Positions 1 through 53,966 of a stretch of DNA of 53,966 nucleotides are shown one piece after another. Below the pieces are notes generated by a model. That model was not told where the DNA came from. It saw nothing but the letters and a program-made list of their open reading frames with translations, and ran no database searches. The stretch is from Streptacidiphilus anmyonensis (lineage in GTDB: Bacteria > Actinomycetota > Actinomycetes > Streptomycetales > Streptomycetaceae), in assembly GCF_000787855.1 (NCBI RefSeq), contig NZ_BBPQ01000017.1:21159-75124 (forward strand), written 5' to 3'. The position numbers were made by a program, and so were the translations under genes. How positions within the stretch are numbered: position 1 is the stretch's first letter; every line of letters starts with the position of its first letter.

Positions 1-1842
1 TTGGGCGGCGGGTGTCGTTGGGGTCGGGGTGGGGCGTGGTGCGGCGTCCTGTCCGGGGCGGGATGCGGGGGGCTGCGCCCGGCCTGGCTCCGAGGCCCCG
101 CCGGAATGTGGGCCCGAGGCCGCCTGGGCTGAGCCGTGGACCCGGTCCTGCGCGGGCTCCTGCGCTGCGCGCGGTGCAGGGGAATCGGCCGGGCGGGGCT
201 CGGAGTCCTGGGCGGGGCGTGGCGGCCGGGTCTGCTTGGGGAGGGACCCGGCCGCGAGAGTAGGGGTGCGGGTGCCGTTGGGGGAGGCGGGGGCCGGGGG
301 CGCGGGTCTCGCGTCGGGGTCGCCGGGCTCCGCGACCGCCGGGGCGGTTGCCGCCAGCGGGACGGCGGCGAGGCGTTCCAGCGCCTCGACGAGGGCTGCG
401 ACCGCCGTGCGGGACTCCGCGGCGGAGGCCAGCAGGCGCTGCTCGGAGGCGAGTTCGCGTTCGAAGCCGCGCTCGCGGGCGCGCTCCTGGCGTGCCAGGA
501 GGCCGTCGAGGGTGTCGATGCGGTCGGCCAGAGCGCCGCTGCTGCGCTGCACCTCCGCGTAGAGGGAGGCGGCGAGCGCGGTGACCGCCGCCTCGTAGAC
601 GGTGCCGATGTGCTCGGCGCCGGAGTCCGCCGCGTCGGCGAGGCGGTCGGGCAGGGCGGCGACGTCGCGGCCGAGCGAACTCGCCGCGTCGCCGAGAACC
701 GTGCTGGAGCCCTCCAACGCCGCTCGCGCCGAAGCGAGTTGGAGGCTCGCCTGTTCCGCCTGGCGTTCCGCCCGCTGATCCGCCTCGGTCAGCCGCTCGG
801 CGAGGAGCCGGTCCATCTGCTCGGCCCGTTCCTGGGCCTGCTGCGCCAGGAGGTCCAGTTGGCGGGTGCCGCGCTCCGACGCCGTCGCCATCACGGCGTC
901 GAAGCGGTCCGCCGCGCGTCCCGCCGCGTCGGTGAGGCTCTGGCCCATCGCGGTCGACGCCTCATCCGCCGCCCGGGACAGGGCCGACGCGGTGGCGCTC
1001 ACGCTGTCGCCGAGCCGCGTGGTCTGCTGCTCCAGTTCGCGGGTCGCCGTCGTGGCCTGTTCGGCGCTGTCGGCGATCCGCCGGGTGTCGTCGGCGAGCG
1101 AGGTCGCGGCGGACCGGAGCGCCGTGCCCGCGAGGGCTATCTGTTCGGTGGCCTCCACCGTGCGGTCCAGCAGGGCGGCCGTCCGCGCGTCCGCGACCGC
1201 GGCGAGCTTGAGCAGTTCCCGCAGTTCGGCTGCCGAGTCCTGCAACTGCCGCACGAAGGTGACCGGTTCGGTGTGGGCGGCGGCGGTGGCGCGGGCCTCG
1301 GTCTCGGCGAGGGCGCCGGCCAGTTCGCGCAGCAGCTTGCGGTCGTCCTCCTGGTCGCGCTCCTCGACGGCCTGCCGCCACAGGGTCAGCGCGACCAGCG
1401 CGGCCAGCAGCACCACCGTGTACAGCACGAGGAAGTCGAAGCGCAGGAAGGCGATCAGGTGGCCGCCGAAGCCCTGCTGCCACAGTTCGAGGAAGGTGCC
1501 GGTCGGGTGCGCGGAGCGGTCGCGCTGCTCCGCCCGGTAGGCGAGGACCGCCGCGCCGAGGCCGGACCAGGTCAGCAGCAGCGGCAGGAAGACCAGGACC
1601 GAGGAGGCCAGCCCGGCCCTGCGGGCCCACACCGAGGATCTTCGGCTGCCTGGTGCGAGCGCCTCCGGCCCCGCGTGGGCCGCGGCGAGACCGCCGCTCG
1701 ACCACTGCGACAGACCCGTTCCGGACTCGACCGCGCGGGCGAGTCGTCCCAGCAGGGGGCTCACCGCCGCCAGGCGCGGCTCCCGCGCCAGCGCGTCGAG
1801 TCTTCGTGCAAGTGTCCCGCTGTCCGGAACCTGAAGTGCCAT
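1..1842 (-). CDS. Two-TM coiled-coil protein, partial at left edge
   Basis: The frame reads from ATG at 1842 to base 1 without a stop: 614 codons are visible and the C-terminus lies outside the window. A GGGAGG sits about 8 bases before the ATG. Residues 1-75 are a short cytosolic-looking segment. Two hydrophobic helices follow, about 78-101 and 133-155, joined by a polar loop. From about 156 to 500 the chain is Ala/Glu/Arg/Gln/Leu rich with heptad-like spacing (for example QQAQERAEQMDRLLAERL), so a long coiled coil is predicted. From about 505 on it is a Pro/Ala/Thr tail. The shape, membrane anchor plus long cytoplasmic coiled coil, recalls chemoreceptor-like or scaffold proteins, but I see no HAMP or methyl-accepting signature, so function is unknown. 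It is divergent from the TIR/CHAT set and could be a membrane partner of it; that is inference. Confidence 0.85.
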   Translation of the reverse strand, partial: MALQVPDSGTLARRLDALAREPRLAAVSPLLGRLARAVESGTGLSQWSSGGLAAAHAGPEALAPGSRRSSVWARRAGLASSVLVFLPLLLTWSGLGAAVLAYRAEQRDRSAHPTGTFLELWQQGFGGHLIAFLRFDFLVLYTVVLLAALVALTLWRQAVEERDQEDDRKLLRELAGALAETEARATAAAHTEPVTFVRQLQDSAAELRELLKLAAVADARTAALLDRTVEATEQIALAGTALRSAATSLADDTRRIADSAEQATTATRELEQQTTRLGDSVSATASALSRAADEASTAMGQSLTDAAGRAADRFDAVMATASERGTRQLDLLAQQAQERAEQMDRLLAERLTEADQRAERQAEQASLQLASARAALEGSSTVLGDAASSLGRDVAALPDRLADAADSGAEHIGTVYEAAVTALAASLYAEVQRSSGALADRIDTLDGLLARQERARERGFERELASEQRLLASAAESRTAVAALVEALERLAAVPLAATAPAVAEPGDPDARPAPPAPASPNGTRTPTLAAGSLPKQTRPPRPAQDSEPRPADSPAPRAAQEPAQDRVHGSAQAASGPHSGGASEPGRAQPPASRPGQDAAPRPTPTPTTPAAQ

Positions 1843-2020
1843 CCTCACCGCCTCCCTCCGGAGGGCTCGGTCGTTGCCAGCGTAGAGACCCGATCGGGGA
1901 AATGTGAGGGATTTGCGTTGATCGCGTCACCGTTCCTTCAAATATGTTCATGAGCCGCTGCTGACACGGGAGTTGAAACCAGTCCCGGGCGATCCGGAGA
2001 TGGTCGGACGCCCCGTGCGC

Positions 2021-2383
2021 TCAGCAGCCGGGAAGGGAGATGCCGGTGAGGTCGCTCAGGCGCTGCCGGGTCTCCTCGCTCAGCGTGGCCAGGGCGCCCA
2101 ACCCCACGGTGAGCAGCACCTGTTGCAGCGCCTCCCGGACCGGCCTGGAATCGGTGTCGCGGCGGTCGGCGGCGGTCCACAGCAGTTCCAGTCGCACGCG
2201 CAGGTCCTCACGGGACGGCGCCGTCAGGTTCGCCCACAACGACCGGATCTGGCCCTGTAGTTCGTGGATGGCGGCGATGTCGGCGTCCACGCAGGACGCC
2301 GCCGGGGTCTGCGCGCGGCCGGGTGTCCGGTCCTCCGCCGCTTCGGGGTCGCCCGCGTCCTCGTGCGCGTTCTCGTGCTGCAC
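2021..2383 (-). CDS. Unknown 120-residue protein
   Basis: I chose GTG at 2383 because AAGGGA lies about 6 bases upstream and because the frame further upstream reads as Arg-rich, non-protein-like sequence. The first 30 residues are acidic and polar (QHENAHEDAGDPEAAED). The rest, about 31-120, looks helical: AAIHELQGQIRSLWANL, a middle segment with VRLELLWTAAD, and a C-terminal LTVGLGALATLSEETRQRL. That last part resembles the short C-terminal helix pair of small actinobacterial proteins found beside regulators, but I do not recognise the family. It is transcribed away from the double-HTH regulator at 2521, with a 137-base shared promoter region, so co-regulation with that cassette is plausible. 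No membrane segment or catalytic motif is visible. Confidence 0.6.
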   Translation of the reverse strand: MQHENAHEDAGDPEAAEDRTPGRAQTPAASCVDADIAAIHELQGQIRSLWANLTAPSREDLRVRLELLWTAADRRDTDSRPVREALQQVLLTVGLGALATLSEETRQRLSDLTGISLPGC

Positions 2384-2411
2384 GGCGTGTCCCTTCGCTC
2401 GTTCTCGGTGT

Positions 2412-2437
2412 CTCCAACGTAGGGAGCCGAGTTGGAG
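2412..2437. promoter_or_regulatory. Inverted repeat between divergent genes, possible operator
   Basis: CTCCAAC at 2412-2418 and GTTGGAG at 2431-2437 are perfect 7-base inverted arms separated by 12 bases. They lie in the 137-base interval between the minus-strand gene starting at 2383 and the HTH regulator starting at 2521. The centre-to-centre spacing of the arms is about two helical turns, as expected for a dimeric HTH protein. The obvious candidate binder is the neighbouring regulator itself; this is inference from position and symmetry only. Confidence 0.4.
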
Positions 2438-2520
2438 CCGGACAGCGTTGCCCGTCTCCACTCGCCGTGCCGGCGGGACCGGGCCGTGCGAAGGAGGCAC
2501 GAGCGTCGAAAGCCGAACGT

Positions 2521-4068
2521 ATGCTCATTTTCGTGAACCGATCGGATCGCGAATGCCCTGCGCCGCCAAGTGGCGGCCTGCGCGCACGACGTGAGGCCGC
2601 CGGTCTGAGCCTCCAGGGCCTCGCCGTGCGCAGCGGCTACAGCAGGTCGTACCTGAGCCGGGTAGAGACCGGACGCCGGGCGCCGACGCCCGCCGTCCTC
2701 CGGGTCTACACCGAGCTGCCCCTGGCGGAGACCGGACGCCGACGTCCGGCCGAGCCGCCCGGTCGGCCCGCCGCGGCCGGGCCGCGCCCGCGGCTGTCCG
2801 CGGACGGCGCGGAGCTCGGCATCACCTGGTTCGGTTCGGAGGTGCGGCGGCTGCGTATGGCGGCGGGCAAGTCCCTCGACGTCCTCGGTTGCGAAGTCTT
2901 CCTGTCCCGGCCCTACTTGGGGAAGATCGAGCAGGGCGACGCCCGCGGGAACTACCAGCTCGCGCTCTCCCTGGACGCGGCTCTCGGCGCGCAGGGCCGC
3001 CTCACCCGGCTCTTCCTGGAGGAGTGCGCGCGGGTCGGTCCGGTGGCCCCGGACACGGACATCCTCTTCCGCGGGCCCCGGTCCGAGCCCGAGCGTGCCA
3101 CCGGGGCCGCCGCGGACCCGGCCGAGCGCGCCGCTGCGGCCGCCGCACGCCTGGAGGCGCTGCGGGTCCGCAGTCACCGGAGCGGACCGCACTCCATCGT
3201 GGGCGAGCTCGGCGACGGCGTCGTCGAACTCCACCGCCTCGTCGACGGCGCCGGCCACCGCCCGCCCTCTCCCGCCAACCCTGCCTGGCCGGTGATGCTC
3301 CGTTACGCCGAACTGCTCGGCTGGACGGCGCAGGAGACCGGACACGACGCGATAGCCCTGCGTTGGACGCATACGGTGGGCGACTGGGCGCGCGCGCTCG
3401 GGGATGCCGACGCGCTGGGCTACGCCCTGATCCGGCACTCCCAATGGGCCCGGCGGCGCGGGGACGCGGGGACGGCCGTCGAACTGGCCCGCCGGGCCGG
3501 ATCCGTCCCCGGGATCGCGCCGCGCATCGAGCAGTTCGCCGCGCAGCGGGAGGCGCAGGCGTGCGCACTCGCACGCGACGAGACCGGGTTCCGCCAGGCC
3601 CTCGACCGCTACCACACGCTCCTGGCGGCGCCTGCGTCCGGCGGGTCGTCCGCGGAGCCCACGCCGTGGGGTCCTGCGCCGGACCCGGTCTTCGAGGGCT
3701 CCCGTCTCTTTGAGGCGACCTGCCTGGTGGACCTCGCCGACTTCCGCACCGCCGCGTCGCTGTTCGATCGGGGCATGAGCCGCCTCGGCGCGCCGCGCAC
3801 CGGATACGCCCGGCTCGCCGTCCGGCAGGCCATCGCCTGTGCGCACGTCGGTGAACTCGACCAGGCCTGCCACGTCGTGCGGGAGTCCCTGCCGACGGTG
3901 TCCCGCCAGGGGTCGGCGTCCCTGCGCGGTGATCTCAAGCTGCTGATCCGGGTCCTGAACCGGCACCGCCGCTCGTCCGCCGTCCGTGCCCTGCTGCCGG
4001 ACCTGACGTCCGTCGCACGCGTCACCGGCGGGACGCGCGCCGCCGCACCCGCCGCCGAAGGCCCCTGA
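2521..4068 (+). CDS. Double XRE-type HTH regulator with TPR-like C-terminus
   Basis: A 515-residue protein. Two helix-turn-helix domains of the Cro/C1 (XRE) type are visible: residues about 18-67 (REAAGLSLQGLAVRSGYSRS then LSRVETGRRAP) and about 104-162 (VRRLRMAAGKSLDVLGCEVF then LGKIEQGD). The rest, about 190-515, is a string of Ala/Leu/Arg-rich helical hairpins such as DADALGYALIRHSQWARRRG and LFEATCLVDLADFRTAASLF, as in TPR/solenoid sensor domains of Streptomyces regulators. The start at ATG 2521 is uncertain: the nearest good Shine-Dalgarno, GAAGGAGG, is over 20 bases upstream, but the first HTH begins soon after this ATG. Two HTHs in one chain is unusual for XRE proteins. It ends 25 bases before the TIR gene, so it probably leads and controls that operon. 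Confidence 0.85.
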   Translation: MLIFVNRSDRECPAPPSGGLRARREAAGLSLQGLAVRSGYSRSYLSRVETGRRAPTPAVLRVYTELPLAETGRRRPAEPPGRPAAAGPRPRLSADGAELGITWFGSEVRRLRMAAGKSLDVLGCEVFLSRPYLGKIEQGDARGNYQLALSLDAALGAQGRLTRLFLEECARVGPVAPDTDILFRGPRSEPERATGAAADPAERAAAAAARLEALRVRSHRSGPHSIVGELGDGVVELHRLVDGAGHRPPSPANPAWPVMLRYAELLGWTAQETGHDAIALRWTHTVGDWARALGDADALGYALIRHSQWARRRGDAGTAVELARRAGSVPGIAPRIEQFAAQREAQACALARDETGFRQALDRYHTLLAAPASGGSSAEPTPWGPAPDPVFEGSRLFEATCLVDLADFRTAASLFDRGMSRLGAPRTGYARLAVRQAIACAHVGELDQACHVVRESLPTVSRQGSASLRGDLKLLIRVLNRHRRSSAVRALLPDLTSVARVTGGTRAAAPAAEGP

Positions 4069-4093
4069 GAAGACAACCGAGGAGCAGCCGTCC

Positions 4094-4717
4094 ATGGCCG
4101 TCCGGAGGCACCTGATCTTCATCAACTACCGTGGATCCGACCAGAACTGGGCCACCGAGCTGGTCTACGCCCGGATGACGGAGGCGTTCGGCGTCGACGC
4201 GGTGTTCAAGGCCGGCAACGCGATCCGCGTCGGCGAGGCGTTTCCGCCGGTCCTGCGCCGACAGGCGGCCGCCTCCCCCGTCATGCTGGCCTGCATCGGC
4301 CCGGGTTGGCTCAGCGCGGGCCCACCCGGCGGCGGACGGAGCCTCGACTCGCCGGACGACTGGGTGCGGCGGGAGATCGCGATCTCGCTCGCGGCCGGGA
4401 ACCACGTCGTGCCCCTGCTGATCGGCAACCACGACGAGGTGGGCGTCCCGGCCGCCGACAGCCTCCCCGAGGACATCAGACCCCTGGTGTACCACCAGGC
4501 CTGGCGTCTCGCGCCCGGCGCCGGTCTCGACGTCACCGTCCCCATGCTCGTCGACCGACTCGCCGAGCTCGTCCCGGAGTTGGGCGAGCGCCGAGCCGGG
4601 GTCGGCACCGGTGCTGCTGCCGACCCCGGTGCCGGCAGCGCGCCGCGACCGCGCGCGGCCGAGCCCGCACCGCTGAGCCGCGCCCTCGACGACGTGGACC
4701 ACTACGGCGACTGGTGA
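4094..4717 (+). CDS. TIR-domain protein
   Basis: A 207-residue protein starting at ATG 4094 after GAGGAG. The N-terminal 140 residues form a TIR domain: beta-A/box 1 is LIFINYRGSD (7-16); a helix TELVYARMTEAFG follows; then a BB-loop-like AGNAIRVGEAF (40-50), strand VMLACIGPGWL (63-73) and the segment DDWVRREIAISLA (88-100). The last closely matches the region of SARM1 that carries its catalytic glutamate (DWVHKEIVTAL), so Glu94 is the likely NADase residue. Known bacterial TIR domains cleave NAD+ or make cyclic ADP-ribose signals; which applies here is not visible. After about 160 the tail is Ala/Pro-rich and ends DDVDHYGDW. There is no membrane segment. It lies 44 bases before the next gene in what looks like one operon with the CHAT protease. 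Confidence 0.9.
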   Translation: MAVRRHLIFINYRGSDQNWATELVYARMTEAFGVDAVFKAGNAIRVGEAFPPVLRRQAAASPVMLACIGPGWLSAGPPGGGRSLDSPDDWVRREIAISLAAGNHVVPLLIGNHDEVGVPAADSLPEDIRPLVYHQAWRLAPGAGLDVTVPMLVDRLAELVPELGERRAGVGTGAAADPGAGSAPRPRAAEPAPLSRALDDVDHYGDW

Positions 4718-4761
4718 CAGCGCGACACCCCCGCAGCCACCCCACACCCTACGGAGCCGCG

Positions 4762-5547
4762 ATGAGCACAGCAGCACGGAGACCAGGCGAACCGGCCGGG
4801 TTGCACGCCTTCCTCGTCGAAGCGGATCCGTCCCCCGTCGGCGGGGCCGAACGGGCCGACGGATCGGACAAGGCCGACGGAAACGCCGCGCCGCTGGCCG
4901 AGCGCGCCTTCTACTTCGACCCTGAGGCGCGCGGCGTCCGGTCGCGCTTCGTGGCCGCCGGCGGCGTCGCGTTCAACCGGGCCGTCCCCTACCGGGTGCC
5001 GATCGAGGACCTCGAACCGATGGCGCGCCGCCGCGAGAACGCCGACGAACTACGCCTGGAGCTGCTGAAGTTCCACTTCACCGTCCGTGAACTGCCGCGC
5101 GGCAGCAGCTACGAGACGGTCCGGATCCGCATCACCCTCGATCCGCCCCACCCCCTGATGCAGTTGCGACCACGCGACGAGAACGCCCAGAGGCAGCAGA
5201 CGCAGTCCTTCAGCCAGGACGTCGAGCCGGCGCTGCTGAAGCTGATCCAGCTCAACCTCAAGTACAACTCCACGACGAGCGTCAACCTGACCGACACGCG
5301 GCCGGTGGTCACGGCGCTCGATCTCAACGCCGAGGGCTTCGGCTGGACGTACCAGGCGCAGAACGGCGCTCCGCTCTCGCCCGGACTGCGGCAGACGATC
5401 GCGGTCCTCGAACTCGCCCCGGGCACCCGCGAGATCACCGGTGTCTTCGACGCCGAAGCCACGGTGACGCGGCGGCTGCTCGGCCTCGTCGGCCGCAGTT
5501 CCACGGTGCCGGCGCAGCCGCCCGTCCCGTTCCGCATCACGCTGTGA
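4762..5547 (+). CDS. Unknown 261-residue protein in TIR-CHAT operon
   Basis: It starts at ATG 4762, with an ACGGAGCC just upstream. I do not recognise the family. Residues 1-45 are Ala/Gly/Asp-rich. From about 48 on there is an alternating hydrophobic/polar pattern typical of beta structure: FYFDPEARGVRSRFVAAGG, then FHFTVRELP, YETVRIRITLDPPHPL, a polar stretch DENAQRQQTQSFSQ, LDLNAEGFGWTY and a C-terminal FDAEATVTRRLLGLVG. The residue pattern suggests two beta-sandwich-like halves flanking a helix (ALLKLIQLNLKYN). No transmembrane helix, Cys pair or nuclease motif is visible. Its stop overlaps the start of the CHAT gene by four bases (GTGA), which implies translational coupling and matched amounts. 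It could be an adaptor, a sensor, or the substrate of the CHAT protease; I cannot decide between these. Confidence 0.8.
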   Translation: MSTAARRPGEPAGLHAFLVEADPSPVGGAERADGSDKADGNAAPLAERAFYFDPEARGVRSRFVAAGGVAFNRAVPYRVPIEDLEPMARRRENADELRLELLKFHFTVRELPRGSSYETVRIRITLDPPHPLMQLRPRDENAQRQQTQSFSQDVEPALLKLIQLNLKYNSTTSVNLTDTRPVVTALDLNAEGFGWTYQAQNGAPLSPGLRQTIAVLELAPGTREITGVFDAEATVTRRLLGLVGRSSTVPAQPPVPFRITL

Positions 5548-8500
5548 ACGGGTCGCGCGTGTCAGCGGCGGCGGAGGCGGGGGAGGAGGAGTTCCTCGCC
5601 CGGCTGCGGCGCATCGGCGAGGACCCCTCGGGCGAGGGCGCCGCGGATCCGGCCACCGCGCGCGCGGCCGGGCGGTTCCTCCGGCGTGAGTACCGGGAGC
5701 ACGGCGGCGTGCGCCCGGCGGCGGCCTACCCGCTCGGGCTCTACTACCTGCGCCACAGCGTGGCGCGTGGAGTCTGGCCGCGCCGGCCGGCGCGCGAGAT
5801 CGCCGTCGGACTGCTGACCCCGATCTTCTTCGCCGACGCGGAACCCGTCCCCGCCGACCTGCTTCCGGTGGTGCTCGCCGAGGCCCGGAAGCGCGCCGCA
5901 CGCGCGCTGCGCGCCGCGCTGGGCACGGGCGATCCGGACCAGCTCGACGGGGTCGCCGCGCAGTGGCGACGCATCGCCGCCGTGACGCCCTACGACGCGG
6001 CGGAGGCCGTCGACGTCGCCGAAGGACTCGGCGTCGCCCTGGCCAACCTCTTCGACCACACCGGCGAGAGGGCCGAGCTCGACGACGTCGTCGCCTTCTG
6101 CCGTCCCGTGCTGGAGCATCTGCCGGCGGGAGCGTCGCCCGGCCCGGTGCGCGTCATCCTGGCTACCACGATCGCGGTGCGCTGCGAGCGGTTCGGCTCC
6201 TTCGACCTCGTGGGCGATCTGGACCAGTCCATCGCACTGATGCGCGCCGAGCTCGCGATCCGCGAAGGACGCGACAGACCGCCGCTGCTGTCGTCGCTGG
6301 CCGCCGTGTACCTGAGCCGGGCCGAGTCGGCCCAGGATCCCGCCGACGTCGACGAGGCCGTCGCTCTGGCCCGTCAGGCCGTCGAGCTGGCCGGGCCGCG
6401 CCACCCGCTGCGATCGTCACTCGAAGCGAGCATGACCGCGGCCCTGTTGGCGCGATACCACCTGTGCGGAGATCCGGCCGACCTCGCCGAGGCGCTCACC
6501 TTCAGCGCCGGGGCCGACACACCCGTCGGCACGGGTTCCGTCTCCTCGGTCTCGGGCGGGCGCATCGCCGCGGCGCTCGCTCTGGGGCAGAGCGCACTGG
6601 CGGACAGCGCGTCCCCGGACCTCGACCGCGCCGTCGAGCTGCTGCGCACCGCCGCGTCCGACCTTCCGGACGCCAGTCCGGTCAAACCGCAGCTGCTGCA
6701 GACCCTCAGCGCGGTGCTGCGGCACCGCCACATCGTCGGGAGCAGCGCGGCCGACCTGGACGCCGCCGTCGACGTCGCCCGGCTCGCGGTGACCGTGGAG
6801 CAGAACGCCGACCCGCGTAACCGGGCCAAGGCGCTGTCGTGGCTGAGCTGGTTGCTCGGGGCCCGGTACGAGGAGGCGGGTGATCCGCGCGACGCCGACG
6901 CCGCGGTCGCGGCGGGCCGGGAGGCCGTCACCCACGTTCCGGTGGAGGAACTGCCTGCCGCCTCCGCCTACTACTGGGGCCTGGTCCTGGCGCTGCGTTG
7001 CCAGCACCCCGGCCAGGCGGCCGAGACGCAGGAGGCGCTCCAGGTCCTGCGGCGGCTCGCCACGTCACCCGGAACGCCTCCCCGGTTCCGCTCCGGCGCC
7101 ACGATCGGTCTGGCCCAGACGCTGCGTCAGCGCGCCGACCGCACCGAGGCCGACCTGGACGAGGCGGTGGAACTGCTACGGCGGGTGCGGGCCGAATGGG
7201 ACGCGGAGACGTACCATCGCGCGCTCGTCGAGCACAAGCTCGCCGGCGCCCTCGCCGAGCGGTTCGCCGAGCGGGGGTCCCGGCAGGACGCTGCCGAGGG
7301 CCTGGCGCTGCTCACCCGGAGCCTGCACCTGACGCAGGTCCCGGTCGGCCTGCGGCTTGAGGCCGCCGTCACCGCGGCCGCGCTGGAGGAGAAGGTCGGC
7401 GCGCCGGGCTGGACCGCGCGGGCCGCGGACCGGCTGGCGGCGGCGGTGGACCTGCTGCCGCTGACGGCCGCCAGGACACTCCACCGTGCGGACCGGCAGC
7501 GCCTGCTGGGCGAGTCGTCCGGACTCGCCGCCCGCGCGGCCGCGTTCGCCCTGGCGGACGAGCGGCCCGGCGAGAGCCCCGGGCAGCGCGCCGCCCGGGC
7601 GCTCGGCCTGCTCGAAGCGGGCCGCACCGTGCTGCTGAACCAGGCCTACGACACCCGTGGCGACCTCGACGGCGTCCGGCGCGCCGCCCCCGGGCTGGCG
7701 CGCCGCTTCCTGGAGCTGCGCGAGCAGTTGGACCGGTCGGACCTGGAGACGCTCGGCGACGCAGCGGCGGCGCCCTCGTCCGGGGCCGTCGTCGGCACGG
7801 CAGACGCCGGCCGGGCGGGCACCGGCACGGCGGGCGTGGCCACGGCCGCGCAGGTGCTGTCCTTGGAGGAGGCCGCCGGTGACCGACGCCGGGCCGCTCT
7901 GGCGTTCGCCGAGGTCGTCGAGCAGATCAGGGCACTGCCCGGTCAGTCCGGTTTCATGCGCGCCCCCGACGCGGCGGAGCTGACCGCACAGGCGGCCCTC
8001 GGCCCGATCGCCGTGGTCAACGTCGCCGAACTGCGCAGCGACGCTTTCCTGGTGACCTCAGCCGGGATCCGGGCGCTGCGCCTGCCCGCCCTGACCGTCG
8101 ACGCGGCGACCGAGGCCGCCGAACGTCTCCACCGGGCACAGGAGACGTCGGACTCCGACGAGATGTTCCGCGTACTCGGTTGGCTGTGGGACGCCGTCGC
8201 CGGGCCGGTCCTGGACGAGCTCGGCCTCGACCGCGCGCCGGGGCCGGACGGGCTGTGGCCCCGCGTCTGGTGGGTGGCCAGCGGCGTCCTGGCGAACATG
8301 CCGCTGCACGCGGCGGGGCGCTACGCCGCCGGATCGGCCGCGAACCCAGGCGGCGATGGGGACCGGCCGCCGGAGTCGGTGCTCGACCGGGTGGTGTCGT
8401 CCTACGCCCCCAACGTGCGCACCCTGCGGTACCTGCGCGAGCGCTCCGCCCGGTCCGCGGCCCGCTCCCGCCCCGACCGCGGGAACCTCGTCGTGGCCAT

Positions 8501-9155
8501 GGGCAGCACGCCGGGCAGTCGGCTGCGCGATCTGCCCAACGCCGAGGCGGAGGCGGACTTCGTCGCCGGACTCCTGCCTAGGGCCGTCCTGCTCACGCAC
8601 GGGACGGGAGCCGGCGGAACGCGGCCCGACGGGACGCGCACCGCAGCGCCGACCACCGCAGCGCCGAGCACCGCAGCGCCGACCACCGAGGCGCCGACCA
8701 GCGAACGCGTACTCGCCGAGCTCGGGCGCAGTCGGATCGCGCACTTCGCCTGCCACGCCGAGGCCGACACCGCGGACCCCTCGCGCAGCGGCCTGCTCCT
8801 GCTCGACGGGCCGCTGACCGTCTCGGCCCTCGGCGCGGAGGATCTCGAGTCGGTCGAGTTCGCCTTCCTGTCGGCCTGCGGCACCGCCCTCAACCGGGCT
8901 CGGGACCTGCTGGACGAGTCCATCCAGCTCGTCTCGGCGCTCCAACTCGCCGGCATCCCGCAGGTCGTCGGGACGCTCTGGGAGGTCGAGGACTTTCCCT
9001 CGCTCGCCGTGGTGCAGAGCTTCTACACCAGGCTGGGCGCGGAGTTCGACCCCTCCGCGGTCGCGCTGACGCTGCACGGGATCACCCGCCTCGTGCGCGA
9101 CGAGTGGCCGGACGCCCCGGGGATCTGGGCGGCGCACATGCACGCCGGATGCTGA
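5544..9155 (+). CDS. TPR-CHAT caspase-like protease
   Basis: A 1203-residue protein. GTG 5544 overlaps the upstream stop (GTGA); GTG 5559 is an alternative. Residues about 1-760 are TPR/alpha-solenoid repeats with recurring blocks such as DLDEAVELLRRVRAE and DLDRAVELLRTAASD. The C-terminal part, about 780-1203, is a CHAT domain: the His motif IAHFACHAEAD (His1071, with His1067 nearby) and the Cys motif FLSACGTA (Cys1112) give the caspase/gingipain-type dyad, followed by VGTLWEVEDFPSLAVVQSFY. TPR-CHAT proteins in other systems are proteases switched on by a partner, for example the one in type III-E CRISPR. A Thr/Ala/Pro linker of four tandem repeats lies at about 1033-1052, just before the His motif. 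There is no signal peptide. Being last in the regulator-TIR-unknown-CHAT set, it is the likely effector; the activation route is unknown. Confidence 0.92.
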   Translation: MNGSRVSAAAEAGEEEFLARLRRIGEDPSGEGAADPATARAAGRFLRREYREHGGVRPAAAYPLGLYYLRHSVARGVWPRRPAREIAVGLLTPIFFADAEPVPADLLPVVLAEARKRAARALRAALGTGDPDQLDGVAAQWRRIAAVTPYDAAEAVDVAEGLGVALANLFDHTGERAELDDVVAFCRPVLEHLPAGASPGPVRVILATTIAVRCERFGSFDLVGDLDQSIALMRAELAIREGRDRPPLLSSLAAVYLSRAESAQDPADVDEAVALARQAVELAGPRHPLRSSLEASMTAALLARYHLCGDPADLAEALTFSAGADTPVGTGSVSSVSGGRIAAALALGQSALADSASPDLDRAVELLRTAASDLPDASPVKPQLLQTLSAVLRHRHIVGSSAADLDAAVDVARLAVTVEQNADPRNRAKALSWLSWLLGARYEEAGDPRDADAAVAAGREAVTHVPVEELPAASAYYWGLVLALRCQHPGQAAETQEALQVLRRLATSPGTPPRFRSGATIGLAQTLRQRADRTEADLDEAVELLRRVRAEWDAETYHRALVEHKLAGALAERFAERGSRQDAAEGLALLTRSLHLTQVPVGLRLEAAVTAAALEEKVGAPGWTARAADRLAAAVDLLPLTAARTLHRADRQRLLGESSGLAARAAAFALADERPGESPGQRAARALGLLEAGRTVLLNQAYDTRGDLDGVRRAAPGLARRFLELREQLDRSDLETLGDAAAAPSSGAVVGTADAGRAGTGTAGVATAAQVLSLEEAAGDRRRAALAFAEVVEQIRALPGQSGFMRAPDAAELTAQAALGPIAVVNVAELRSDAFLVTSAGIRALRLPALTVDAATEAAERLHRAQETSDSDEMFRVLGWLWDAVAGPVLDELGLDRAPGPDGLWPRVWWVASGVLANMPLHAAGRYAAGSAANPGGDGDRPPESVLDRVVSSYAPNVRTLRYLRERSARSAARSRPDRGNLVVAMGSTPGSRLRDLPNAEAEADFVAGLLPRAVLLTHGTGAGGTRPDGTRTAAPTTAAPSTAAPTTEAPTSERVLAELGRSRIAHFACHAEADTADPSRSGLLLLDGPLTVSALGAEDLESVEFAFLSACGTALNRARDLLDESIQLVSALQLAGIPQVVGTLWEVEDFPSLAVVQSFYTRLGAEFDPSAVALTLHGITRLVRDEWPDAPGIWAAHMHAGC
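8640..8699 (+). repeat. 15-bp tandem repeat inside CHAT gene (4 units)
   Basis: Four 15-base units of the form ACCGCAGCGCCGACC lie head to tail (8640, 8655, 8670, 8685), with one or two changes in units 2 and 4. They are in frame and encode a flexible Thr-Ala-Ala-Pro-Thr type linker within the CHAT domain, between its first half and the catalytic His motif. Copy number probably varies between strains. Confidence 0.85.
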
Positions 9156-9187
9156 CGCGCCCTGACGCGCGATCAGTGCACGCGCTC

Positions 9188-9199
9188 AGCACCGGTGCT
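9188..9199. terminator. Palindrome between convergent genes, weak terminator candidate
   Basis: AGCACCGGTGCT is a perfect 12-base palindrome in the 43 bases between the convergent CHAT gene and the MarC-like gene, touching the stop codon of the latter. There is no loop or U-run, so terminator function is only a guess from position. Confidence 0.3.
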
Positions 9200-9843
9200 C
9201 AGTGCACGTTCCCCCAGGCGCGGATCGCGCGGTCCAGGCCGGTGAGGAAGAGCTCCACGCCGACGGCCGCGAGGAGCAGGCCCAGCAGCCGGGAGCACAT
9301 CTCCAGCGTGGTCGTGTGCACCTTGCGCAGCAGACCGGTCGTGGCGACCATGCAGACGGCGTCGATGAGAGCGACGGCGACGAAGGACGCCACGACGGTG
9401 GAGCGCCAGGCCCAGCCCTCCTTGCTGAGCGACTCCACCAGGACGGCGGTCACGGCCAGGGGGCTGACCACGTAGGGCAGGAGCAGCTCGCGGAAGCCGG
9501 AGACCAGCGGGTGCATCTCGTCCGCCTCCTCCTGGCTGTCCGCCCCCAGGTGCATCCCGAGGACCAGGCCCACCGCGTAGAGGAAGAAGATGATCCCGCC
9601 GGCCAACTCCAGTGACTCGGCGCTGATATGGAAGAAGTCCGTCACGTAGGGCGCCGTCCACGCGCACAGGGCGCCCAGCAGCGCCGACGCCGCCGAGGCG
9701 AGCAACGCCACGCGCCGCGCCTCCTGCGCGGTGCGCTCGCGCGCCACATGAGCGAACGTCAGCATCACCTTCGGCGGCCCCACGACCGCGAAGAAGGTGA
9801 CGAAGGTGCTGGTGACGTTGAGCGGCCCGGTGATGGAGGACAT
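9199..9843 (-). CDS. MarC/NAAT family integral membrane protein
   Basis: A 214-residue membrane protein with about six hydrophobic helices. ATG at 9843 was chosen because the protein then begins directly before the first helix (SSITGPLNVTSTFVTFFAVV); an in-frame ATG exists 15 codons upstream. Family hallmarks are the N-terminal VVGPPKVMLTF motif and a second half beginning LLLPYVVSPLAVTAVLVES, the repeated PxxxP region of MarC proteins. MarC proteins were once linked to antibiotic resistance, but their transport substrate is not established. It is last in a possible minus-strand run (11090 to 9199), 79 bases after the small Cys-containing gene. Confident of family, not of role. Confidence 0.82.
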   Translation of the reverse strand: MSSITGPLNVTSTFVTFFAVVGPPKVMLTFAHVARERTAQEARRVALLASAASALLGALCAWTAPYVTDFFHISAESLELAGGIIFFLYAVGLVLGMHLGADSQEEADEMHPLVSGFRELLLPYVVSPLAVTAVLVESLSKEGWAWRSTVVASFVAVALIDAVCMVATTGLLRKVHTTTLEMCSRLLGLLLAAVGVELFLTGLDRAIRAWGNVH

Positions 9844-9922
9844 GGCCCGATGATCCCGTACGCCGGACGCCTCGGCGCCCAGCGGCACGACCGGCGCACC
9901 GGCCGGAGCGGCGCGGGGCCGC

Positions 9923-10180
9923 TCAGGGGTCGGGTTCGCGCGGGCTGCCCTCGGCCCAGACCTCCTCCAGCGCCGCCAGCCGGTCCCAGCACTCCCCGCA
10001 GCGGCAAGCCGGCGTGACCGCGTGCACCTCGGTGACCGGTCTGACGTCGCCGACCAGCGGGAAGTACCGGCCGCACAAGGCGGTGGCCGAGCCCTGGCGG
10101 ACGACGTGCCAGCGCACGTGCTCTCCCCCTTCGAGGGGATCGGCGGGCCGGTGCTGTGCGCGCAGTTCGTAGCCGCTCAT
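9923..10180 (-). CDS. Small Cys-motif protein, possibly zinc binding
   Basis: An 85-residue protein from ATG 10180, with GGAGGAGACG-type purine-rich sequence just upstream on its strand. The start fits because the frame above it is non-conserved-looking. It contains HVVRQGSATALCGRYFPL followed by a C-terminal CRCGECWDRL, that is Cys and His residues spaced as in small actinobacterial zinc-ribbon-like proteins. No DNA-binding helix is evident. Zinc binding is inferred from Cys spacing only. It lies in the same direction as its neighbours on both sides and may be cotranscribed with them. Confidence 0.65.
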   Translation of the reverse strand: MSGYELRAQHRPADPLEGGEHVRWHVVRQGSATALCGRYFPLVGDVRPVTEVHAVTPACRCGECWDRLAALEEVWAEGSPREPDP

Positions 10181-10238
10181 CGTCTCCTCCCACCGTTCGA
10201 CCGGCGGCCACCCGCCCGGGTCGGTGCCGTTCGCCGGA

Positions 10239-10475
10239 TCAGTGCCACACGTCGGGTCCGCCGCCGTGCCACTCCACCAGGCGCGGATCGTCGAGGTCCT
10301 CGTCCTGGAGCCCGGCGCGGCGCATGAGGTACAGGACATCCTCCAGGCCGTGCGCGACACCGACGTGGGCGGTGACGATGTCCACGCGCCGGAACGGGTG
10401 CTCGTCCGCGTCGGTGACGGGGTGCACGACGACGTGCGCGGCTTGGCCGCTGCTCTCGGGCGGTGGCTCGCTCAT
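10239..10475 (-). CDS. Conserved small hypothetical protein (78 aa)
   Basis: A 78-residue protein with the pattern EDVLYLMRRAGLQDEDLDD followed by WHGGGPDVWH, which I recognise as a widespread Streptomyces hypothetical family (… L.D..LV.W.GGGP..W). The first half (VVVHPVTDADEHPFRRVDI) looks like beta strands. No function is known to me. The start is ATG 10475, with a weak GGGG upstream. It is 45 bases downstream of the membrane gene on the same strand. Confidence 0.7.
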   Translation of the reverse strand: MSEPPPESSGQAAHVVVHPVTDADEHPFRRVDIVTAHVGVAHGLEDVLYLMRRAGLQDEDLDDPRLVEWHGGGPDVWH

Positions 10476-10520
10476 ACCCCCAGCCTGCTGCCATGGGCGT
10501 CCTCATGCATCCGCGCGGGC

Positions 10521-11090
10521 TCAGCGAGCCGGCCGCGGGGAGAACCGCTCCTGGGCGTGGCGGGCGGTGACCTTGGCGATTTCGTGCCAGAAGGGGACGG
10601 CGGTGAGGTAGGCGCCGAGCCCGGACAGGATGCCGAGCGAGAGGTCCACGCTGACGCGTCCCTCCTTGGCCCAGTAGACGTCCTGGAGGTCCAGCAGGAG
10701 CGCGAACTCGTCCGCGATCAGCGCGACGCCCGCGCCGTAGGCCGCGCCGACCCCCGGATGGCCGGTGAACTTCGCGTCGCCGCGGACGGCGACCAGCCCG
10801 ACGCCCGCGAGCGTGGCGATGCCGATGTTGTAGTGATGCAGGTGGCGGCCCCCGGCTGAGATGTCGCCCCAGGGCAGCCAGCCCCCGCGGATCCCGTGCG
10901 TGATCAGGCGGACCGTGCCGAACGTCGCGCCGAACGAGACCCACGTGGCCAGCAGCGACCGCTGGACGGGGGACGTGTGCCGGTCCAGGGCCGCGCGCCA
11001 GCGGGCGGGCAGAGGGGAGCCCGGAGGGCATTCCTCCGGGCCCGGGGCGGACGGACTCCGCCCGTGGTCGCTTCCGGTCCCCTGGGACAT
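10521..11090 (-). CDS. Integral membrane protein with HLHHYN motif
   Basis: A 189-residue protein from ATG 11090, preceded by GGGAGACGCC. After a Pro/Ser-rich start (about 1-40) there are four or five hydrophobic segments. The most distinctive motif is GRHLHHYNIGIATLAGVG, a His cluster at a helix start that is typical of an uncharacterised actinobacterial membrane family with a (H)xHHxxxGI motif. A second conserved-looking block is AYGAGVALIADEFALLLDL, with acidic residues inside a membrane helix. The clustered His and Asp/Glu could bind metal, but this is inference. It is divergent from the DHA2 exporter at 11294. Confidence 0.72.
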   Translation of the reverse strand: MSQGTGSDHGRSPSAPGPEECPPGSPLPARWRAALDRHTSPVQRSLLATWVSFGATFGTVRLITHGIRGGWLPWGDISAGGRHLHHYNIGIATLAGVGLVAVRGDAKFTGHPGVGAAYGAGVALIADEFALLLDLQDVYWAKEGRVSVDLSLGILSGLGAYLTAVPFWHEIAKVTARHAQERFSPRPAR

Positions 11091-11242
11091 GGCGTCTCCC
11101 TGTCCGTGCGCGGGCGGTCCGTGCGGGCGGGCCCTGCCTCGATGGTCTCCCCACCTGCGCCGCCGCGCAGGTCCGAGCGGCGGCGCACGCGATGCTCGCC
11201 TACCGTGAAAGGCATCCGAAGACGGTGGGGGAAGCCAGAGGC

Positions 11243-11269
11243 CAGACGTGTCAGACGTGTCAGACGTGT
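11243..11269. repeat. Three tandem 9-bp repeats upstream of MFS exporter
   Basis: CAGACGTGT occurs three times head to tail (11243, 11252, 11261), ending 24 bases before the TTG start of the exporter and lying in the 204-base divergent promoter region. Its position fits either an iterated operator for a regulator or simple slippage; no HTH gene is adjacent. Confidence 0.75.
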
Positions 11270-11293
11270 GCGACGACTCGCAGGAGTACAGCC

Positions 11294-12856
11294 TTGAGCA
11301 GCACAGCCGGCGGCACATCATCCCGATATCTGGTCCTCGCGGCGATGATCTTCGCCGTCGCGATGACGTTCATCGATCAGACCATCGTGTCGATCGCGGT
11401 GCCCGAGATCCAGCGCGAACTGGGCCTGTCCGCCACCGGCGTGCAGTGGGCGGTCAACGCGTACCTGCTGACCTTGGCCGCCTTCTTCGCCTTCGGCGGA
11501 CGCCTGGCCGACACGGTGGGTCACCGCAGGATGGTCGTGCTCGGCGTGGTGGTCTTCGCCGGGGCCTCGGCCTGCTGCGGGTTCACTCCCAAGGGCGGGT
11601 TGGCGGAGGGCTGGCTGATCACCTTCCGCGCCGTCCAGGGCGTCGGCGGCGCGATCATGTTCCCCGCGGCGCTGGCGATCGTGGTCCAGAGCTTCGCCCT
11701 GCGGGAACGGGGCCGGGCCCTGGCCCTGTTCTTCGGCATCGCGGGCGGACTGACGGCCATCGGGCCGGTCCTGGGCGGCTACCTGACCCAGTGGACCTGG
11801 CGTGCCATCTTCTGGGTCAACCTGCCGGTGGCGGCGATCGCGCTGATCCTGATCGCCGTCTCCAAACCGGAGACCGAGAGCCGGCCGGCCCGGATGGACT
11901 ACCGCGGCCTGGCGCTGATCGCGGGCGGGGTCGGGCTGAGCGTGTTCGGCTTCCAGCAGTCGCAGACGTGGGGCTGGTCGAACCCGGCCATCGGACTGTG
12001 CATCGCCCTGGGCGTACTGCTGCTGGTCGCCTTCGTGCTGGTCGAGAAGCGCACCGAGTCGCCGCTCATCCAGGTGGACATCTTCCGGATCCGGGCCTTC
12101 GCCGCGCAGAACCTCGTGCTCGGCATCTCCATGCTCGTCTTCGTCCCGGTCTTCTTCTTCTCCAGCGAGTACGCCCAGATCGCCCTCGGCGACTCCTCCT
12201 CGGAGGCCGGCATCTTCCTGCTCTACTTCTTCATCGGCTTCGTGATCGCGTCCCAGCTCGGTGGTCGCATGCTCGACCGGATCGGCGCGAAGCGACCGGT
12301 GGTCCTCGGCTGCGTGCTGGCCGCCGTCGGGTTCTACCTGTGGGCGCGCAACGCGACCACGCTCAGCTTCAGCTCGCAGCAGTGGGACGTCATCCTGGCC
12401 GGGGCCGGGATGGGCTTCATGCTCAGCCCCGCGAGCACGGACGCGGTCAACCGGGCGTCCCGGCTGTCCTACGGCGAGGCGACCGGCATCACCCAGACGG
12501 TCCGCAACTACGCCGCGAGTCTCGGGCTGGCGATCCTCGGGACCGTGCTCGTCACCGACCTGCGCTCCCAGGTCACCGACTCGCTGGTCGGGCAGGGCGT
12601 GCCGCCCGCACAGGCGGCCTCGCAGGCCGCGCACCTGTCGCAGCTCCAGGCCAGTGGCAGTTCGAGCACCGCCGCGATCCCGCACTTCTTCCGTGTCGAC
12701 TTCGCCCACGCCACGCAGACCGTCCTGTACTGGATGGCCGCCATCATGGCGGTGGCCGCCCTCGCCGCGATCGTCGGCCTGCGGCCGGGCCTCCAGGCCG
12801 ACAGGCCGGTCGAGGAGCCCGCCCCGATGACGGCCGAGCGGAACCAGGGCCCCTGA
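11294..12856 (+). CDS. DHA2-type MFS drug exporter
   Basis: A 520-residue multidrug exporter of the EmrB/QacA (DHA2, 14-TM) family. I chose TTG 11294: CAGGAG lies 7 bases upstream and the frame above it only encodes the 9-base repeats. Motif evidence: first helix VLAAMIFAVAMTFIDQTIVS with the DHA2 DxTIVxxAxP pattern, GGRLADTVGHRRM (motif A between TM2 and TM3) and GGLTAIGPVLGGYL (motif C of antiporters). The length fits the family. It acts in the cytoplasmic membrane, exporting hydrophobic compounds by proton antiport. There is no TetR-type regulator beside it; the divergent neighbour is a membrane protein. A second DHA2 exporter lies at 48642. Confidence 0.9.
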   Translation: MSSTAGGTSSRYLVLAAMIFAVAMTFIDQTIVSIAVPEIQRELGLSATGVQWAVNAYLLTLAAFFAFGGRLADTVGHRRMVVLGVVVFAGASACCGFTPKGGLAEGWLITFRAVQGVGGAIMFPAALAIVVQSFALRERGRALALFFGIAGGLTAIGPVLGGYLTQWTWRAIFWVNLPVAAIALILIAVSKPETESRPARMDYRGLALIAGGVGLSVFGFQQSQTWGWSNPAIGLCIALGVLLLVAFVLVEKRTESPLIQVDIFRIRAFAAQNLVLGISMLVFVPVFFFSSEYAQIALGDSSSEAGIFLLYFFIGFVIASQLGGRMLDRIGAKRPVVLGCVLAAVGFYLWARNATTLSFSSQQWDVILAGAGMGFMLSPASTDAVNRASRLSYGEATGITQTVRNYAASLGLAILGTVLVTDLRSQVTDSLVGQGVPPAQAASQAAHLSQLQASGSSSTAAIPHFFRVDFAHATQTVLYWMAAIMAVAALAAIVGLRPGLQADRPVEEPAPMTAERNQGP

Positions 12857-13240
12857 CCCTCGCGTGCGGTGACGCTGACACGTCAGCCGCCGACCACGGC
12901 CGGCGGACGCCGGGAGCTGGGTGACTCGGCCGGGCGAGGACGGCACGCGGGCGTGGCCCGGTCGCCCGGCAGACCCGAACGCCCCGGGCGGCGTCCGTCG
13001 ACCGGGCCGCGTCGAGACGCCGCTCCGGACCGTCGTCCCGGCACGGCCGACGACGTGAGCCCGTAGGGGGCGAGCCGCGCCGGGCGCCGCGCCCAGGCCG
13101 TGAAGGTTCCGCTGTCGCCGTGGCCGCCCGAGGCGGCGAAAACCGGTGGAGGCGCCGGGCGGTGCGCCGCTACGCTGCCCCGCGATGATGACTCCTTCCC
13201 ACCACAGAATGGGGGTCCCGTCCGCGCAAGGTGAGTGCTG
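12857..13240. other. 384-bp intergenic region without a supported gene
   Basis: Open frames here on either strand are Arg/Pro/Gly-rich and look like G+C artefacts. The only structure seen is a near palindrome GCTGACACGTCAGC around 12875. The promoter for the three-gene MoxR module must lie in this stretch, but I cannot pick out a convincing -10/-35. Confidence 0.6.
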
Positions 13241-14605
13241 ATGGCCACTCCACCCGCGAACGGGGACGTTCGAACCCCCTCCTGGCGGCTCCACCTGTGG
13301 AGGCGCGTACGCGAGTTCGCCGTGCCGCCGCCCATGATCGCGAGCGCGAGCGCACGCCGTTCCGTCGGCGACTGGGCGGGCGCGTGCGCGGCCGCCCGCG
13401 TGCACGTCGACCTCGACCTCCGGGACGTCGCCCGCCGACACGGTCGCGAGCTCGCCTCCCGGATCCGCGCCGACCTGCGGTCGCTCGCCCCCGACCTGCT
13501 GCGCTGGCACCTGCCGCGGAGCGCCCCGCACGGCTTGCTGCGGCCCGGACTGACCGTCAGCCTTGCACGCTACGCGCCGACCGACGTGGCCGCGCCGCTG
13601 CCGCTGCATCTCGTGGCCCGGACCCCGCCCGGGTGGGCCGACGCCGGGCAGTGGTTCAGCCTCGCGCTGTGGGACCCGGCCCGCCCGCACGTGGACGCGG
13701 GCCTGCACCCGCACCCGCATCCGAGCCGTCGGTTCCGCCTCGACCTGCACCGGCACCTGTGGGATGCGGGCGCGAGCCACGCGTTGCGGGCCCGCTCCGG
13801 AATCGACCGTCCTGACCGACCCGCCCTGGACCGGTGGGCGTCGGAGGCGGAGCTGCTGCTCCGCGCCGACGGTCGCGGAAGCGGACGCCTCGGGGTGCGG
13901 CTCGGCTCCCGAACGCTGCTCGTCCTCGGGCGGACCGCCGCCGCATCACCCGTCGTCTCGGCCTCCGCGGAGGCGGGCGATCACGCGCTGCCACTGCTCC
14001 CCGACGCGGCGACCTGGGCGACGCCCGACGTGGAGCTGCTCCGCGCGGGTTTGATCGAGCCGGAGGCGCTGCACCCGCTCGTGGCCGCCGCTTTGGCGCC
14101 GGGACGTCCCGCAGCCGCGCCTGAAACAGCCGCCGCCGCGGGCGAGAGGGAGCAGGCGCGCCCGCACACCGTCGAGTGCGGGGGAGCTCGGCACCGGATC
14201 GCCGTCGTCGACGGCGTGCTGGCGCCGTTGGACCACGACGCTGACGAGCTTCGTCGGGAGGAGTTGCTGGCCGCCCTGTCCGGCACACCGCTTCCCTGCC
14301 TGCGGGCCATCGACCAGGCGCACCGCGACCCGGCGTCACTGGACGACGTCCGGGGCCGACTCGACCACGGCGACGTCGACGGTGCGATCGCCCTCGTCAC
14401 GTCCCTGCTCGGCCCCGACGCCGTGCTCCGCGACGGCGCGCTCAGGGACGAGTTGGCCGCGGCCGCGCTGCGACGGGTCGATCACGGCCTCTACCGCGCG
14501 GGCCTCGCCCCCTCGCAGGCCAGACCGCTGCCTCGCCCGGCCCGCCGGGACGACCCGCTTCGCCGCGCGCTGCGCACCCGCCCGCGCGACGGCCTCCGCC
14601 GCTGA
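13241..14605 (+). CDS. Unknown 454-residue protein heading MoxR/VWA module
   Basis: ATG 13241 follows AAGGTGAG with good spacing; GTG 13235 is an alternative. I do not recognise a named domain. Residues about 25-75 (MIASASARRSVGDWAGACAA then a VDLDLRDVARRHG block) resemble a motif I associate with Streptomyces hypothetical proteins encoded beside MoxR/VWA pairs. A middle part is Arg/His/Trp-rich (WFSLALWDPARPHVDAGLHP), followed by beta-like stretches (ELLLRADGRG, RTLLVLGRT). A C-terminal segment (about 300-415) has RHRIAVVDGVLAPLDHDADE. No membrane helix or nucleotide-binding loop is seen. It is 62 bases before the ATPase, so it is probably in the same operon and may be the client or target-recognition part of the module (inference). 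Confidence 0.75.
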   Translation: MATPPANGDVRTPSWRLHLWRRVREFAVPPPMIASASARRSVGDWAGACAAARVHVDLDLRDVARRHGRELASRIRADLRSLAPDLLRWHLPRSAPHGLLRPGLTVSLARYAPTDVAAPLPLHLVARTPPGWADAGQWFSLALWDPARPHVDAGLHPHPHPSRRFRLDLHRHLWDAGASHALRARSGIDRPDRPALDRWASEAELLLRADGRGSGRLGVRLGSRTLLVLGRTAAASPVVSASAEAGDHALPLLPDAATWATPDVELLRAGLIEPEALHPLVAAALAPGRPAAAPETAAAAGEREQARPHTVECGGARHRIAVVDGVLAPLDHDADELRREELLAALSGTPLPCLRAIDQAHRDPASLDDVRGRLDHGDVDGAIALVTSLLGPDAVLRDGALRDELAAAALRRVDHGLYRAGLAPSQARPLPRPARRDDPLRRALRTRPRDGLRR

Positions 14606-14667
14606 CCGACCGGTACCGCCCCCGCGCCCCGGGCGCTCCCACGCTTCGACCGAACAAAGGTGATCTC

Positions 14668-15912
14668 ATGCCCTCCTCCGCTCCCGTCTCCCAACTCGAC
14701 GTCGCAGACGAACTGCTGGCCCTGCTGACCGACAGCACCACGGAACCCCGAGACGACCGGCAACTCGAAGCGCTCACCCTGGCCGTGGCGGCGGACCTGC
14801 CCGTGCTGCTCTGGGGCGAGCCCGGAATCGGCAAGACCGCCGCCCTCACCCAGCTCGCCGCGGCGCTCGACCTGCCGCTGACCACGGTCATCGCCAGCGT
14901 CCACGAGCCCTCCGACTTCTCCGGGCTGCCGGTCGTCGGGGACGACCCCGCCCGGCAGGGCGTCCCGCTGGCCCCGCCCGACTGGGCGGTCCGCCTGGTC
15001 CGAGCGGGAAAGGGCCTGCTCTTCCTCGATGAGCTCTCCACCGCGCCCCCGGCGGTCCAGGCGGCGCTGCTGCGCCTGGTGCTGGAACGGCGCGTCGGCT
15101 CGCTGCAACTTCCGGCCGGTGTCCGCATCGTGGCCGCCGCCAACCCGCGTGCCTCGGCTGCCGACGGCTGGGAGCTCAGCCCACCCCTGGCCAACCGCTT
15201 CGTCCACCTCCAGTGGACGCACGACCACGACGTCGTGGTCCGCGGCCTCGGCGGCACCTGGCCACGGGCCGATCTTCCGCGTCTCGCCCCGGAGCGGTTG
15301 CCCGAAGCGGTGGCCCTGGCGCGGCGCGCGGTCTGCGGGCTGCTCGCCGTCCGGCCCGGGCTGGTGCACCGGCTCCCCGAGAACGAGACCCGCCGGGGCG
15401 GCGCCTGGCCCTCGCCGCGCAGTTGGGAGATGACGCTGCGTCTGATCGCCTTCGCCACCGCGGCCGGCTCGTCCAGGGATGTGCTCTCGCAGCTGGTCCG
15501 GGGCACGGTCGGCGACGGCCCCGGGCTGGAGTTGCTCTCCAGCATGGACCGGATGGACCTCCCAGACGCCGAGACGCTGCTCGCCGACCCGGAGGCGGCC
15601 GTGCTGCCCGAGCGCGGCGACCTGCGTCAGGCCGTGCTGGACGCCGTGGTCGCGGCGGTCCGCAGCCGTCCCGAGCCGGCCCGTTGGGACGCGGCCTGGC
15701 GGCTCCTGGTCCGGGCCGTGGAGACCGGCGCGCCGGACCTGGTCGTGGTCCCCGCGACCACGCTCGCCTCGCTGCGGCGGGAGGGTTGGAGCGTGCCACC
15801 CGTCATCGACGCGCTCGCCGGGGCCGTCTCGCTCTCCCGGCGTGCCGATCGCGCCGCGGCCGCCGCGCTCGCGAAGCCCGGCGCGGCCTCGGGAGCGGGG
15901 GCGGCCCGATGA
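14668..15912 (+). CDS. MoxR-type AAA+ ATPase
   Basis: A 414-residue AAA+ protein starting at ATG 14668 after AAGGTGA. Walker A is GEPGIGKT (50-57), Walker B is LLFLDELSTAP with Asp121-Glu122, and sensor-1-like IVAAANPRAS follows. The pattern FSGLPVVGDDPARQGVPLAP between them is typical of MoxR-class ATPases, which act as chaperones that load or remodel partners of VWA proteins. A C-terminal helical lid and an Ala-rich tail end the chain. Its stop overlaps the next start as ATGA, so the two proteins are made together. The ATPase-VWA pairing matches the RavA-ViaA/MoxR-CoxE style of organisation; the client here is not known. Confidence 0.88.
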   Translation: MPSSAPVSQLDVADELLALLTDSTTEPRDDRQLEALTLAVAADLPVLLWGEPGIGKTAALTQLAAALDLPLTTVIASVHEPSDFSGLPVVGDDPARQGVPLAPPDWAVRLVRAGKGLLFLDELSTAPPAVQAALLRLVLERRVGSLQLPAGVRIVAAANPRASAADGWELSPPLANRFVHLQWTHDHDVVVRGLGGTWPRADLPRLAPERLPEAVALARRAVCGLLAVRPGLVHRLPENETRRGGAWPSPRSWEMTLRLIAFATAAGSSRDVLSQLVRGTVGDGPGLELLSSMDRMDLPDAETLLADPEAAVLPERGDLRQAVLDAVVAAVRSRPEPARWDAAWRLLVRAVETGAPDLVVVPATTLASLRREGWSVPPVIDALAGAVSLSRRADRAAAAALAKPGAASGAGAAR

Positions 15913-17144
15913 GCGGTGCGACCCGCACGGCCCCGGCCCTGGACCTGGACAAGCTGTACGCCGCGCGTCTGCACGCGGCGCGGGCCCGGCCCTATCTCGC
16001 CACGGCGCTGTTCGCCCTCCAGTTGGTGGAGTCGCGCGGCACGCCCACCATGGCGGTCGACCGGTACTGGCGCTGCTACGCGTCGCCCGCCTTCGTGGAC
16101 CGCACGCCGGAGGTGGAGCTCGCCGCCGTCTGGGTGCACGAGGTGTCCCACCTGCTGCGCGACCACCACGGCCGCAGCGACCGCTACGCCTGCGCCCACG
16201 GACTGACCAGTCCGGCCGAGCGCCTGCGGATGAACATCGCCGGAGACTTCGAGATCAACGACGACGCCTTCGGCGACGGCCTGGTCCGCCCCGAGGGCGC
16301 CGTCGTGCCCCGGATGGCACAGCTCCCCGAAGGCTGGTTGATGGAGTCCTACCTGGCCCACCTCCGGCTCGGCTCCTTCCCGCGCGACCTCGCGTGGCTC
16401 GACTGCGGCAGCGGCGCCGACGGGCTCGACCGTTCCTGGGACCTCGGCCCGGGCGGGGCGCACGGACTGAGCGAGCAGGAGCGCGACGCCGTGCGCTTCC
16501 GGGTCGCCCAGGGCATCGCGGCCAGGCCCGGCCGCGTCCCGCGCGGATGGCGGCGTTGGGCCGAGGAGGCGTTCCAACCGCCGCAGCCCTGGCGCGAGTT
16601 GCTCGGCGCGGCGCTGCGGGCGGCGGCCGTCGGCGGGGGAGCGGGCGACGACTACAGTTACGCCCGCCCCGCCCGCCGCGCGGCGAGCCTGCCCGGGGTC
16701 GTCCTGCCGGGCCTGCGCCGGATGCCGCCGCGCGTATGCGTCGTGATCGACACCTCGGGCTCCGTCAGCGACGTCGAGCTCGGCGCGGCGGTGCGCGAGG
16801 TCGCGGCGATCTGCCGAGCCGTGGGTGGCCGCAGGGACCTGGTCACCGCCGTGCCCTGCGACGCGGCGGCCCACACGGCTCAGCAGCTGTGCCGGTCCGA
16901 GGGGATCCCCCTCGTCGGTGGCGGAGGCACGGACCTGCGGGAGGGCTTCGCACGCGCCCTGCGTGCCCAGCCCGCCCCGGACGTCGTCGTGGCCCTCACC
17001 GACGGCCAGACCCCGTGGCCGAGCCGTCGGCCGCCCTGCCGCACCGTGATCGGCCTCTTCCCCCGCAGCGGCTACAACGAGGACACCGACTACGAGCCCG
17101 CCCTGCCGCCGCCCTGGGCTCGGGTGGTGGAGATCCGCAGCTGA
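15909..17144 (+). CDS. DUF2201-like metallopeptidase/VWA-like protein
   Basis: A 411-residue protein whose ATG overlaps the ATPase stop by four bases. The N-terminal half carries HEVSHLLRDHHGRSDR (His77 to His81), an HExxH zinc motif, and a downstream MNIAGDFEINDD that fits a third ligand region, as in the putative metallopeptidase domain of DUF2201 proteins. The C-terminal part is VWA-like: CVVIDTSGSVSDVEL has the MIDAS DxSxS at Asp281, and GGGGTDLREG and ALTDGQTPWP supply later metal-site positions. No signal peptide. Such proteins always sit next to a MoxR-like ATPase in the genomes I know. Peptidase activity itself is inferred, not shown. Confidence 0.87.
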   Translation: MSGATRTAPALDLDKLYAARLHAARARPYLATALFALQLVESRGTPTMAVDRYWRCYASPAFVDRTPEVELAAVWVHEVSHLLRDHHGRSDRYACAHGLTSPAERLRMNIAGDFEINDDAFGDGLVRPEGAVVPRMAQLPEGWLMESYLAHLRLGSFPRDLAWLDCGSGADGLDRSWDLGPGGAHGLSEQERDAVRFRVAQGIAARPGRVPRGWRRWAEEAFQPPQPWRELLGAALRAAAVGGGAGDDYSYARPARRAASLPGVVLPGLRRMPPRVCVVIDTSGSVSDVELGAAVREVAAICRAVGGRRDLVTAVPCDAAAHTAQQLCRSEGIPLVGGGGTDLREGFARALRAQPAPDVVVALTDGQTPWPSRRPPCRTVIGLFPRSGYNEDTDYEPALPPPWARVVEIRS

Positions 17145-17619
17145 GTGGGCGAGGCCCGGCGGTAGGACCGCCCTGCCCGGTGGCCCCATGCGGCGGGAAT
17201 CGTCTCCGGGCGCGGTCCGGACCACCCGTTCCGGTCCGGCAGCTGCCCTCTGGCGTGGGGGCGCACCGTTCCTGCCCCGGGGCCCGCCTCCCAGCCGGAG
17301 GCCGTGGGAGAGGTGCCCCGCCGTCTCCCGCCTCCTGGGTGCCACGGCCCCAGGGCGCGGCCGAGGCCGCCCGCCCCAGTCCTGCCGCCCTGTCACGTCG
17401 GGGTGCATCGGCACCCGCCCCGGGTCTCGATTCCCGGCCGGAGGCCGTTGCCTGGACCCCGAGGCCCGTGGCATTCGGGCGCGTTCCGCTCCCGGCCAGG
17501 CCCTTCGCGTGCGGGCGGGACCGGAAAGGCGGAGGCTGGAAGGCAGACGCGCGCCGGAAGACCGTCGTGGCCGGGGTGTCGCGCGACGGCGTCGGGGCCG
17601 AGGAACGAGGGCGGATCCC
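17145..17619. other. 475-bp intergenic region without a supported gene
   Basis: Open frames here are Arg/Pro-rich artefacts. There is a small perfect hairpin GGCGGT-AGG-ACCGCC at 17158-17172, just after the module's stop, as a weak terminator candidate. I saw no promoter motif that I trust for the hemerythrin gene downstream. Confidence 0.55.
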
Positions 17620-18258
17620 ATGACTGACACGCATTACCGATTGGACTGGTCCGGCTCGATCGGCTGGCGGGGTGGCCATGTCGACAGCGGGGACCTGCTG
17701 GACCAGCTCGAGGCGGAGCACGAGAAGATCCGCCTGATCTTCGGGGCCGTGCTCGGGACCCCCATCGGGGACCCGGACCGCAAGGCGCAGATGGACCGGG
17801 CCACGCCCGTGATCGTGCGGCACGGCGTGATCGAGGACGAGCTGCTCTACCCGCTCATGGCGCGGCTCCCCGAGGGCGCGGACGGGGCGATGTCCCAGGT
17901 GGCCCACGACGACCACGCGCGGGCCGAGGCGGCGCTGCACGTGCTCGGGGTGGTCAAGGCCGACGACCCGGCGTTCACCCGCGAGTTCGCGGTGCTGAAC
18001 GAGCATCTGACCGGTCACATGTCATGGGAGGAGGCGCGCGTGTTCCCGACCGTCCGGGCCACGGTCGCGCAGTCGGAGCTCGACGAGCTCGGCGCGCGGG
18101 CCCGGGAGCTCAGGCGGCGGGGCCGCTCCACGCCGCAGCCGCCGCCCGGCGTCCGGCCGCCGGAGGACCACTTCCCGCCGGCGGAGAAGAGCTTCAGGGA
18201 GCGCATGCACGACCGGTTCACCCCGGCGGGCGGTTGGGGAGCCCTGCGCCCGCACTGA
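17620..18258 (+). CDS. Hemerythrin HHE domain protein
   Basis: A 212-residue protein with an HHE cation-binding four-helix bundle. Start ATG 17620 has GAACGAGGGCGG upstream. Iron-ligand motifs are LEAEHEKIRLIF (first His/Glu), VRHGVIEDELLYPLM, AHDDHARAEAAL and LTGHMSWEEARVFP. These bind a di-iron site for O2, NO or oxidative-stress sensing in bacterial hemerythrins. The C-terminal 50 residues are Pro/Arg-rich (GRSTPQPPPGVRPPEDHFPP), without known domains. The N-terminal 25 residues (DWSGSIGWRGGHVDSG) precede the bundle. It stands alone; no operon partner is evident. Confidence 0.88.
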   Translation: MTDTHYRLDWSGSIGWRGGHVDSGDLLDQLEAEHEKIRLIFGAVLGTPIGDPDRKAQMDRATPVIVRHGVIEDELLYPLMARLPEGADGAMSQVAHDDHARAEAALHVLGVVKADDPAFTREFAVLNEHLTGHMSWEEARVFPTVRATVAQSELDELGARARELRRRGRSTPQPPPGVRPPEDHFPPAEKSFRERMHDRFTPAGGWGALRPH

Positions 18259-18357
18259 ACCGTGCGTCGGATTTCGGGGGCTCACTTCGTCATGGGCGTT
18301 TGCGTCGGCCTGGCCGGGTCAGACGCGAGGGGACCACGACGAGGAAGGAGCCCTCGC

Positions 18358-18930
18358 ATGCTGCTGCTCGGCCTGTTGCTGATCGCTGCGACCGCGGCGT
18401 TCACCGGCCTCGTGATCGCGGACAACCTGTCCGGCGGGCCGGTCCACCACGTGACGGTCCTCGGCCACACCATCGCCACCATGAACAGCCTGGAGATCTT
18501 CCTTTCCGGTCTCGCCCTGGCGCTGATCTTCTGCCTCGGTCTGGCCATGACGGGGACGGGCGGGATGCTGGCCAGGCGCCGCCGACTGAGGCTGCGCGAG
18601 GCGGGCCGCGTCGGCCGCCATGTCCGGACCGGTGACGCGGTCCCCACCACCCCGAACGGAACGGCGGCCACGGTCGGCCGACCGGTGGCCCCACCGGCTG
18701 CCCCGCCCGTCGCCCAGCCGGCCGCTCCGCCGGCCCAGCCGAGGACGAGCGAGCCGGGGACGGCGACGGCAGGGTCCCCCGGGGACACCGCGCCCGGCTC
18801 CACCACGGCAACGGTTCCGGAGCCGACCACGGCCCCCGAAGCGACCAAGGTCCCCGAGGCGACCACGGCCCCCGAGGCCACGACGACCTCTGCCCGGCCC
18901 CGCCGCCACATCCACCTGTTCGGGCACTGA
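18358..18930 (+). CDS. Small two-TM membrane protein with Pro/Thr tail
   Basis: A 190-residue protein starting at ATG 18358, preceded by GAAGGAG at ideal spacing. Two membrane helices are visible: about 1-22 (LLLGLLLIAATAAFTGLVIA) and about 41-64 (LEIFLSGLALALIFCLGLA), separated by a short loop with VHHVTVLGHTI. Then come an Arg-rich cytosolic patch (ARRRRLRLREAGR) and a long Pro/Ala/Thr tail with degenerate PEATTAPEATT repeats, ending RRHIHLFGH. This is the architecture of short LapA-like or envelope-associated actinobacterial proteins, but no function is evident. A 16-base duplication covers its stop codon. Confidence 0.75.
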   Translation: MLLLGLLLIAATAAFTGLVIADNLSGGPVHHVTVLGHTIATMNSLEIFLSGLALALIFCLGLAMTGTGGMLARRRRLRLREAGRVGRHVRTGDAVPTTPNGTAATVGRPVAPPAAPPVAQPAAPPAQPRTSEPGTATAGSPGDTAPGSTTATVPEPTTAPEATKVPEATTAPEATTTSARPRRHIHLFGH

Positions 18931-18946
18931 CCTGTTCGGGCACTGA
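18915..18946. repeat. Perfect 16-bp tandem duplication over stop codon
   Basis: CCTGTTCGGGCACTGA is repeated exactly at 18915-18930 and 18931-18946. The first copy contains the TGA stop of the membrane protein gene, so the second is untranslated. This looks like a recent replication-slippage duplication. Confidence 0.9.
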
Positions 18947-18988
18947 CGCACCGAGCCGGGCGTCGTGGCGTCGTCGCGAGCCACCGGA

Positions 18989-19022
18989 GGACGGCCACCG
19001 CGTCGCAGCGCGGTGGCCGTCC
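18989..19022. terminator. Strong hairpin terminator candidate
   Basis: A perfect 14-base stem (GGACGGCCACCGCG with CGCGGTGGCCGTCC) closes a 6-base loop, TCGCAG. It lies downstream of the small membrane protein gene and before the dehydrogenase promoter. There is no U-run, as is common in Streptomyces. Confidence 0.75.
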
Positions 19023-19128
19023 GCTGCCGCCTTGCGGATCAGCCCGTTCGGCCGGTTGCAGTCGGGCGCATCCTGATCGAGAGTCAAGGAGGTCAGGAAG
19101 CCACCGCAGAGGAGTGAGGGGAATCCGA

Positions 19129-20526
19129 ATGACGATCGCGACCGTCGATCCGGCCACCGGCAGGACGCTGGCGACCTTCCCGGCGCTGGACGCGCACGGC
19201 GTCGAGGAGCGGCTCCGGCGCGCGGCCGAGACCTTCGAGGGCTACCGGACCACCGCCTTCGACCACCGGTCACAGCTGCTGCGCCGCGCCGCCGACAAGC
19301 TGACCGCCGACCGGGAGGAGGTGGCCCGCACCCTCGTCACCGAGATGGGCAAGCCGCTGGCGCAGGCCCGCGGCGAGGCGGACAAGTGCGCCAAAGCGAT
19401 GCGGTGGTTCGCCGACCACGCGCCCGGTCTGCTCGCCGACCAGACCCCCGAGGCCGCGGACGTCGCGGACAGCGGGGCCCAGGCGGTGCGGGTCCGGTTC
19501 CGGCCGCTTGGGCCGGTGTTGGCGGTCATGCCCTGGAACTTCCCGCTGTGGCAGGTGATCCGTGCCGCCGCGCCCGCGCTGATGGCCGGGGACGTGCTGC
19601 TGCTCAAGCACGCCTCGAACGTCCCGCGCACCGCGCTCTACCTCCAGGAGCTCTTCGCCGACGCCGGTTACGAACCCGGTTGCTTCCAGACGCTGTTGAT
19701 CTCCTCCGGCCAGGTCGCGGACGTGATCCGCGACGACCGGGTCGCGGCCGTCACGCTCACCGGAAGCGAGGGCGCGGGGCAGGCCGTCGCGACGGTCGCG
19801 GGCGAGCAGTTGAAGAAGTGCGTGCTGGAACTCGGCGGCAGCGACCCGTTCCTGGTGCTGCCTTCGGCGGACGTCGCCGCGGCGGCCCAAGTGGCGGTGC
19901 GGGCACGGGTGCAGAACAACGGTCAGTCCTGCATCGCGGCCAAGCGGTTCATCGTCCACGAGGCCGTCTTCGACGACTTCACCCGTGCCTTCGTCGACGG
20001 CATGCGGAGCCTGCGCGTCGGCGACCCGATGCAGGAGCACACCGACGTGGGCCCGTTGGCCACCGAGCAGGGCCGCACCGACATCGAGGAGCAGGTCGAG
20101 GACGCGCGCGGCAAGGGCGCGCGGGTCCTGTGCGGCGGGCGGCGGCCCCCGGAGCTGAGCGACGAGGGCTGGTACTACGAGCCGACGGTGCTCACCGACA
20201 TCGACCCCGCGATGCGCCTGCACCACGAGGAGTGCTTCGGCCCGGTCGCCACCCTCTACCGGGTGCCGGACCTGGCCGCGGCGGTCGCGCTCGCCAACGA
20301 CACGCCGTACGGGCTGAGTTCGAACGCGTGGACGCGCGACCCGGGCGAGCAGGGGGTGCTCGCCCGGGACCTGCAGGCCGGCGGCGTCTTCTTCAACGGC
20401 ATGACCGCCTCGCACCCGGCGTTCCCCTTCGGCGGGGTCAAGCGCTCGGGCTACGGGCGTGAGCTGGACGGGTTGGGCATCCGGGAGTTCACCAACCCGA
20501 CCACGCTCTGGTACGCCGCGGAGTGA
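19129..20526 (+). CDS. Succinate-semialdehyde dehydrogenase-type aldehyde dehydrogenase
   Basis: A 465-residue NAD(P)-dependent aldehyde dehydrogenase. ATG 19129 follows GAGGGG at good spacing. The general base region is CVLELGGSDPFLVLPSAD with Glu234, and the nucleophile motif is NNGQSCIAAKRFIV with Cys268. The cofactor region has MPWNFPLWQVIRAAAPALMA, and a C-terminal PFGGVKRSGYGREL completes the family pattern. NGQSCIAAKR is the form typical of succinate-semialdehyde dehydrogenases, which oxidise succinic semialdehyde to succinate in GABA degradation; substrate choice cannot be fixed by sequence. No GABA transaminase is nearby, so it is monocistronic here. It converges on the OYE gene 28 bases away. 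Confidence 0.87.
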   Translation: MTIATVDPATGRTLATFPALDAHGVEERLRRAAETFEGYRTTAFDHRSQLLRRAADKLTADREEVARTLVTEMGKPLAQARGEADKCAKAMRWFADHAPGLLADQTPEAADVADSGAQAVRVRFRPLGPVLAVMPWNFPLWQVIRAAAPALMAGDVLLLKHASNVPRTALYLQELFADAGYEPGCFQTLLISSGQVADVIRDDRVAAVTLTGSEGAGQAVATVAGEQLKKCVLELGGSDPFLVLPSADVAAAAQVAVRARVQNNGQSCIAAKRFIVHEAVFDDFTRAFVDGMRSLRVGDPMQEHTDVGPLATEQGRTDIEEQVEDARGKGARVLCGGRRPPELSDEGWYYEPTVLTDIDPAMRLHHEECFGPVATLYRVPDLAAAVALANDTPYGLSSNAWTRDPGEQGVLARDLQAGGVFFNGMTASHPAFPFGGVKRSGYGRELDGLGIREFTNPTTLWYAAE

Positions 20527-20554
20527 CGGTCGCCCCGCAGTGGGCCGGCTCCGG

Positions 20555-21682
20555 TCAGCTCAGGGACTTGAGCGACGCCGCGTCGTAGGGCTTCAGTTCG
20601 TCGAAGCGGCCGGCGAGGACCTTGGCGGCCCACTCCGGGTCCTGGAGCAGCGCGCGGCCGACGGCGACCATGTCGAACTCGTCGCGCTCCATGCGGTCGA
20701 GGAGGTTGTCGAGGCCCTGGACCGGGGAACCCTCGCCCATGAAGGCGCCGATGAAGTCCCCGTCGAGGCCGACCGAGCCGACGGTGATGGTCGGCTTGCC
20801 GGTGATCTTCTTGGTCCAGCCGGCCAGGTTGAGGTCCGAGCCCTCGAACTCCGGGAGCCAGTAGCGGCGGGTGGAGGCGTGGAAGGCGTCGACGCCCGCT
20901 GCCGCGAGCGGGGCGAGGATCGCCTCCAGCTGCTCGGGGGTCTCCGCGAGCCGGGCGTCGTAGGCCTCCTGCTTCCACTGCGAGAAGCGGAAGATCACCG
21001 GGAAGTCGGCGGAGACGTTCGCGCGGACCGCCGCGGCGATCTCGGCGGCGAACCTCGTGCGGGAGACCGGGTCGCCGCCGTAGGCGTCGGTGCGGCGGTT
21101 GGTGCCCGCCCAAAGGAACTGGTCGACGAGGTAGCCGTGGGCGCCGTGCAGCTCGACGCCGTCGAAGCCGGCGCGCTCGGCGGCGGCCGCGGCCTCGGCG
21201 AAGGCGCCGATGACGTCGTCCAGGTCCTCCTGGGTCATCGCCCTGCCGGTGCCCTCGGTGCCGTCGATGCGCAGCCCGGAGGGGCCGACGGCGGGGGCCT
21301 CGGCGAACGGCGGCTGGCCCTGCTTGCGCACCATGCCGATGTGCCACAGCTGCGGCACGATCGTGCCGCCGGCGGCGTGCACCGCGTCGGCGACCCGCGC
21401 CCACCCGGCCAACTGCTCCTCGCCGTGGAAGCGCGGCACGCGGTCGCTCTGACCGGCGGAGTCGTGGCCGACGTAGGTGCCCTCGGTGACGATCAGACCG
21501 ACGCCGGCGGCGGCGCGGCGGGCGTAGTACGACCGGACGTCCTCGCCCGGGACGCCGCCCGGCGAGAACATGCGCGTCATCGGCGCCATCGCGATGCGGT
21601 TGGGGACGGTCAGACCGTTCAGGGCGACGGGCCTGGCAAGGATCTCGGCCGCGCGGGAGGCGGAGGACGCAACGGTGGTCAT
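20555..21682 (-). CDS. NADH:flavin oxidoreductase, Old Yellow Enzyme family
   Basis: A 375-residue FMN-dependent ene-reductase of the OYE family. I chose ATG 21682 because GAGGAA lies 7 bases upstream; an in-frame ATG 8 codons earlier has no such site. Family motifs include NRIAMAPMTRMFSPGGVP (FMN site), HAAGGTIVPQLWHIGMV, FDGVELHGAHGYLVDQFL (substrate-binding His region) and PTITVGSVGLDGDF. The C-terminal VAVGRALLQDPEWAAKV is the usual phosphate-binding end. These enzymes reduce activated C=C bonds. There is an inverted repeat just upstream (21713-21731) that may be an operator. No adjacent regulator is present. Confidence 0.88.
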   Translation of the reverse strand: MTTVASSASRAAEILARPVALNGLTVPNRIAMAPMTRMFSPGGVPGEDVRSYYARRAAAGVGLIVTEGTYVGHDSAGQSDRVPRFHGEEQLAGWARVADAVHAAGGTIVPQLWHIGMVRKQGQPPFAEAPAVGPSGLRIDGTEGTGRAMTQEDLDDVIGAFAEAAAAAERAGFDGVELHGAHGYLVDQFLWAGTNRRTDAYGGDPVSRTRFAAEIAAAVRANVSADFPVIFRFSQWKQEAYDARLAETPEQLEAILAPLAAAGVDAFHASTRRYWLPEFEGSDLNLAGWTKKITGKPTITVGSVGLDGDFIGAFMGEGSPVQGLDNLLDRMERDEFDMVAVGRALLQDPEWAAKVLAGRFDELKPYDAASLKSLS

Positions 21683-21712
21683 GTGGTTCCTCAAGGTGCC
21701 GGACATTTGATG

Positions 21713-21731
21713 TACGCAAGTATTTCGCGTA
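21713..21731. promoter_or_regulatory. AT-rich inverted repeat upstream of OYE gene
   Basis: TACGC at 21713-21717 and GCGTA at 21727-21731 form an inverted repeat with a 9-base spacer (AAGTATTTC), centred about 40 bases upstream of the ATG. The region is conspicuously A+T-rich against the local background. TTACGC/GCGTAA-like symmetry of this kind is seen at HxlR- or MarR-type operators upstream of flavin reductases, which is the basis of the guess. Confidence 0.4.
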
Positions 21732-21854
21732 AGCCTGACAACCCCGGACGGGGGCCGTCCATTTCTCCGACCGGGCCACCCGTGCCGTGATCCCCGTCAC
21801 ATTCCTGGCCGCCCCGCGCCCCGGACCGGCTTCCGTGCTCGCTAGAGTCGAGCC

Positions 21855-22442
21855 GTGAGCGACCAGGTACAGACCCCCAGGGCCCCCTTCGGAAACTTCC
21901 CCACCGTCCGGCTCGCGCTCGACGCGTCAGCCGATCTCGTCACGCCCGTCGCCGCCGCCCTGCGGGACTGGGCGGACCGGGAGGCCGCCCGGTCCGTGCT
22001 GTGGGTGGACACCGATCCCGAGAAGGCGGACACCGCCGTCTTCTGCGCCGCCTACGAGGCCCCGCCGGAGCTCTCGGCCAACTGTGTCGTGGTCGCCGCC
22101 AAGCGCGGCGGGGAGACGACCCTGGCCGGCTGCCTGGTGCTGGCCACCACCCGTCTGGACGTGAACCAGGCCGTCCGCAAGCGCCTGGGCGCGCGCAAGG
22201 CCTCGTTCGCGCCGATGGACACCGCCGTCGCGGGGACGGGGATGGAGTACGGCGGGATCACCCCGCTCGGGCTGCCCGCGGAGTGGCCGCTGCTGGTCGA
22301 CGAGGCCGTCGCCGCCGCGCCCTCCGTCCTGGTCGGCAGCGGTGCGCGCCGCGGCAAGCTGATCCTTCCCGGCTGGGCGGTCGCCCGGCTCCCCGGCGCC
22401 GAGGTGGTGCCGGGCCTCGCCGCGGCCGTCGAGGCGGTCTGA
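21855..22442 (+). CDS. YbaK/EbsC-like aminoacyl-tRNA deacylase
   Basis: A 195-residue protein from GTG 21855. It has the YbaK/ProX deacylase fold: VFCAAYEAPPELSANCVVVA, a conserved LDVNQAVRKRLGARKASFAP block containing the KxxxGxxxxxxA-like substrate pocket, and the GGITPLGLPAEWPLLVDEAV loop, with GSGARRGKLILPG near the C-terminus. Homologues in trans hydrolyse mischarged tRNA such as Cys- or Ala-tRNAPro. The first 45 residues lie ahead of the core and may be a lineage-specific extension. It faces bL37 with a strong bidirectional terminator between them. Confidence 0.8.
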   Translation: MSDQVQTPRAPFGNFPTVRLALDASADLVTPVAAALRDWADREAARSVLWVDTDPEKADTAVFCAAYEAPPELSANCVVVAAKRGGETTLAGCLVLATTRLDVNQAVRKRLGARKASFAPMDTAVAGTGMEYGGITPLGLPAEWPLLVDEAVAAAPSVLVGSGARRGKLILPGWAVARLPGAEVVPGLAAAVEAV

Positions 22443-22510
22443 ACGGTCCGAACGCGGCCGTCCCGGCGCCCGTCCCAGCGGCGGTTCCTGCGGCCGTCCC
22501 CACGTGCAGT

Positions 22511-22556
22511 CGTCCGGCCCGGCCGCCCGGGGGAAAGCGGGCGGCGGGGCCGGACG
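22511..22556. terminator. Bidirectional hairpin terminator
   Basis: A 19-base stem with one mismatch (22511-22529 with 22538-22556), starting CGTCCGGCCC, closes the loop GGGGAAAG. It lies between the convergent YbaK gene and the bL37 gene, so it can terminate both. Confidence 0.8.
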
Positions 22557-22566
22557 GTCCGGGGGC

Positions 22567-22644
22567 TCAGCAGCAGGGGCGCTTGCCGTGGTTCGCGCCG
22601 TGCTTCCTGCGCTGCTTCTTCCTGCGGCGCCGTTTGGACGACAT
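22567..22644 (-). CDS. Ribosomal protein bL37 candidate (25 aa)
   Basis: A 25-residue open frame on the minus strand, start ATG 22644, stop 22567. The product begins SSKRRRRKKQRRKHG and ends ANHGKRPCC. It has an excellent RBS (GAGGAG about 6 bases upstream) and is extremely basic. The pattern K/R-rich block followed by ANHGKRP matches actinobacterial bL37, a 24-residue 50S protein first found by structure in Mycobacterium smegmatis. Family members end in N-(S/T/A); here the end is Cys-Cys, which is unusual. It would bind 23S rRNA in the large subunit. Such a small gene is easily missed by annotation, and I am confident that it is a gene. Confidence 0.8.
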   Translation of the reverse strand: MSSKRRRRKKQRRKHGANHGKRPCC

Positions 22645-22799
22645 GGCCACTCCTCTCGGTGCGGTGTCCCCGTTCCACGCTGGCACAGCAGCACGGGACC
22701 GGCACCTGCGCGCCCGGTTGCGGGCCTCTGACGGCGGGGTTTGAGTGGTGGGACGCCGCGCGGACCGTCGAGGGCGTCGCGGGCGCCGAGGAGGAGACC

Positions 22800-23258
22800 A
22801 TGGCCGGTGAGCCGGAGCCGATCAGCCCGAAGGCGCGCGAGGCGATCGAGCGCGATCTGACGCAGCTGCGCGCGGAGCGGGCCTCCGTCGCCGCCACCCT
22901 GCACGACACCGACTCCACCGGGGACCGCGCCGACCAGGCCGACGAGCTCCAGCGTGCCGAGGAGCTGTCCCGGCTCGACGACCGGATCGAGGCCCTGACC
23001 CTGCGCCTGAAGCAGGCGACGATCGCCGGACCTCCCGGCACCGACGTGGTGGGGGTCGGCAGCACCGTCTCCGTGCGCTTCGCCGACGGCACGGTCGAGC
23101 AGGTCGAGATCGGCGAGGTCGCCGAGGAGTTGGACCGGACCCTGGTCACGGCGGACAGCCCCCTCGGCCGCGCGCTGCTCGGACGTCGGGTCGGCGACGT
23201 GGTGGAGTACGACACCCCGCAGGGCCGCGCCGAGGCCGCCGTCGTCTCCCTCGATTGA
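22800..23258 (+). CDS. GreA/GreB-family transcription factor-like protein
   Basis: A 152-residue protein starting at ATG 22800 after GAGGAGGAGA. The N-terminal part is a coiled-coil-like pair (KAREAIERDLTQLRAERASV and EELSRLDDRIEALTLRLKQA). The C-terminal part has the Gre-type FKBP-like strand set: VGVGSTVSVRFADGTVEQVE and a closing SPLGRALLGRRVGDVVEYDT, a match to the family's consensus SPLGxALLGxxxGDxV. GreA factors rescue backtracked RNA polymerase. Acidic residues at the tip of the coiled coil (STGDRADQADE) fit the family, but this is a divergent paralogue and may not do the canonical job. It is followed 88 bases later by a methyltransferase. Confidence 0.82.
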   Translation: MAGEPEPISPKAREAIERDLTQLRAERASVAATLHDTDSTGDRADQADELQRAEELSRLDDRIEALTLRLKQATIAGPPGTDVVGVGSTVSVRFADGTVEQVEIGEVAEELDRTLVTADSPLGRALLGRRVGDVVEYDTPQGRAEAAVVSLD

Positions 23259-23345
23259 GCGGAGCGGGCGCCCGACTGAACTCCGGGCGTCCTCTAGACT
23301 GCGCAGCAGAGTTGATCGACTGTCATCACGAGGGGTGGGCGACGG

Positions 23346-24188
23346 ATGTCCGAGGTGGAGCAGGAGCCGGGCGGCAGAGCGGACGCGGACGGCGGCCACG
23401 GGAGCGCCGCCGGCCACGGAGGCTTCGACCCGAACGTGCCGAGCACCGCCCGCATCTACGACTACCTCATCGGCGGCAAGGACAACTTCGCCGCCGACCG
23501 CGCCGCCGCCGAGCACCTGCTGACCGCGCAGCCCACCGCGCGGACCATCGCGCAGGCCAACCGGCGCTTCCTGCTGCGGGCCGTGGGCCTGCTGGCCCAG
23601 AGCGGCATCCGCCAGTACATCGACGTCGGCGCGGGCATCCCCACCAGCCCGAACGTGCACGAGATCGTGCGCGAGCACCAGCCGGACGCCCGCATCGTCT
23701 ACGTCGACAACGACCCGGTCGTGCTCGCCCACACCCGCGCCCTGCGCGCCGAGACGGGCGTGACCGCGCTCGACGCGGACCTGCGCCGCCCGCAGGAGAT
23801 CATGGACCGCGTCGAGGCGGCCGGGACGATCGACTTCTCGCAGCCCGTCGGGCTGCTGCTGATCTCGGTGATGCACTTCGTCCGCCGCGAGGAGGACCCG
23901 GGCGCCATGATCCGCGCCTATACCGAGCGCCTGGCCCCGGGCAGCCACCTCGCCCTGTCGATCGCCAGCGCCGGCCGGCTCTCTCAGGACGAGATCGAGA
24001 AGGCCGAGGCGATCTACGCCAACGCCTCCTCCCCGCTGGTGCTCCACTCGCCCGCCGCGGTCGCGGGCTGGCTCGAGCCGTACACCCTGCTGGAGCCCGG
24101 CCTCGTCTCCTACTACAAGTGGCGGGCGGACGAGAACGAGCCCGACGACACCGGCGCTCCGATCGCCGCCGTCGCCCGGATCGGCTGA
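23346..24188 (+). CDS. DUF574 (PF04672) SAM-dependent methyltransferase
   Basis: A 280-residue protein with the hallmark SARIYDYLIGGKDNF-like start (here TARIYDYLIGGKDNFAADRA), then RRFLLRAVGLLAQSGIRQYI, DVGAGIPTSPNVHEI for the SAM-binding loop, RIVYVDNDPVVLAHTRAL and a hydrophobic LLLISVMHFVRREEDPG strand. This is the actinobacterial DUF574 family, annotated as SAM-dependent methyltransferase; its substrates are unknown. The start is ATG 23346 with GAGGGGTGGG upstream. A paralogue lies at 39156-40007. The first 28 residues are Gly/Ala-rich and probably disordered. No operon partner. Confidence 0.88.
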   Translation: MSEVEQEPGGRADADGGHGSAAGHGGFDPNVPSTARIYDYLIGGKDNFAADRAAAEHLLTAQPTARTIAQANRRFLLRAVGLLAQSGIRQYIDVGAGIPTSPNVHEIVREHQPDARIVYVDNDPVVLAHTRALRAETGVTALDADLRRPQEIMDRVEAAGTIDFSQPVGLLLISVMHFVRREEDPGAMIRAYTERLAPGSHLALSIASAGRLSQDEIEKAEAIYANASSPLVLHSPAAVAGWLEPYTLLEPGLVSYYKWRADENEPDDTGAPIAAVARIG

Positions 24189-24205
24189 CCCTGCCCCGAA
24201 GCAGA

Positions 24206-24239
24206 CGTGCGGGCCGGCCCGGAAGGGCCGGCCCGCACG
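24206..24239. terminator. Bidirectional hairpin terminator
   Basis: A perfect 15-base stem CGTGCGGGCCGGCCC with its complement closes a GGAA tetraloop between the convergent methyltransferase and katG genes. It can serve both. Confidence 0.85.
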
Positions 24240-24257
24240 GTCGTTCAGCGGAGAGGA

Positions 24258-26498
<2,241 letters not shown>

Positions 26499-26529
26499 CT
26501 AGGGGAGTGAGACCGGATTCGACCCTACC

Positions 26530-26544
26530 TTAGACACTGTCTAA
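26530..26544. promoter_or_regulatory. 7-1-7 palindrome, probable Fur-family operator
   Basis: TTAGACACTGTCTAA is a perfect inverted repeat of 7-base arms about one central base. It sits between the divergent katG and fur genes, about 47 bases from the katG start and 56 from the fur start. The 7-1-7 layout is the standard form of Fur and PerR boxes. It is also the most A+T-rich spot of the interval, so it may overlap both promoters. Binding by the neighbouring Fur-family protein is inferred. Confidence 0.75.
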
Positions 26545-26599
26545 GTCAACAGGTGCACTAATCTCGAACATCGTCCGACCGGCTGCTACGCTCGCAGAC

Positions 26600-27073
26600 A
26601 TGAGCGACCTGCTGGCACGACTCAGAGCGCGCAGTTGGCGGCTCACCGCGCAGCGGCGCGTCGTCGCGCAGGTGCTGGACGGGGACCACGTCCACTTCAC
26701 CGCCGACGAGATCCACGCCCGCGCGGCCGCGCTGCTCCCCGAGATCAGCCGGGCCACGGTCTACAACACGCTGGGCGAGCTCGTCGCGCTCGGCGAGGTG
26801 GTCGAGGTCAGCACGGACGGCCGGGCCAAGCGCTACGACCCGAACGCCCACCACGCCCACCAGCACCTGGTCTGCGAGTCCTGCGGCACGATCCGCGACG
26901 TCCATCCCCTGGGCGACCCGCTGGCCGGCCTCCCCGCGGCCGAGCGCTACGGGTTCACCGTCTCCGGCGTCGCGGTCACCTACCGCGGCCTCTGCCCCGA
27001 CTGCGCGGCCGGGGCCGCGCCGCCCGCGCGCACCGGGTCCACCGGTACGGGGTCCACACGCACGGAAGCCTGA
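26600..27073 (+). CDS. Fur-family peroxide-responsive repressor candidate
   Basis: A 157-residue Fur-family regulator from ATG 26600. The winged helix is in residues 1-85 (SWRLTAQRRVVAQVL, SRATVYNTLGELVALGEVVE). The metal and dimerisation part has YDPNAHHAHQHLVCESCGTI with the His-rich regulatory site and first CxxC, and LCPDCAAGA as the second CxxC of the structural zinc site. Being divergent from katG with a palindrome between, it is most likely the FurA/CatR-type repressor of katG, sensing H2O2 by metal-catalysed oxidation; the sensing mode is inferred. A 16-base-stem terminator starts within its last codons. I have not given a symbol because FurA, CatR and PerR names differ between actinobacteria. 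Confidence 0.9.
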   Translation: MSDLLARLRARSWRLTAQRRVVAQVLDGDHVHFTADEIHARAAALLPEISRATVYNTLGELVALGEVVEVSTDGRAKRYDPNAHHAHQHLVCESCGTIRDVHPLGDPLAGLPAAERYGFTVSGVAVTYRGLCPDCAAGAAPPARTGSTGTGSTRTEA

Positions 27074-27109
27074 CCCGACCGGCGCGGTGCGCGGGTCGGA
27101 CCAGGCTTC
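27065..27109. terminator. Hairpin terminator after fur-family gene
   Basis: GAAGCCTGACCCGACC (27065-27080) pairs with 27094-27109 with two mismatches in 16, around a 13-base loop. The left arm includes the stop codon of the fur-family gene. It faces the convergent small gene at 27130. Confidence 0.65.
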
Positions 27110-27129
27110 GGGAGTCAGAGCAGCGAGCG

Positions 27130-27321
27130 TCAGGGCAGCAGACGCTCGACGGCGGCGGCGCCTTGCTCCTCCAGGGCCTTGCGGGCCTTCTCGATCAGTG
27201 CCGGGGTGGGTTCGCGACCGCTGGCGCGGACCAGGTCTTCCGGGTCGACCGGGTGTTCCGCTCCGGTGTGGAGCAACCGGTCCGGCGTGGGTCGCTCGTC
27301 GTCGCCCTCGGGCTGGGACAT
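27130..27321 (-). CDS. Conserved small hypothetical protein (63 aa)
   Basis: A 63-residue protein from ATG 27321, preceded by AGGAGG. Its C-terminal half, PTPALIEKARKALEEQGAAA followed by VERLLP, is a pattern common to a family of short Streptomyces hypothetical proteins that end in ALLP/KLLP-like residues. N-terminal half is acidic and polar (SQPEGDDERPTPDRLL). A single helix plus disordered arm is likely. No function is known to me. Confidence 0.75.
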   Translation of the reverse strand: MSQPEGDDERPTPDRLLHTGAEHPVDPEDLVRASGREPTPALIEKARKALEEQGAAAVERLLP

Positions 27322-27438
27322 CTGGAACCTCCTGCCCTGTATGAACAGACTTGCCTTTCCCTGCACTGTAGACCTCCGGCATCCCCACCGCACCGTGCAT
27401 CCGGCCCGCGCCGCACCGTCGCGGCCTACGCTGGAGCC

Positions 27439-27717
27439 ATGTGCCGATCGATCAAGACGCTCCGGGCCCCGGTCACACCCGACCCGCAGGAGGCCGACAT
27501 CCAGGCGGCCGCACTCCAGTACGTGCGCAAGGTCTCCGGCTTCCGCGCGCCCGCGGCCCACAACCGCGAGGCGTTCGACGCCGCGGTCGAGGCCGTCGCC
27601 GACGCGACGCGCGAACTGCTGGACTCCCTGGTCGTCCGGGGCGCGCACGCCCATGCGCACGCGCACGCCCATGACGGGGACGGCCACGAGCACGCGCCGG
27701 AGACGGTCCCCGCCTGA
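27439..27717 (+). CDS. DUF2277 family protein with His-rich tail
   Basis: A 92-residue protein. The first 70 residues match DUF2277: MCRSIKTLRAPVTPD, then IQAAALQYVRKVSGFRAPAA and a helix FDAAVEAVADATRELLDSL. The start at ATG 27439 is fixed by the conserved MCRSIK. The last 25 residues are HAHAHAHAHDGDGHEH-like and are not part of the family core; such a tail can bind Ni2+, Zn2+ or Cu2+. The function of DUF2277 is unknown. It converges on hemC with only 28 bases between. Confidence 0.85.
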   Translation: MCRSIKTLRAPVTPDPQEADIQAAALQYVRKVSGFRAPAAHNREAFDAAVEAVADATRELLDSLVVRGAHAHAHAHAHDGDGHEHAPETVPA

Positions 27718-27745
27718 CGCGTTCCCCGGCGGTCCCGGCGCGGGG

Positions 27746-28675
27746 TCAGTGCGGGATCTCGTCGATCATCTCCCGTGCGCCCTGGCGCAGCAGCGCCAGC
27801 GCGGTGGCCATGCCGAGCTCCTCCGGCGACAGCGCACCCGCCCACTCGTGTGCCTCGATGACGCGTTTGCCGTCCGGGGTGAAGACGCGTGCCCGCAGCG
27901 AGAGCCGTCCGTCCTCCTCGGCCCGCGCGTAGCCGGCGATGGGGGAGTTGCAGTGCCCCTGGAGTGCGTGCAGCATCATCCGCTCCGCCGCGGCCTCGCG
28001 CCACGTCGGCGCGTGGCTGAGCGCGGCGACCGCGTCGACCGTCGCGCTGTCGTCCGCGCGGCACTGGAGCGCCAGGACGCCCGCGCCGATCGGCGGACAC
28101 ATCGCGTCCGGCTCCAGGACCTCGGCGATGCGGTGCGCCTGCCCGATCCGCTCCAGGCCGGAGACGGCCAGCAGCAGGGCGTCGTACTCGCCCGCGTCGA
28201 GCTTGGCGAGGCGCGAGTTGGCGTTGCCGCGGATCGGCACGCACTCCAGCTCCGGGTACGCGGCGGCGAGTTGGGCGATCCGCCGGACCGAGCTGGTGCC
28301 GACCCTGGCGCCCGCGGGCAACTGGTCGAGCCGCAGGCCGAGCGGCTGGACGACGGCGTCGCGGATGTCGTCGCGCGGCAGGTAGGCGGCGACGGCGGTG
28401 CCCTCCGGCAGCGGACGGTCGCCGGGCATGTCCTTGAGGCAGTGCACGGCCAGGTCCGCCTCGCCCGCGAGCAGCGCGGCGTCCACCTCCTTGGTGAACG
28501 CCCCCTTCCCGCCGAGCGCGGACAGCGCGCCGAGCCACCGGTCCCCGGACGTGGTGACGGGCACGACCTCGGTCACGAGCCGCGGATGCCGCTCGGCCAG
28601 CAGTGATCGCACCCGCTCCACCTGCGCGAGAGCCATGGGGGAGGAGCGCGTCACGATCCGGATCAGCTGAGGCAT
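27746..28675 (-). CDS. hemC: Porphobilinogen deaminase (hydroxymethylbilane synthase)
   Basis: A 309-residue HemC that polymerises four porphobilinogens to hydroxymethylbilane in haem/sirohaem/cobalamin synthesis. ATG 28675 gives the standard N-terminus [15 protein letters not shown]. Family motifs are [38 protein letters not shown] and [11 protein letters not shown]. The dipyrromethane-carrying cysteine is Cys242 in [13 protein letters not shown], the same number as in E. coli. The protein is complete. Unlike the usual hemACD set, no other hem gene is near, so it is either a displaced gene or a second copy. Its neighbours are DUF2277 (convergent) and a broken gene upstream. Confidence 0.93.
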
Positions 28676-28694
28676 GGCACGAGACGATACTCCG

Positions 28695-29036
28695 TCAGTT
28701 CCGGTTCTTCGGACGCCACCGGGCCGATCTGACCTGCCGCTCGGCCGCCGCATGCCACCATCGCGGCGGTGAGGGGCCCGTGACCTGCGATGTCGGCTGC
28801 TCGGGGTGAAGCCCGAGGGGACGCAGGGCGTCACCGCGCACGCACACCGAGAAGCAGCCGAACCAGTGCCCGTCCGCGCCCTTCCCGCACATCAGGTTGA
28901 TCCGGACGTCGTCCGGCTCGAACGGCATCCAGTCGATGCCGCGCTCACGCAGTCAAGCGGTGAGCGCCTCGACGGGGCGCGGGCTGCCCGGGAGGTTGTC
29001 ATAGCCGAGGAGGGTGATCCACTCGATGCCGGTCAC
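28695..29036 (-). pseudogene. Unknown gene interrupted by in-frame stop
   Basis: On the minus strand a protein-like frame runs from GTG 29036 through VTGIEWITLLGYDNLPGSPR, meets a TGA at 28955-28953, and continues in the same frame with LRERGIDWMPFEPDDVRINL and [20 protein letters not shown] to a stop at 28695. The junction reads EALTA-stop-LRERGIDW, where TGG (Trp) for TGA would restore one continuous chain, so a single G-to-A change is the simplest explanation. I do not recognise the family. The start is approximate, and no good RBS is seen. It could also be a sequencing error. Confidence 0.55.
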
Positions 29037-29076
29037 CAGGACATCATGCCGACCCCGGGCGCGCGGAGGCGAGCGG

Positions 29077-29439
29077 TTATCCGCGCTCCGTCAGGCCGGT
29101 GGCGCGGCCGTCGGCGTCCCAGGCGACCTCGAGGACACCGGTGACGGCGTCGCGGTTCAGCGGACCGAAGACGTGCGGAAAGAGCGTGCCGGCGGCGACA
29201 CCCGGCGGCGGGGCCGGGGCGGCGGCCTCGAAGACGCACTCGGCGGTCAGGCGCGACTCGTCGACGAGGAGCGCGAGCAGTGGCCTCGGGGCGTCCCGGT
29301 AGAAGGCGTCGACGACGGCGAGGGTCGTCGCGACGTCGGGCGAACAGTGGACGAAGCCCTCGTCCGCGAGGGAGGCCGGGGCGTAGGCGCTGTCGGGCGC
29401 GGCGTCCCAGTCGGCGAGGGGCACGACGTGGTAGATCAT
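29077..29439 (-). CDS. DUF952 family protein
   Basis: A 120-residue protein from ATG 29439. Family features are IYHVVPLADWDAAPDSAYAP, the EGFVHCSPD motif, LLALLVDESRLTAECVFEA and a final FPHVFGPLNRDAVTGVLEV. DUF952 proteins are small, single-domain proteins with an ADP-ribosyltransferase-like fold by prediction, but no confirmed activity. Start choice is fixed by the conserved IYHV beginning. It stands alone between a broken gene and a FAD monooxygenase. Confidence 0.85.
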   Translation of the reverse strand: MIYHVVPLADWDAAPDSAYAPASLADEGFVHCSPDVATTLAVVDAFYRDAPRPLLALLVDESRLTAECVFEAAAPAPPPGVAAGTLFPHVFGPLNRDAVTGVLEVAWDADGRATGLTERG

Positions 29440-29614
29440 GGGCCCATTCCAGCACGCGACGCGCACGCGGTCGCGCAGGGCGGGGGCCCGGGGGGTGGAG
29501 CCGCCGTGGGGTCGCCCCTCTGAACCGCGGTCGGCCGCCCACGGGTCGACGGCACCTTCCCCCCGTTTCGCTCGCCCGTCGGCTCCGGGCGACCCCTTCA
29601 CCCTGAGGCACTGA

Positions 29615-29638
29615 GGCTCTGTGGCTCTGCGGCTCTGC
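29615..29638. repeat. Three tandem 8-bp repeats near monooxygenase stop
   Basis: GGCTCTGT, GGCTCTGC and GGCTCTGC lie head to tail just downstream of the stop codon of the monooxygenase gene (at 29653-29655). They are short and non-coding, and look like slippage. Confidence 0.7.
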
Positions 29639-29652
29639 GGCCTAGCGCGGCC

Positions 29653-30927
29653 CTACGGCCGCAGCGGTCGGCCGCCGACGCCCGCGCCGCTGTTCTCATG
29701 CCACCACGCCTCGAAGGACCGCTGGTCCATGGACGCCCAGTCGGGGGTGCGCAGCACGTGGGCGCGGCCCAGGCTGCGGCCGAGCTCCAGGATCGCGCGG
29801 CCCACGGGGGCGCGTTCCGCGTCGTAGGCGGCGAGGGCCGCAGGGAGGGAGTCGTGCTCCAGGAGTGCGCGGCCGAGGACGGTCGCGTCCTGGAGCGCCT
29901 TGAGCGCGCCGCTGCCGGTGTGCGGGCGGGCGATGGCGGCGGCGTCGCCGAGCAGCGCCAGCCGTCCGTGGGCGTACCGGGGCGCGGCCGCGTCGTGGAT
30001 CGGCTGGAGGAGCCGGTCCTCCTCGGGCGTGCCCCGCACGAGGTCACGCCAGTACCCCGGGAAGTACCGTTCCACCAAGCGGTGCTGATGGTCGGTCAGT
30101 TCCCTCGTCAGCTCGGCCGAGGGGCTCGCCTCGGGATCGGCCAGCCGCTCGGCGAGGTGCGCGGGCGGGGTCGCGTAGAAGACCCAGTTGACCCGGACGC
30201 CGTCGTCGCTGCTGCCGCCGTCCCCGTCGCGGGCTGCCTCCCCGTCTGCCGCACCGTCCTCGCCGCTCGGGCTGCCGGGGATCCGGTAGGAGATCATGTG
30301 GCCGCCCGGGAAAGCCACCGTGGTGGCGGTGTCCTCGGGGAACGCCTCCGCGGGGCCGGGGAGTTGCGCAGCGGCGACGGTGCCGCGCCAGGCGAGGTAG
30401 CCGCCCCAGGCGGGCGCGGAGGAAGCCGCGGGGAGCATCGCGGCGCGGACCGTCGAACGGTGCCCGTCCGCGCCGACGACCAGGTCGAACCGCTCCTCGG
30501 TGCCGTCGGCGAGGACGACCGCCGCTCCGTCGGCGTCCGGGTGGACGGCGCGGACGGCGACGCCGCCGCGGTAGTCGACGTCGTCGGGCAGCCGCCGGCG
30601 CAGCTCCTGCCAGAGCGAGCCCCACCGGTAGGAGCGGAACGGGAAGGGCAGCGACGCGATCTCGCGTCCCGCCCGGCGCGCGCCGTCCCGGACCACCCAC
30701 GGACGTCGCGTGAGCGGGACCCACGGCATCCGGGCGTCCAGGTAGCCGGCCGCCTCGAGCTCGGCGTAGCGCTCGTTCTGGATCGCCAGGCCCACGCCCC
30801 GGTCCTGGAGCCGCCCGGACGCACGTTCCAGCACGACGACCTCGCCCGCTCCCGCCCGGTGCAGCGCCCGCGCCGCCGCGCAGCCCGCGATGCTCCCGCC
30901 GACGACCGCCACCCGTTCCCCGTGCAC
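29653..30927 (-). CDS. FAD-dependent monooxygenase
   Basis: A 424-residue group A flavin hydroxylase from GTG 30927. The N-terminal dinucleotide motif is VVGGSIAGCAAARALHRAG, the middle DG motif is DLVVGADGHRSTVRAAML, and the GD motif LLGDAAAIARPHTGSGALK binds the FAD ribityl. These three together define the PHBH-like hydroxylase fold. The segment about 225-245 (ADGEAARDGDGGSSDDGV) is an acidic low-complexity insert that is not part of the core. The substrate is unknown; there is no clustered pathway around it. Transcribed away from the small basic-protein gene at 31168. Confidence 0.87.
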   Translation of the reverse strand: MHGERVAVVGGSIAGCAAARALHRAGAGEVVVLERASGRLQDRGVGLAIQNERYAELEAAGYLDARMPWVPLTRRPWVVRDGARRAGREIASLPFPFRSYRWGSLWQELRRRLPDDVDYRGGVAVRAVHPDADGAAVVLADGTEERFDLVVGADGHRSTVRAAMLPAASSAPAWGGYLAWRGTVAAAQLPGPAEAFPEDTATTVAFPGGHMISYRIPGSPSGEDGAADGEAARDGDGGSSDDGVRVNWVFYATPPAHLAERLADPEASPSAELTRELTDHQHRLVERYFPGYWRDLVRGTPEEDRLLQPIHDAAAPRYAHGRLALLGDAAAIARPHTGSGALKALQDATVLGRALLEHDSLPAALAAYDAERAPVGRAILELGRSLGRAHVLRTPDWASMDQRSFEAWWHENSGAGVGGRPLRP

Positions 30928-31167
30928 ACGCCCCCCTCGATGTCCGCCGGTGGCCGCTCGTCCACGCCGAGCGTGCCGAGCAGGCCGAGTGTGAGCAAGC
31001 CGAGTATGGCGTGCCGGGGCGGCCGGCGACGGTCATCCGCGCATCGGGGCGTAACCGTGCCGACCTCACTAGACTTGGGCAGACACCGCTCCGGCTCCCG
31101 TCCGGACCGGGGCGGCGGCAGGCGCGAGCACCAAGCGCGCGGCACGCGCGCGGAGAGGAGAGCCGCG

Positions 31168-31452
31168 ATGGCCGCTCGTCAGTCCAAGAAGCTGCGCCGG
31201 AGCGCGGAGGACCTGCTGCGCAGGACCGGAATGACCGGCACGCAGTCGATGAACGACTGGATGCCCCAGCCCATGCAGCCCGGCATGACCGGACGTGTCG
31301 GCGCCGGGCCGATGGCCCCCGCCTTCGCCCACCACGCCGCCGGCGACCGCCGGACGCAGTGGTCCGGCTCCCGTATGGCCGCCGCGCACGACATCGTGCC
31401 CGGACACCGGCACCGCGGAGCGGAGCAGCATTCGGCCCTCAGCGGGAGGTGA
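31168..31452 (+). CDS. Small hypothetical protein (94 aa), Met/His/Arg-rich
   Basis: ATG 31168 has GAGAGGAGAG in ideal position, which is the main reason to call it. The product begins AARQSKKLRRSAEDLLRR, a basic helix, then is rich in Met, Gly and Pro (MQPGMTGRVGAGPMAP) with several His at the C-terminus. I do not recognise a family. It is followed by a large hairpin and another small basic gene in the same direction. Confidence 0.6.
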   Translation: MAARQSKKLRRSAEDLLRRTGMTGTQSMNDWMPQPMQPGMTGRVGAGPMAPAFAHHAAGDRRTQWSGSRMAAAHDIVPGHRHRGAEQHSALSGR

Positions 31453-31462
31453 GGCTCCAGGC

Positions 31463-31528
31463 AGCGCCGGTTCCACGGTCGTTGGTCACGTTCCGTGACC
31501 CTTCGAGATGCGATCGTGGACCGGCGCT
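31463..31528. terminator. Long nested hairpin between two small genes
   Basis: Outer arms 31463-31481 and 31511-31528 (starting AGCGCCGGT) are complementary except for one bulge and one mismatch. Inside them GGTCACG-TTC-CGTGACC (31484-31500) is a perfect 7-base stem with a 3-base loop. The whole is a 66-base structure 10 bases after the upstream stop. It may terminate the upstream gene, or act as a processed leader or regulatory element for the gene at 31605. Confidence 0.65.
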
Positions 31529-31604
31529 GTCAGGGTGAAGCCATGCGCCGGAGATTCCGCCCGGACCCGGGCACGGCGCCTCACCCCCTTCGGGAGAGAA
31601 CACC

Positions 31605-31805
31605 ATGACGAAGGTCAAGAACCAGCCCCGCAAGCAGAAGCAGTCGGCGGCTCCCACCCCGAGCCGCGCGCAGGCGCACGACAAGGCGATGCTCGCGGAC
31701 ATGAAGGCCGGTCAGCAGATGCCGGGCATGGAACCGATGGACGCCTCCGGCGACATGCCGATGCGCCACACGCGCAAGAAGGAGAAGCGCTTCGGCCACA
31801 ACTGA
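31605..31805 (+). CDS. Small basic protein (66 aa), Met-rich
   Basis: A 66-residue product from ATG 31605, with GGGAGAGAACACC upstream. It begins TKVKNQPRKQKQSAAPTPSR and ends MRHTRKKEKRFGHN; the middle is Met-rich (DMKAGQQMPGMEPMDASGDM). A short family of small Streptomyces proteins ending in RRFGHN or similar exists, and I think this is a member, but no role is known. It is probably disordered and could bind nucleic acid. Confidence 0.65.
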   Translation: MTKVKNQPRKQKQSAAPTPSRAQAHDKAMLADMKAGQQMPGMEPMDASGDMPMRHTRKKEKRFGHN

Positions 31806-31850
31806 CTTGTGGCGGCTCCGGGTTGACCCGGGGGCCGCGTAACCTGCCTG

Positions 31851-31882
31851 CCGGCCCGACCGCGTCCCCGCGGCCGGGCCGG
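31851..31882. terminator. Hairpin terminator after small basic gene
   Basis: CCGGCCCG (31851-31858) pairs with CGGGCCGG (31875-31882), with an inner CCGCG/CGCGG stem and a TCCC loop. It lies 45 bases after the upstream stop. Confidence 0.55.
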
Positions 31883-31925
31883 TTCGGTTCCCGTCGTTGT
31901 CGGTGGCGTGTGATGGGATGAGCGC

Positions 31926-32744
31926 ATGACCAAGGTTGCTGTCGAACTCGTCGAGAAGGCCCGTCACCTCCACTCACTCCACCAGCCGGGTCGCCCCCTG
32001 GTGCTGCCCAACGCGTGGGACGTCGCCTCCGCGCGCATCGTCGAGGCGGCGGGCGCGGCGGCGGTCGCCACCACCAGCGCCGGGATCGCCTGGTCGCTCG
32101 GCAGCGCCGACGGCGGTCGGCTGACCAGGGAGGCAGGCGTCGCCGCGGCCGCGCGCATCGTCGAGGCCGTCTCGATCCCGGTGACGGCCGACATCGAGCG
32201 CGGCTACGCCGAGGACCTGCCCGGCGTTGCCGAGACGATCCGGGCGATCGTCGAGGCCGGCGTGGTCGGCGTCAACATCGAGGATTCGCTCGGGCCGGTC
32301 GAGCAGGGCGCCGCGCGGATCGCCGCCGCGCGCGAGGCCGCGGACGCGCTGGGCGTACCGCTGTTCATCAACGCCCGCATCGACACGCACCGCCTCCCGG
32401 CGCAGGAGCGCGGCCGCCACCACGAGGAGACGGTCACCCGGGCGGCCGCGTACGCGGAGGCCGGGGCGAGCGGCGTCTTCGTCTTCGGCGCGCTGAGCGC
32501 GGAGGCGGTGGCCGCGCTGGCCAAGGAGATCACGCTGCCGCTGAACGTGACGGTCGCCGCGGACACCCTCCCGGTCCCGACCCTCGCGGCGGCGGGCGCG
32601 GCCCGCATCAGCGCGGGCGCGTCGATCGCGGAGGCGGCGTACGCCCTGACGGACAGGGCGGCGCGGGAGATCCTCTCGCAGGGGACGGCGGCCGCGACGA
32701 AGGCCGATCTGGGCTGGGTCGAGCTGAACGCGCTGCTCTCGTGA
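31926..32744 (+). CDS. Isocitrate lyase/PEP mutase family enzyme
   Basis: A 272-residue (beta/alpha)8 enzyme of the PEP mutase/isocitrate lyase superfamily. Landmarks are LVLPNAWDVASARIVEAAG, ATTSAGIAWSLGSADGG, IPVTADIERGYAEDLPG with the Asp/Glu metal ligands, and GVNIEDSLG, followed by FINARIDTHRL. These resemble 2-methylisocitrate-lyase-like or oxaloacetase/phosphonopyruvate hydrolase-type members rather than true PEP mutase. The usual family cysteine motif (KKCG) is absent from the residues I can see, so a lyase role is uncertain. The start is ATG 31926. It is a lone gene 137 bases before the Clp ATPase. Confidence 0.83.
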   Translation: MTKVAVELVEKARHLHSLHQPGRPLVLPNAWDVASARIVEAAGAAAVATTSAGIAWSLGSADGGRLTREAGVAAAARIVEAVSIPVTADIERGYAEDLPGVAETIRAIVEAGVVGVNIEDSLGPVEQGAARIAAAREAADALGVPLFINARIDTHRLPAQERGRHHEETVTRAAAYAEAGASGVFVFGALSAEAVAALAKEITLPLNVTVAADTLPVPTLAAAGAARISAGASIAEAAYALTDRAAREILSQGTAAATKADLGWVELNALLS

Positions 32745-32881
32745 TCACCTGAGGCTCCACCCGTCCAGAGCCCCGCGCCCCTGGATGGGTGCAACACGCC
32801 CGGCTGCGCGGGTGGACCCTGGGATTCGGGGGTTGAATGGGAGCCGTCATGCCGACTCGGGGGTGAGGAGGCAGTACTTCC

Positions 32882-35439
<2,558 letters not shown>

Positions 35440-35443
<4 letters not shown>

Positions 35444-36192
35444 ACCTGCCGGACCGGGTGACCGAGCCCCGCGAGGAGGCGCCGAAGGCGCGGGACCTCG
35501 CGGGGCTCGACGCTGCCGTGAGCCGCTGCTACGCCTGCCCGCGCCTGGTCGACTGGCGCGAGGAGGTGGGCCGGGTCCGGCGACGGTCCTTCGCCGCCGA
35601 CGACTACTGGGCCCGAGCCGTGCCGGGCTTCGGACCGGCCGACGCGTCACTGCTGCTGGTGGGCCTGGCTCCGGCCGCGCACGGCGGCAACCGCACCGGC
35701 CGCATGTTCACCGGCGACCGCTCGGGCGACGTCCTGGTGGCCGCCCTGCACGAGCTCGGCCTGGCCTCCCAGCCCACCTCCGTCAGCCGCGACGACGGAC
35801 TGCGCCTGCACGGTGTTCGATTCACCGCCCCCGTGCACTGCGCCCCGCCCGACAACCGGCCCACGACGGGCGAACGCGACACCTGCCGCCCCTGGCTGAT
35901 GCGCGAACTCGCCCTGCTCCGACCGACGGTGCGCGCGGTCGTCGCCCTCGGCGCCTTCGGCTGGCAGGCCGTTCTGCCGGTGCTGGACGCGTCCGGCTGG
36001 ATCGTGCCGCGCCCGCGTCCCGTGTTCGGCCACGGGGCCCGCGCCGTGCTCGAACCCGCGGGCGAAGGGCGGGCGTTGACGTTGTTCGGCTGCTACCACG
36101 TCAGCCAGCAGAACACCTTCACCGGCAGGCTCACCCCCGCCATGCTGCGCGAAGTCCTCGCCGCAGCGTGGGCGTCGGCGGGCGGCGGGTAG
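35440..36192 (+). CDS. Uracil-DNA glycosylase, UdgB-like (family 5)
   Basis: A 250-residue DNA-repair glycosylase that removes uracil from DNA. Its GTG start overlaps the Clp gene's stop by four bases. Fe-S cluster cysteines are visible: CYACPRLV near the N-terminus and, later, [17 protein letters not shown]. The catalytic motif 1 region is [20 protein letters not shown], the extended form of family 4/5 UDGs, and the C-terminal motif 2 is [15 protein letters not shown]. This Ala-for-acid motif 1 form (GLAPAAHG) marks family 5, which also acts on hypoxanthine. The coupling to a Clp ATPase is not one I know to have a functional meaning. Its stop lies inside a 15-base tandem repeat. Confidence 0.87.
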
Positions 36193-36219
36193 GAGGGCGG
36201 CGGGTCGGCGGGCGGCGGG
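36175..36219. repeat. 15-bp G-rich tandem repeat over UDG stop
   Basis: TCGGCGGGCGGCGGG at 36175-36189 and 36205-36219 flank a middle copy that reads TAGGAGGGCGGCGGG. The two changed positions of that copy create the TAG stop of the glycosylase gene. The array is G-rich with several GGG runs, so a G-quadruplex on the plus strand is possible. Confidence 0.8.
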
Positions 36220-36346
36220 TCGGCTGCCAACTCGGCCTGAGCACTGGCCCTCGATGCGCCGGGGGTGTGCGGCCCACGGCCGTTCACCCCGATACCCTCG
36301 ACCGGTGGCGCGCGCGGGGGCGTGCGCACGGAAGGGGAAGTCGCCG

Positions 36347-37330
36347 ATGTCGTTCAACCCACCCGGTCCGGTGCCGGGACCGCAGCCGCCGCGGGGCGGA
36401 GCCGACCGAGCCGGTGGCGCGGGGGCCGCGGTCGCCCTGGTCGGCGCCGGGGCGATGCTCCTGATGGAGGCTCTGCTCCTGCTGCTCACGCTGGTCGACG
36501 CGCCGGGCCACCTGGACGCGCTGCTCAACCTGTTCGGGCTCGGGGACCACTGGATCGACGCCCCGACCCAGTTCACGGCCGGTGACGTCGCGATCTGCGC
36601 GGTGCTGGGCGCGGGAATCATCGGCTCCCAGGGCGGGCGCACGTGGGGCCGGGCAGCGATCGGGGCGACCATGGGCCTGGTCGGCTACCCGGTGGCCACC
36701 TCGCTGCTGGACGCGCTGCGGACCTCCGACGGGCGTCATGCCTTCACCCTGGGGCACAACCTCTGGTTCTACCTGATCATGATCATCGAGCTTCTCATCG
36801 CCGTCGGCACGCTGGTGGCCATCCTCGTGTCCTCGCGGACCGGGGCGCAGGCGGGCGCGACTCCGGTGGGCGCGGGTCCGATGCCGGCTCAGGCCCCGAT
36901 GCCGGGTCAGGGCCCGATGTCCGTGCCGGGACAGCAGCCCTACCCGCAGCCCGGCCCGGTCCACGCCTACCCGCAGCAGCCCGCACCGGGCTACGCCCCT
37001 CCGCCGGCCCAGCCGGGCTACCCCGCGCAGCCGATGCCGTATCAGCAGGCCCCACATCAGCAGGCCCCGCATCAGCCGGGCCCGGTGCAGCAGCCCGGCG
37101 GGATCGTGCCGAGCCCGGTTCAGCCGCCGGGCCCGGTGCAGCAGCCCGGCCAGGGCGGGCAGCCCGCGCCGGGCTACTCCCCGCCGCCGGTTCCGCCGCA
37201 GGCGGGGCCGATCCAGCAGCCCACGCCGACTCAGGAGGCCATGGCCTACCGCCCGACCCAGTACGGGCCCCCTCCCGGCGGCCCGAAGGGCGGCGGGCAG
37301 GGCAACCCGCCGGTGCCGCCGGGCGCCTGA
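36347..37330 (+). CDS. Membrane protein with long Pro/Gln-rich tail
   Basis: A 327-residue protein from ATG 36347, after GAAGGGGAAG. It has three or four hydrophobic segments in the first 165 residues (about 26-50, 83-100, 107-122 and 139-163, for example FYLIMIIELLIAVGTLVAIL). The remaining half is low-complexity Pro/Gln/Gly with QAPHQQAPHQPGPV-type repeats, ending in GGGQGNPPVPPGA. Such tails are common in Streptomyces membrane proteins and are poorly conserved. The role is unknown. A good terminator follows. Confidence 0.8.
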   Translation: MSFNPPGPVPGPQPPRGGADRAGGAGAAVALVGAGAMLLMEALLLLLTLVDAPGHLDALLNLFGLGDHWIDAPTQFTAGDVAICAVLGAGIIGSQGGRTWGRAAIGATMGLVGYPVATSLLDALRTSDGRHAFTLGHNLWFYLIMIIELLIAVGTLVAILVSSRTGAQAGATPVGAGPMPAQAPMPGQGPMSVPGQQPYPQPGPVHAYPQQPAPGYAPPPAQPGYPAQPMPYQQAPHQQAPHQPGPVQQPGGIVPSPVQPPGPVQQPGQGGQPAPGYSPPPVPPQAGPIQQPTPTQEAMAYRPTQYGPPPGGPKGGGQGNPPVPPGA

Positions 37331-37360
37331 CGCGCCTGGCAGGCCTGACGTGCCATCACC

Positions 37361-37394
37361 GTGTGGGGTCGGACGAGGAGGTCCGGCCCCACAC
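37361..37394. terminator. Bidirectional hairpin terminator
   Basis: GTGTGGGGTCGGAC (37361-37374) pairs with 37381-37394 with one T:G position, around the loop GAGGAG. It sits between convergent genes and touches the AraC gene's stop. Confidence 0.8.
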
Positions 37395-37396
37395 GG

Positions 37397-38173
37397 CTAT
37401 GCCGCCCCGCCCGGGGTCCGGTAGGCCGTGGGCGGGCGGCCGAGCAGCCTGCCGAAGGCGGCCGTGTAGGCGGCCGGGTTGTCGTACCCGAGCAGCGCGG
37501 CGATCCGGGCGACGGGCACGCCCGCGGCGAGGTGCTGGAGCGAGTGCAGGATGCAGGCCCGCTGCCGCCACTGCGAGAAGCTGAGGCCGGTGCCGCGCTG
37601 GAAGAGGCGCGCGAGCGTGCGCTCGCTGACGTTGAGCTCCGCGCACCAGCGCGCCGGAGCGTCGTGGACGTGCGGCCGCCGCAGGAACGCCTCGCACAGG
37701 GGGCGCAGCCGTGGATCGGACGGCAGCGGCACGTCCAGCGGCAGCGGCGTGAGGCTCCGCAGCTCGTGCAGGATCAGCGCGGCGACCGCCGCGTCCCGGC
37801 TGTGCTCGGCGTAGCGCGGTTCCATCTCCACGGCCGCCAGGATGAGCGCCCGCAGCAGTGGCGACACGTCGACCACCTGGCAGCGGTCGGGGAACCACGG
37901 CACGGCGGCCGGTTCGATGTAGAGGCTGCGGGTGCTGACGCCCGTCATCGCGACCTGGTGCCCGACCGTCGGCGGGATCAGCACGGCTCGCGCCGTCGGC
38001 ACCGTCCAGCTGCCGTCCGCGGTCTCGACGTGCATCAGGCCCGTCGCCGCGTACAGGACCTGAGCGCGACGGTGTGCGTGCCGGGGCAGCAGGTGGTCCG
38101 GCGGGTAGTCGGTGCCGATGGCCACCACGGGCCGGTCGAGGTCGTCGACCTCCGCGATCGGGATGTTGCGCAC
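37397..38173 (-). CDS. AraC-family transcriptional regulator
   Basis: A 258-residue regulator. GTG 38173 was chosen because it gives a normal AraC cupin start (RNIPIAEVDDLDRPVVAIG); the frame above is artefactual and the RBS is weak. The N-terminal cupin has LLPRHAHRRAQVLYAATGLM, and the C-terminal double HTH has CAELNVSERTLARLFQRGTG and ARIAALLGYDNPAAYTAAFG, ending with the family signature GRPPTAYR. It sits 102 bases from the divergent TauE/SafE transporter and is likely its controller, or the controller of both. Confidence 0.88.
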   Translation of the reverse strand: MRNIPIAEVDDLDRPVVAIGTDYPPDHLLPRHAHRRAQVLYAATGLMHVETADGSWTVPTARAVLIPPTVGHQVAMTGVSTRSLYIEPAAVPWFPDRCQVVDVSPLLRALILAAVEMEPRYAEHSRDAAVAALILHELRSLTPLPLDVPLPSDPRLRPLCEAFLRRPHVHDAPARWCAELNVSERTLARLFQRGTGLSFSQWRQRACILHSLQHLAAGVPVARIAALLGYDNPAAYTAAFGRLLGRPPTAYRTPGGAA

Positions 38174-38275
38174 CCGGCGAGCGTACGGGCCGCCGAGCGG
38201 TCCTGTCTGCTGCGCGTAGGAAGGTGACCGATCTTCGATTGCCCGACACCGGCGCCGCTCCCTAGCGTCGGAGCA

Positions 38276-39151
38276 GTGATCGACTCCTCGCTCCTCACCC
38301 TCCTCCTCTTCGGCTGCCTCACCGGCGTCACGACGGTGCTGTTCGGCTTCGGCGGCGGCTTCGTCACCGTCCCCGTCGTCTACGGCGTGCTGAGCCTCGA
38401 CGCCCGCCCGGGCACGGACGCGGACGCGATGCACGTCGCGGTGGCGACCTCGGCGGCCGTCATGGTCGTCAACGCCGCCGCCGCATCGCTGGCCCAGTGG
38501 CGGCAGGGACGGCTGCGCCGCGCCTACCTCTGGCCGCTGGCGGGCTTCGTCGCGATCGGCGCAGCCGTGGGCGCGTTCGCGGCGACCCTGATCGGGGCCA
38601 CGCAGCTGCGCCTGCTGTTCGCGGCCTATCTGTTGGTGACCATCGCCGACGCGCTGCTGCGCAAGGGCTTCGTCGCTGTCGCCGAGCCGGAGCGGCCGAG
38701 GCCGCTGGGCCGTGGCACGGTCACCTTCGGCGGGACCGGCATCGGCCTCGTCGCGGCCGGACTCGGCGTCGGCGGCAGTGTCATGACGGTCCCGCTGCTG
38801 CGGCGCCGCGGCCTGCCCATGGCCGAGGCCACCGCTATGGCCAACCCGCTCAGCGTCCCGGTCGCGGCGGCCGCGACCCTGGTCTACGCCGTCGCCGCCC
38901 CGGCCCATCCTGCCGTCGGCGGGGCCGCCGGCCGCCTCGGCTACGTCGACCTCGGCGCGGGGGCCGCGCTGCTGCTCGGCTCACTGCCCACCATCGCCCT
39001 GCTGCGGCGCGTCACCGGCCGCGTGCCGGACCGGATCCACTCCGTCGCCTACGTCGCCCTGCTGGTGATCGTGCTGCTCGTGATGTCGGTGTCGGCGTCG
39101 GCACAAGCGTCGGCGCAAGCGTCGGCGTCCGTGCTGGCCTCCGGGATCTGA
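38276..39151 (+). CDS. TauE/SafE-family membrane permease
   Basis: A 291-residue inner-membrane protein of about eight helices, starting GTG 38276. Landmarks are TVLFGFGGGFVTVPVVYGVL in the first part and GLGVGGSVMTVPLLRRRGLP in the second, the two Gly-rich half-motifs of the TauE/SafE (DUF81) family. These export sulfite, sulfoacetate or similar organosulfur acids. The last 17 residues are an Ser/Ala tail from a 12-base repeat. No strong RBS is visible, so it may be transcribed close to its start. An AraC regulator is divergent from it. Confidence 0.84.
   Translation: MIDSSLLTLLLFGCLTGVTTVLFGFGGGFVTVPVVYGVLSLDARPGTDADAMHVAVATSAAVMVVNAAAASLAQWRQGRLRRAYLWPLAGFVAIGAAVGAFAATLIGATQLRLLFAAYLLVTIADALLRKGFVAVAEPERPRPLGRGTVTFGGTGIGLVAAGLGVGGSVMTVPLLRRRGLPMAEATAMANPLSVPVAAAATLVYAVAAPAHPAVGGAAGRLGYVDLGAGAALLLGSLPTIALLRRVTGRVPDRIHSVAYVALLVIVLLVMSVSASAQASAQASASVLASGI
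39095..39130. repeat. 12-bp tandem repeat encoding Ala/Ser tail
   Basis: Three units GCGTCGGCACAA, GCGTCGGCGCAA and GCGTCGGCGTCC lie at 39095, 39107 and 39119 in frame in the TauE gene. They give the SAQASAQASAS tail of the permease. Confidence 0.75.
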
Positions 39152-39155
39152 CGGG

Positions 39156-40007
39156 TCAACGCTTGACGGCGACCCCGCCCAGGAAGCCGCGCGTGGCGCG
39201 CAGCTCGCCGACCGACGCGTCAGCGCCCCAGGCCGCGCACGGGACCAGGCCGGGCCGGAGCAGCTCCAGGCCGTCGAAGAACATCTCGATGTCCTTCGAG
39301 GCGCGCGGGGCGAGCCGGTCCACCGTCTCCCGGTAGAGGGCGGTGACCTCGACGGCCCGCTCGCGGTCCTCGTCGTCGACCCACCGTGAGTCGTGGCACA
39401 CGTGGCTGACGATCAGCCTGCTGCCCGGCGCCAGCGGCTCCAGGAGGCGGCGCACGGCGGCGTGCGGTTCGTCCGCGTCCTGGAGGAAGTGCAGGACCGC
39501 GCCGAGCACCAGGGCCACCGGCTCGCCCTCGCCCGTCAGCTCCGCGACCGGTGCCGCGGCGAGGATCGCGTCCGGGTCGCGCAGGTCCGCCTGGAGGACC
39601 GCCGTGGCGGGCACGCCGGGGTGGGCGGCGAGCGCACGGGCGTGGGTGACCACCAGCGGGTCGCGGTCGACGTAGACCACGCGCGCGTCCGGGCGGACCT
39701 CCAGGGCGATCTCGTGGGTGTTGTCCGGCGCCGGAATGCCGGTGCCGACGTCCAGGAACCGGGAGATCCCGGCTTCGGCCGCACCGCGGACGGCACGGGC
39801 GAGGAACGCCCGGTTGAGCCGCATCGCGTCCCGGCTCTCCGGCACCAGACGCTGCAGCGCGTGGGCGGCCTCGCGGTCGACGGCGAAGTGGTCCTTCCCG
39901 CCGATCAGGTAGTTGTAGATCCGCGCCGGGTGCGGCCGGTCCAGTTCGAGGGCGGCCGAAGGCGCCCGTGTTCCGTCGTCTCCCGGCCAGGCGGCCTGTC
40001 GCCCCAT
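39156..40007 (-). CDS. DUF574 (PF04672) SAM-dependent methyltransferase
   Basis: A 283-residue protein and paralogue of the gene at 23346. ATG 40007 is used because the chain then begins just ahead of the conserved HPARIYNYLIGGKDHF. Later motifs are FLDVGTGIPAPDNTHEI, RVVYVDRDPLVVTHARAL and VALVLGAVLHFLQDADEP, as in the other copy. The last 60 residues differ (LELLRPGLVPCAAWG). Substrate unknown. It is convergent with the TauE gene, only four bases apart. Confidence 0.87.
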   Translation of the reverse strand: MGRQAAWPGDDGTRAPSAALELDRPHPARIYNYLIGGKDHFAVDREAAHALQRLVPESRDAMRLNRAFLARAVRGAAEAGISRFLDVGTGIPAPDNTHEIALEVRPDARVVYVDRDPLVVTHARALAAHPGVPATAVLQADLRDPDAILAAAPVAELTGEGEPVALVLGAVLHFLQDADEPHAAVRRLLEPLAPGSRLIVSHVCHDSRWVDDEDRERAVEVTALYRETVDRLAPRASKDIEMFFDGLELLRPGLVPCAAWGADASVGELRATRGFLGGVAVKR

Positions 40008-40389
40008 CTCGGAGCCCCCGTTCTCCGTCCCCGTCCCCGTCGCGCCGTGCGCGTACGGTGCATCCCCGAACCACCCTACGCGCCTCGAACGCGGATGCGC
40101 AGGGAACGGACACTTACGAAACCGACACGGCGTCACCAGCGGGGCACTGTCGGCCGGCCGCACAGGCCCGCCCGGCCCGCCCGGGCCTGCCCGGCGCATC
40201 GGGCTCGCGTCGGGGGACACCCGGCGTGAGGCTTCGGCTATGAGCACCGTATTCCAAAGCGGGCTACGGCGGTGGGCGCATTGCTCGTTGAAGGCTGGTC
40301 GGGAAGCATCCGTGCGCCCTTGACGCTCTGTGCGAGAGCAGAGGATCGTCCTGCAAGATGCCGCAAGCCGCTACCCGTTGGAGGCAGCA
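40008..40389. other. 382-bp intergenic region at edge of lower-G+C island
   Basis: No gene is supported here. The right half has lower G+C. TTGACG at 40320-40325 with GATCGT 18 bases further on is a weak vegetative promoter candidate for the small gene at 40390. No attachment-site repeat or tRNA end was found. Confidence 0.5.
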
Positions 40390-40650
40390 ATGGCCCTGGA
40401 GTTCATGGGCATTGACCCGGACACGCAGCAGCAGGGTTCTCCGACCGTGTGGTTGGACTGCGGAAAGGAAGAACTGGTGCTCCAGGGGTGGAAGCCCAGC
40501 GCCGAGCTGGAAGCAGAGTGCTCGACCAGCACTGCTCCGGGACACGCTCTGGGCATCCCTGAGCACGAACAGGTGATCCGCATCCCGTTCCGCATGATCC
40601 CGACGCTCAGGAAGGCGTGCGATGCCGCAGAAGGCTCCGACCTTCACTGA
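40390..40650 (+). CDS. Unknown small protein next to DUF6879
   Basis: An 86-residue product from ATG 40390 with GGAGGCAG upstream. It starts ALEFMGIDPDTQQQGSPTVW and ends IRIPFRMIPTLRKACDAAEG, so it is mostly a compact alpha/beta-looking domain. I know it as a frequent unnamed partner upstream of DUF6879 in Streptomyces but cannot give a function. Codon use is less G+C-rich than in the flanks. It overlaps the DUF6879 gene by 29 bases, which supports both starts and coupled expression. Confidence 0.65.
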   Translation: MALEFMGIDPDTQQQGSPTVWLDCGKEELVLQGWKPSAELEAECSTSTAPGHALGIPEHEQVIRIPFRMIPTLRKACDAAEGSDLH

Positions 40651-41146
40651 GCTGCTGATGTCTGCCGAGCACGCAGCGGTGCACCTGGAGATGCGCGACT
40701 CCTACGCCGTGGCCGACGAGGCCGAAGACTTCGAGCGGTGGAAGGCGACCGGGGAGCGTGACTGCGACCCGACCTCGGAGTACTGGACGCCTTGGGTTGA
40801 TTTGATTCGGCGCACGGTGTCCCGTGGCGTCTCCGTTCGTCGGGCTCGCATCGTCTCCGAGCCGGTCAGCGAGTACGTCAGTTGGCTCCACGCCGGGACA
40901 TGGATCAACATCCATGCCGGCGAACAGGTGCGCTGGCTGCCTCGTGCCCGCACGTCCTCACTCGCTCTCCCCGGAAACGACTTCTGGTTGTTCGACCAGA
41001 CCGCCGTTCTCTTCAACATCTTTGACGGCAGGGGTGACTGGGTGGACACCGAGTACAGGACGGATCGGGGAGCGGTCGACCTGGCGCACACGGCCTTTGG
41101 ATCCGTGTGGGAGTTGGCCACCCCACACGAGAAGTTCGCTGTCTGA
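40622..41146 (+). CDS. DUF6879 family protein
   Basis: A 174-residue protein from ATG 40622. It follows the DUF6879 pattern: LEMRDSYAVADEAEDFERWK, VRRARIVSEPVSEYVSWLH, INIHAGEQVRWLPRARTSSL and DFWLFDQTAVLFNIFDGRGD. The family is Streptomyces-typical and has no known function; it commonly lies beside an XRE regulator with a DUF5753 domain, as here. It may be a partner in a toxin-antitoxin-like pair, but there is no evidence of toxicity in the sequence. Codons such as ATT, TTT, AGG and GTT mark the lower-G+C island. Confidence 0.85.
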   Translation: MPQKAPTFTELLMSAEHAAVHLEMRDSYAVADEAEDFERWKATGERDCDPTSEYWTPWVDLIRRTVSRGVSVRRARIVSEPVSEYVSWLHAGTWINIHAGEQVRWLPRARTSSLALPGNDFWLFDQTAVLFNIFDGRGDWVDTEYRTDRGAVDLAHTAFGSVWELATPHEKFAV

Positions 41147-41167
41147 GCGATACGAAGAACTCGCCTC

Positions 41168-42016
41168 ATGTCCGTTGCATCCTCGTCCAGTGCGCAGGCC
41201 GCCCGGGAAGCCCTCGCGGCCAGGCTGCGTGACCTGCGTCTGGACGCAGGGCTCAAAGGCGCTGACATCGCGGAGCGGTGCGGATGGAGTGCGTCCAAGT
41301 CCTCCCGGATCGAGAGCGCCAGGACCGCGCCCACGGACGACGACGTTCGTGCATGGTGTCGGGCCTGCGATGCCCTCGGCGAAGCCGAGGATCTGGTCGC
41401 GGCCAACCGCCAGGCCGACCAGATGTACGTGCGCTGGCGGAGGTTGCAGCGCCATGGGATGCGCAGGTCACAGGAGGAGGTCCTCCCCCTCTACGACCGC
41501 ACCCGCGCGTTCCGCGTCTACTGTTCCAACGTGGTTCCGGGGATGCTCCAGACGCAGGCGTACGCGTCGGCTCTCCTCTCGACCATCGCCCAGTTCCAGG
41601 GCAATCCCAACGACTCCGAGGCGGCAGCCGCCACGCGCCTTGAGCGATTCCGGGTCATCCAGGAGGGTGACCACAGATTCGCGCTCCTGCTCGAGGAGAC
41701 GGTTCTCCGCTACAGGATCGGCGATCCATCGGTGATGGCGGGCCAGCTCGGTTACCTGCTCGCAGTGATGGGACTGCCCAACGTCAGCCTTGGAATCATC
41801 CCCTTCGACGCACCACGGCCGATGTGGCCACTCGAAGCCTTCTACGGGTTTGATGACGGCCTCGTTGTCGTGGAGACATTGACGGCCCGGCTGGATGTGA
41901 CCGCGCCCAGCGAGATCGGCGCCTACCTGCGCGCCTTCGGCGTCTTGGCCAAGATCGCCGTCTATGGTGCGGATGCGCGGGCGCTGATCGCCTCCGCCCT
42001 CGAGACCCACGGCTGA
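41168..42016 (+). CDS. XRE regulator with DUF5753 C-terminus (Scr1-like)
   Basis: A 282-residue regulator from ATG 41168. An XRE HTH spans about 17-70 (RDLRLDAGLKGADIAERCGW then SASKSSRIESARTAP). The rest is the DUF5753 ligand-binding/dimerisation part with LLPLYDRTRAFRVYCSNVVP-like start, GMLQTQAYASALL and FIALLEETVLRYRIG-like residues (RFALLLEETVLRYRIGDPSV), then MWPLEAFYGFDDGLVVVETL. Such proteins are the antitoxin-like regulator of Scr1 pairs. It probably controls the small genes around it and may bind the GTGCAA repeats at 42022. Its partner here is likely DUF6879. Confidence 0.88.
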   Translation: MSVASSSSAQAAREALAARLRDLRLDAGLKGADIAERCGWSASKSSRIESARTAPTDDDVRAWCRACDALGEAEDLVAANRQADQMYVRWRRLQRHGMRRSQEEVLPLYDRTRAFRVYCSNVVPGMLQTQAYASALLSTIAQFQGNPNDSEAAAATRLERFRVIQEGDHRFALLLEETVLRYRIGDPSVMAGQLGYLLAVMGLPNVSLGIIPFDAPRPMWPLEAFYGFDDGLVVVETLTARLDVTAPSEIGAYLRAFGVLAKIAVYGADARALIASALETHG

Positions 42017-42021
42017 CCGGT

Positions 42022-42037
42022 GTGCAAGAGCGTGCAA
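42022..42037. promoter_or_regulatory. Direct GTGCAA repeats, possible operator
   Basis: GTGCAA at 42022-42027 and 42032-42037 are spaced 10 bases start to start, one helical turn, between the XRE gene and the unknown gene at 42122. The same-face spacing fits an HTH dimer site. Binding by the XRE protein is inferred. Confidence 0.4.
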
Positions 42038-42121
42038 CTTCATTGCTGGCCGTTCAGGCCGGTTCCTACGCTCGACGCGGGTCGAAATCACTGGTTCTGA
42101 TTCAGCGGTTCGGGGTGACAC

Positions 42122-42481
42122 ATGGCCGATCAGGCCGAGGTCCGGCATGGCTCTCTCGTAGAGCGCGAGCGGGCCTACCGTCAGGATGCTGACGAAGCAG
42201 CGGCACTTCTCGAAGCGGCGCTCGAACTGGCCGGGCTACCGCCCCTGCCGAGCCTCTACGGCCTCGCCGTGTCCATCGGCGGCGTGGTCAACCTGGGCGG
42301 CTACAACACCAGGGCGACCCGGATGCTCGCCGAGTGGATCGCCGAGCACGCCAGGTGCCGGCACCGGGTCCTGACCGGGGAAGCAGTGGGGACAGCAGAG
42401 CTGATCCTGAGCATCCCCAGGGGAGCCGATCTGTCAGAAGACCTCCGTGGGCGGAAGAGGGTCATCGAGGGACAGGTGTGA
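42122..42481 (+). CDS. Unknown 119-residue protein in lower-G+C island
   Basis: A 119-residue product from ATG 42122. It starts with a charged helix (RQDADEAAALLEAALELAGL) and has LYGLAVSIGGVVNLGGYNTR and AEWIAEHARCRHRVLTGEAV. No recognisable domain and no membrane helix; the Gly/Val-rich middle may be a hydrophobic core strand pair. It comes after the XRE gene in the same direction, with possible operator repeats between. Partner or cargo status is unknown. Confidence 0.6.
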   Translation: MADQAEVRHGSLVERERAYRQDADEAAALLEAALELAGLPPLPSLYGLAVSIGGVVNLGGYNTRATRMLAEWIAEHARCRHRVLTGEAVGTAELILSIPRGADLSEDLRGRKRVIEGQV

Positions 42482-42683
42482 CGAGGCTTGCCCGGACGCG
42501 CTCATCCGATTCAGTGCCAAGTTCTGGGAGCACGGGCTGATCGTCCACGACGGTGGTGCATCGAGCATGGTGATCGACTTCTGCCCTTGGTGCGGACAAC
42601 GCCTCCCCGAGTCCCCATGCGGGATCGCTGGTTCGACGAACTGGAGCGTAGTGGGATCGATCCTGCAGTCGACCACAGCGTGG
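42477..42683 (+). pseudogene. DUF6980 gene with frameshift
   Basis: The first part in one frame reads CDEACPDALIRFSAKFWEHG and LIVHDGGASSMVIDFCPWCG, then QRLPES, the zinc-binding-like core of DUF6980 proteins. The next family segment, RDRWFDELERSGIDP, appears in another frame from 42621 on. Between the two, TCC and CGG are separated by five bases instead of three or six, so one base is missing or two are extra. No start codon with a good RBS is seen in the first frame, and the family's N-terminal part is shortened too. The gene is therefore probably inactive. It marks the right edge of the lower-G+C island. Confidence 0.7.
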
Positions 42684-42711
42684 CCCCGCCGCTGCACCGG
42701 GCGGAGCGGGC

Positions 42712-44163
42712 TCAGCAGCGCAGGCGGGGATTGAGGCGGACGGCTGCGGCGGAGGCGGGGCGGTCGCGGTAGGTGTCCTCGACGAAGCCGAGGAGGACCG
42801 CGAGGTCCTCCGGGGAGGAGGGGACGCCGAGGGAGACGCGGACCGCGCCGCCGGAGGGGAGACCCAGGCGGGTGAGGTAGTCGTCGAGGGTTCCCGACAT
42901 GCGGCCGATGCGGCGGCCGCGCAGCAGGCGGCGGGAGATGGCGAACGCCTCCTCGCCCGCGCCGGGGTTGCAGAAGCAGCCGGTGCGCAGCGAGATGCCG
43001 CGCGCGGAGGAGTCGCGGCCGACCGCGCGCTCGTCGACGACGTGGCCGTCGGGGTCGAGGATGTTGAGCGCGATCGTGCCGCCCCGGCGGTCGGTGTCCT
43101 CGGGCCCGTAGACGCGCACCAGCGGAGCGCCGTTCGAGTGGCGCAGGTCCCGCAGCGCGTCGAGGAGGCGGCCGGTCAGCCCGGTGACGTGTGCGGAGAC
43201 GGCCGGCAGGCCGATCGCGTCGAGGTGGTCGAGCCCCGTGGCCACGTCCGGGACGGCCAGGAAGTTGAGCGTGCCGTCCTCGAACGCCGACTCGTCCTCG
43301 GCCATCCGGTGCCAGCCGCCCTGCGCGCTGACGACGTGGATGGTTCCGCCGGAGAACCACGGCCGGCGCAGCAGCTCCAGCGCGTCCCGGCGGGCGACCA
43401 GGCAGCCGACGCCGGTGGGATAGCCGAAGACCTTGTACCAGCTGACGGTGACGAAGTCCGGCTTGACCTCGGAGAGGTCGAGCGCGGCCGTCGGCAGGTA
43501 CGCGGCGGCGTCGAGCAGCACCGCGTAGCCGTGCGCGTGGGCGGCTTCGATCCACTCCAGCGGGTGCCGGACGCCGGTGAAGTTGCTCTGCGCCGGGTAC
43601 GCCAGCAGGCCCGCGCGCCCGAGCGGCGCGCCGCGCCCTGCGCGTGCGGATCCGCCCGCCAGCGCGGCGGCCATCGCGTCGTCGCCGATCCGCAGGTCCG
43701 GTGTGGTGAACGGGACGTGGACGACGCGCGCGCGGCCCGCCCTGGCGAACTCGCGCAGGCCGTTGACGGAGTTGTGGTTGTCCAGCGGCAGCACGAAGCG
43801 GCTGCCGCGCCGGAACGGGAACGCCTCGCCGACGAGGCGGCACGCGCCGGTCGCGTTGGGTGTGAAGATCGCCGCGTACTCCGCGGGATCCGCGTTCAGG
43901 TGCCGCAGCACGCGCGCCCGGGTCCGCTCGACCAACTCGGTGGACGCGGCGGACGTCGGGTTGTCGGAGTGCGGATTGCCGAAGCAGTCCCCGCTGATCC
44001 GGGCGGCGTGGGCGGCGAGTTGGGACCGGGAGGGCAGCCCGGCGCCGGTGTGGTCGAGGTAGGTGTGTCCGTGCTCGTCGAGGTAGCCGTACTCGTCCGC
44101 GCGCAGACGCGCGAACCTCCCGGCGTCCGACCCCAACTGAGCAGGTGTCAACTCAGTGGTCAT
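42712..44163 (-). CDS. Class V aminotransferase-fold PLP enzyme (MoCo sulfurase-like)
   Basis: A 483-residue PLP-dependent enzyme from ATG 44163. The N-terminal motif YLDEHGHTYLDHTGAGLPS is that of NifS-like proteins. The PLP lysine is Lys244 in SWYKVFGYPTGVGCLVARR; SFYKxFGxPTG is characteristic of molybdenum-cofactor sulfurases, to which it is the closest match I know. Other motifs: PNATGACRLVGEAFPFRRGS, SLRTGCFCNPGAGEEAF, with cysteines near the C-terminal active loop that could be the persulfide site. No C-terminal MOSC domain is present, so full MoCo sulfurase is excluded. It is divergent from an ABCG-type transporter by 85 bases. Confidence 0.82.
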   Translation of the reverse strand: MTTELTPAQLGSDAGRFARLRADEYGYLDEHGHTYLDHTGAGLPSRSQLAAHAARISGDCFGNPHSDNPTSAASTELVERTRARVLRHLNADPAEYAAIFTPNATGACRLVGEAFPFRRGSRFVLPLDNHNSVNGLREFARAGRARVVHVPFTTPDLRIGDDAMAAALAGGSARAGRGAPLGRAGLLAYPAQSNFTGVRHPLEWIEAAHAHGYAVLLDAAAYLPTAALDLSEVKPDFVTVSWYKVFGYPTGVGCLVARRDALELLRRPWFSGGTIHVVSAQGGWHRMAEDESAFEDGTLNFLAVPDVATGLDHLDAIGLPAVSAHVTGLTGRLLDALRDLRHSNGAPLVRVYGPEDTDRRGGTIALNILDPDGHVVDERAVGRDSSARGISLRTGCFCNPGAGEEAFAISRRLLRGRRIGRMSGTLDDYLTRLGLPSGGAVRVSLGVPSSPEDLAVLLGFVEDTYRDRPASAAAVRLNPRLRC

Positions 44164-44248
44164 GTACGAAATCCCCCGTGTTCTCGCGGTGACTCCCGCT
44201 GTCCTACAGTGTGGACCGGTGCGGTGGGCGGCGACAGGGGGAGAAGGT

Positions 44249-45889
44249 ATGGGCGCCGAGGGCCTGCGGATCGAAGCCCGCGGACTCGCCGTCCGGCTGC
44301 GGGACGGCCGGGAGCTGCTGAGCGGCGTGGACGTCGAGGTGCCGCCGGGGGCGATGCTGGCCGTCGCCGGGCCGAGCGGGGCGGGGAAGACCACGCTGCT
44401 GGAGGAGTTGGCTGCCGGGCACCCGGCCGGCACGATCGGCTTCGTCCCCCAGGACGACATCGTGCATCTGGACCTGACGCTCTCGCGGACGCTCGGTTAC
44501 GCGGCCAGGCTGCGCCTGCCGGCCGGGAGTTCGCGCGACGAGGTGGCCTCGGCCGTCGCGCGGGTGCTGGCCGCTCTGGGGCTGGGGGAGTTGGCGGGGC
44601 GGCGGGTCGGGGCGCTCTCGGGCGGCGAGCGCAAGCGGGCCAGCATCGCGGTCGAGCTGCTGACGCGGCCGCGCGCCCTCTTCCTGGACGAGCCGACCTC
44701 GGGCCTGGACCCGGCGGCCGGCGCCCGACTGCTCGGAGTGCTGCGGGCGTTGGCGGAGTCCGGCACGACGGTCGTGCTCACCACGCACAACCCCTCGGAC
44801 CTCGCCCACGCCGACGAGGTGGCGTTCCTCGCGGGCGGGCGACTGCTGTTCCAGGGCCCGCCCGAGGGGCTCTGCGCGGCGTTCGGCGTCGCGACCGTCG
44901 AGGAGGTCTACGGCGTCGATCCGGCGACCGCGCCGATCCCCTCCACCCCCTCCACGGCGTCGAAGTCAGCTCCGCGGAGCGTGGCCGACGCGCCCGAAGC
45001 CACGACGGTCCGCACGAGGACGTCCACGACACCCGTCACGGCGACGGCACCGCCGGTCGGCGCGCTGCGCCAGTGGTGGCTGCTGACGCAGCGCGCCGCG
45101 GCCATCCTCACCCGCAACCGCCTCTCCGCCGCCGTGGTCGTGGGATCCCCGGTCATGATCGCCGCGATGTTCGCGATGCTCTTCCGGCCGCACGCCTTCA
45201 CGCCGGGCTCGGACAACCCCGGCAGCTCCGCGATGATCATGTTCTGGATCGCCTTCGGCGCCTTCTTCTTCGGCCTCACCTACGGGCTCCTGCAGATCTG
45301 CACGGAACTGCCGATCGTGCGCCGCGAGCGCCGCACCGTGCTGCGCCTCGGGCCCTACCTGGCCTCGAAGATCACGCTGCTGCTCCCCGTCCTCGCCGCC
45401 GCCGACGCGCTGCTGCTGCTCGTCCTGCGCGTCACGGACCGGCTGCCCGGCGCGGCCGCGAGCGTCTACGGCTCCCTGTTCGTCACCACGCTGCTGGCCT
45501 CCGCCGCCGCGCTGACGCTCGGCCTGCTCGCCTCGGCCGCCGTCTCCGACCCCGGCCAGGCCACGCTGATGCTGCCGCTGCTCTGCTTCCCGCAGGTGCT
45601 CTTCTCCGGCGCCTTCGTGCCGGTCCCGCAGATGGGCGCGGTCGGCTCGGCCCTGAGCTGGGCGATGACGAACCGGTGGGCGTACGAGGCGCTGGGACGC
45701 GGCATCGGCCTCGACGCCCTCTGGGCCCGCGGCTCCTCGCCGCTCGGCCTGCCGCTGCTCGCCTCCTACGGCCGGACCTTCGCCGGCTCGGCCGTCGAGG
45801 GCTGGGTCTGGCTCGGCGGCTACGCCGTGCTCTTCCTCGCCGGGGCGTGGCTCGTCCTGGCGCGCAAGTGCCGCCGTACGCACCGGTAG
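44249..45889 (+). CDS. ABCG-type ABC transporter, fused ATPase-permease
   Basis: A 546-residue half-transporter from ATG 44249 after GGGAGAAGG. The ATPase half (about 1-235) has Walker A GPSGAGKT, signature LSGGERKRASIAVELL, Walker B ALFLDEPTSGLDPAAG and the H-loop TTHNPSD. A Thr/Ser linker (about 245-280) precedes the permease half of about six helices (AIFWIAFGAFFFGLTYGLLQ-like MIMFWIAFGAFFFGLTYGLL, LASAAALTLGLLASAAV). This order, ATPase first, is that of the ABCG/White family. It probably exports lipids or drugs as a dimer. No substrate-binding or regulator gene is beside it; the next gene is a methyltransferase. Confidence 0.88.
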   Translation: MGAEGLRIEARGLAVRLRDGRELLSGVDVEVPPGAMLAVAGPSGAGKTTLLEELAAGHPAGTIGFVPQDDIVHLDLTLSRTLGYAARLRLPAGSSRDEVASAVARVLAALGLGELAGRRVGALSGGERKRASIAVELLTRPRALFLDEPTSGLDPAAGARLLGVLRALAESGTTVVLTTHNPSDLAHADEVAFLAGGRLLFQGPPEGLCAAFGVATVEEVYGVDPATAPIPSTPSTASKSAPRSVADAPEATTVRTRTSTTPVTATAPPVGALRQWWLLTQRAAAILTRNRLSAAVVVGSPVMIAAMFAMLFRPHAFTPGSDNPGSSAMIMFWIAFGAFFFGLTYGLLQICTELPIVRRERRTVLRLGPYLASKITLLLPVLAAADALLLLVLRVTDRLPGAAASVYGSLFVTTLLASAAALTLGLLASAAVSDPGQATLMLPLLCFPQVLFSGAFVPVPQMGAVGSALSWAMTNRWAYEALGRGIGLDALWARGSSPLGLPLLASYGRTFAGSAVEGWVWLGGYAVLFLAGAWLVLARKCRRTHR

Positions 45890-45953
45890 AGACCGGGGGA
45901 CGACGACCTCAAGGCCGGGAACCGCGGATGATCGCGCACGCGTCCCTCGCACC

Positions 45954-46688
45954 ATGACTTCTGACGAACAGCCGACGAGGGTCAGCGTCTACGACAGCTT
46001 CGCCGAGGGGTACACGGCCGAGAACGAAGCCAATCTCGTCAACGGCTACTACCAGCGGCCCGCGATGCTGGCCCTGGCGGGAGACGTGTCCGGCCGCCGG
46101 ATCCTCGACGCCGGCTGTGGCTCGGGCCCGCTGTTCGCCTCGCTGCGCGAGCGCGGCGCCCTCATGAGCGGTTTCGACGCGAGTGCCGGGATGCTGGAGC
46201 TGGCCCGGCGTCGGCTCGGCGACGACGCGGACCTGCGCCTGGCCGATCTGGGCGGCCCGCTTCCCTACCCGGACGACACGTTCGACGACGTCGTCGCGGC
46301 CCTGGTGCTGCACTACCTGGAGGACTGGGGGCCGGCGCTCGCCGAACTGCGGCGCGTGCTGAGGCCCGGTGGTCGGCTGCTCGTCTCGGTGGACCACCCC
46401 TTCGCCATGCACCTGATGCACCGCCAGGCCGGCCGTGAGGCCGACTACCCGTACTTCGGCACCACCAACTGGGTCGAGGAGTGGAGCTTCGGCGGCCAGA
46501 GCGGGATGGTGAGCATCTGGCACCGGCCGCTGCACGCCATGTCCGAGGCCTTCACCGCGGCCGGCTTCCGGATCACGGGCATCAGCGAGCCCGAACCCGA
46601 CCCCGCCGCGCGCGAGGTGTTCCCCGAGGAGCTCGCGGCGAAGCCGCGCTTCCTGTGCTTCCTCTTCTTCGTGCTGCAGGCCCCCTGA
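45954..46688 (+). CDS. Class I SAM-dependent methyltransferase
   Basis: A 244-residue protein from ATG 45954. SAM motif I is ILDAGCGSGPLFASLRERGA, with motif II around DADLRLADLGGPLPYPDDTF and motif III VLRPGGRLLVSVDHPF. This is the methyltransf_11-type domain. The substrate is unknown, and the C-terminal half (WVEEWSFGGQSGMVSIWHRP) is the substrate-side part. It follows the transporter by 64 bases in the same direction and could be cotranscribed. Confidence 0.86.
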   Translation: MTSDEQPTRVSVYDSFAEGYTAENEANLVNGYYQRPAMLALAGDVSGRRILDAGCGSGPLFASLRERGALMSGFDASAGMLELARRRLGDDADLRLADLGGPLPYPDDTFDDVVAALVLHYLEDWGPALAELRRVLRPGGRLLVSVDHPFAMHLMHRQAGREADYPYFGTTNWVEEWSFGGQSGMVSIWHRPLHAMSEAFTAAGFRITGISEPEPDPAAREVFPEELAAKPRFLCFLFFVLQAP

Positions 46689-46695
46689 CGGGGCC
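46679..46695. terminator. Short hairpin between convergent genes
   Basis: GGCCCC-CTGAC-GGGGCC, a perfect 6-base stem, lies between the methyltransferase stop and the hydrolase stop. It is a weak terminator candidate. Confidence 0.45.
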
Positions 46696-47418
46696 CTAGG
46701 AGCGGGTGGCGGCGGAGCGCAGCAGGTGGTCCGCCAGGTCACGGGGGCGGCTGAGTGCGGCGAGGTGGCCGCCGGGGATCTCCTCGACCTCCAGCCCGAG
46801 GCGTTCGCGCACCACGCGGCGCTGGAACTCCAGCGGGAAGAAGCGGTCGTCGCGCCCCTGGAGGAAGCGGGTCGGCACGTCCGGCCACTCCTTCAGCGGC
46901 CAGGGCTGCTCGAACAGCGCGGCGGGCGGCGCGGAGGCCCCGACGGACAGGGCCTCCTGCGTCACCTCCGGGGGGACGTCGTGGAAGAAGTCGACGCGCA
47001 GGTCGAAGGCGGGGACCGCGCCGCGGCCGGTGGCGGCCGCGTACGCGGACCGGGCCTCGGCCTGGCCGATGTTCTCCCACCACTGCCCCGCGGTCTCCCC
47101 GGGGACCGGGACCATCGCGTTCAGCAGCACCAGCTCGGAGACCGGCACGGGCAGCCGCTCGCAGACCAGGGGCGCGGAGAAACCCGCGAGCGACTGGGCG
47201 ACCAGGACCAGCGGCGTGGAGGCGCGTTCGCCGCCCTCCTCGAAAGCAGCCGTCACCGCCGCGACGACGGCGTCGGCGAGCTCGTCGAGCCCGGCGGAGG
47301 GCTCGTCCGGCAGGTCCATGGTGATCGCGTCGTGGCCGCGCGCCCGCAGCTCGGGCACGAGCCGGTGCCAGAACCAGGCGCGGCCGTCCGCGCCGGGAAC
47401 GAGCGTGAAGGTCGCCAT
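46696..47418 (-). CDS. Alpha/beta hydrolase
   Basis: A 240-residue alpha/beta hydrolase. I used ATG 47418: GGGAGG then sits 9 bases upstream, whereas an ATG three codons earlier abuts it. The nucleophile elbow is VAQSLAGFSAPLV (A-Q-S-L-A-G, an unusual Gly-less variant of GxSxG); the acid is likely in RFLQGRDDRFFP and the His in IPGGHLAALSRP. The first strand is FTLVPGADGRAWFW, which resembles pyrethroid-hydrolase-like and salicylate-esterase-type members. Substrate unknown. Confidence 0.83.
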   Translation of the reverse strand: MATFTLVPGADGRAWFWHRLVPELRARGHDAITMDLPDEPSAGLDELADAVVAAVTAAFEEGGERASTPLVLVAQSLAGFSAPLVCERLPVPVSELVLLNAMVPVPGETAGQWWENIGQAEARSAYAAATGRGAVPAFDLRVDFFHDVPPEVTQEALSVGASAPPAALFEQPWPLKEWPDVPTRFLQGRDDRFFPLEFQRRVVRERLGLEVEEIPGGHLAALSRPRDLADHLLRSAATRS

Positions 47419-47488
47419 CGTCCTCATCCTCCCGTCGGTGAGCCGCTTCCGGGAGGGACGCTACCCGCCGCCACTGACAAGGCCCGGC

Positions 47489-48520
47489 TCATCGCGTGAC
47501 GACCCGCCGCAGCCAGCGGAGCCGGGCCTCGCGGGCGGCCTGACTGAGGCTCGCCTGCGGGGCGACGGTGTCGAAGCCGTGGAAGGCGCCGGGCCACACG
47601 TGCAGTTCCGCCTCCCCGCCCGCGCGCCACAGCGCGTCGGCGTAGGCGACGACCTCGTCCCTGAAGGTCTCGGCCGAGCCGACCTCGAGGTAGGCGGGCG
47701 GCAGACCGGCCAGATCGGTGGCGCGGGCCGGGGCGACGTACGGTGACACGTCGGGCGCGCCGTGACGCTCGCCCAGCAGGGCCTGCCACGCGGTCGCGTT
47801 CGAGGCGCGGTCCCAGGGGTCGACGCCGGCCATCTGGCGGGCGGAGAAGCTGTCGTTGCGGTCGTCCAGCATCGGGCTCAGCAGCAGCTGGCCGATCGCG
47901 GGCGGCCCGCCGCGGTCGCGGGTCAGCAGCGCGAGCGCGGCCGCGAGTCCGCCGCCCGCGCTCTTGCCGCCGAGCACGATGCGCTCCGGATCGAGCCCCA
48001 GCCCGTCCGCGTGCCCCGCCGCCCAGAGCAGCCCCGCGAGGCAGTCCTCCACCGGCTCCAGGTACCGGGCCGCGGGCGCGAGTCGGTACTCGACGGAGAG
48101 CACGGCGAGCCCGAGCGGGAGCGCCCACTCCCGCAGCACCCGCGGCAGCACCGACCAGGCGTTGCCGGAGACCATCCCACCGCCGTGCAGGTAGTACAGC
48201 AGCGGCAGCGGTCCGGTGACCCCGGCGGGCCGCGCGCTCACGAGCGTCAGCCCGGCGCCGTCGCCGCCGACGTGCGGTACGCCCGGCACGCGCGGCGCAC
48301 CCGGCACCCGGGACCCACCCGGCACGCGCGGCACGTGCAACTCCTCGACGTCGAACAGCCCGTCGGCCCGCAGCTCGCGCACGGTCGGCCGGGGCCGTGT
48401 CGCCGCGTCCCGGGCCTGCCAGTCCGCCAGCCCCTCCGGGGTGAGCGACTCCGGCACGCCCAGGGCCGCCAGCACGGCCCCCAACTCCGGGTCGAAGGGC
48501 GGGACCGCACCGAAACGCAC
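47489..48520 (-). CDS. Hormone-sensitive-lipase-type alpha/beta hydrolase
   Basis: A 343-residue esterase of the HSL family from GTG 48520, with GGGAG 8 bases upstream. The oxyanion loop is YYLHGGGMVSG, the nucleophile Ser is in GGKSAGGGLAAALAL, and the His is in WPGAFHGFDTVAP; EVGSAETFRDEVV carries the acid. A Pro-rich insert at residues 65-82 comes from three 18-base repeats and lies before the HGGG strand, so it probably forms a surface loop. It is transcribed in tandem with the MFS exporter upstream (minus strand, 121 bases). Confidence 0.86.
   Translation of the reverse strand: MRFGAVPPFDPELGAVLAALGVPESLTPEGLADWQARDAATRPRPTVRELRADGLFDVEELHVPRVPGGSRVPGAPRVPGVPHVGGDGAGLTLVSARPAGVTGPLPLLYYLHGGGMVSGNAWSVLPRVLREWALPLGLAVLSVEYRLAPAARYLEPVEDCLAGLLWAAGHADGLGLDPERIVLGGKSAGGGLAAALALLTRDRGGPPAIGQLLLSPMLDDRNDSFSARQMAGVDPWDRASNATAWQALLGERHGAPDVSPYVAPARATDLAGLPPAYLEVGSAETFRDEVVAYADALWRAGGEAELHVWPGAFHGFDTVAPQASLSQAAREARLRWLRRVVTR
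48275..48328 (-). repeat. 18-bp tandem repeat encoding RVPG-X-X units
   Basis: Three in-frame 18-base units encode RVPGGS, RVPGAP and RVPGVP in the hydrolase (residues 65-82). The repeat probably expanded by slippage. Confidence 0.75.
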
Positions 48521-48612
48521 GCGAGGACTCCCGTTCGGCCGAGGGACGCCCGGCGGGCGTCCCGACCCGCCCAGCCTGCCATCGACCGGCGGCGGTCGGC
48601 ACCGTCAGCGGT

Positions 48613-48669
48613 CGGGGCGTGCTCAGCCGGCCGGGGCGTGCTCAGCCGACCGGGATGTGCTCAGTCCGA
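48613..48669. repeat. 19-bp tandem repeat over MFS stop codon
   Basis: CGGGGCGTGCTCAGCCGGC, CGGGGCGTGCTCAGCCGAC and CGGGATGTGCTCAGTCCGA lie head to tail at 48613, 48632 and 48651. The stop codon of the MFS gene (48642-48644 on the minus strand) falls in the middle unit. Confidence 0.8.
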
Positions 48670-50045
48670 CGGGGCGGGGCCTCGCGCGGCAGCAGCCAGG
48701 CCGCGCCGAGGCCGACCAGGCCGATCAGGGCCAGCGCGAGCATCGCCGCGGCGTAGCCGTTCTTGGTCAGTTCGGAGACCAGGATCGTGCCCGCGATGGC
48801 CGTGCCGAGCGAGGAGCCGAGGTTGGAGACGCTGCGGGAGAGCCCCGAGATCTCGCCCTGTTGGCTGTCGGGGAAGCTGGACTGCACGACGTTCACCGAG
48901 GGCGTCAGCATCCCGCCGAGGCCGAGCCCGACCAGCAGCAGGCCGGGGGTGAACGCCCAGACGTCGTTGAACGCGCGGACCAGGGTGAGCAGCAGCACGA
49001 TGCCGGCGACGGTGACGACGAACCCGGCCACGATCAGGGTGCGTTGGGCGAAGCGCTTGGCCAGGCGCTCGGCGGCGAGGGAGGAGACGAGCAGGCCGAG
49101 GGTGGCGGCGGTGAAGACGCCGCCGGTCGCGATGGCGCTGTAGCCGCGGACCACCTGGAGGTAGGCGCCGACGGTGAACGACGCGCCCATCAGCACCAGC
49201 CACTGGATGTTCTGCGTGACCATGCCCAGGTTGGAGACGCGGTTACGGAACAGGTCCATGGACAGCAGCGGCTCTCGTCCGGACCGCTCGCAGTACGTGA
49301 TCCAGCGGAAGAACCCGCCCAGCACCAGCGCGCCGGCGACCAGCAGGGAGATCATCAGCCAGGTGTTGTTGTCGGCGGCGAGGATCCCGGTCACCACCAG
49401 CACCAGCCCCAGCGCCGACAGGACCGCGCCGACGGTGTCGAACGACTGGGTCGGGTCGGCGGGCAGCGGGTCCTTCAAGTTCCGGGTGAGGAACACGATC
49501 ACCACGATGACCAGGACCTGGAAGCCGAAGTTGGCCCGCCAGCTGATCGCCGTGGTCAGCAGTCCGCCGATGAGCGGTCCCGCGGCCGCGCCGATGCCGC
49601 CGAGCGCCATGATGGCACCGAAGGCCCTGGCCCGGTTGGTGGTCCCGGTGAACAGCAATGTGGTCAGGATGTAGACCGGGGGGATCAGCAGCGCGGTGCC
49701 GACGCCCTCCAGGATCGAGTTGCCGAGGATCAGCACACCGAGCCCGGGAGCGGCGGCGCTGAGTACGGCCCCGATCCCGTAGGTCGTCAGACCGATCATC
49801 AGGCAGCGCTTGCGGCCGTAGCGGTTGGTGAGCTTCCCGCCCGGGATCATCAGCGCGGCCATCACCAGAAGGAAGACGGTGATGGCGACCTGGACGCCCT
49901 GCGCGGTGGTGTGCAGGTCGGTGCTGATGTCGTTGATCATCACGTTCATGCTGGACCCGGCGAAGCTGCAGATGAACTGCGCCAGGGCCAGCGGGATCAG
50001 CACGCGCCGTCCGGCCGCCGTCGGCAGGGTCAGGGTGTCGGTCAT
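48642..50045 (-). CDS. DHA2-type MFS exporter
   Basis: A 467-residue exporter from ATG 50045 with GAGAGGG upstream. It has the first-helix pattern LALAQFICSFAGSSMNVMIN, motif A GGKLTNRYGRKRCLMIG, and motif C GALLIPPVYI-like and GGIGAAAGPLIGGLLTTAIS sequences. Fourteen hydrophobic segments are predictable, the count of DHA2. Proton-driven export of hydrophobic drugs is expected. The substrate and regulator are not evident. It is the second such exporter in the window; the two share no obvious close similarity beyond motifs. Confidence 0.88.
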   Translation of the reverse strand: MTDTLTLPTAAGRRVLIPLALAQFICSFAGSSMNVMINDISTDLHTTAQGVQVAITVFLLVMAALMIPGGKLTNRYGRKRCLMIGLTTYGIGAVLSAAAPGLGVLILGNSILEGVGTALLIPPVYILTTLLFTGTTNRARAFGAIMALGGIGAAAGPLIGGLLTTAISWRANFGFQVLVIVVIVFLTRNLKDPLPADPTQSFDTVGAVLSALGLVLVVTGILAADNNTWLMISLLVAGALVLGGFFRWITYCERSGREPLLSMDLFRNRVSNLGMVTQNIQWLVLMGASFTVGAYLQVVRGYSAIATGGVFTAATLGLLVSSLAAERLAKRFAQRTLIVAGFVVTVAGIVLLLTLVRAFNDVWAFTPGLLLVGLGLGGMLTPSVNVVQSSFPDSQQGEISGLSRSVSNLGSSLGTAIAGTILVSELTKNGYAAAMLALALIGLVGLGAAWLLPREAPPRRTEHIPVG

Positions 50046-50227
50046 CGTCGCCCTCTCCGTCCGAAACCGCCCGCGCTGCCACCGTAAGGAGGGCGGCCCC
50101 GGCGCGAATCACCCCGGGTGGGTGAGAGCGGCCACAACCGGCCGTGAACCGGCCGCCGCCGACGGCCGGTTCACCTGCGCGGGGTGATTCGAGGCCCACC
50201 GCGGCAGGCGATCATGAAGGGACTGGG

Positions 50228-50272
50228 CTTTCGCACCCTGGGCCTTCGAACCCTGGGCCTTCGAACCCTGGG
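50228..50272. repeat. Three tandem 15-bp repeats in leader of membrane gene
   Basis: CTTTCGCACCCTGGG, CCTTCGAACCCTGGG and CCTTCGAACCCTGGG (50228, 50243, 50258) lie 35 bases before the GTG of the membrane protein gene. Two units carry the palindrome TTCGAA. They may be an operator array or slippage. Confidence 0.75.
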
Positions 50273-50306
50273 AAAGAGACCGGGCCGTTGGAAGAGGAGG
50301 GCGCCC

Positions 50307-50840
50307 GTGACAGCCTCCGAACCGCCCCGAAGCCCCTCCGCCCGCGGCCTGCCGGAGTCGGTGCCCGGTGCGGACCGGGGCCGTACGGACTACGCCGGCG
50401 CGGTCTACGGCTCGCTGCTCGCCGCATCCGTGATCGCCGCGTCCGACGTCAAGGGACCCCACGCACGGCTGTCGATCATCGTGCTGCTGGTCGTCACCGG
50501 ACTGGTGTTCTGGCTCGCCCACGTCTACGCCCACGTGGCGGGCGAGCGGGAGGCCGGGAAGACGGTCAGCTGGCAGCAGGCCCGCAGGATCGGGCGGCAC
50601 GAGTGGTCCATCGTCGAGGCCGCGGTCCTGCCGGCCCTGGCGGTGCTGGTCAGCCCCTGGCTGGGGAAGGCCGACGAGGCATGGTTGGCCCTCGGTGTCG
50701 CGATCACCCAGCAGGTGGTCTGGGCGACGCTCGGGGCCCGCCGGGCCGGGGCGTCGAAGCAGCAGATCGCGGTCGAGGCCGCGGTCAACCTCGCCCTCGG
50801 GCTGCTGATCGTGGTGGCCAAGGTCGCCGTGGGCCACTGA
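50307..50840 (+). CDS. Small integral membrane protein (177 aa)
   Basis: GTG 50307 has GAGGAGGG just upstream. After a 38-residue polar start there are four helices: about 39-50 (a weak one, YAGAVYGSLLAASVI), 60-80 (LSIIVLLVVTGLVFWLAHVY), 110-125 (VEAAVLPALAVLVSPWLG) and 145-177 (VAVNLALGLLIVVAKVAVGH-like). The HVYAHVAGEREAGKTVSW motif between helices 2 and 3 recalls a widespread actinobacterial family of unknown function. Followed by a strong terminator. Confidence 0.72.
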   Translation: MTASEPPRSPSARGLPESVPGADRGRTDYAGAVYGSLLAASVIAASDVKGPHARLSIIVLLVVTGLVFWLAHVYAHVAGEREAGKTVSWQQARRIGRHEWSIVEAAVLPALAVLVSPWLGKADEAWLALGVAITQQVVWATLGARRAGASKQQIAVEAAVNLALGLLIVVAKVAVGH

Positions 50841-50847
50841 GAAACCG

Positions 50848-50888
50848 AAGCCGGGTCGGGGCACCCAGGGGGTGCGCCGACCCGGCTT
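50848..50888. terminator. Bidirectional hairpin terminator
   Basis: AAGCCGGGTCGGGGCACCC (50848-50866) pairs with 50870-50888 with one mismatch in 19, around a 3-base loop AGG. It lies between convergent genes. Confidence 0.85.
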
Positions 50889-50902
50889 TCGGGTATCGGG
50901 CG

Positions 50903-51304
50903 TCAGGCTGCCAGGACGTGGTCCTTGGCGCTCTGGTACTCGGCCTCGGTGAGGTCGCCGTGCTGTCGCAGCTCCGCGAGCTGGGCGAGTTCCTCGGCCT
51001 GGCTCCTCGGCTTCGCGTCCGAGGTGGTGGCGGCTTCCTGGACGTAGGCCCGGAAGTCCTGTTCGGCCTGCTGGGACCGCATCATGTCGCGCTCGCCCAT
51101 GCCCTTGCCGCGTGCGATGAGGTAGACGAAGACGCCGAGGAACGGCAGGCACAGGACGAAGACCGACCAGCCGGCCTTCCCCCAGCCGCTCACGGAGTCG
51201 TCCCGGAACAGGTCCACGAAGACCCGGAACAGCAGGAAGAACCACATGATCCACAGGAAGACCCACATGGTCGTGAAGAACACATTGAGCAGCGGGTAGT
51301 TCAT
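50903..51304 (-). CDS. SHOCT-domain membrane protein with PLDc_N-like segment
   Basis: A 133-residue protein from ATG 51304, after GAGGAGAGG. Two membrane helices: about 8-30 (FFTTMWVFLWIMWFFLLFRV) and 43-65 (GWSVFVLCLPFLGVFVYLIA). The second, with the SVFVLCLPFLGVFVYLIARG pattern, is the PLDc_N-like (PF13396) region. The C-terminus LAQLAELRQHGDLTEAEYQS then AKDHVLAA is a SHOCT motif (short helical, oligomerisation or targeting). This architecture is common in Streptomyces and has no known function. The 296 bases upstream, to 51600, hold no gene I can support. Confidence 0.85.
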   Translation of the reverse strand: MNYPLLNVFFTTMWVFLWIMWFFLLFRVFVDLFRDDSVSGWGKAGWSVFVLCLPFLGVFVYLIARGKGMGERDMMRSQQAEQDFRAYVQEAATTSDAKPRSQAEELAQLAELRQHGDLTEAEYQSAKDHVLAA

Positions 51305-51600
51305 CGCCCTCTCCTCGCTCGGCGAACGGGTGCTGCCTCCACTTCCGCACGCCAAGCCGCCGCACGCACCACCCGTTCCGGGTGAATCCCGGCTCGACCG
51401 GCGTTCCGGCACGGGTGATGTCACCATGGTCCAGGGACCGGGTGAGCCGGAACGGGCGAGCCGGGTTCCCTTCCTCCGGCTGGGGCCGTTGGTCCCGGCC
51501 GCGGAGCCCATGAGGCCCTTCGAGGGCGGTGCGCGCACGACGAGACTCGTGGTGAAACGGTCGCGGACGTCCGTCCGCCCTGAGCCTGGCGGTGAGCACC

Positions 51601-53966
51601 ATGCCCCGTCCCTTCAGCAGCTCGCCGAGCGGCGACCCGATCATGGTCGCCCGGTTCGCCGTTCCCGTCCTCCCGGCGACGTACGTGCGCCGTCCCGGGC
51701 TGGTGCGGCGGCTGGCGCAGGGCGTGCGGGGGCCGCTGGTCCTGGTCACCGGGCCGGCCGGGGCGGGCAAGACGCTGCTGGTCGCCGACTGGTTCCGCAG
51801 TGAGCGCGGCACGGGCCGCGCGGCCTGGCTGACCCTGGAGCGGCCGGACGACGAGCCAGGCCTGTTCTGGGCCTACGTCCTCCAGGCGTTGCAGCACCAC
51901 GGCGTGGCGCTGCCCGCGGACATCACCGCCCCGGCCGACGCCGGAGAGGCCGACGAGGCCCTGCTCGGCCGCCTGGCCGCGCACCTACAGGCTCAGGAGC
52001 GGCCCGTGGTGCTGGTGCTGGACGAGTACGAGCGGATCGGCTCACCGGAGATCGCCGCCGGGCTGCACGAGCTGCTGCGCCACGCGGGCTCCGGCCTGAG
52101 GCTCGTCCTGGTCAGCCGCGCCGAGCCGCTGCTGCCGCTGCACCGCTACCGCGTCTCGGGCGAGTTGACGTCGGTGCGGGCCGCCGACCTCGCCTTCTCG
52201 GGCGACGACGCGGTCGCCCTGTTCGGGGCGCACGGGCTCACCGTCCCCGACGCGTCGGTCCGCGCCCTCACCGCGCGGATGGGCGGCTGGGCGGCGGGCC
52301 TGCGCCTGGCCGCGCTCGCGGCCCAGGAGGCGCCCGACGCGGAGGCGTGCCTGCGCGACTTCGAGGCCGGGCAGAGCACCATCGCCGACTTCCTCACCAA
52401 CGAGGTCTTCACCACGCAGCCGGCCGAGACCCAGGACCTGCTGCTGCGCACCTGCATCCTCGACCAGGTCCACCCGGACCTGGCGGACGCGCTCACCGGA
52501 CGCCTGGACGGTGCCAGGATCCTCGCCGACCTGCACCGCGCCAACGCCTTCGTCACCCCGGTCGGCCACTCCTGGTACCGGCACCACCCGCTGTTCGCCG
52601 AGATCGTGCGGATCCGCCTGCACGTCTGGCAGCCGGGACTGGAACGCGAGCTGCACGCGCGCGCGGCGCGCTGGCTCGGCGAGCACGGACAGACCGTCTC
52701 CGCGCTCGCCCACGCCGCCGAGGCCGAGGACTGGGAGTTCGCCTCGGCGCTGCTCATCCGGAGTCTCGCGATCGGGCGGCTGCTGGAGGGCCGCGACGCC
52801 GAGCGGCTGTTCCAACTGTTCGCCGTCATGCCGCAGGAGACTCCGGGGCCGGCCCCGGCGCTGGTCCGCGCGGCCCTCGCGCTGGCCCGGGAGGACCCCG
52901 ACCAGGCGGTCGGACATCTGCGCCGCGCCGAGGCGGCGCTTCGGGACGGTGACGTGGCGCGGCCCACCGTGGCCGCCGTTCAGCCCGCCTACGCCGCGCA
53001 GCCTGTCGACGTCGAGCAGACCACCGCGTTGCGTCTCACCGGCGCCTGTCTGCGGGTGCTCGCGGCCAGGCTGCACGGCTCCGCCGAGTCGGCCGAGGCC
53101 GCCGCCGGCGAGGCGGCCGAGCTGCGGGCGCGGCTGCCCCGGGAGCTGGTCGACGAACACCCGGAGCTCTCCGCCCACCTGATGGGCGACCTCGGCGCGG
53201 TCCTGCTGCGGGACGGCCGGTTCGCCGAGGCACGGCGCGCGCTGGCCGCCGCGGCCGAGGCGCCCGACGTCCCGGGGACGGCGCAGCTGCGGCACGAGTC
53301 GCTCAGCTGGCTCGGTCTCCTCGACGTCCTCGACGGCCGCCTGGCCCGCGCGGAGGCGCGGGCGCGGACCGCCGTGACCGAGGCTGAACGCTCCGGGCTC
53401 CGGCCCGGCACCGGAACCCGGGCCGGACAACTGGTCCTCGCGGAGGTCGCGATCGACCGCGGCGAGCTCGAGGCGGCCGACGTCGAACTGCGGCGCGCGG
53501 ACGCGGCAGCGGGCGACCGCGCGGATCCGGTGGTCACCCAGGAGCTGTCCGTCGCCCGCTCCCGCCTGATGCTCGCCAAGGGCGAGCCGGACGCGGCGCT
53601 GCACGCGCTTCAGGAGGGCGAGAAGGCCGTCCCGGAAGGGGCGGGCTCGCCCTGGCTGGCGGACCGGGTGGCCGCCACCGCCTCGGCGGCGCTCCTGGCG
53701 GCGGGTCGCCCGGACGCGGCGATCGACGCCCTGTGCGACGCGGACCCGCAGGCGCCGGAACCGGCCGTCGCCTCGGCGCGCGCCCGCCTGGCCTGCGGCC
53801 AGCCGGAGACGGCCCTGCGCGACCTCGGCGAGCTCGGGCCGCGCCGCGGCCCCGGATCGGTGGTCGACGTCCAGGCGCTGCTCACCCGCGCCCAGGCGGC
53901 GGACGCGCTCGGCGACCCGGCCGGGTCGCGGCGGTTGGTGCAGCGGGCGCTGGCCGCCGCCGACGG
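51601..53966 (+). CDS. MalT-like LuxR-family regulator, partial at right edge
   Basis: The frame stays open from ATG 51601 to the right edge (788 full codons); GTG 51592 in frame is an alternative start. Residues 51-58 are the P-loop GPAGAGKT; Walker B is VVLVLDEYERIGS. Next come the MalT/LAL-type winged-helix region (RLDGARILADLHRANAFVTP and SWYRHHPLFAEIVRIRLHV) and a long TPR-like solenoid from about 330 on. The LuxR DNA-binding domain would be at the C-terminus, beyond the window, so the family call rests on the ATPase/TPR part. Such regulators are ATP-dependent activators, often of secondary metabolism or uptake. Confidence 0.85.
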   Translation, partial: MPRPFSSSPSGDPIMVARFAVPVLPATYVRRPGLVRRLAQGVRGPLVLVTGPAGAGKTLLVADWFRSERGTGRAAWLTLERPDDEPGLFWAYVLQALQHHGVALPADITAPADAGEADEALLGRLAAHLQAQERPVVLVLDEYERIGSPEIAAGLHELLRHAGSGLRLVLVSRAEPLLPLHRYRVSGELTSVRAADLAFSGDDAVALFGAHGLTVPDASVRALTARMGGWAAGLRLAALAAQEAPDAEACLRDFEAGQSTIADFLTNEVFTTQPAETQDLLLRTCILDQVHPDLADALTGRLDGARILADLHRANAFVTPVGHSWYRHHPLFAEIVRIRLHVWQPGLERELHARAARWLGEHGQTVSALAHAAEAEDWEFASALLIRSLAIGRLLEGRDAERLFQLFAVMPQETPGPAPALVRAALALAREDPDQAVGHLRRAEAALRDGDVARPTVAAVQPAYAAQPVDVEQTTALRLTGACLRVLAARLHGSAESAEAAAGEAAELRARLPRELVDEHPELSAHLMGDLGAVLLRDGRFAEARRALAAAAEAPDVPGTAQLRHESLSWLGLLDVLDGRLARAEARARTAVTEAERSGLRPGTGTRAGQLVLAEVAIDRGELEAADVELRRADAAAGDRADPVVTQELSVARSRLMLAKGEPDAALHALQEGEKAVPEGAGSPWLADRVAATASAALLAAGRPDAAIDALCDADPQAPEPAVASARARLACGQPETALRDLGELGPRRGPGSVVDVQALLTRAQAADALGDPAGSRRLVQRALAAAD

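Follow-up and report, generated by a model that had tools for sequence, protein, structure and literature searches.

A TIR/CHAT gene cassette in Streptacidiphilus anmyonensis and a protein without family match that recurs beside CHAT-type proteases

The window, a stretch of 53,966 nt from Streptacidiphilus anmyonensis (GCF_000787855.1, contig NZ_BBPQ01000017.1, positions 21,159-75,124 of the forward strand), carries a cassette of four genes on its plus strand. P0001 (2521..4068) encodes an NsdA-family regulator with two XRE-type helix-turn-helix stretches (Pfam HTH_31), whose score of 95.6 bits on the NCBIfam NsdA family model lies above the cut-off of 75. It is followed by a TIR-domain protein (P0002, 4094..4717), a CHAT-associated protein without a family match (P0003, 4762..5547, here called X) and a CHAT protease of clan CD, i.e. 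caspase-like (P0004, 5544..9155), which has 1203 residues and a long N-terminal region without a Pfam match. An earlier note on this DNA had given the coordinates, the strand, gaps of 25 and 44 bases and a 4-base overlap, all of which were correct on re-check, and its reading of the genes as double-HTH regulator, TIR protein, protein without family and CHAT protease was confirmed with Pfam and NCBIfam. Its “TPR” label for P0001 and P0004 did not stand, as Pfam gives no TPR in either protein at E ≤ 1; the label goes back to the name of the NsdA family (“TPR-like”) and to certain relatives of the CHAT protein.

A unit of four genes is also too small, since a GTPase/Hsp70-like unit adjoins the cassette in both families in which it was found, and the first reading had overlooked both this divergent unit and a fifth conserved gene. 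The latter, P0005 (2021..2383, minus strand), encodes 120 residues and is kept in S. melanogenes with a dN/dS of 0.17. Its model is predicted to be all-helical (mean pLDDT 79.2); among 141 Foldseek matches at E ≤ 10 against the PDB none reached E ≤ 0.001, and no significant sequence match was found. The 137 bases of the divergent intergenic region (2384..2520) are mostly conserved in comparison with S. melanogenes, and an imperfect palindrome at 2530..2553, which overlaps the first codons of P0001, is almost unchanged there and is a possible operator. A scan for promoter and terminator consensus sequences found none. The divergent unit comprises membrane/coiled-coil proteins, a dynamin-like GTPase and an Hsp70-like ATPase. 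Its first gene encodes a membrane/coiled-coil protein of ~792 residues, the N-terminal part of which occupies 1..1842 on the minus strand: the frame is open from 1842, the start at ~1842 was set by homology with a related locus (G394), and the gene exits the left edge of the window, beyond which part of it is masked. Outside the window follow a 182-residue membrane protein, the dynamin-like GTPase (Pfam Dynamin_N; BDLP 2j68 by profile) and the Hsp70-like ATPase (G000:C137, ~11,669-20,621). An identity of the Hsp70-like protein with SrfB of SrfABC was rejected (11.2 bits, cut-off 27.1), and an ARAGORN tRNA call inside the Hsp70-like gene of G394 was taken as false.

P0002 is a stand-alone TIR_2 protein (34 bits, cut-off 28), with no second domain matched by Pfam. 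Its Glu94 is at the catalytic-type position, pairing with the glutamate of DWVHKEI in SARM1, although this alignment is weak (E 0.064). P0004 matches Pfam CHAT (1.2e-34) and not Peptidase_C14, and its His1071 and Cys1112 align with the corresponding residues of Csx29. X matches nothing in Pfam, NCBIfam or PADLOC at E ≤ 1 and has no significant PDB sequence match. When 11 X members were compared with Pfam, only four families were hit, by one member each (E 0.049-0.14), and with NCBIfam no family was matched. An AlphaFold model of X built from two sequences had a mean pLDDT of 31.7 and was discarded. The PADLOC models of 2023, which are older than the type IV Thoeris paper of 2025, gave no match to the TIR protein, X or the CHAT protease.

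All four cassette genes are retained in S. melanogenes, of the same genus, at dN/dS values of 0.19-0.39 (TIR 0.19, X 0.33, CHAT 0.39). In G454, a genome of another family, regulator, TIR, X and CHAT protein occur in identical order; the CHAT match there is marginal (24.1 bits, cut-off 24), and the protein has no significant BLASTP similarity to P0004 (best E 0.077). The retention of four genes within the genus and the recurrence of their order in another family argue that the cassette is not a product of chance. TIR, X and CHAT travel together, and the same order is found in all three loci with this TIR subfamily (G000, G394 and G454). With the TIR profile, G000 and G454 stand out in a class sample of 347 genomes at 434 and 418 bits, the next match scoring 117 bits. 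Four plasmid records gave TIR matches (30-37% over 64-77%), and no X was found in the plasmid records.

A search with a single X sequence matched three of 391 genomes of the order (G000, G266 and G081); the match in G081 (E 9.2e-4) was dropped as chance, as it falls in a lipoprotein-like frame and the other cassette proteins have no match there. In total 17 X loci were compared, which come from five genera and are partly non-independent. A CHAT-type gene lies within 3 kb of X in every one of them: 16 have a Pfam CHAT match, including G221 at 23.9 bits (cut-off 24), and in the remaining locus, G680, the contig ends inside the CHAT-type gene. It directly adjoins X in 11 loci and lies 1.6 kb away in G614, while in five a caspase and/or CRP-like gene stands between the two. 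For some of these five the nearest protease gene is a Peptidase_C14 caspase, and thus CHAT need not be the sole partner of X. Because a genome holds only 2-10 CHAT genes (11 genomes counted), finding one within 5 kb by chance would be expected at 0.2-1.1% per genome. The recurring part of the cassette is the protein without a family, travelling with CHAT. Conservation across actinobacteria, which the earlier note had raised, holds for X with CHAT and fails for this TIR, which is replaced by a cyclase-like domain in most of the relatives found.

A nucleotide-signal enzyme accompanies X in 15 of the 17 loci, as a TIR in five (fused to X in two) or as a cyclase-like domain in ten (fused in seven, the fusion in G105 being read across a masked stretch), so that nine loci carry a fusion. 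Both fused TIRs are of the CAP12/Pycsar type, in G004 by Pfam (2.8e-22) and in G221 by sequence. G266 and G614 have neither a TIR nor a cyclase-like gene by profiles, with a Pfam scan that covered part of the genes and a narrow TIR profile; X-CHAT may thus not require a signal enzyme. The change from TIR to cyclase-like domain goes with a change of regulator from NsdA-like to CRP-like: all three loci with a stand-alone TIR have an NsdA-like regulator, and nine of the ten cyclase-like loci have a CRP-like one (the tenth locus is truncated). These CRP-like regulators retain a cNMP-cassette-like motif.

GTPase and Hsp70-like genes stand beside X in six of the 17 loci, in two families. The GTPase profile matched 17 of 388 genomes, five at full length (E=0) and all of those beside X; the remainder are G490, G708, G651 and nine more genomes, whose matches (E 4.7e-7 to 6.9e-4) lie in the P-loop region. 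GTPase-Hsp70-like pairs occur in G490, G708 and G651, and the stretches read there contain no X. G680 has a second, weak match to the profile, and a match in G276 (45 residues, E 3.0e-4) was dropped.

With a CHAT-type gene by X in all 17 loci and X fused to a TIR or cyclase-like domain in nine, the genomic evidence gives good support to a predicted link of signal enzyme and protease, and in part to the earlier suggestion of a system in which the output of one domain, TIR or CHAT, switches on the other. We tentatively propose, at somewhat short of an even chance, that this is an actinobacterial conflict locus, serving immunity or regulated cell death, whose nucleotide-signal enzyme is coupled to the CHAT protease by X, with a GTPase/Hsp70-like trigger. 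The trigger, signal chemistry, direction of activation and outcome that we infer would be as follows. The NsdA-like regulator would hold expression of the operon low, and the membrane-linked dynamin-like GTPase and the Hsp70-like ATPase would form an NTP-driven trigger or threshold. Once triggered, the TIR protein would turn NAD+ into a nucleotide product, which would release the CHAT protease via X or via the long N-terminal region of P0004, and the freed protease would cut cell proteins, so that growth stops.

The order of events could also be the reverse: X would hold the TIR or cyclase in check until a triggered CHAT protease cleaves X, and the released TIR, as the terminal effector, would then deplete NAD+. 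In the nine fusions X lies in cis with the enzyme, where an autoinhibitor would be expected, CHAT and X evolve faster than the TIR protein (see the dN/dS values above), and the TPR-CHAT protease of Craspase cleaves a dedicated partner, Csx30 (PMC9729208). The clusters of cyclase-like domain and CRP-like regulator, however, make the enzyme resemble a maker of signals rather than a killer, and we consider the reversed order rather unlikely. Still less probable is that TIR and CHAT act in parallel, as independent effectors of a multi-effector locus, and that X serves CHAT alone. Such an arrangement would suit G266 and G614, but it sits poorly with the fusions of X to both kinds of enzyme and with the presence of one or the other in 15 of 17 loci, and we regard it as very unlikely.

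A role in development or stress response instead of phage defence, with the NsdA-like regulator, TIR and CHAT tuning differentiation, deserves mention because P0001 exceeds the cut-off of the NsdA family, and NsdA represses differentiation. The distribution is patchy, however, with X and the GTPase present in two of 14 genomes of the genus, and in G396, G393, G391 and G311 the stretches read to the left of a shared MoxR locus hold no island gene, an absence more in keeping with an accessory set of defence type than with a developmental core. We therefore judge a developmental circuit unlikely.

The proposed coupling of TIR and protease has a precedent in bacteria, type IV Thoeris, where the TIR product N7-cADPR is described as activating a caspase-like protease (PMC12847820). 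This is the nearest tested analogue: there, too, one operon holds a TIR gene together with the gene of a clan CD (caspase-like) protease, and the TIR_2 and CHAT genes of the window, on one strand with small gaps, form such a pair in a predicted operon. By analogy the logic would be alike, a TIR product turning on proteolysis. In contrast to type IV Thoeris as described there, the present locus has a 1203-residue CHAT protease, the X gene in between, an NsdA-like regulator and the GTPase/Hsp70-like unit. With Craspase (Csx29 TPR-CHAT), in which CHAT is reported to be kept inactive until its target arrives (PMC9729208), P0004 shares the CHAT His/Cys pair; the NCBIfam model of Csx29, however, gives it 27.3 bits against a cut-off of 300, well outside that family. 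SAVED-CHAT is named in the literature as a signal-activated relative, but P0004 has no SAVED domain match in Pfam, and the signal enzyme here is a TIR. CAP12/Pycsar-type TIRs are fused to X next to a TPR-CHAT gene in the two relatives given above, whereas the TIR of the window stands alone. Among the matches listed, the open-licence PMC papers name neither an X-type domain nor this gene set, in line with the earlier note, to whose author no described system with exactly this gene order was known.

The occurrence of X near CHAT proteases with differing signal enzymes points to a common mechanism by which a protease of defence or cell suicide may be turned on. More speculatively, and in our opinion doubtfully, X may be a general coupler through which TIR or class-III-cyclase-like enzymes switch on actinobacterial CHAT proteases, with TIR plus NsdA-like and cyclase plus CRP-like regulators as interchangeable input halves and the dynamin-like GTPase and Hsp70-like ATPase gating the circuit. 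If the halves are interchangeable, a nucleotide made by the TIR would be to the NsdA-family regulator what cNMP is to CRP, the signal that it senses. The paired swap of enzyme and regulator offers a direct test of the signal of each enzyme. Should X couple signal enzymes to CHAT, it would be a separate, reusable part comparable to the adaptors of cell death in animals, and unannotated actinobacterial X-CHAT loci would become testable as immune or suicide systems.

Kaur et al. (2020) describe NTP-dependent conflict systems (MoxR-vWA, DO-GTPase/GAP1, EACC1-caspase), among them GTPase systems with HSP70 (PMC7159879). In these systems of multicellular bacteria, too, GTPases or NTPases of the chaperone type stand alongside components such as TIR, cyclase and caspase, and the gene content here (dynamin-like GTPase, Hsp70-like ATPase, TIR or cyclase-like enzyme, CHAT) is that of an NTPase switch whose signal and effector domains can be exchanged. 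The GTPase of our locus, by contrast, is dynamin-like, and the words “CHAT” and “dynamin” each occur zero times in the main text of that paper (PMC7159879). A Pfam scan that covered five cassette-side proteins and five of those on the divergent side of G000 gave no match to DO-GTPase, GAP1, MoxR-vWA or EACC1. In a further relative, G058, X is clustered with a DO-GTPase-like gene and a caspase gene.

The four open reading frames of the cassette, with the gaps and the overlap between them, are as described in the earlier note. The regulator P0001 (2521-4068) contains two XRE-type HTH stretches and matches the NCBIfam NsdA family with 95.6 bits (cut-off 75), while P0002 (4094-4717) is a TIR_2 protein (34 bits versus 28) in which Glu-94 is placed, by a weak alignment (E 0.064), on the Glu of the DWVHKEI stretch of SARM1, which we take to be the catalytic glutamate of that enzyme. 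The third protein, P0003 (4762-5547), here called X together with its relatives, matched no family at E ≤ 1 in Pfam, PADLOC and NCBIfam, and X gave no significant sequence match in Pfam, NCBIfam and the PDB. P0004 (5544-9155) carries a CHAT domain at its end (1.2e-34), and its proposed protease His and Cys are borne out, as His-1071 and Cys-1112 align to the Csx29 pair; the TPR part that had been proposed for the same protein gave no Pfam TPR match. An imperfect palindrome at window 2530-2553, a possible operator, covers the first codons of P0001 and is nearly unchanged in Streptacidiphilus melanogenes (G394).

In G394 all four cassette genes, together with P0005, a small divergent gene, are arranged as in the genome of the window (G000), and the 4-base overlap between X and the CHAT gene is preserved. 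Between the two genomes dN/dS is 0.26 for the regulator, 0.19 for TIR, 0.33 for X, 0.39 for CHAT and 0.17 for both P0005 and the GTPase described below; the cassette genes are real and conserved. The unit is larger than the four-gene cassette. Divergent from it, from window 1842 leftwards, lies a gene for a membrane/coiled-coil protein, and the same divergent unit holds a membrane protein of 182 aa, a dynamin-like GTPase (31.7 bits to Dynamin_N, cut-off 27; profile match to BDLP 2j68, E 4e-4), an Hsp70-like ATPase (profile match to DnaK, 2.9e-8; single-protein Pfam matches at E 0.04 or worse) and, beyond it, a coiled-coil gene followed by others as far as a 406-aa gene. GTPase and X occur in the same two of 14 genus genomes; a further GTPase match, in G276, spanned 45 residues and was dropped. 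The 406-aa protein has an orthologue (89%) in G394 only, with partial matches of 32-43% in six other genomes. The MoxR gene to the right of the cassette has a strong match in nine of the 14 genus genomes, and in four of these nine (G396, G393, G391 and G311) none of the island genes was matched to its left, over 16-19 kb or up to the start of the contig; in G396 the MarC gene of the window is present too, in opposite orientation. We take the island to extend over about C137:9,605-30,313 of the G000 contig, about 20.7 kb.

The genes left of MoxR differ in each of these four genomes, which marks a variable spot. In the window, a 454-aa gene, the MoxR AAA+ gene and the one following it make up a locus at 13235-17000; on the far side of the 454-aa and MoxR genes of G311, three adjoining genes (740, 337 and 1262 aa; L113:3932-10956) occupy the place of other genes in the window.

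Since G000 and G394 are related species, the gene set common to both is not independent evidence. Such evidence is provided by its recurrence in G454, a genome of another family (f20), where regulator, TIR, X and CHAT protein lie on one strand in the order of the window. BLASTP identity to the window is 68% for the regulator, 77% for TIR (169 residues) and 37% for X; between the CHAT protein and P0004 BLASTP finds no significant similarity (best E 0.077), and the CHAT match of the G454 protein is marginal (24.1 bits, cut-off 24; 28 bits in a second search). A GTPase/Hsp70-like unit, there with DUF4407, again runs divergently from the cassette, and the Hsp70-like proteins of G454 and G000 share 32% identity over 645 columns (E 2e-55). 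Within the 347-genome class sample this TIR subfamily is confined to X-CHAT loci (two of two), the TIR profile scoring 434 bits in G000, 418 in G454 and 117 for the next match. When the named genome collection was scanned for a pattern of two peptides, one TIR of the type was confirmed, that of S. melanogenes. Adjoining the G454 cassette is an NLR-like protein (L020:16231-18717) with TIR_2 (1.7e-28), weak NB-ARC and TPR repeats.

Relatives of X were found in 9 of 394 class genomes with a three-row profile, in 5 of 35 family-f20 genomes with an eleven-row profile and in 9 of 372 order genomes, in samples that overlap and with few candidates scored per genome. With G394 counted in, they make up 17 distinct loci, not all independent, from five genera and three families: G000, G394, G454, G515, G630, G680, G614, G550, G416, G004, G266, G221, G058, G188, G294, G105 and G177. 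The weakest at first detection were G004 (5.3e-5), G177 (8.9e-7) and G105 (6.5e-7; E-values for one genome), and a match in G081 was dropped. At every one of the 17 a CHAT-type gene lies no more than 3 kb from X: directly adjoining it in 11, at 1.6 kb in G614, and at 1.0-3.0 kb in G058, G188, G294, G105 and G177, where a caspase and/or CRP-like gene intervenes. Pfam matched CHAT in 16 of them, G221 staying just below the cut-off (23.9 bits versus 24); the G614 protein scored 28.4 bits as a protein and 22.3 in another search, and the G680 contig breaks off within a gene whose match is to the N-terminal region of CHAT proteins. Counts in 11 genomes gave 2-10 CHAT genes for each, by a search that recovered the near-X gene in ten and missed that of G680, and the probability of having one within 5 kb by chance comes to 0.2-1.1% for each genome. 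X is the part common to these loci.

The signal enzymes and regulators are exchanged together among them. TIR is present at five of the 17, stand-alone in G000, G394 and G454 and fused to X in G004 (CAP12/Pycsar TIR, 2.8e-22) and, by sequence, in G221. A class-III-cyclase-like domain is present at ten, separate in G515, G630 and G680 and fused to X in G550, G416, G058, G188, G294, G177 and, judged by eye, G105, with a masked stretch inside the domain and a change of frame across it. Its profile reaches the cyclase Ma1120 (E 0.0014) and matched no related Pfam family. Most rows keep metal-type aspartates, and the usual Asn-x3-Arg motif of cyclases is without its Asn; with the former present and the latter absent, the domain may or may not be active. 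By profiles, G266 and G614 have neither TIR nor cyclase-like domain even at E ≤ 10, Pfam covering part of their genes. Nine of the ten cyclase loci have a CRP-like regulator, at a distance from X of about 8 kb at most; the tenth (G680) is a 9.5-kb contig. The stretch GE-x-A...R-x-A-(T/S)-V, presumably the cNMP-binding cassette, is retained by all nine regulators and by that of G490. The NsdA-like regulator was found by profile at all three stand-alone-TIR loci and at none of the other 14; at the two loci with an X-TIR fusion the profiles detected neither regulator. GTPase and Hsp70-like genes accompany X at six loci (G000, G394, G454, G515, G630, G680) and occur without X in the stretches read of G490, G708 and G651 (L056, L057, L058). 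The G490 pair is accompanied by DUF4407-, CRP- and cyclase-like genes, and G454, G515, G630, G490 and G651 have in common a related gene downstream of the Hsp70-like one.

Linkage, order, conservation and fusions of the X loci are directly visible in the genomes. As for their working, we infer that TIR would make a nucleotide signal, that X would link this signal to CHAT, that CHAT would cleave cell proteins and that the GTPase and the Hsp70-like ATPase may gate the response. The reverse order, with X as the substrate of CHAT and a brake on TIR, may hold instead. Excerpts of published work describe a caspase-like protease activated by a TIR product in type IV Thoeris (PMC12847820) and, in Craspase, a CHAT protease that is inactive until its target arrives (PMC9729208); SAVED-CHAT is named in an excerpt of PMC11417357. 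The proposed signal-to-protease working is alike in outline to type IV Thoeris, but the protease here matches CHAT and not Peptidase_C14; for this reason, and because the defining chemistry is here a prediction from gene content, we do not assign the cassette to that type. There is also a likeness to the NTP-dependent conflict systems of Kaur et al., as far as excerpts of PMC7159879 and the follow-up PMC8195603 describe them; the core pairs of those systems did not turn up among the island proteins scanned. The X domain and this gene set are unnamed in the literature searched, which took in few subscription papers (the CATRA paper lies outside it), and we rate the system as a variant, itself new, of an already known kind.

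A Peptidase_C14 caspase also occurs at five X loci of the window's family (G058, G188, G294, G105, G177). In G058 and G177 (L081, L085) the X-cyclase fusion is clustered with genes for a CRP-like protein, a C14 caspase and a CHAT protein of about 1250 aa, giving two clan CD proteases per locus, and with a DO-GTPase-like gene, matched by Pfam in G058 and similar-looking in G177.
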